DNA of 24,983 bases, from positions 1-24,983 of the IMG/VR virus record IMGVR_UViG_3300009103_000146; one strand, 5' to 3'. Below the pieces are notes generated by a model. That model made no database searches. It was not told the DNA's origin and saw nothing but the letters and a program-made list of their open reading frames with translations. Made by a program: the position numbers and the translations under genes. This document shows positions 1 to 24,983 of the stretch, one piece after another. Source of the DNA: a virus. Numbering within the stretch: position 1 is the first letter of the stretch; each line of letters opens with the position of its first letter.

Positions 1-3000
1 CTACCGATCTAGTGACAACATCAAATCGGTCAACTTCACGCCCTAAAATGTCCTCTCCGCTAGAAAGAGCAAACGGTATTTGCACAGCAGGGGATGTTTT
101 ATACATAATAAAGTTCCCCGTATTTCTGCTCTGATTCTCATCAGTGAACAAGAACCCTGCGATGATCCTAGCTGGTTGGAGCATCCCGCCCCAAATGTCT
201 ATCCTAGTGTTGCCGAATACTATCTTTCCGAAATCACTATCTGCCGGATCAAGCCCAACGTCAGCCCCACCAGCTTTTGCTAGTGCCAAAAATGTCGCAC
301 CAAGAGACACTGTAGATGCAAAGTCCCTCATTATAGCTCGATTCACTATGTCCTTCTTCCCCCTTGTAATGTTCTTAGCGAATTTCCCAGATTCAAATAT
401 AAACATGTTCCACATCTGGATTCGGCTAATTGCGAATCTAGGGGCGAAGAACAGAGCAGATGCGTGTTGCGCCCATTCGCCAGCAAGCTTTAAATCTCCT
501 CGACCAGATGCGTAGTTAACAAACTTAGCATACGCAACCTTCTGCTCATGCGTAGCGTCTGGGTTCTTTTGAACAAATTCATCAAACGCTGATGCTCTGA
601 GGACGTTTAGGCCTATAACCATGTTTCTCTCAGATGCTTTAATAAAGTTCATCCACTCTGGCAGGAAGTCGAAGGCATTGCCCATAAAATCTTCCTCTCT
701 CTCCTTCAAAGGGGAATCAAGGCTGCCAAGAAATAATCCAGCTTTGTCACGCTCAAACTGCATCTCATCGCTTCGCATCAACTCATCAATGGTATCTGCT
801 CTATTTTGTGAGAAAAACGAAACGAAGGCACCTTGGAACGCTTGTATTGCAGCACCCTTTGTAGGGTATGCCCCTCTAAATTTAACTATCCTGCTAGAGC
901 CTAATATTAACCCCTGCCTCATAAGGAAACTCATGTCAGCCGTAGCCATCAAAGTTCTTGACATTAAGAGTGCTTGGGTTGCTTTATCTACTGTGGTCTT
1001 CTTTTGCTTCTTTCGGATAGAATCATTTATGAGCCTTTTTATGTTCTTATATTCAATTCTCGCCTTTAGTAGATCATCGGAAACGAGTACGTTCCTTTCC
1101 ACTGGGCTTGCAACCTTAAACTTTCCAGTTCGTAGCTGCTCCTTCATATCCTCTATAGCCTCGTTTGTTCTTATTGTGGCCTTTAAATCATTGTAGGCAT
1201 CCATAGCAGCTTTGATGTCTGCCCTGCGAGAATCTGGCTTCTTTGATGGTGGCTTTATGCCATTCTCTTGTAAGTCTTTAGTTTTCTCCAGTATTTCCTC
1301 TAATTTCTTATCTGCCTTTAATTCCTTTAGAGTCTCCCTAAGTTTAGCAATCTGGCTACCTTCAACCATATCCTTTGCATTGAGATGGTTCTCCTCGCCA
1401 TTGGTTTTTATATCTGCCAATAAATCATCAATCTGCTTCTGGAGTCTCTTTCTTGTGCCAATCTCTTTCTGATACTCCTTAATTAGAGCTTTCTTTTTAG
1501 CAAGCCCTGGGGAGTCTGGGTCTGTTTTTGACTCACGCTTAATCTCCTCTGCAAGTCCAAGCTCTATTGCCTGTAAGTCAGCTATCTTTGCGTCTGCTGC
1601 CTGACTCTTTCTAGCATCAGATAGCATTTTTCTAGCAGCCTTTATCTTCTCGTTGACAGTCTTTCTCTTGCTTGCAGAAACCCTTCTCAACCCAGATTCC
1701 ATTGCATCCTCAACCTTCTGAAGCTCATTGAGGACTCGATTTAGCTGTCTCGTATCTCTGATGTTCGCAACGAACTGTTTCCTCAAGTCATTTAACTTAA
1801 CCTTTAGTGCCTCTATTTCTAAAGATTGCTTCTTGGTGCTTCTTTTCCCCTTCTCAGTGTATATGCGTTTCAATGCGTCATTAATTTCCGCTTGAAGCCC
1901 CGCCATCTTCTTGAGGTCACTGATCCTTTTAGTGGTTTCATTCTCAAGCTTTTTCCTTGTGCCTGGATTCCTGCCACTAAGTGCATTGAGGATTTCTTGA
2001 TCTGAAATATCGGGAACATCTTTCTTAACCGCAGCTATAACACCATTCAAATCAGATGCACCATCTTTTATGTGACTAACAGCGAGTTCGGCTACAAGCC
2101 AACCAGCCTCCATAGACAACCCGATTGCTCCAGTAATATCATTAACACGATACCCGATCTGCTTCAGTTTATCCTTGATTTGCCTTCTCTTTGATTTGCG
2201 TTCCTTTTTCTTGGTGCTATCAACGCCAGAACTGGATTCCTTTTCAAATGTTTCTTTTGCTGCCGAAAGTATAGCTTCTTCTCTGGCGATTTCTAGCTCA
2301 TCCTCAAGCTTGTTAATCCTCTGTCTAGCGACTTCAGCATCTCTCGCCCATGCAGCAATCTCTAGCTTCTCGTCATTGGTAAGTTCTTCGCCTTTTCTAT
2401 ACTGTGCCGCCCGCAAAAGACCCTCAAGTTTGTATGTCTCGGAGTCAAGGAACCCTCTCCTGAGACTCATACCTCTTCCAAGCTGAGTTCCGATACCCCT
2501 TGTCGCTAGGGTAAGGGAATCCAGTCTGTTTATCTGCCTAGAGAGTTTTATGTCAATCTCCTTCTTTAGCGAATCTGTTTTAGCGTTTATATGGCGGTCT
2601 TGAAGCGCATCTATCTGCGCCTCTGTATGGGCAACTTCAACTAAAAGTATCATCTGGGCTTCAACTGTATCTAGGCTTACATCAGCACCAGAATTTACCA
2701 TATCTGCTAGCTCATCAGCTTTATCATGCAAGCCCTGTGCTGTATATTTTACCTGTATAGACTCAAGGACATCGTTCTGTCTTTGCTTCGCTGGAGTGTC
2801 TAGTTTCTTTAGTCCCGCACGTTCTCTAACGACATTCATAACCCGATTCTTGAGTGAGAACTTCTTAGAGTTTAGTGCTTGCTGGTCATTGCTTTGAGAA
2901 ACGTTGGGTTCAGTCTCCATAGAGATAACGTTTCCGCTATCATCTTTATTTACCTTCACCCTTGCTCCCTCTTCAGCATTTACGCCAGTTTTCTCTTCTG

Positions 3001-5287
3001 TCTCTCTCTTCTTCTGGGCTAGTTCAGACCAGTGTTTCTTTATCCTCTTAGCCTCCTTTGGATCAGATGTAGATTCCTTAACTCCACCATCTTCACCCAC
3101 AACCTCATTAGAAGGCTTGCCATCAGGGACAGGCGATTGCTCAACCTGCGGCTCGGATGGCTTTTCTGGGACATGGTCTTTTTCAAATTGATCCGCTATC
3201 TCCCTTGCTGAGTTTAAATCTGGAGCATCAATCGTCTGTCCATCTGGGGACGCTACAGTGTAGTAGTCTTGACCAGTGTTTTCGTCTACCTTCTTTTCGA
3301 TTGTTGCAGAAGTTGGGTTTTCTTGCTGCTCTTCAAAAGATTCAATCTCTTCAACCATCTCCCTCTTACCTTCTTCAGCAATCTCCTCTTTTCTCTTGTC
3401 CCAAGCTTCTTTAAAGACACGAACACGATCCTTTGGCTTCTTAGCGTTTAGTATCAAACTCCTGTATTCATCTGGAATGCCAACAAGCTCAAGGTTTTTT
3501 TCGTTACTCAGATATTCATGGGCAACAAGTAAATCAAATCTAGATTGGCTTGATACACCGATTACTGTTAGCGGCAGTGTAGCCCAAGCAACATCTCCAC
3601 GCTCTTTTGCCCAAGATGTCCATGTTCCCTCTGGAACGTCTGGGAACTCATCGCTTAACGCTGATGCAACCTCCTGTAATGCTATAGGCGTAGCGTCCTG
3701 TATCGCCTCCTGCATATTATTCTCTGCTGTATTTATTAGGGCGTTAATACCTATCCTCTTGGATATAGCTTTCAATGGAGATTTCTTAACATTATCTAAA
3801 AGAGAACCCAAGAATGGAGCATCACCTATGAGCAATCCAGCCGTAAGCCTTTCTATTGGAGCTTCAACTGTAGCCGAAACCATTCCACCAAGGAACGCAG
3901 ACTCACGATCCATGCCCCTATCCATCATCTCACGCATACGCATGTCTGAAGTGGATGCAAATATCATAGGGAAACCAGCGACAGGAATAAGGGCTTGCCC
4001 TGTATATGAAATATTTTTTAGGAACGGATAAAGAACCTTGTTTGTGGCAATCCAATCCCCCTTAACTGGGTCTATTCTGTCCTCTGCTAATCTTGTTAAT
4101 TTGTGCGAGAGGTCTTTTCTCTTTAAAAGCTTATTAGCCTGACTTATCAAAATATCCTGCTCCAAGTCAGTTAATGCTCTCCGACCAGGGTCATCCATTC
4201 CAGATGCAATAATGTCTGATCGAGATGAAATCTGAACCAGCTTATTCGCCATTTCCTCTACGTCAGCAAACTCTAATTCGTCAAACTCTACTGGTATTGC
4301 ATTATAATCACCCTTTGACTGAGGAAGAAGGTGTGATGTCTGCGCAAACCCAGCTAAAGATGACGCTACTCCTTTAAATCCTCTTCCAAGTGATTCTCCA
4401 GATTTTTGCAATCCACCAAAAAAGCCAGATTTCTCATCCCCTTGCTCCCTAGCATCAGCCATTACCTGTATGGCGTAAAAGAAATTATTGGCATCCTCTA
4501 GCTCAAGGTCATCAAGTATCTTCGTGACATCATCTTCAGACATATCACTAGACATTCCATCAACGCCCATTTTTGCTCCCATATAATTGAAAACATCTTG
4601 TGCCTGTTTTTGATATTTACCGAATGTTTTAGTAGCCTCCTTGAATGCAGACTTATATGCCCTATGATACATATCATCCGTCCTGCCTCGGTATCCATCT
4701 TCTTCCATCAACTGCAAAACGGTTTCGTGATACCCCATAGATTCCGTCATCCCAAGTGCTGCTGCCTTATATGCTGATGATGTGGCTATATCAACGAACT
4801 CCCTATCTCTTTTTCTCTGAGGAATAAGTTCTGTCTGAACCTTTTGGTAAAACATCTCATCCGATATTTCACTAAAATCTTCACCCCACATTTGCTTTGC
4901 GTAGGCACTTTTGAGGTATCCGTATTCCGTATTAGCCTTTCCCAACCCAATCTCAAGGTCATGTGCAAGAATATGAGTGTTGGCTATTCTGGCCCTAGCC
5001 TCCTGTGGATTACCACTCAAAGAAACTAACGACTTTAGCTTCTTTTGCTGCTCATCGGGAAGGTTCTTTCCTATGTTCGATGGATCTTCAAACATCGACT
5101 CAACCGAAAGAACATCAGACATCATCTTCTCCTTGCTTGGAGCGAATAATGGTTCGTTCATCGACTTCTTATGGTCGCTGTATCGTTGCAAAGCCGATTT
5201 TACTTTTGGCTTATCCTCGTCTTTAATGCTGCCGATGTTATTGAACAACATCTTAGCATCATTGTCTGATAAAATCTCTCCTATCAT
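1..5287 (-). CDS. Giant internal virion protein (gp16 position), partial, open at left edge
   Basis: An uninterrupted minus-strand reading frame starts at ATG 5287 and runs off base 1: at least 1762 residues with no stop. The start overlaps the upstream stop by one base (TAATG). It is the last of three consecutive genes in the positions of T7 internal virion proteins 14, 15 and 16, so it is probably packaged in the head and ejected with the DNA. Residues about 640-740 are Pro/Glu-rich. About 840-1430 are Lys/Glu/Arg-rich and probably coiled coil. About 1540-1630 carry LPEWMN, ASERN, LNVLRASAFDEF and FFAPRFAISRIQMW, which by memory match the LPD38 domain of large polyvalent phage proteins. Hydrophobic stretches lie near 430-445, 1045-1067 and 1650-1680. 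I see no lytic transglycosylase motif such as the one at the N-terminus of T7 gp16. The role is inferred from position; the C-terminus is unseen. Confidence 0.85.
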   Translation of the reverse strand, partial: MIGEILSDNDAKMLFNNIGSIKDEDKPKVKSALQRYSDHKKSMNEPLFAPSKEKMMSDVLSVESMFEDPSNIGKNLPDEQQKKLKSLVSLSGNPQEARARIANTHILAHDLEIGLGKANTEYGYLKSAYAKQMWGEDFSEISDEMFYQKVQTELIPQRKRDREFVDIATSSAYKAAALGMTESMGYHETVLQLMEEDGYRGRTDDMYHRAYKSAFKEATKTFGKYQKQAQDVFNYMGAKMGVDGMSSDMSEDDVTKILDDLELEDANNFFYAIQVMADAREQGDEKSGFFGGLQKSGESLGRGFKGVASSLAGFAQTSHLLPQSKGDYNAIPVEFDELEFADVEEMANKLVQISSRSDIIASGMDDPGRRALTDLEQDILISQANKLLKRKDLSHKLTRLAEDRIDPVKGDWIATNKVLYPFLKNISYTGQALIPVAGFPMIFASTSDMRMREMMDRGMDRESAFLGGMVSATVEAPIERLTAGLLIGDAPFLGSLLDNVKKSPLKAISKRIGINALINTAENNMQEAIQDATPIALQEVASALSDEFPDVPEGTWTSWAKERGDVAWATLPLTVIGVSSQSRFDLLVAHEYLSNEKNLELVGIPDEYRSLILNAKKPKDRVRVFKEAWDKRKEEIAEEGKREMVEEIESFEEQQENPTSATIEKKVDENTGQDYYTVASPDGQTIDAPDLNSAREIADQFEKDHVPEKPSEPQVEQSPVPDGKPSNEVVGEDGGVKESTSDPKEAKRIKKHWSELAQKKRETEEKTGVNAEEGARVKVNKDDSGNVISMETEPNVSQSNDQQALNSKKFSLKNRVMNVVRERAGLKKLDTPAKQRQNDVLESIQVKYTAQGLHDKADELADMVNSGADVSLDTVEAQMILLVEVAHTEAQIDALQDRHINAKTDSLKKEIDIKLSRQINRLDSLTLATRGIGTQLGRGMSLRRGFLDSETYKLEGLLRAAQYRKGEELTNDEKLEIAAWARDAEVARQRINKLEDELEIAREEAILSAAKETFEKESSSGVDSTKKKERKSKRRQIKDKLKQIGYRVNDITGAIGLSMEAGWLVAELAVSHIKDGASDLNGVIAAVKKDVPDISDQEILNALSGRNPGTRKKLENETTKRISDLKKMAGLQAEINDALKRIYTEKGKRSTKKQSLEIEALKVKLNDLRKQFVANIRDTRQLNRVLNELQKVEDAMESGLRRVSASKRKTVNEKIKAARKMLSDARKSQAADAKIADLQAIELGLAEEIKRESKTDPDSPGLAKKKALIKEYQKEIGTRKRLQKQIDDLLADIKTNGEENHLNAKDMVEGSQIAKLRETLKELKADKKLEEILEKTKDLQENGIKPPSKKPDSRRADIKAAMDAYNDLKATIRTNEAIEDMKEQLRTGKFKVASPVERNVLVSDDLLKARIEYKNIKRLINDSIRKKQKKTTVDKATQALLMSRTLMATADMSFLMRQGLILGSSRIVKFRGAYPTKGAAIQAFQGAFVSFFSQNRADTIDELMRSDEMQFERDKAGLFLGSLDSPLKEREEDFMGNAFDFLPEWMNFIKASERNMVIGLNVLRASAFDEFVQKNPDATHEQKVAYAKFVNYASGRGDLKLAGEWAQHASALFFAPRFAISRIQMWNMFIFESGKFAKNITRGKKDIVNRAIMRDFASTVSLGATFLALAKAGGADVGLDPADSDFGKIVFGNTRIDIWGGMLQPARIIAGFLFTDENQSRNTGNFIMYKTSPAVQIPFALSSGEDILGREVDRFDVVTRSV

Positions 5288-6888
5288 TATATCTTATCTA
5301 TTATGGACTGAAGTTCTTCGTATGAAACGCTGTTTCCGTTTACATCAGAATCGCCACCAGAGAACACCTTAAACATTGCATCAAGATTATTTCTGGAAAT
5401 CATTTCGTGAGCTTTTTTTGAAACTTCTTGTCGGGTAGGAATATCGTCTTTCTCAAATCGACTTTCAATCCATTCCTCTAATTCAGATTGAAAGGCTATC
5501 TCTGTGCTAGTCGCACTCTGATAGACTTCTGAGCGCATATCAAAACCTTTCCCAAATCCTTTTGTCTCATCTGGCTGCATTAGTTCAAATGGGCGATCTT
5601 CGGTTATATCCATCTTTGTCCAATCCCATCCGAACCATCCTTCGGTTTCCCCTACTTTTATTTCGGTAGGATCATAGTCATAAAGATTCCCGAATACGCC
5701 AGAAAGTTTCGCATGATTAAATGCCTCGAACCCTACGTTTCTGAGTTCTTTCATAGATGACGCCTTCTTAGACTCACTTGCCTCAATCGACTTCTCGTAA
5801 GTCTCATTAATGTGATTACTTGCCCTCGATGGAAGGTTTGCTTGAGAAATCGCCCAATCTAAATTAAACTCGTCTTGATCCTGCTGAAATGTGGGACTGT
5901 TAGGGTCTAGCTTTCTTGCCTTTTTAAGCAGTCTTTCGTATGCCGCATTATCGACCTCTGGCTCCCTTGAACTAGCCATATCCTTGAGGACGCTAGACAT
6001 GACCTTGTCTGGAATCTCCTTGCCATGATAGTCAATTATACCACGAATAGTCTCCTCTGCCTCTTTTAACTCCTGTGGGGTTGCCTCTTTTCTGAGTTGA
6101 ACCTCTCTTATTTTCTGCAAATTAAGCGTGTTATACTCACTTTGCTTCTCTTTTGCATTAGTAAACAGGGTATCAATCTGCTTTGGGTCTAGGTGCGATA
6201 TTCTGACATCTCCTTCGGCTTGCAGTATATCCATAGCAATTAACGGGTCTGCGTTAGTTATATTTACTATGTTTTGATACTGTGCTTCTGATCTCTTTTC
6301 AGATATAAGAGATGGGGCATCGTTGGCGAATATAATATCGTTCTCTACGGCCTTATTTACTTCGGGTTCAATATTCTCCCATTCGCCAGATTTAACAGAC
6401 TCAGATAGTAATGTGTTAAATGTATCAGTTTTCTCCTTCTCGTTCTGAACGTTGAACGCATTTATCCACTCTGTCTTATATTCGTTTATCTTGAAATCAA
6501 AGTCGTATTTACTTTCAAGTCTCGACTTATCGGACATGCGGTTATATTCATCTGAACCAAAGTCCTTGAATATTTCATCAAAGTTGGAAAGCCACTTGTT
6601 CTTATCCTTCTCGGATGCGTTAATATCTTCTAGCTTTTGCTTGTATGTGCTAAACTTGAGTCTCAAGTCGGCATCTGCCTTCCAATCATCGGACTCTACC
6701 TTCGCCTTCTTATACTCAGCAAAAAACTTCCCAGTCTTGGCAGTCTGCTGGCCTGTTTGCTGAACAGCAGCACCCATAGCCTCCATTCCTTTACCTGGAG
6801 CCATCATAGCAGCTTCACTAAGCTGAACGGCTGTAGATGCCTGTTGAACTTTTGGTAGTGCCGTAGGAGTAACTCTTAATTCTGCCAT
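5287..6888 (-). CDS. Internal virion protein, gp15 position
   Basis: This 533-residue protein is probably a component of the internal core that leaves the capsid during DNA injection, by analogy with T7 gp15 (747 aa). The sequence is hydrophilic, rich in Lys/Glu/Asp and mostly helical in appearance, with an Ala/Gln-rich N-terminus (about 1-50) and no signal peptide, membrane segment or enzyme motif that I recognise. It begins two bases after the gp14-like stop without a clear Shine-Dalgarno, so translation is probably coupled. Its stop overlaps the giant gene's start by one base. The assignment rests on gene order between a gp14-like and a giant gp16-position gene, not on a sequence signature. 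It could also be another ejection or tail-core protein. Confidence 0.7.
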   Translation of the reverse strand: MAELRVTPTALPKVQQASTAVQLSEAAMMAPGKGMEAMGAAVQQTGQQTAKTGKFFAEYKKAKVESDDWKADADLRLKFSTYKQKLEDINASEKDKNKWLSNFDEIFKDFGSDEYNRMSDKSRLESKYDFDFKINEYKTEWINAFNVQNEKEKTDTFNTLLSESVKSGEWENIEPEVNKAVENDIIFANDAPSLISEKRSEAQYQNIVNITNADPLIAMDILQAEGDVRISHLDPKQIDTLFTNAKEKQSEYNTLNLQKIREVQLRKEATPQELKEAEETIRGIIDYHGKEIPDKVMSSVLKDMASSREPEVDNAAYERLLKKARKLDPNSPTFQQDQDEFNLDWAISQANLPSRASNHINETYEKSIEASESKKASSMKELRNVGFEAFNHAKLSGVFGNLYDYDPTEIKVGETEGWFGWDWTKMDITEDRPFELMQPDETKGFGKGFDMRSEVYQSATSTEIAFQSELEEWIESRFEKDDIPTRQEVSKKAHEMISRNNLDAMFKVFSGGDSDVNGNSVSYEELQSIIDKI

Positions 6889-6890
6889 AT

Positions 6891-7397
6891 TTATGAGGTT
6901 TTAAACATTCCTTGTTTCTGTCCGTAGGCAGTCTGATACCCAACACTAGTCCCCGTTTGTAGTAGTGAGCCGAATGCCTGTCTGCGTAGCCCCTTGGCTT
7001 TCTGCGCCCCCTCAAAGCGTGTTAGTCCTGCTTGGGAGTGCAACTGTTGAACCTTGGCTCGGGCGGCTCTGTTGGCGTCCAGAACGCCTAATTCAAGCTC
7101 TCCTGCTGTCTCTGCCATAAGCTCTAGTGGAGAACCTGCTGTAGTTACCCCTGCCTTGGCTACCAATGCTTTTTGCTTGCCTAAAAGTCTCTCATTCTGG
7201 ATACGAGTCCTACGAGCTTGTTCGGATCTCTCTTGCTCTACTCGGATAGCCTCATTCTCAGCAACCTTGGCATTAAACTCTGCTGTAGCCTCTGCTGCCT
7301 TTGCTTGTTGGCGCTGGCCCACAAACTGCATTGCTCCCCCTGCTGCCGTAGCTGCAAGGCTTACTCCCATCATAACTGGAACTGCTGCTGCACCCAT
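6891..7397 (-). CDS. Internal virion protein, gp14-like
   Basis: A 168-residue protein. The first 25 residues are small and hydrophobic (GVSLAATAAGGAMQFVGQ), followed by a long Ala/Glu/Arg/Gln-rich helical stretch (about 30-120) and a Gly/Gln-rich tail. This layout is typical of the T7 gp14 group (196 aa in T7), which forms part of the internal core and is thought to reach the outer membrane during DNA ejection. The gene starts one base after the tail tubular B stop and ends two bases before the next start, so it sits inside a translationally linked tail and core operon. The call is by composition and position; no catalytic motif is expected or seen. Confidence 0.75.
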   Translation of the reverse strand: MGAAAVPVMMGVSLAATAAGGAMQFVGQRQQAKAAEATAEFNAKVAENEAIRVEQERSEQARRTRIQNERLLGKQKALVAKAGVTTAGSPLELMAETAGELELGVLDANRAARAKVQQLHSQAGLTRFEGAQKAKGLRRQAFGSLLQTGTSVGYQTAYGQKQGMFKTS

Positions 7398-7398
7398 A

Positions 7399-9759
7399 TT
7401 AGTTTCCTGTCACCTCAAGTTTGTAAGTTAATCGTAATACGGTCATTGGCAATGGTTGTGTCTGCCTAATAACTATATCGCCTTCTCTGGCATGTCGAGA
7501 CAAAACAGGTATATCCTTTGTCCCTGTAAATAGTGGTGGTGATGAGTCCATTGGATCACCTGTATCTCTGAATGGGAACTTGTTATATTCGATACCACCA
7601 GAACCATTTTCATAATTGGTTGCCCACTCTACGCCCAGACTCTTATGGAAGTTCACGATGATCTCCCGAATCTTCTTGATTGTGTCTACGTGAGCGCCAA
7701 TACGAGCATCGGCTTCAAGCTTCATTGGCTTAATCACTGAGTTGTATCCTAGCCCAACGTGAACCTTTTCGCCCTCTAGGGAATCTGGTAGGGTGATCTG
7801 CCCACCTGACACAGCAACATCACCCAGATAATCACCATCTGCTAGGACTTGAACTGTCTCGCCCTCTAGGTGCGATAGCCCTGTGATAACAGATGCCGCT
7901 ACACCGTCATAGGTGATACCCGCATCAACATAGAAACTGTCCTCTTTGTCGCTCAACTGGCTATTAACTGAGGATGCTGTGGAGTATCCATATACTACAG
8001 AGGGGTTAAATCTCTCAACGTATCTGACAGTGTTTCCGTCAATAGTGCGTTTAACAACCACCCAGATCTCGTCATTTAGCCCACCATAAATAGTGGCGAC
8101 CGACTCAATGGTTCCATTTGTCTCATGCTTAAACCATCCTATGACATCCTGATCTCGCTCGTAAGTCATTCCGATGAGCTTGCCCTCGCCCGTTACCGCC
8201 CAATAGATATTATTGGGTTGCTGAGTAAAGTCTGCCTGTATGATGCCACCGTCAGTAATATGCTCTGCGAAAATAGTCATATCTGGGGAAACATACTTAG
8301 CTGTAACGCTTGTCTCTGACTCAACTAGCTCACGAACCTTACGCCCATTGCGCTGAACGTATAGGACGGTATCAGATACCATGAATCCTTGAATAAAGTC
8401 AGATCCGTATGTAGACTGCCTAAATACCGCCACATTAGAAGGTGTTAGCGGCTTCTCAGCGTCACCTCCCATTGTCCATTCTGCACCAATAGTTCCGATT
8501 AGGAGCTTTTGCTGCCCTGACATCCATTGAATACTATTCTGCTCATTGGATGCTAGAGTATAGCTAAAAGCATCGCTGTCAGTAGTGCCAATTTCAAAAT
8601 CTTCAAAATCATCTGTTTTCGATCCCCATACTGTTTGCGGTCTGTTTTTTGTTCCACCGTAGCAAATTCGTTGTTCAAAAATAGCAACTGAACGAGGGTA
8701 TCCCTGTTCTGCGCTCCAAGCACCCTCATTCCAATTATCTGTGGCATTGGTGTTTTCTAGCGTGTCAATTACAGTCATATTGACCGATGTAGGGCTATTG
8801 TATCCCGTAATCTTAACAATTCCGCTACGCTCAGTATTAAGCACCTCTAAGTATGCTTGCGGCGTGGTAGCCGATTCAGGTGATCCTGCTAATGTATAGT
8901 TAATCCTAAATTGAGCTTCTACGAGCTGGTCATCCTCAAAATCAACATTTCTGTCACCGTCATTAGATGTGTATTCAACAACGTTCTCCCATGAACCTGT
9001 TGATGTATTAAGCTCTTGAACCTGAACTGTCCCTGACCAACTGCCAGTTGTCCTGAAATTCCAAGTATCAATTACGTTTAACGTAGACGATGTGCCTGAT
9101 CCGGTTAAGGCTATACTGGTCTGAGTAGCCTGTCTCGGATGGGTAATCTTCCAGTAGCTTCCTACGTGATCTGACGTAAACGTATTTGCTGATGCCGTTA
9201 GTGTCCCGCTTCCAGTAGTAACGCTTGGCGTTATTGTGGTGTTGGTGATGTTTACATCTAAAAATGCTGGTTCATCAAACACAACCTCCTCAAGAGTGAA
9301 GGTATTAGCCGATGTTCTGGATAGCTTCTGGACAGGATGATTCGGATGCGTGAAATACATTATGTCATTAACCTGGACAAACTGAACCTCAAATAGCTCT
9401 GCCTCTAGCCAAGGCGGTGTTCCTGTCAGAACATCGTCAATGGTTGTGTTGATAACAGGCGCTCCATTGCTGAAGAAGCGCATATACCCCTGTCCTAGCT
9501 CAAATACATAGCTAGTAGTGGTGGAAAAGTCATACCCGATTAGTCGGGACTTGCGTGTGCCATTATCTTTTGTGGTGGCAATATACTTCATGCCGCCTCT
9601 GCGCTCTACGCCCCCATACGGGAGGATTGTGCAGTTTGTTAGCTCACGACATGCGGAATCATACTTTTTGCTGTCAACCCTAGCATCAAGGAATGGCGAC
9701 CACTCACCAGCGTTAAATGACACTACACTTTTCTGCGATGTTCCTCTAGGTGCCGGCAT
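7399..9759 (-). CDS. Tail tubular protein B (gp12-like)
   Basis: At 786 residues it is close to T7 gp12 (794 aa), which forms the nozzle of the short tail. The N-terminus has the family signature: SFNAGEWSP at about 14-22, then an Asp/Arg/Tyr segment, then LTNCTILPYGGVERRGGM at about 37-54. The middle is rich in Thr, Ser and Val with alternating hydrophobic residues, as expected for a beta-rich propeller. It follows tail tubular A by four bases. The AGGA just before the start gives a very short Shine-Dalgarno spacing, so coupling to the upstream gene is likely. No receptor-binding or enzyme domain stands out. I am confident of the family. Confidence 0.93.
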   Translation of the reverse strand: MPAPRGTSQKSVVSFNAGEWSPFLDARVDSKKYDSACRELTNCTILPYGGVERRGGMKYIATTKDNGTRKSRLIGYDFSTTTSYVFELGQGYMRFFSNGAPVINTTIDDVLTGTPPWLEAELFEVQFVQVNDIMYFTHPNHPVQKLSRTSANTFTLEEVVFDEPAFLDVNITNTTITPSVTTGSGTLTASANTFTSDHVGSYWKITHPRQATQTSIALTGSGTSSTLNVIDTWNFRTTGSWSGTVQVQELNTSTGSWENVVEYTSNDGDRNVDFEDDQLVEAQFRINYTLAGSPESATTPQAYLEVLNTERSGIVKITGYNSPTSVNMTVIDTLENTNATDNWNEGAWSAEQGYPRSVAIFEQRICYGGTKNRPQTVWGSKTDDFEDFEIGTTDSDAFSYTLASNEQNSIQWMSGQQKLLIGTIGAEWTMGGDAEKPLTPSNVAVFRQSTYGSDFIQGFMVSDTVLYVQRNGRKVRELVESETSVTAKYVSPDMTIFAEHITDGGIIQADFTQQPNNIYWAVTGEGKLIGMTYERDQDVIGWFKHETNGTIESVATIYGGLNDEIWVVVKRTIDGNTVRYVERFNPSVVYGYSTASSVNSQLSDKEDSFYVDAGITYDGVAASVITGLSHLEGETVQVLADGDYLGDVAVSGGQITLPDSLEGEKVHVGLGYNSVIKPMKLEADARIGAHVDTIKKIREIIVNFHKSLGVEWATNYENGSGGIEYNKFPFRDTGDPMDSSPPLFTGTKDIPVLSRHAREGDIVIRQTQPLPMTVLRLTYKLEVTGN

Positions 9760-9763
9760 CCTG

Positions 9764-10402
9764 CTATTCGCTATCTATTGAACCTGCTCTTGTGCCTACC
9801 TGACGAGCAGACAACCATCGTGATTGCTCTCTAGGGTCATAAGGCGCTCGATTACGCTCGTTGCCATCAACCTTTCTAGCTCTTGGCAATACAACCTGTA
9901 AATAGCGACTCATCAGGGCTTCACCCTTGGCTTCGTCCTGCCTGATCTGTGTTGCAATCTTAGATGCTAAATAAACCGAGAACGCCTCAACGAAGAGGGT
10001 GTCGTATGTTGTTGTGTCTGTAACTTCAGCAATATACTGAATCTTAGCTGAGTCTGCATCTGAAAGTAGAACTAACCCCACGCCATCAAGGTTCTCAACC
10101 TCGTATGTGTCTGTGCGTTGGCTAATATCACGCCCATTTAAGCGTAAAAGCCGAATGAAGTCGGCTGGCAGTTTGAATTGATTGGTGTATCCGAATACTG
10201 GAGTAGTTACGAGCTTTGCTGCCTCAACCCTGCGCTTTAGGCAGTTCCATTCGTGATCCCTTGCAATCTCTCGGAATGTTATGTCATAGACAGAATTGAT
10301 GATTCTAGCGGTGGCATTGTCTTTGTCTGTGATGTCCATAATGGTTGGTTCACCAATATGGTTTAATGCCTGATTTGCTATATCTGTCTTACTTACTGCC
10401 AT
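9764..10402 (-). CDS. Tail tubular protein A (gp11-like)
   Basis: A 212-residue gatekeeper protein that joins the portal to the tail nozzle (T7 gp11 is 196 aa). The N-terminus KTDIANQALNHIGEPTI, then a helix with REIARDHEWNCLKRR, then PADFIRLLRLNG match the tail tubular A / gp4-like family. A C-terminal helical block contains YLASKIATQI and a Gln/Arg-rich end. It is the first gene after the GC-rich hairpin at 10434-10465, so its expression may depend on read-through or on a weak start within the AT-rich 10403-10430 stretch. The Shine-Dalgarno is poor: AAAGGGGG lies about 16 bases upstream of ATG. Confidence 0.92.
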   Translation of the reverse strand: MAVSKTDIANQALNHIGEPTIMDITDKDNATARIINSVYDITFREIARDHEWNCLKRRVEAAKLVTTPVFGYTNQFKLPADFIRLLRLNGRDISQRTDTYEVENLDGVGLVLLSDADSAKIQYIAEVTDTTTYDTLFVEAFSVYLASKIATQIRQDEAKGEALMSRYLQVVLPRARKVDGNERNRAPYDPREQSRWLSARQVGTRAGSIDSE

Positions 10403-10433
10403 AACTATATAAATTGTCCCCCTTTATTGGAAA

Positions 10434-10465
10434 GCTCCGGCGGGAAGGAGGAGGCCCGCCGGAGC
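10434..10465 (-). terminator. GC-rich hairpin after the head genes, terminator-like
   Basis: There is a perfect 11-bp inverted repeat (10434-10444 with 10455-10465) and a 10-base loop. Read on the minus strand, the hairpin is followed by TTTCC, a weak U-tract. It lies 21 bases past the head-protein stop and before tail tubular A, the place where T7 has its late terminator after the capsid gene. It may act as a partial terminator or as an mRNA-stabilising 3' end. The minus-strand loop contains CCTCCTCCTT, which resembles the 16S anti-Shine-Dalgarno sequence. Confidence 0.65.
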
Positions 10466-10486
10466 ATATCCATAAGGTCGCTAGGA

Positions 10487-10950
10487 CTATGCCTTAGCGA
10501 AAAGCCCAGATACTGTAATAACCTTATCTGCTGTAGCAGTTCCAGTTAGTGCAGCGATCTCGACAGTAACCCAACCGCCAGCAGCTACGTTAGCTGTGAC
10601 AGGAGTTGTGACTTCAGCTCCAGCATTGCTGTTTGTTACAACGTAAGCATTTGCTGTGTTGAGGTCGGAAGCAGAAGCGATGAACGCATCTGTGTCTAGG
10701 TCTGTTCCCAATTTGGCTGTGCAAGAAGATGCACCAACACCGTCAGAAGCAAGCACGAAGCTGTTAGCAACTGGGGTATAGCCTTCTGGGATTTTGAACA
10801 TGCGGATGACATCAGCAGCAGCTAGTGCTGTAGTTGTCGTATAGGAGCCTTTGCGTAAACAACCGCAGCTTGAGAAGTTCCACCGTTAACGAGGTTCTTA
10901 GCTGTAGGGTCGTGTTGTTTAGCACCTTCTGTAGAATATAGAGTAGCCAT
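10487..10950 (-). CDS. Small head protein after the capsid, interrupted by a one-base frame break
   Basis: The gene starts at ATG 10950 with AAAGG about nine bases upstream and reads 34 codons, ending VVYAK, in one frame. That frame alone stops at 10822 after 42 aa. The rest lies in the -1 frame: GSYTTTTALAAADVIRMF and then about 100 more residues to 10487. The ATG at 10801 has no ribosome site, so the downstream part is not a separate gene. Slipping back one base at A-AAG (10852-10849) rejoins the halves into about 154 aa. By memory the joined protein resembles a phage family that starts MATxYST and contains ALAAADVI followed by an IP motif, often encoded next to the capsid gene. Function is unknown; a decoration or head-completion role is a guess. 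The break may be programmed frameshifting, a real mutation or a sequencing or assembly error. Confidence 0.75.
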
Positions 10951-10971
10951 CTGATTTTACCTTTCAGTTAA

Positions 10972-11898
10972 TTATGAACGAAGAGTTTCAACCTTTACTA
11001 CACCCTTTTCTTCAAGACGAAGAGCACCCATACGGCAGCGTGTGCGAACCTGTGTTCCGTGGCTGTCTGTAGGGAGGATGTCGATGTTAGAACGCTTTTC
11101 ACCGTCACCGAATACAACTTGGCTCTTGTGGTAGAACAAGCAGTTGTAGATGTCAGGAGTAGTAGTTCCAGCACCAGAAGTAGTAGTTTGAGTAAGGTCT
11201 GTGTGACAGATCCACTTGAAGCCCATCCAGCTTTTACCGTTAAGTGTGCCATCAGCGATAGGAGCGATGTTGGCATAATCACGATTCTTAGCTTCGTCAA
11301 CGTCACGAACTAGCGCAGCGTCATCTTCTGGAGAAATGATCGCATAAGCGTCATCACCTAGGGATAGGTCATTCTCGTTAAAGATACGGCGAGCTTCTAC
11401 AACCTTAGCGAATGTAAGGCTAGAGTTAGCAGCAGAACCTGAAGCAACGTAGTCAACAGTAACGATCTGAGAAGAAGGAAGTGCTGTAAGAACATCGCCA
11501 TCTTCACCAGTTGTAGCGTTACCTTCAAGAGCGTCCATGATTGTGCGGTCTTTAAGGCGGTTGTATGCGTAACCGTGGTTTTCAATCAAAGCACCTTGAG
11601 GAGAGATCAATTGACCTAGTTCCTTAGAATCCCATTCATCGAGGATGTTTGCGATTTCGTGCTTTTTAGTCTTTAACCAACGATGGTAACTATCTGCGTC
11701 CTGGCGATTAGTAGAGCCATGACGAGTAGTGATTTCAGACATAGCTTGCTTTTCAAGCTGTGCGTAGCGTTTTTGATAACCTTCGATGCTGTCCATCTTA
11801 GTGGTGCCAGCGAGTTTAGAAGGCATTTGCTGGATGCGATGCAACCAGTTTTGCGAATAGTCGAGCGTATAATGCTCTGGTAGTGAATTAAAAGACAT
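10972..11898 (-). CDS. Major capsid protein
   Basis: A 308-residue head shell protein. It sits where podoviruses place the capsid: after portal, Bbp19-like and scaffold, before tail tubular A. The sequence fits a phage capsid: a polar helical N-terminus (about 1-100), SPQGALIENHGYAYNRLKD near 100-117, a central domain with a VEARRIFNENDL helix, a DDAYAIISPEDDAALV strand-helix element, and a beta-rich C-terminus ending RTRCRMGALRLEEKGVVKV. It is shorter than T7 gp10A (345 aa). It has its own promoter (12064-12091) and a structured leader of about 160 nt whose 13-base segment is complementary to the ribosome-binding site, so it is probably regulated apart from the upstream genes. The Shine-Dalgarno AAAGG lies about eight bases before ATG. 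Confidence 0.9.
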   Translation of the reverse strand: MSFNSLPEHYTLDYSQNWLHRIQQMPSKLAGTTKMDSIEGYQKRYAQLEKQAMSEITTRHGSTNRQDADSYHRWLKTKKHEIANILDEWDSKELGQLISPQGALIENHGYAYNRLKDRTIMDALEGNATTGEDGDVLTALPSSQIVTVDYVASGSAANSSLTFAKVVEARRIFNENDLSLGDDAYAIISPEDDAALVRDVDEAKNRDYANIAPIADGTLNGKSWMGFKWICHTDLTQTTTSGAGTTTPDIYNCLFYHKSQVVFGDGEKRSNIDILPTDSHGTQVRTRCRMGALRLEEKGVVKVETLRS

Positions 11899-12056
11899 TT
11901 TAATACCTTTCTGTAATTTTAATGAGAATTTTTAAGCCCTGCTTCGAGTGTCCCTGATGGGGTCTACGCTTAGACGTTCGATTTGCTAGGCTGGCTCTCC
12001 TACAGAAAGGTATCCCCTTTCGGGGGCTTTCTACCTATGGTGAGGTATCAGCTATA
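11899..12056 (-). promoter_or_regulatory. Structured 5' leader of the capsid gene, candidate RNA switch
   Basis: Bases 12001-12013 and 11903-11915 form a perfect 13-bp inverted repeat. In the minus-strand mRNA the upstream copy (AUACCUUUCUGUA) can pair with UACAGAAAGGUAU, which contains the capsid Shine-Dalgarno and ends four bases before ATG 11898. Part of the same upstream copy (CUUUCU, 12009-12004) is also the 3' arm of a hairpin with AGAAAG (12032-12027), enclosing CCCC/GGGG (12026-12023 with 12017-12014). The two structures exclude each other, which suggests an on/off choice for capsid translation. A small hairpin GUCUA/UAGAC (11975-11962) lies between. The effector is unknown. Confidence 0.65.
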
Positions 12057-12063
12057 AATATGT

Positions 12064-12091
12064 CTTATATGCTCATATGAGCAGTTGTCAA
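12064..12091 (-). promoter_or_regulatory. Sigma70-type promoter of the capsid gene
   Basis: On the minus strand TTGACA (12091-12086) is followed by a 16-base spacer and TATAAG (12069-12064). This is the best promoter match in the window. Transcription would start near 12057, giving an approximately 160-nt leader before the capsid ATG. It lies just after the 97-aa gene stop, so the capsid can be boosted relative to scaffold and portal. Confidence 0.75.
12070..12083. repeat. Perfect 14-bp palindrome in the capsid promoter spacer
   Basis: TGCTCATATGAGCA is fully self-complementary and fills most of the spacer between the -35 and -10 boxes. That position is classic for an operator where a dimeric repressor or activator binds. 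I did not see a second copy in the window. Confidence 0.55.
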
Positions 12092-12113
12092 ACAGTTTTT
12101 CTAATAAGGGTTA

Positions 12114-12407
12114 TTATTTTTTCTTATCGAGATCATCATGCCACTTCTTAATGTCAACATCAGTGGGTTCCTCTGAGAGTCCAATCTTGAACAATTTGTT
12201 GCCAACATGAATCTCTAGGAGATGAGTCTGCGTGTCTGAGGTCTTGAATCGCCCACTAACCTCAGTCAGCTTGTATTCAATGCCCTCTAAGATATTTACC
12301 TTCTCAAGTTTCTTAGGCTCTGCCTTTTTGCCGGCAACCTTCTTCTTAGGGACTTTAACCTCTTCCTTGCCCTCTTCTAAGGGTTCTTTCTTGTATTCAA
12401 TAGCCAT
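12114..12407 (-). CDS. Small protein between scaffold and capsid
   Basis: A 97-residue protein. Residues 1-35 are extremely Lys/Glu-rich with KVPKKKVAGKK. Residues 36-97 look like a compact beta-rich domain (ILEGIEYKLTEVSGRF, then HLLEIHVGNKLFKIGL). Its ATG overlaps the scaffold stop by one base (TAATG), so it is translated with the scaffold. It ends 23 bases before the capsid promoter. I do not recognise the family; the place suggests a head-assembly accessory or a nucleic-acid-contacting protein. A weak AT hairpin (TAATAA/TTATTA) follows the stop. Confidence 0.75.
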   Translation of the reverse strand: MAIEYKKEPLEEGKEEVKVPKKKVAGKKAEPKKLEKVNILEGIEYKLTEVSGRFKTSDTQTHLLEIHVGNKLFKIGLSEEPTDVDIKKWHDDLDKKK

Positions 12408-13309
12408 TATCGTAGTGAGTTAAGATACATTTCGTTGTAGCGAGACTGCTGCTCGTAGAATTTCTTACCAGCAACGTTGTCACCCTTGGCGTATGCCTCG
12501 GCAGACTTGCGACCTGCATCAATCGCCATCTCTTGGAAATTGTTGCTAGATGCGTTACTGATGTTACCTGCGCTGTTGTTATTAGAGATTACATCGCTGC
12601 TAATGAACGACTTAATCTTAGCTAGAGCCTTCACGCCCTCTGCTGTCATACCAATACGCTCAATCTCGCTCTGGGGGATACCCAAGGCGTTTGCAGACGA
12701 AATAGCGTCCTTAACCATCTTGTCGGCATCTACCCCAAATTCTGACTTTAGGAGGTTACGCTGTTCTTCTAGCTGTGCATTAGCCTGTTCCTGCATCTGC
12801 CCCTCTAGTCCCTCAAATGAACCTACATAGGACTCAAATAACTCCTTGGCGAGTTCTGGAGATGCACCATGCTTATGAAGGATTTCTGAGAACCCATCCA
12901 CCTGAGATTGATCCCAGTATTCGTCTGGAACGCCCTCCGGTTTTTCATAACCGTATTCAGATGCCTCTTTAGGAGCGCCATTGAGTTCACGCATTCTGCG
13001 GTCAAATTCTTCCTTAACGCTCTCAGGAGCATCGTCAGCAGGGCGCTCAAATCCCTTTTGACCTGCCATATACTGAAGATTGGCTACCCCATCAAGAAAT
13101 GCCTTATTCGGGTTTTCTGCCCCTTGATACTTCTTGAATAGCCCCTCTACGGACTTATTGCTGTCCTCAAACTGGATTCCTGGGTTAATACCGTCCTCCC
13201 CATAAAAGCTAAATGGAGCAGGTTCGGCTGCCGGCGTTGACGTTGATGGATCGGCTACTGGTGGTTCCCCTCCTGTATCCCCTCCGCTTAATAATGATTC
13301 ATCACTCAT
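12407..13309 (-). CDS. Capsid scaffolding protein
   Basis: A 300-residue protein, close to T7 gp9 (307 aa). It is acidic with a disordered Ser/Pro/Glu-rich N-terminus (1-45), repeated helical segments with many Glu and Gln (about 130-240), a Ser/Asn-rich linker (about 235-255), and a helical C-terminus that ends with basic residues. This composition, and its place directly before the capsid region, are typical of podoviral scaffolds, which guide procapsid assembly and then leave. It starts two bases after the Bbp19-like stop without a clear Shine-Dalgarno, so coupling is likely. It overlaps the 97-aa gene by one base. Confidence 0.85.
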   Translation of the reverse strand: MSDESLLSGGDTGGEPPVADPSTSTPAAEPAPFSFYGEDGINPGIQFEDSNKSVEGLFKKYQGAENPNKAFLDGVANLQYMAGQKGFERPADDAPESVKEEFDRRMRELNGAPKEASEYGYEKPEGVPDEYWDQSQVDGFSEILHKHGASPELAKELFESYVGSFEGLEGQMQEQANAQLEEQRNLLKSEFGVDADKMVKDAISSANALGIPQSEIERIGMTAEGVKALAKIKSFISSDVISNNNSAGNISNASSNNFQEMAIDAGRKSAEAYAKGDNVAGKKFYEQQSRYNEMYLNSLR

Positions 13310-13311
13310 GG

Positions 13312-13614
13312 TTATTTATTTACTGTGGGTTTTCCTTTTTCATCTTCAGAGTCAAACTTATCTGCGACACTGTTGATGCGTTTAAGAATATCTGTAATAA
13401 GCTTACGAGAACCGTCCTCTACTGCTGCTCTGATATGGTCATAGTGACCATTCTTATCAGGCAGAAATACAGGGGCTTTCAGTATAGCCTGAAAATCTTC
13501 AATTACACGTTTCTGGGCGATGCTTCGTTTGCTCTTCCCAAAAACCTTCCTATATGCACTATTTAGCTCCTCTTCAGCTATTCGCCTCTTGAGCTTGATT
13601 TCCTCCGCATCCAT
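13312..13614 (-). CDS. Bbp19-like phage protein
   Basis: A 100-residue protein beside the portal gene. Residues 18-80 contain YRKVFGKS, QKRVIEDFQAIL, then a Tyr/Asp segment followed by IRAAVEDGSRKLITDIL. The pattern of a VF motif, then a leucine-rich helix, then a DG-R-helix motif matches my memory of the Bbp19 domain (named after a Bordetella phage BPP-1 protein), which is found in many podoviral head cassettes and has no established role. It has the strongest ribosome site in the cluster, AAGGAGGT five bases before ATG. The last 15 residues are charged and probably disordered. Confidence 0.7.
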   Translation of the reverse strand: MDAEEIKLKRRIAEEELNSAYRKVFGKSKRSIAQKRVIEDFQAILKAPVFLPDKNGHYDHIRAAVEDGSRKLITDILKRINSVADKFDSEDEKGKPTVNK

Positions 13615-13623
13615 ATAACCTCC

Positions 13624-15363
13624 TTATAATTGATCGCCTATACTATCCTGTAGTTCCTGTGGTGCTGAACCCATCTGTCCAGCAGATTTACTCATAGATT
13701 CCATAGCTGCCATAGCCTGTTCCTGCTGTGCTTGCTCTGCCATAGCTTCCTCGATTTCTTGAATCTCTTCATCGGTATTCAAAAAATCACTAGCTACGCC
13801 CAAGTTATCAGCGAGTTTCGGATAGCCACGTTTAGAGTTGAACAGCATACGCCACGCTTGGACAGCACCTTCTGGGTCAATCTGGGCAGTCTGAATGATA
13901 ACCTGCACAAACTGTAAGAAATCTTGGTTCTGACGAGCCTTGAGCAGCATCGCTATCTTAGATGTGAACTCAACCTTTGGAGTATCTAGGACAACCGAAC
14001 CATCCTGCTTTTGACGGAAAACATCTTCTGGTGGCTCTGGAAATAGCCCCTTGCGGAAACATATACCAAATACACGATTAAGGAATGGTTTAGAAAACTC
14101 AGTGTTCAAACGTGTGAATGTCGGGTGAAAACGCCCAACCTTCTCTGAAAGCATTTCAGCTACCTCAAAAGCAGTTTTTTCTCTGCCACGCTCAGGCATG
14201 CTAGTGAGAAGCTGGAACAAATCTGTGAAATACGCCTGTTCAATCTGTCTGCGCCTGAACTCGCTACGCTCCATGCCCTCTCTAGGGTCACCTGCTGTAG
14301 CCCACTCCTGTGGAAGTGCCTGTGGCATACCCTCATCAAAGATAGTAACGCCACCAGCTCGTAAATCCACATCGCCTTCTAGGTTAGATGGGTATAGCAA
14401 GCGAGGGTTTACCTTAACCTCTACGAGTGTATCTAAATTCTCTTCAATGAAGTTTAATTGGCGAATACCACTTAAAACTTCTACTGAGGGACAATACCCA
14501 TATACTTCATCGCCCCATTCTGCCCAACGGCTTACCATTGTAGGCATTTCCTCATATCCGCTCTCACGAAGCATAACGCCACCCTCAATCATTACGTGAC
14601 AGGTGCGGATAGGCATATTTAGTGGATCAATCTTGTCTGGATCACGCTCACGACCAGGACGAGGCTCAATAGCTATGACAACCTGTATTTTATCGTCCTT
14701 ACCGTCTCTATCCTTCTGGATGGCACGTTCACGCACCTTCTGAGGGATATTTCCAGTATTTCCACCCATACCCTTTTCGCCGTATTTCTGTAGAATCTGG
14801 CGAGGGGTATATTCCTTCAAAATCATTATCTTATCGACAACACCCTTATCATTTTCAGCAATGACGTAGGTTCCAATGTCTTCAGACTTACAGTAGAGAA
14901 TATCATCATCATCTTCCTCTACATGGAAATGGGCTGTGCCGAAACCGCCTCGCATGACAAAGAATGAGTGAATTTCCATCTCAAAGTTTGTCTCAGCGAG
15001 AACTTCTAGCATTATCTCACCAGTTTTCTTATACCATTCCTGAGCCGCAGGAGAAGCATCCTTATTGGGTGCTTTGTTCGCAAACCAGCGACCCCCAATA
15101 AGGAAATCCATGGAGCCAGCAGCAAGCGTAGTATTCGCATGGATAGCAGTAGTATCATATATACGATCAGTATATCCATCTATGCTCTTGGTCTTTTTTG
15201 TGTTAATCTCGGACTTCCGAGGCATCACGTAGTCAGAAATACGTTGCCACAGCTCTGAGCGCCATTGCTCTTGGTCTGCTCGCATTGCTCGCCATTCCTC
15301 GATGACACGTGCGGCTTTACCGTCATCCATGCCAACTACGTCTGCCTTTTCGGTGTCTGCCAC
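13624..15363 (-). CDS. Head-tail connector portal protein (gp8-like)
   Basis: A 579-residue subunit of the dodecameric ring through which DNA enters and leaves the head (T7 gp8 is 536 aa). The N-terminal helical part has RVIEEWRAMRADQEQWRSEL (about 20-39), then DYVMPRK. Family landmarks follow: IYDTTAIHANTTLAAGSMDF, the PSVEVLSGIRQLNFIEENL segment, and REKTAFEVAEMLSEKVG (about 390-406) followed by a helical crown. The C-terminal 60 residues are Gln/Glu/Ala/Met-rich. It starts with GTG at 15363, overlapping the upstream stop as TAGTG. An ATG lies 11 codons in, but the overlap and the AGGA two bases upstream favour GTG. Confidence 0.92.
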   Translation of the reverse strand: MADTEKADVVGMDDGKAARVIEEWRAMRADQEQWRSELWQRISDYVMPRKSEINTKKTKSIDGYTDRIYDTTAIHANTTLAAGSMDFLIGGRWFANKAPNKDASPAAQEWYKKTGEIMLEVLAETNFEMEIHSFFVMRGGFGTAHFHVEEDDDDILYCKSEDIGTYVIAENDKGVVDKIMILKEYTPRQILQKYGEKGMGGNTGNIPQKVRERAIQKDRDGKDDKIQVVIAIEPRPGRERDPDKIDPLNMPIRTCHVMIEGGVMLRESGYEEMPTMVSRWAEWGDEVYGYCPSVEVLSGIRQLNFIEENLDTLVEVKVNPRLLYPSNLEGDVDLRAGGVTIFDEGMPQALPQEWATAGDPREGMERSEFRRRQIEQAYFTDLFQLLTSMPERGREKTAFEVAEMLSEKVGRFHPTFTRLNTEFSKPFLNRVFGICFRKGLFPEPPEDVFRQKQDGSVVLDTPKVEFTSKIAMLLKARQNQDFLQFVQVIIQTAQIDPEGAVQAWRMLFNSKRGYPKLADNLGVASDFLNTDEEIQEIEEAMAEQAQQEQAMAAMESMSKSAGQMGSAPQELQDSIGDQL

Positions 15364-15572
15364 TATCCTAATAGGGTATTGGTGTCCTGACGAGTCGCTG
15401 CTCCACCAGTTTCACCGGCTAAAATGCTTTGCTGAATGCCTTGGCGTGATTTCGCCAACATACGCTGTCTGCGTTGAACTGAACCTGTCTCGCCTGTGCG
15501 TCCTGCTCTGGGAGCAGTAGGGGGTGGCGCTGGAGGTGGAGGGGGTGTTTGAACTTTAGGACGTGAACCCAT
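15363..15572 (-). CDS. Small proline-rich head protein before the portal
   Basis: A 69-residue protein: GSRPKVQTPPPPPAPPP at 2-18, an Arg/Gln-rich helix (RRQRMLAKSRQGIQQSIL, about 34-51) and a C-terminal NTLLG. By memory, small proteins with a poly-Pro start and a terminal T-LLG motif are common just upstream of portal genes in podoviruses; their role is not established. It overlaps the upstream 124-aa gene by 17 bases and the portal start by one base. The overlaps on both sides and the family pattern support it as real despite its size. Confidence 0.75.
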   Translation of the reverse strand: MGSRPKVQTPPPPPAPPPTAPRAGRTGETGSVQRRQRMLAKSRQGIQQSILAGETGGAATRQDTNTLLG

Positions 15573-15930
15573 AAATTTTGCTAATACGCTGTTTAAGTTT
15601 TTCTAATTCGTAAAATTTAACGTTACCCTTATGCTCAAATGTGCAGTAAGGCAAGTAAAAAGGTAAATTATCTAAGGCTTTCTTCATATCTCCTGCCAAA
15701 AAGAACACTAGCCATGCATTTTGCTTATCATCTGGATAAGTTATTCTAATATCAAGCAAATCATCATATGGTGCATCTTTGTTCACTGGTCTGCCCATAG
15801 CAAAGTAGTCTGGAGTGGACTGGACGTAGCCAAATAGCAGATGCATGTCCAAGGTTCGGTAAAATCCCTCTTCTCCATAGAAATCTACCCCTAATTGGGC
15901 GGGAGACTTATCTTGGTATAGTAAGCTCAC
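15556..15930 (-). CDS. Hypothetical phage protein between terminase and portal
   Basis: A 124-residue protein of mixed alpha/beta appearance, rich in Tyr, Phe and Leu (LDMHLLFGYVQSTPDYFAMG, about 27-46; AWLVFFLAGDMKKAL, about 72-86). It has no signal peptide and no convincing membrane helix, although the FFLAG stretch is hydrophobic. Its start overlaps the large terminase stop by four bases (ATGA) and its end overlaps the next gene by 17 bases. I do not recognise the family. Its fixed place between packaging motor and portal suggests a packaging or head-completion accessory, but that is inference only. Confidence 0.8.
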   Translation of the reverse strand: MSLLYQDKSPAQLGVDFYGEEGFYRTLDMHLLFGYVQSTPDYFAMGRPVNKDAPYDDLLDIRITYPDDKQNAWLVFFLAGDMKKALDNLPFYLPYCTFEHKGNVKFYELEKLKQRISKIYGFTS

Positions 15931-17306
15931 CGAATTACTCTCACACCCGAATTTTTACCATGAAAACTATCTCTACCACCCATTCGGACACGAACTCCTG
16001 ATCCTCTGCGCCCTCTTTTCTGCTGTCCAGCGTTTCCGATAGCCCTTCCTAGCTCAATAGCCCATGCAGCATACGCAAATGCCGTTCCCCAGTGAGATGC
16101 CCAGTCGTGGACTGGTTGATTCGTATAATATTGCTTCTTATCCACCTTTCGGCTACTCCAGAACTCCAATGCCCTGATTCCCTCAGTACATTCGTCCTGA
16201 TTGAAGAACATTCTAGGAAATAGCTTAATTGCGGTGTTAATTGTGTCCCATTGATCCTTCGGGCGCTTCAAACACTCCACATTTGCAAACCCAGCGTCTT
16301 TAAGAATGGGCAACCATACAGTTTCACCGTCATGCGGCAAAAAATGCACCCCATAGCTATATCCTCGCTCACTCGCCAGTTGTTTTAGCAAATCCACCCA
16401 CTTATGAGGGGTATTTAGCTGTGCATGACCTGATATTGCTTGTAAAAGCTTGATTTTGTCACCCACAAGCTGCCATATCCAGCATTTCGTGTTCATCGGC
16501 AAGCCTATATCAAATGTAGTGTATACGGGCTGCCCTGCGAAGTGCATAATATCTGAAGAGATTCGTGACTGCTTCCTAGCCTGTTCCACTTCTTCTAAGA
16601 ATATTGTGCCTGGACTCGCTATATCGAAGTCACATTCATACTCTTGCAGATACTGATTACGAGTTATATTTGGGTCTTCCTGAATGTCAAGAAGTTCCTC
16701 CTCACTCAAAATTCCACTCTTAGAGGCTGGCAAATATAAACAATACCAATTATCACTAGAATCAGCATTCTTATATACGTCATAGAACGCATTTTTGCCC
16801 TTTGGAGTCCCAATGAAGGTAGCCCAACCCCGATAATCCGATAAACAGGGGCGAATTACCGTAGCCCATGCCGCAGGGTTAATATCTGCATATTCGTCCA
16901 ATACAACCCCATCAAAATACAATCCACGCATACGCTCGTAGTTATCACCAGAATATAGCCTGATTTCTGCGTATGTAGCCTTTCCATCCTTATCCTTGAT
17001 AGGAACTGTGCATTTCAAATCACTCTCGTTGACCCTAGCACCCTTAATCTGCCCCAAAAACTCTTTGATATACCCCCAGGCAACATCTTTAGCCTGATCT
17101 CGGGTAGGGGCTATATAAGCATACCTCAGAGGGGCGGTTTTCATATTATCCCGCTTATGAGTAAGGGCTTTGATAGTAATATCTTGAATACACCCAAAAG
17201 TCTTACCGAATCTTCGGTGGATCACCAAACAGGCGTATCTCTCTTTCCTGCTAAGATAACTCTTGAGAGCCTCTCTGGGCTTAATGACTATCTTGGTGTC
17301 ACTCAT
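15927..17306 (-). CDS. Terminase large subunit
   Basis: A 459-residue ATP-driven packaging motor and nuclease that cuts and pumps genome DNA through the portal. The ATPase domain shows a terminase-type Walker A (HRRFGKT, 30-36), IAPTRDQAKD (65-74), Walker B VVLDE (134-138) and motif III FIGTPKGKN (164-172). The RNase H-like nuclease follows: Asp in TFDIGL (about 264-269), PHDGE (about 324), and DWASHWG near 402 giving the last metal ligand. The C-terminal 40 residues are Arg/Gly-rich and probably bind DNA. It is shorter than T7 gp19 (586 aa) and nearer the PBSX/Terminase_6 size. Its ATG shares ATGAGTGA with the upstream 56-aa gene. Confidence 0.95.
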   Translation of the reverse strand: MSDTKIVIKPREALKSYLSRKERYACLVIHRRFGKTFGCIQDITIKALTHKRDNMKTAPLRYAYIAPTRDQAKDVAWGYIKEFLGQIKGARVNESDLKCTVPIKDKDGKATYAEIRLYSGDNYERMRGLYFDGVVLDEYADINPAAWATVIRPCLSDYRGWATFIGTPKGKNAFYDVYKNADSSDNWYCLYLPASKSGILSEEELLDIQEDPNITRNQYLQEYECDFDIASPGTIFLEEVEQARKQSRISSDIMHFAGQPVYTTFDIGLPMNTKCWIWQLVGDKIKLLQAISGHAQLNTPHKWVDLLKQLASERGYSYGVHFLPHDGETVWLPILKDAGFANVECLKRPKDQWDTINTAIKLFPRMFFNQDECTEGIRALEFWSSRKVDKKQYYTNQPVHDWASHWGTAFAYAAWAIELGRAIGNAGQQKRGRRGSGVRVRMGGRDSFHGKNSGVRVIR

Positions 17307-17469
17307 TTTCCTCTGTCGCCTCCATATAAACCTTGATAATCATATCATCCGTCTTCTTCCTAAGCTCCAGCGTATCATCTTTCCATTTCTTTATCCATTC
17401 GGGGCATGGCCCCAATTCCCCGACATCCTTATCGTACCAATCATAATGACGTATAATAGGGTTATTCAT
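17299..17469 (-). CDS. 56-residue small protein upstream of the large terminase
   Basis: A short gene that reads MNNPIIRHYDWYDKDVG, then a Trp/Lys-rich helical half ending EATEENE. The ribosome site is good (GAGGAAGG a few bases before ATG 17469). It overlaps the 88-aa gene by eight bases and the large terminase start by eight bases, filling the space between them exactly, which is strong evidence for a real gene. It has a strong charge pattern (KKWKDDTLELRKKTDD) and no known domain. The function is unknown; it may assist terminase or simply carry translation across the junction. Confidence 0.7.
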   Translation of the reverse strand: MNNPIIRHYDWYDKDVGELGPCPEWIKKWKDDTLELRKKTDDMIIKVYMEATEENE

Positions 17470-17728
17470 ATACCTTCCTCACCTGACTCCATCCAGACCA
17501 TCCACCAGTAGCTACCTCCTCAGACCAAGGCTCATCCCTAGACTTAGTCAGCACACTCTTCTTCAGCTTATCGTCATATATCTCCCCCCAAGGATCTGTA
17601 GCCCGATTCTCCTTAATCAGTCTATCATAATGCTCCTTAGCCTTATCAATAGTATCAAATGTCCCCCAATAATCCTGCATACCCCCACTCGGATAGTAGT
17701 CCTCTCCTGCAAATAATAAATAACTCAT
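17462..17728 (-). CDS. 88-residue hypothetical protein
   Basis: A small soluble protein rich in aromatic residues and Asp/Glu (YLLFAGEDYYPSGGMQDYWG at 3-22, then a helix TIDKAKEHYDRLIKEN, then WSGWSQVRKV near the end). The start has an ideal AGGAGAG six bases before ATG 17728. A TTGACA-bearing promoter lies at 17807-17779, so this is probably the first gene of the transcript that carries the large terminase and portal. I do not know the family. Small phage proteins of this look often hold a short beta-hairpin plus helix, but I cannot assign a role. Confidence 0.75.
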   Translation of the reverse strand: MSYLLFAGEDYYPSGGMQDYWGTFDTIDKAKEHYDRLIKENRATDPWGEIYDDKLKKSVLTKSRDEPWSEEVATGGWSGWSQVRKVYE

Positions 17729-17778
17729 ATTTCTCTCCTATTTCTCCATTTAACTCTTGAACTTACGTTCACTACCCA

Positions 17779-17807
17779 TATATTCACTACCATCCAATAG
17801 TTGTCAA
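17779..17807 (-). promoter_or_regulatory. Sigma70-type promoter upstream of the 88-aa gene
   Basis: On the minus strand there is a perfect TTGACA (17807-17802), a 17-base spacer and AATATA (17784-17779, three of six -10 bases). Transcription would start near 17772. A 9-base direct repeat TTCACTACC (17768-17776 and 17783-17791) covers the -10 and start site, and a TGAAC/GTTCA hairpin (17758-17771) follows. These could be regulator sites. Confidence 0.5.
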
Positions 17808-18138
17808 GGACAATGCTTCGACACTCCTGCATCTAACGGAAGACAGCACCCAAGACATCTTAGAGTTACGGGCGATCATGCAAAACCTGCTGTCTCAGAC
17901 AATGATACTAGGTTTGGAACTGCTTCAGGGGGACAGGGGGATTTACTAGTGATTTAACGCACGGCCTGATATATACTGACACCATATCAGCCTAACCGAT
18001 GAGGATTAGTATTCTAAATGTTACTCAGCGATTTTTAGTGGGAGTCCCTTCCCCGCTTGAGACTTGGCAATCGCCCCCCTCCCCCCGTCCGTAAAGCTTG
18101 AAATAAAAGAAGGGTACCCCCCGCCCGCTTGATGCTCA

Positions 18139-18165
18139 GGTGTTCACAGTGAACAAGTGATCACC
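18139..18165. repeat. Operator-like palindrome downstream of the small terminase gene
   Basis: TGTTCACAGTGAACA (18141-18155) is a perfect 15-base palindrome with one central base. The larger segment 18139-18165 also forms a second inverted repeat (GGTGTTCAC with GTGATCACC, one mismatch). Size and symmetry fit a repressor dimer site. It lies six bases past the small-terminase stop, so it could instead act as an RNA hairpin at the mRNA 3' end, but no U-tract follows on either strand. Confidence 0.5.
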
Positions 18166-18170
18166 AGGTA

Positions 18171-18548
18171 TCAGCTACCAATGACAACAGTAATGTCCCC
18201 GCTTCCACCCGTTCCCTCAATGCTCTTCTCAAGGTCAGCCAGTAACGCCCGCTGCACTGTGTCGCTAGTGTCAGGATGTTCCAGCAGCTCAAGGCGTAGC
18301 TTGGTGATTCTCTCCTGTGTAATCAGTGCTTCTTTGTGTTCTTCTTTCAACGGTGCTTTGATTAATTCAGTCTTTTCCAGTCTTAATGCTTCAATCTCTT
18401 GAGATACATTATCATTAGTGAGTAAACGGGATGCCTGGACTTTGGCGGATTCAGGCTGGCAATCTGGGTAGGCTTTTAAGTAAGCTTCTTGGGCTGATAA
18501 TCCTTGAAATACAAGGAAATTACAGAAATCTATTTGTCTTTGGTTCAT
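18171..18548 (-). CDS. Terminase small subunit
   Basis: A 125-residue DNA-recognition part of the packaging motor. The N-terminal half has the small-terminase helix-turn-helix pattern: RQIDFCNFLVFQGLSAQEAY (about 4-23), a Tyr-Pro turn, then KVQASRLLTNDNVSQEI (about 36-52). A charged helix follows (about 53-95), and a short Gly/Ser-rich C-terminus (GTGGSGDITVVIGS). This matches the Terminase_2-type family. It is the first gene of the leftward late cluster but is separated from the large subunit by 865 bases. There is no Shine-Dalgarno before ATG 18548, and the -10 box ends eight bases upstream, so the mRNA is probably leaderless. Confidence 0.85.
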   Translation of the reverse strand: MNQRQIDFCNFLVFQGLSAQEAYLKAYPDCQPESAKVQASRLLTNDNVSQEIEALRLEKTELIKAPLKEEHKEALITQERITKLRLELLEHPDTSDTVQRALLADLEKSIEGTGGSGDITVVIGS

Positions 18549-18556
18549 AAGTGGAA

Positions 18557-18584
18557 CTTATAGCAGGTATTAGCCAGATTACAA
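18557..18584 (-). promoter_or_regulatory. Promoter of the small terminase gene, extended -10
   Basis: On the minus strand TTGTAA (18584-18579), a 16-base spacer and TATAAG (18562-18557) preceded by TGC, the extended -10 signature. It shares TATAAG and the 16-base spacing with the capsid promoter. The predicted start falls at or next to the A of ATG 18548. Confidence 0.65.
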
Positions 18585-18609
18585 GGTGGAAAGTTTTTTA
18601 AAAAGGTGC

Positions 18610-18639
18610 TTGCGTTTAATTAATGGGTATCTATTAATT
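18610..18639 (+). promoter_or_regulatory. Divergent promoter for the plus-strand operon with overlapping inverted repeat
   Basis: TTGCGT (18610-18615), a 16-base spacer and TATTAA (18632-18637). A perfect inverted repeat AATTAAT/ATTAATT (18618-18624 and 18633-18639, eight bases apart) covers the spacer and -10 box and may be an operator. Only 25 bases separate this -35 box from that of the small-terminase promoter, so one regulator could act on both. Confidence 0.5.
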
Positions 18640-18646
18640 GAGAGCA

Positions 18647-18665
18647 TAACCAATTAACCAACAAA
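18647..18665 (+). repeat. Leader repeat copy A (TAACCAATTAACC box)
   Basis: A 19-base sequence beginning TAACCAATTAACC, perfectly repeated at 18913-18931, each time directly followed by a Shine-Dalgarno and a start codon. Internally it is a near-tandem TAACCAAT/TAACCAAC of period eight. Confidence 0.7.
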
Positions 18666-18682
18666 TAAGGAGAATAAATACA

Positions 18683-18907
18683 ATGAACAAGACAAAGAAA
18701 ACTGAACTAGCCAGAGAATACGCAACATTAAAACATGCTGCTTGGAGAGACGAGAATGTGCCAGAATGTAATAACTCAAAGAAGGCCCACTACGAAAGAG
18801 CAATGGACATGTTCACGGTCGATGAGTTGAAATCCGAAAATGCTAGGCTCACAAAAAAAATATACTTAAACACATTAGGCAGAGCTATTCAACTAACTAA
18901 AGATTGA
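18683..18907 (+). CDS. 74-residue hypothetical protein, first gene of the plus operon
   Basis: A small charged, helical protein. It starts MNKTKKTELAREYATLKHAA and has a Lys/Glu/Arg-rich second half with DELKSENARLTKKIY, which reads like a short coiled coil. No domain is recognised. The ribosome site AAGGAG lies ten bases before ATG and directly after leader repeat A. The promoter-proximal place suggests early, strong expression, as is common for host-takeover or anti-defence proteins of phages, but nothing in the sequence shows such a role. Confidence 0.7.
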   Translation: MNKTKKTELAREYATLKHAAWRDENVPECNNSKKAHYERAMDMFTVDELKSENARLTKKIYLNTLGRAIQLTKD

Positions 18908-18912
18908 GGCTT

Positions 18913-18931
18913 TAACCAATTAACCAACAAA
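18913..18931 (+). repeat. Leader repeat copy B
   Basis: An exact 19-base copy of 18647-18665, 266 bases downstream, between the first and second plus-strand genes and directly before AAAGGAGA and ATG 18948. The repeated unit thus covers the region just upstream of two ribosome sites. Confidence 0.7.
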
Positions 18932-18947
18932 CAAAGGAGATAATATA

Positions 18948-19262
18948 ATGAGTAATAACCGCTTGCAACCAACTAAACGAAAGAAAAGGACAATGAGTAA
19001 AGATTATGAGTCATGCCGAGTCTGTGGGTCTATCGCGGAGGATGGCATAGATATATGCTCTTACTGCCTAATTTGCGACCAAGAGGCGAATCTTAGGCCA
19101 TCAATAGAGAATGCAGCAAAGATCCTTGCAGAAGAGTGGGATAAAATGACCGTTGGCGAGAAGATCCACCATGAGATACTATTTGAGATTCAATGCTTCG
19201 GCTTTATTTCGAGTGAAAAGGTTGATGCGATAGTAAATAACTATATTCAGATAAATGAGTAA
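18948..19262 (+). CDS. Putative zinc-ribbon protein, 104 aa
   Basis: Residues 23-43 hold C23-x2-C26, then C37-x2-C40 and C43, a short zinc-ribbon pattern (CRVCG and CSYC). The rest is a helical domain with EEWDKMTVGEKIHHEILFE. Two starts are possible: ATG 18948 behind AAAGGAGA, and ATG 18993 (residue 16) behind AAAGGACA. Both have good ribosome sites, and the 15 extra residues are basic (KRKKRT). It ends with an 8-base overlap (ATGAGTAA) with the next gene. The function is unknown; DNA, RNA or protein binding through zinc is the simplest idea. Confidence 0.75.
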   Translation: MSNNRLQPTKRKKRTMSKDYESCRVCGSIAEDGIDICSYCLICDQEANLRPSIENAAKILAEEWDKMTVGEKIHHEILFEIQCFGFISSEKVDAIVNNYIQINE

Positions 19263-19464
19263 GAGAGTAGGAAGACCCACAAAGCCCGAAAAGGAGAGAG
19301 CAGGTTACAGAGCTGTAAACGTGCGTTTAAACGCTAAGCAATGGGAGCATCTGAACCTTGCTAGGCTTATGAATGGCTTGCCAAGGGAGAGTTTTATCAA
19401 GGATTTAATTGAAAAGGCTCCAATACCTGAGAGTATTGCCAGAGCATTAAAAGAAACTAAATAA
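19255..19464 (+). CDS. Ribbon-helix-helix DNA-binding protein
   Basis: A 69-residue protein with the Arc/MetJ-type layout: basic N-terminus (SKRVGRPTKPEKERAG), a beta strand YRAVNVRLN (18-26), helix A KQWEHLNLARLMNG (28-41) and helix B RESFIKDLIEKA (44-55). Such proteins dimerise, place the paired strands in the DNA major groove and usually repress transcription. It overlaps the upstream gene by eight bases. It is a candidate to bind one of the palindromes or inverted repeats of this window, for example the one in the divergent promoter, but that is inference. Confidence 0.75.
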   Translation: MSKRVGRPTKPEKERAGYRAVNVRLNAKQWEHLNLARLMNGLPRESFIKDLIEKAPIPESIARALKETK

Positions 19465-19478
19465 GAATAAGGAGAGAA

Positions 19479-19664
19479 ATGACTGAAAATAAAAAAGGTA
19501 AACCATTTAATTTCAAAATGACTAGAACGGAAAGAAGGATTGCATTTTTAGATCCTGACTTCAGAGCCTATCATGAATGGATGGCGGAAGAAGCAAAAAA
19601 GAAAGCTAGGAGAAAGAGACTAGCCGAAGAGGTCTTAAAACTTAGGAATAAGGAGGAACAATGA
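19479..19664 (+). CDS. 61-residue basic hypothetical protein
   Basis: A very basic protein. RTERRIAFLDPDFRAYHEWM (16-35) is followed by a long Lys/Arg/Glu helix (EEAKKKARRKRLAEEVLKLR). The ribosome site is ideal (AAGGAG, then GAA, then ATG). It overlaps the next gene by four bases (ATGA). I do not recognise a family. The charge suggests nucleic-acid contact or a coiled-coil partner. Confidence 0.7.
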   Translation: MTENKKGKPFNFKMTRTERRIAFLDPDFRAYHEWMAEEAKKKARRKRLAEEVLKLRNKEEQ

Positions 19665-19936
19665 AAACGCATAGAATTGATAAGGAGACTGAAACCGTAA
19701 AGCTTGAGGATGAGGTTCGTATGGATGGCTTTAAAAGCTGGTTATGGCTTGAATGCGAATACTGTATTGTATGGGAAATTGAGACCTGCCTTGAGACTTG
19801 GCGAAAGACTAGGGATTTTTTAGAGTTTTACGCTAAGGACTGGAAAGCAAAGGCACCTTCAGGTGAACCTGTAGAACTGAATAGGGAACAAGTTGAAACC
19901 TATCTTGCTTGTATGCTTAGTGAGGAGGGGTTTTGA
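19661..19936 (+). CDS. 91-residue hypothetical protein
   Basis: A small acidic protein with many Trp, Glu and Cys (SWLWLECEYCIVWEIETCLE at about 26-45, then a helix with TRDFLEFYAKDWK). The hydrophobic WLWLECEYCIVW stretch is too short and charged for a clear membrane helix. A strong AAGGAGG precedes ATG by four bases. The start overlaps the previous stop by four bases and the end meets the next start as TGATG. The function is unknown. Confidence 0.7.
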   Translation: MKTHRIDKETETVKLEDEVRMDGFKSWLWLECEYCIVWEIETCLETWRKTRDFLEFYAKDWKAKAPSGEPVELNREQVETYLACMLSEEGF

Positions 19937-20223
19937 TGCACAAAAACAGTTTGAAGACTTATGACGAAGAACGCTATCGGCTAAATGATCGAGCTTCTAA
20001 GATATTTGAGTTGCTCAGAGCTAATCCTGGCAGCTCATATACAGACAGGCAGATAATGACTAGACTAGGGTTTTCAGAGCCTAATCAGGTAAGGCCACGA
20101 ATTACGGAGCTAATTGAGAGAGAGCTAGTTACAGAATGCGGAAGTGTCAAATGCGATGTGACTGGCAAGACCGTAAGACTGGTAAAACTTTACACAAATA
20201 CTAACCAACTGGAAATGTTCTAA
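19936..20223 (+). CDS. Winged-helix DNA-binding protein
   Basis: A 95-residue protein counted from ATG 19936; a TTG one codon upstream is possible but less likely. Residues 21-65 read as a winged helix: SKIFELLRANPGSSYTDRQI, then MTRLGF, then VRPRITELIERELV. A wing/ribbon follows with C73 and the CDVTGKTVRLV motif (73-83). By memory this type, with an ITEL recognition helix and a C-x-VTGK wing, is frequent in small phage proteins. AGGAGG lies seven bases before ATG. It is probably a transcription or replication regulator; the target is unknown. Confidence 0.75.
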   Translation: MHKNSLKTYDEERYRLNDRASKIFELLRANPGSSYTDRQIMTRLGFSEPNQVRPRITELIERELVTECGSVKCDVTGKTVRLVKLYTNTNQLEMF

Positions 20224-20224
20224 T

Positions 20225-20428
20225 ATGAGGGCAATATCATTCACAACATTCAAGCTCTATTGCGTTCAAAGCGAGGAGCCTATTGATGGCCACGAAAATA
20301 AGCCCATCTGCCGCCATCCTGCACACGAAAAGCCGTCTACATTGGCTAATGTGGATGGTATCAAATACACCTATCATAGATGCTGCGAAAAACAGTGTCC
20401 AGTGATGCAATCATGCAAAAAACTATGA
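20225..20428 (+). CDS. Cys-rich small protein
   Basis: A 67-residue protein with eight possible zinc ligands: C13, C29, H31, H34, C53, C54, C58 and C64. The C-terminal block HRCCEKQCPVMQSC is dense in Cys. It starts two bases after the previous stop, and its stop TGA overlaps the endolysin ATG (ATGA at 20425-20428). It has no known family. It is either a zinc-binding protein or, less likely in cytoplasm, a disulfide protein, since no signal peptide is seen. Confidence 0.65.
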   Translation: MRAISFTTFKLYCVQSEEPIDGHENKPICRHPAHEKPSTLANVDGIKYTYHRCCEKQCPVMQSCKKL

Positions 20429-20874
20429 AAAAACTACTAATACTATCAATGCTAACTGCTAACCTATGCGCTGCTGATATAGCACAGACTAGGGATGCGG
20501 AGGAAATTGTGACATTAACCCTGCTAGGTGAAGCACGTTGCCAGAGTGAGGAGGGGATGAGAGCCATTGGGCAGGTAATCCTTAACCGATCCAGGGAACG
20601 CCAACTCCCTGTAGATGCAATCTGTTTACAGAGACTACAGTTTTCCTGCTGGAATAACAAAGAGGCCATGATGAGGCGCTCAGGGGCTATGAAAGCCGAA
20701 TGTGAACAAGCTACCAGACTAGCCGAGTCGATTGCTGCCTTTATCTGCAACGGGATGGATGTTCATGAGACTAGGGCAGACCATTATTATGCTTACAAGT
20801 TATGCAGTCCATCATGGGCGAAGCATGGAAAGAATAAGGAGAAAATAGGGGATCACCTGTTTTTAGAGCTATGA
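20425..20874 (+). CDS. SleB-type cell wall hydrolase, probable endolysin with signal peptide
   Basis: A 149-residue peptidoglycan hydrolase that probably frees progeny phage. ATG 20425 was chosen because it overlaps the previous stop (ATGA) and begins a signal sequence (MKKLLILSMLTANLCA, then AD). The frame extends upstream to ATG 20380, but that adds 15 unlikely residues. The SleB/Hydrolase_2 fold shows VTLTLLGEARCQSEEGMRAI (29-48, with the presumed catalytic Glu36), GQVILNRSR (49-57), a Cys-rich FSCWN, DHYYA (119-123) and IGDHLF (141-146). Export by Sec or a signal-anchor would put it in the periplasm or membrane, so a pore-forming holin may not be essential. No holin-like gene is seen in the window. 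Confidence 0.88.
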   Translation: MKKLLILSMLTANLCAADIAQTRDAEEIVTLTLLGEARCQSEEGMRAIGQVILNRSRERQLPVDAICLQRLQFSCWNNKEAMMRRSGAMKAECEQATRLAESIAAFICNGMDVHETRADHYYAYKLCSPSWAKHGKNKEKIGDHLFLEL

Positions 20875-21398
20875 GTGAAAATAGGATTTGCTGTGACTGC
20901 TCGAAGGAAATGCCACTTTCGGAATATAGCATAAAGGACTATCGGTGCGATGAATGTAAAAGAAAAAAAAGACGTGCCTACAGAAAACGATACAATAAGA
21001 GACATAGGGAGAAATACCTCGAAGGAAAGAGGGAATACAAAAAAAGACTCAAGGATAGGATCAAAGCGGGAGACCCTAGCGCAAAGAAAGTGGTTGAAAA
21101 CCATAAGAAATGCAAAAAGGCTTGGATGAAAACTGAAAAAGGGAAAGAATGCCAACGGAATAAGGACAAAAGGAAACGGGAGAGGCGTGGAGATGAGCTT
21201 AGAGAGAAAGCTAGAAAGAAATACAGGGAGAGGATGAAGGACGCTTCATACGCTAATGAGTATCGTTTAAAGCAAAGAGAATACAGGATGAAAGCGGTTG
21301 GCGTGTTCGAGGACGAAATACAATTTTTCCAAATGGTGCATGGTGCATCTGAACTAATAAAAATAGGAGAACAAAATGAAAACACAAATAATCAATAG
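20871..21398 (+). CDS. Basic protein with N-terminal zinc finger
   Basis: A 175-residue protein. C7-x2-C10 and C26-x2-C29 form a four-Cys finger (with KEMPLSEYS between), followed by an exceptionally basic helical region (about 30-150, dozens of Lys and Arg) and a short acidic/hydrophobic end with FEDEIQFFQMV. The finger resembles the one often fused to phage HNH endonucleases, but the His-Asn-His catalytic part is missing. It may be a nucleic-acid-binding protein or a decayed nuclease. It overlaps the endolysin by four bases (ATGA) and the next gene by 23 bases. Confidence 0.75.
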   Translation: MSENRICCDCSKEMPLSEYSIKDYRCDECKRKKRRAYRKRYNKRHREKYLEGKREYKKRLKDRIKAGDPSAKKVVENHKKCKKAWMKTEKGKECQRNKDKRKRERRGDELREKARKKYRERMKDASYANEYRLKQREYRMKAVGVFEDEIQFFQMVHGASELIKIGEQNENTNNQ

Positions 21399-21945
21399 AC
21401 AGGAGCGACTAGAACAATTTAGTCACCACATAAACGAGGGTATCAATTCCTGGGTTAAAGCTGGTCAAATACTCGTAGAGCTGGTTGAGGATAGCAAAGA
21501 GACATATCAGGAAATAATGGATATTATGCCAGAGTTGAGCTATGATGTGCTGTCTCGATTCGAGCAAATAGGACGCAAACAGCTTTACCCTAAGCTCCTC
21601 CTGTCAGGGTCTACAGGACTTCGCAAGCTGGCAACCCTCCCTTATTCGGAGCAAGTTAAATACTACGAAGAACCGATTGATGTTGTTGTCGAAGTCAATG
21701 GAGGGGTTGATGTGCTTAAAGTAAAGGCAAAAGACTTAACTCCTGTGCAGGTTAAGCAGGTATTCCACAACGGGACAATTCGTGATCATGGCGCTCAACG
21801 GGCGCATATTCGTAGCCGAAAGCATTCGGGTGTTAGCGTATCAGATGGAAACGCCTACCACGTGAAAGGTGGGACTCTTGTGGTCGATCGCCCATGCAAG
21901 CTTACTGCTAAAGACCTAGCCAACATACTTGCCCAAATGTCGTAG
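21376..21945 (+). CDS. Hypothetical phage protein, last gene of the plus operon
   Basis: A 189-residue protein. A helical N-terminal half (ERLEQFSHHINEGINSWVKA at 11-30, then EIMDIMPELSYDVLSRFEQI) is followed by LRKLATLPYSEQVKYYEEPI (about 82-101), a short beta section with VVVEVNGGVDVL, and LTPVQVKQVF with a QRAHIRSR helix. By memory similar proteins (seQ-Y-x-PI and Lt-x-Q-x-QVF motifs) occur in other phages without a known function. The ribosome site AGGAG lies nine bases before ATG. The transcript ends at the strong terminator 21966-21998. Confidence 0.75.
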   Translation: MKTQIINRQERLEQFSHHINEGINSWVKAGQILVELVEDSKETYQEIMDIMPELSYDVLSRFEQIGRKQLYPKLLLSGSTGLRKLATLPYSEQVKYYEEPIDVVVEVNGGVDVLKVKAKDLTPVQVKQVFHNGTIRDHGAQRAHIRSRKHSGVSVSDGNAYHVKGGTLVVDRPCKLTAKDLANILAQMS

Positions 21946-21963
21946 CAAAACATGATATTAGGT

Positions 21964-22176
21964 TTAAAGCCTCCACCTTGACTGGTGGGGGCTTTTTTCT
22001 TCTATCGGAACACAGTTAGAGCCAAACATTTTCTTTTCTTCCCTCCTGCCTTTCATCCAACCCATAGCCCAAGCCCTAGACTCAGGTGTTTTTCGGGTAT
22101 ACGGATTAGAGCTACCCGCGAAGCCATCCCAGTAAGCGGACAAACCCTCAGATTCTATTGCGTCTAAGCTTCCCAT
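21964..22176 (-). CDS. RMF-like small protein
   Basis: A 70-residue protein. Residues 11-47 (GLSAYWDGFAGSSNPY, then AWAMGWMKGRRE) follow the pattern of ribosome modulation factor: G-x-x-A...G-x-x-G, a Pro-Tyr, then W-x-x-GW-x-x-R. E. coli RMF (55 aa) binds the small ribosomal subunit and silences ribosomes as 100S dimers; the related CrpP fold has other roles. The last ten residues are encoded by the convergent terminator and probably add little. It is the last gene of the leftward small-gene operon and overlaps the upstream gene by 13 bases. A role in host translation control is inferred from the motif only. Confidence 0.65.
   Translation of the reverse strand: MGSLDAIESEGLSAYWDGFAGSSNPYTRKTPESRAWAMGWMKGRREEKKMFGSNCVPIEEKSPHQSRWRL
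21966..22001 (+). terminator. Strong rho-independent terminator of the plus operon
   Basis: A 12-bp stem (21966-21977 with 21984-21995, one U-G pair), loop TTGACT, then TTTCTTCT. It lies 21 bases after the last plus-strand stop. The hairpin also encodes the last ten codons of the convergent RMF-like gene. On the minus strand the stem is followed only by AAACC, so termination of the opposite operon here is weaker. Confidence 0.85.
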
Positions 22177-22376
22177 TCCAGCTTGTTGTCAGTCACCTTG
22201 TAGATTCTGGCTCTCAGAGGCAATTCTCTGTAAGCCTCTATATCGTGTTCAAGAACCTCAATCCTAGTCTCTATCCTTGAAATAGTATCAAGGGCATTCT
22301 CGAGGCGCTGAGAGGCTTGCATAGCCTCCCTAGCGAGTTGTTCTAGTGTGTTCCTATCCTTCGGGGTGAATGTCAT
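22164..22376 (-). CDS. 70-residue coiled-coil hypothetical protein
   Basis: Nearly all helical: DRNTLEQLAREAMQASQRLE (7-26), then DTISRIETRIEVLEHDIEAY, a heptad-like pattern of Leu/Ile suggesting a dimeric coiled coil, then a short basic end. AAGGAAAC lies upstream of ATG 22376. It overlaps the 53-aa gene by 23 bases and the RMF-like gene by 13. It has no enzyme motif and no known role. Confidence 0.7.
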   Translation of the reverse strand: MTFTPKDRNTLEQLAREAMQASQRLENALDTISRIETRIEVLEHDIEAYRELPLRARIYKVTDNKLEWEA

Positions 22377-22515
22377 CTTTTAGTTTCCTTCTAAGTCTTT
22401 TGTTATATTGCCGTTTGGCTTTCTTTACAACGCCTGATTTCCGCATATATATAAGCCATCTGCGCCATCCGGTAAAAGCATCCTGTTCAAAGCCTCCCTT
22501 ATATGGAATCTTCAT
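22354..22515 (-). CDS. 53-residue basic phage protein
   Basis: Reads MKIPYKGGFEQDAFTGWRRW, then a Lys/Arg-rich helix with KKAKRQYNKRLRRKLK. By memory, short phage proteins with PYK-x-FE-x-A-x-GWR followed by a basic KRQ-x-x-KR-x-R helix are conserved in diverse tailed phages, which supports a real gene despite its size; their function is unknown. Its ATG shares ATGA with the 43-aa gene upstream. The charge suggests nucleic-acid binding. Confidence 0.72.
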   Translation of the reverse strand: MKIPYKGGFEQDAFTGWRRWLIYMRKSGVVKKAKRQYNKRLRRKLKDDIHPEG

Positions 22516-22643
22516 CTAGGATACCTCCAATCTGCGTCACATTCGTAAGAGTCATCCCATTCCAGGGGATACTCTAGTGGGTTAATTTCTGTGCTGCCCG
22601 TTCTGAAGAACAGGTTAATTGCTTTGCTGAATGTCTCACTCAT
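22512..22643 (-). CDS. 43-residue micro-protein
   Basis: Reads MSETFSKAINLFFRTGSTEI, then an aromatic and acidic end (EYPLEWDDSYECDADWRYPR). It is supported by eight bases of overlap upstream (ATGAGTGA at 22636-22643), a GGAG-type ribosome site (TTTGGAG) in front of it and a four-base overlap downstream, so it fills the gap in the operon exactly. It is too short for a family call. Confidence 0.6.
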   Translation of the reverse strand: MSETFSKAINLFFRTGSTEINPLEYPLEWDDSYECDADWRYPR

Positions 22644-22812
22644 CTCCAAACCTTTCCTTCAGGGCTTCTATTAGATCATCTTTTGTTATGAGCGCACCGC
22701 TATGTATTGGGACAGCGCATTCATTCACCACCTCAAGCACCTCCTTGAGCATCTGCTGGCGGGTAGCGTTCACTAGATCCTGTGCTGATAATTTCCTTGC
22801 TGGTTCACTCAT
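22636..22812 (-). CDS. 58-residue hypothetical protein
   Basis: A helical small protein (RKLSAQDLVNATRQQMLKEV at about 6-25, then a Val/Glu-rich segment and TKDDLIEALKERFGDE at the end). It overlaps the genes on both sides by eight bases, each time as ATGAGTGA. The upstream GAGG next to the start provides a weak ribosome site; reinitiation after the previous stop is likely. Function unknown. Confidence 0.65.
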   Translation of the reverse strand: MSEPARKLSAQDLVNATRQQMLKEVLEVVNECAVPIHSGALITKDDLIEALKERFGDE

Positions 22813-23014
22813 CCTCTACCCCTTCCAGCATTTCACAGACTTCCTGTCTGCGGATTTTTAGCTCTTTGAGTTTTGCTTTAAATCTTTTGGCTGACGTAAT
22901 CCATCCAGCAAAAATAAAGCTATCATACGCCCGCTCAACCTGATCAATCTTAAAATCAATACACTCAAGCATAAACGCCTTTGTGCTGGCTGTGTTCTGT
23001 TCTTGTTGGCTCAT
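22805..23014 (-). CDS. 69-residue hypothetical protein
   Basis: Reads MSQQEQNTASTKAFMLECID, then helical KIDQVERAYDSFIFAGW, then a Lys/Arg-rich helix (KRFKAKLKELKIRRQEV) and an acidic end. It has overlaps on both sides (four bases with the 50-aa gene, eight with the 58-aa gene). A GGAGGA lies about eight bases before ATG 23014. There is no membrane segment and no recognised family. Confidence 0.7.
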   Translation of the reverse strand: MSQQEQNTASTKAFMLECIDFKIDQVERAYDSFIFAGWITSAKRFKAKLKELKIRRQEVCEMLEGVEDE

Positions 23015-23163
23015 TGGTCTAGCTCCTCCAGTTCTTGTCGGACTTTTTGCAGCTCATTCTCATTGTCGGCTAAATGTGTAACAAGTGCATCACGCATTTC
23101 TAAAAGCTCTTTTTGCCTCCAAGAAAGCCTTTCAGCTTCTACTATTTTAGGGTCTGCCATCAT
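23011..23163 (-). CDS. 50-residue helical micro-protein
   Basis: Reads MMADPKIVEAERLSWRQKEL, then LLEMRDALVTHLADNENELQ and an acidic end: one long amphipathic helix, probably a coiled coil. GGGAGGGAATAGGAT precedes two adjacent ATGs (23163 and 23160); either may be used. It starts three bases after the previous stop and overlaps the next gene by four bases. Below the usual length limit for automated calling, but well placed. Confidence 0.65.
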   Translation of the reverse strand: MMADPKIVEAERLSWRQKELLEMRDALVTHLADNENELQKVRQELEELDQ

Positions 23164-23166
23164 ATC

Positions 23167-23832
23167 CTATTCCCTCCCTTCTCCTGTTGTCGCATTCTGC
23201 TGCTGGGGTGGGGCTAGGCTAATCAGATAATCCCTAACAGCTTCCATTTCTGGGTTTCTAAAGAAAGACTCAGCGTAAATTCTGTGATCTTTGTAATGCC
23301 TGTAGTTGTGTCCGTTAAGCTCAAGATGCTCCTTGGCTCCAGCTTCAGTGAAGAACACAGCTACAGTTTTCCATATTAACTTATACCCGAACTCTTCAGC
23401 ACCTTCAGTATTAGCGGGAACCTGTTCGTAATCCCCGCTTTCCATGTTAATCCATTCGGTATCGTCTGCATAATCTCTTACAATCGGACTAATCTTTTCC
23501 TGAACCTGAACACAGAACATTGGCAAGTGTGTGCATCGGTTGTCTTGGGTTCTTAGGTTATGCCCGATCTCTTTTAGCAGCTCCCCCTGCTCACTGATTG
23601 CGCTCATTGCTGGGCTTGGCTTGGCGGTCTTGAGGGATTTGTGCTTCAATATCTCACCTGCGAGATCATAAGCCCCCATTAAATCCTTATGCTTCCTTAG
23701 TAGACCAGCCAGAGAATCCCTGTCATGTATATCAATCACACCCTCCCGATTTGCGGATTCACCCTCAATAAGCTTCAACAGCTTACGATCCCCCTTGTTC
23801 TGGGCGTGTTGTCTTATTGCTTCTATGTTCAT
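23167..23832 (-). CDS. 221-residue hypothetical phage protein
   Basis: The largest protein of the right-hand operon. The N-terminal half is helical (IRQHAQNKGDRKLLKLIEGE, about 5-24; LAGLLRKHKDLMGAYDLAGE). The C-terminal half (about 100-210) has LPMFCVQVQEKISPIV and WKTVAVFFTEAGAKEHLELN, then HNYRHYKDHRIYAESFFRNP. By memory, that block (a strand, FFTEAGA, then an HN-x-x-x-Y turn and YAES-x-RN-E) recurs at the C-terminus of small phage proteins of unknown role. Its start shares ATGA with the upstream stop. It has no catalytic signature that I can defend. Confidence 0.75.
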   Translation of the reverse strand: MNIEAIRQHAQNKGDRKLLKLIEGESANREGVIDIHDRDSLAGLLRKHKDLMGAYDLAGEILKHKSLKTAKPSPAMSAISEQGELLKEIGHNLRTQDNRCTHLPMFCVQVQEKISPIVRDYADDTEWINMESGDYEQVPANTEGAEEFGYKLIWKTVAVFFTEAGAKEHLELNGHNYRHYKDHRIYAESFFRNPEMEAVRDYLISLAPPQQQNATTGEGRE

Positions 23833-24194
23833 GACTCACCTTCCTGTATAAGCCCAAGCTCTTCTAGGCGGTTGCAAATTAGGGTTAGCCTTTCGCTCTC
23901 AATAAACACCCCATCCTCTATGTATTTAGCAACATCCTCCCGCTTCATCGGGCGCACAAACTTTTCGTTTTCAAAGAATGGCTTAGGGTTGTCTCTCGTT
24001 ATCGTTGTGCCTCCTTCGTGATGATTCAGCCATATAACCTCTGCCTTAATAGGCTTCTTTTCCTCAACTGGCTTTAGTAGGTAGCCATCCTTTAAGTCTT
24101 TAAGGCGCTCTCCTGCTAGCTGCGCCCCATGATACGCCTTGCATGGAACTAGCTCAAAGCTTTTTCCGTTTATTTCTATTATCTCGTTTTTCAT
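23829..24194 (-). CDS. 121-residue hypothetical protein
   Basis: The start was placed at ATG 24194 because AAGGAG lies five bases before it. An in-frame ATG at 24233 would add 13 residues, but its AAGGAG is only one base away. The protein begins MKNEIIEINGKSFELVPCKA, a beta hairpin followed by a compact helix, then ends with a helical EDVAKYIEDGVFIESERLTL segment. No family is recognised. It overlaps the 46-aa frame by 41 bases at its start and the next gene by four bases at its end. Confidence 0.72.
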   Translation of the reverse strand: MKNEIIEINGKSFELVPCKAYHGAQLAGERLKDLKDGYLLKPVEEKKPIKAEVIWLNHHEGGTTITRDNPKPFFENEKFVRPMKREDVAKYIEDGVFIESERLTLICNRLEELGLIQEGES

Positions 24195-24294
24195 TGCTCT
24201 CCTTTTTTTCTGGCTTAGAGAATATACGGTCATGCTCCTTTCGGAACTTATCTAGGTCTAATCCTAGTCTGACTCTATCTCCTTTTCCTGCCAT
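24154..24294 (-). CDS. 46-residue basic micro-protein, first of the right operon
   Basis: Reads MAGKGDRVRLGLDLDKFRKE, then a Lys/Glu/Arg/Asn-rich end (KKESNEKRDNRNKRKKL). It lies directly behind leader repeat C and 15 bases downstream of the predicted transcription start, but its own Shine-Dalgarno is poor (GGGGAC too far away). Its last 41 bases run inside the 121-aa gene in another frame and contain that gene's ribosome site. It may be a real leader peptide or only an open frame. Confidence 0.45.
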   Translation of the reverse strand: MAGKGDRVRLGLDLDKFRKEHDRIFSKPEKKESNEKRDNRNKRKKL

Positions 24295-24295
24295 C

Positions 24296-24309
24296 GGTTA
24301 ATTGGTTAA
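24296..24309 (-). repeat. Leader repeat copy C
   Basis: On the minus strand TTAACCAATTAACC, a 14-base match to the core of the 18647 and 18913 repeats, two bases before ATG 24294. The motif thus marks the start of both divergently placed small-gene operons and one internal gene. Confidence 0.6.
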
Positions 24310-24315
24310 GTCCCC

Positions 24316-24350
24316 ATGAGATCACCTGTATAACAAGGTGTCAACACCTT
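24316..24350 (-). promoter_or_regulatory. Promoter of the right operon with overlapping palindrome
   Basis: On the minus strand a perfect TTGACA (24344-24339), a 17-base spacer and TCTCAT (24321-24316, four of six -10 bases). A palindrome AAGGTGT-N2-ACACCTT (24335-24350, 7-bp arms) sits on the -35 box, where a bound repressor would block RNA polymerase. Transcription would start near 24309. Confidence 0.55.
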
Positions 24351-24423
24351 TATCAGAAAAACACAGGGGATACATTCTTATCCTTACTAGATTCGTAAAG
24401 GCTTCTGAAGGTTGTCGCAAACT

Positions 24424-24450
24424 CCCTATAAGAGAGAGTTCCCCTATAGA
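24424..24450 (-). promoter_or_regulatory. Tandem TATAGGG boxes, possible phage-polymerase promoters
   Basis: On the minus strand TATAGGG occurs twice, 18 bases apart (24448-24442 and 24430-24424), each preceded by a CT-rich stretch. The second reads TATAGGGAG, the same as bases -4 to +5 of the T7 RNA polymerase promoter. The upstream recognition part does not match T7. The second copy also forms a hairpin (24420-24440, 8-bp arms), so RNA structure is an alternative explanation. Confidence 0.35.
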
Positions 24451-24901
24451 GTAGTTTGAGACTGATACATTAGTATCCCCACTGAGTTCATTAAGGAACG
24501 TCAGGCACTAACCCATCTCACACAGTATAGCAACTCCCTTAGCATTAAATGAGGTTCTTATGAGATTAGCGGTCTACCAGTTACACTGAGGGATAAGGCT
24601 CCCCCTGGCCATTGTATAGCGTTCTGGTTTGATATGAAAATAAGTGAGACGCTTCGTATTCAGCTACCCCATAGCCCCTGGCTGATCTTCGCTCAGAAAC
24701 CAAGTGTTTCATTGGGCTCTGAGCGGGGCTACCTTGTATCACTCACAACGTCTCTAGTGATCCTACGCTACTCAAAAGAGTTTCGATCCTACGATCTCGT
24801 CAGGCGCATTATTTTCACATCACTGTTAGCCTTTTTTCTATCCGATAGACCTAGAGGGTTAGCTCTTAGGCAGGGCATTAGGTTGTTATCCGAGAGTATC
24901 C
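24440..24901 (-). ncRNA. Candidate large structured non-coding RNA
   Basis: There is no convincing ORF, but there are nested complementary segments. Outer helix: 24809-24822 with 24630-24643, 14 bp, with one pair that is G-U only on the minus strand. Inside it: 24749-24754 with 24646-24651 (6 bp). Inside that: 24725-24731 with 24672-24678 (7 bp) stacked on 24718-24724 with 24691-24697 (7 bp) and 24712-24715 with 24700-24703 (4 bp). Flanking hairpins: 24850-24870, 24838-24848, 24770-24781, 24482-24504 and 24464-24477. The wobble pairs favour transcription leftward. The 5' end may lie at a TATAGG box at 24905-24900. Identity unknown; the ends are guesses. Confidence 0.5.
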
Positions 24902-24923
24902 TATATCTCACCCTTCCTTGGGG

Positions 24924-24961
24924 CAAAAAGAAAGCCCCTAGGTTGCAGCTAGAGGCTTTCT
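24924..24961 (-). terminator. Rho-independent terminator for minus-strand transcription from the right
   Basis: Bases 24929-24941 pair with 24949-24961 (13 bp, one G-U on the minus strand), followed on the minus strand by TTTTTG. It would end a leftward transcript that enters from beyond the right edge and so isolates the 24300-24920 block. Confidence 0.8.
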
Positions 24962-24983
24962 AAAAAGGATAGCACATGGAATC

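Follow-up and report, generated by a model that had tools for sequence, protein, structure and literature searches.

The right-hand end of one viral contig raises the question of what a phage encodes in a long stretch that holds no recognisable gene. The contig (the window; the whole stretch of DNA that was analysed, 24,983 bases) is linear and its genes are podovirus-like. The largest gap in its codon-usage gene call, 24234-24983, lies at the right end, upstream of the leftward (late) genes (Table 1). Two large late genes on the minus strand, at 2-5287 (at least 1762 aa) and 5287-6888 (533 aa), had no PHROGs match, and the 533-aa gene had no Pfam match either; by position, they may encode internal virion proteins. 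The first gene downstream of the gap was searched against PHROGs and Pfam without a match, and its relative in L002, from the related phage G001, lies on the opposite strand relative to the gap.

A first-pass annotation of the letters had read 24440-24901 as a large, undescribed, leftward phage RNA, on the strength of a block with no credible gene, nested inverted repeats and a terminator just to the right. The absence of a gene was confirmed. Only two open reading frames longer than 50 aa occur in 24234-24983, one at 24634-24963 (plus strand, 109 aa) and one at 24581-24742 (minus strand, 53 aa). Both were without a Pfam match, the 109-aa frame was without a PHROGs match, and no counterpart of either was found in the homologous region of a second related phage, G005. 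A conserved protein frame in a homologue, which the annotation had proposed to look for, was likewise not found in G005.

Two relatives were identified by protein comparison: G001 (L002; TerL 85%) and G005 (L010/L015/L023; TerL 57%, head protein 65%). The homologous region of G005 has the same place and strand relative to TerL as in the window, upstream of the TerS-TerL genes, and its last ~700 bases are collinear with the window minus strand. The sequence alignment scored 392 compared to 210 +/- 28 for shuffles (z about 6.5), and 692 compared to 511 +/- 29 with softer gaps. The alignment starts at the terminator-like hairpin, passes through GGATAC(T/C)CTCGATAACAACC and then reaches the AAGAACC motif listed in Table 1. 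The hairpin reads leftward and corresponds to the terminator that the annotation had placed to the right of the block; the consensus terminator scanner omits it, few T following the stem. The 5' end of the RNA is predicted near 24901 and its 3' end somewhere within 24410 to 24234, giving a length of about 490-670 nt.

Table 1. Features of the proposed RNA and neighbouring genes in the window, with counterparts in related phages
Feature	Position	Strand	Counterpart	Basis or remark
Proposed large structured RNA, outer limits	24234..24901	-	G005 L015:3290-4010	Gene-free; collinear with G005
Terminator-like hairpin just upstream of RNA	24929..24961	-	G005 L015:3254-3285, upstream of RNA; L002 gap about 2130-2168	Inverted repeat I4; alignments
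5' conserved motif GGATACTCTCGGATAACAACC	24881..24901	-	G005 form GGATACCCTCGATAACAACC at L015:3347-3366	
Two small 5' hairpins, 24850-24870 and 24837-24849	24837..24870	-	G005 L015:3377-3396 and 3397-3405, differing in sequence	Structural alignment of 5' piece, z 2.7
14-bp base helix of variable middle domain, 5' arm	24809..24822	-	G005 L015:3429-3447, longer, arms partly similar	Inverted repeat
14-bp base helix, 3' arm	24630..24643	-	G005 L015:3540-3556, longer, arms partly similar	Inverted repeat
Variable middle domain (nested stack of the annotation)	24644..24808	-		Interior unconserved
Hairpin with 14-nt arms	24690-24703/24712-24725			Inside the 14-bp repeat
Conserved 3' domain, 222 nt	24410..24631	-		55 pairs in 6 helices
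Helix 3	24565-24571 with 24506-24512			Encloses the most conserved motif
Most conserved motif AAGAACC..TTAA..GCTAAGGGAG.TG..ATACTG	24523..24559	-		Sequence comparison with G005
Terminal long hairpin, helix 6	24414..24462	-		21 pairs, 10 changed on both sides
First downstream gene	23829..24233	-		134 aa
TerL	15927-17306	Read leftward		Podovirus-like gene
Head-tail adaptor	13624-15363	Read leftward		
Major head protein	10972-11898	Read leftward		
Tail proteins	within 7399-10402	Read leftward		

A covariance model (R2) was built from the window alone, using the 222 positions of the 3' domain. With filters off, the model matched G005 at L015:3784-4002 with 39.1 bits, the match spanning all 222 positions; the E-values, which are rough owing to a short calibration, were 1.9e-9 in 2.5 kb and 5.6e-8 in 75 kb, and the next match in the relative reached 4.8 bits. 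The G005 match was missed with the Infernal default filters. In the resulting alignment, 105 of the 106 base-pair cells of the 3' domain were paired, and 22 of its 55 pairs were changed on both sides, compared to 10.9 +/- 2.4 in shuffles (0/500 as good). When the partner was shifted by one to three columns, only 1-4 doubly changed pairs were left. Paired columns were 45% identical and unpaired columns 58%. The check for covariation suggested by the annotation thus found compensatory base changes, in the one homologue on which it was run. The alignment was fitted to the window structure, which favours the pair count, while the E-value and a structure-only test are independent of that count; the comparative case as a whole rests on two sequences.

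In the structure-only test, the 3' domains of both phages were compared with the sequence ignored, using a structure-aware aligner written for this analysis. The alignment stood at z 4.5 with 0/100 shuffles as good, and for the 3' core 0/160 unrelated real stretches were as good. When 165-nt cores from both phages were folded independently, the same terminal hairpin appeared with closely matching bulges and most letters different. In the 5' piece, both hairpins of the window recur at matching positions in G005, whereas the interior of the middle domain aligned structurally with G005 no better than shuffles (z about 1). The non-Watson-Crick pairs of the 3' domain comprise 13 G-U and no A-C, which indicates a minus-strand RNA. 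The antisense 3' domain also aligned above shuffles, more weakly than the sense (z 2.8 vs 4.5). A MAFFT alignment of the two RNAs was rejected, as it put the terminal hairpin out of register and gave weak RNAalifold results (3' domain z -2.0, no structure in the 5' part); the structure-aware aligner and the model built from the window alone took its place. The misaligned pair had also served to train model R1; this model, and the E-values of an nhmmer profile built from the two sequences, were circular and were not counted as evidence.

Folding energy was also calculated for single sequences. The minus strand gave z -1.3 for 24440-24901 (6/60 shuffles as good) and z -2.6 for 24234-24917 (1/20 as good); in 24634-24830, the plus strand folded no worse than the minus one, at z -2.6 against -2.2. 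For the G005 3' domain the values were z -1.1 (sense) and -2.0 (antisense). Tiles of 222 nt taken elsewhere in the window as controls had a mean z of -0.6 (sd 1.1, minimum -3.6); because they reach similar values, energy alone is insufficient for the case.

The comparisons with G005 make a structured RNA on the minus strand very probable. The region is real and RNA-like, and the nested inverted repeats are not decisive evidence for it. The 14-bp repeat that the annotation had described is present, its imperfect pair becomes G-U only on the minus strand as claimed, and further stems, which may correspond to those quoted at 6, 7, 7 and 4 bp, nest inside it in the minus-strand fold; that interior, however, is unconserved in G005. 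The span given as 24440-24901 also needs to be shifted, as the best-supported domain lies partly outside it and mainly to the left of the nested stack. The proposal of a large undescribed leftward RNA is upheld by compensatory changes in the homologue, the absence of a conserved frame and the lack of an Rfam match, whereas the nested stack and isolation by a terminator would not have carried it.

The preferred reading is that the minus strand of about 24234-24901 probably encodes a large structured non-coding RNA that is free-standing, at the head of the leftward late genes. Its main rival is a lengthy 5' leader that acts in cis on the late operon, such as an antitermination or translation-control element past the upstream terminator. 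In both phages the RNA lies on the same strand as the late genes and directly upstream of them, with a terminator-like hairpin just before it; a scan between the RNA and the next gene found no terminator-like site, as a leader would predict. However, the first downstream gene is not shared (134 aa in the window vs 87 aa in G005, L015:4129-4392, with no match between them), and this speaks against the control of any single gene. A length of 490-670 nt, with an internal tRNA in G005, is moreover far above that of the antitermination leaders known to us. A leader is therefore considered unlikely, though it deserves to be taken seriously, and action in trans is judged the somewhat better supported mode for this RNA.

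The locus could also act as DNA, in the form of a replication origin, a packaging site or a recombination site with cruciform-forming repeats; inverted repeats are indeed present, in a gap that, in G001 and G005, appears to separate divergent transcription arms. Selection for DNA pairing would not yield the G-U bias among the variant pairs, however, and alignment is better on the sense strand than on the antisense, so that a DNA element appears very improbable. Hardly more credit can be given to a region with no function, in which a decayed tRNA array or decayed genes have left chance inverted repeats. Folding energies alone are close to chance and a real tRNA array occupies that place in G005, but the covariance-model E-value and the compensatory changes speak against decay, and a decayed tRNA array was rejected since a search for tRNA genes or traces in the window found none.

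A free-standing RNA would be transcribed with the late operon or just before it and would then be cut free from the downstream message by processing. In G005, maturation of the tRNA would itself cut the RNA. The freed RNA would act as a structural RNA in its own right during infection, as GOLLD and ROOL may do.

GOLLD forms a closed homo-14-mer cage and ROOL an octameric one, and we know of no function established for either cage. The annotation had likened the block to these RNAs without a specific match, and this agrees with the searches. The window had no match to any family of Rfam 15 at gathering score (150 bits for GOLLD, RF02032; 99.1 bits for ROOL, RF03087). The GOLLD model found nothing in the window region at E up to 10 or in G005 at E up to 5, the ROOL model found nothing in the window or G005, and the ROOL sequence gave no alignment to the window RNA. 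A positive control, which covers the ROOL model only, detected ROOL on L. salivarius pMP118 (L087) at 130.4 bits with the same library.

The setting shows closer parallels. GOLLD is a large phage RNA found near tRNA islands, with a conserved 3' region, a less conserved 5' part and a linker that sometimes holds tRNAs (PMC12286853, PMC6582537). The window and G005 RNAs are similarly large and phage-borne, with a conserved 3' region and a less conserved part. Twelve tRNA genes lie within about 1.7 kb in G005 (L015:1935-3635), while none is found in the window, whose contig ends just beyond. The G005 RNA follows an 11-tRNA array, and a tRNA-Met (CAT) sits within its variable middle, recalling the GOLLD linker; this tRNA comes just after the 3' arm of the helix corresponding to the 14-bp repeat, and the counterpart of the middle domain is followed by tRNA-Met and a second stem-loop region. 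ROOL, at about 520-660 nt, is a phage or plasmid RNA that is often near tRNAs (PMC12286853, PMC5643018); it is alike in size and phage/tRNA setting and differs in giving no covariance-model match. In phage ICP1, an abundant ~800-nt non-coding transcript, reported as neither GOLLD nor ROOL, arises from an ORF-less gap beside a phage gene cluster (PMC7567579), a likeness to the window RNA in size and location. Sequence similarity to the ICP1 RNA was not significant (z 2.3 with the window and -0.9 with G005), and no model match was found in the ICP1 gap.

The candidate RNA is best regarded as a new family of large structured phage RNAs, and a rare one; it resembles GOLLD and ROOL in setting, belongs to neither, and is probably similar in kind to them. 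Self-assembly in the manner of GOLLD and ROOL is conceivable but doubtful. A shade less likely again is a further self-assembling class founded by the window and G005 RNAs, in which a conserved 3' domain would serve assembly and a variable domain could hold a tRNA. Giant phage RNAs are a standing puzzle, and shared principles could be sought independently in an unrelated RNA from the same setting; if such an RNA again holds a tRNA in its variable part, large RNAs linked to tRNA supply may have arisen more than once in phages. The case also illustrates how a large phage RNA that Rfam and blastn both miss can still gain support from just one distant homologue.

Only two members were found, in the window and in G005. 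When the region was used as a blastn query, none of 50,697 phage records matched, and with the G005 RNA as query only its tRNA appeared among the matches listed. Three DNA-pattern scans of IMG/VR viral contigs for the conserved motifs yielded no new member; the matches were judged coding by eye in two scans and lay inside open frames in the third. The first scan missed G005 despite an exact match, which was ascribed to a storage boundary (L072 is cut at base 3878 of the G005 contig, inside the motif). Models R1-R3, run over the loci of relatives (up to 854 kb) with scores of 11.7 bits or less treated as noise, recovered no further member, and a 16-bit match in L078 was rejected as it falls inside a 298-aa ORF. 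No member was found in the reference phages Microcystis Mvi-Yong1342-1 and Rhodoferax P26218, and a genome-collection scan for related terminases returned distant relatives only. G001, although closer by protein than G005, shows at a similar position (L002:1800-2490) a non-coding gap with no homology recognisable by sequence, structural or model comparison. Absence from G001 and the other relatives implies that the RNA is rare or fast-evolving, and replaceable.

Several further features were recorded in these phages. The 12 tRNA genes of G005 are unusual for a 31-kb contig, and two of its inter-tRNA gaps, at about 2411-2510 and 2690-2780, resemble tRNAs by eye; in the first, a tRNA-Sec match of 23.8 bits fell below threshold. 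A CACCGT-type short tandem repeat occupies the G001 contig end (L002:1-190). A different non-coding region of 540-935 nt, not homologous to the window RNA, occurs in a group of related phages (L033:13549-14311; also L031, L035, L046 and L051) and holds tRNA-Trp, a tRNA-like sequence whose anticodon is unreadable, or both. Other relatives carry a tRNA-Met (CAT) within a few kb on the downstream side of TerL, among small frames and with no obvious intergenic gap (L055:10710-10784, L054:4693-4767 and L053:10446-10520). An IMG/VR contig with a large tail-like gene (L021) carries an ARAGORN-predicted permuted tmRNA (tag AKNIATAANNIVAFSRQAVAV) at 12187-12508, within a tRNA cluster.
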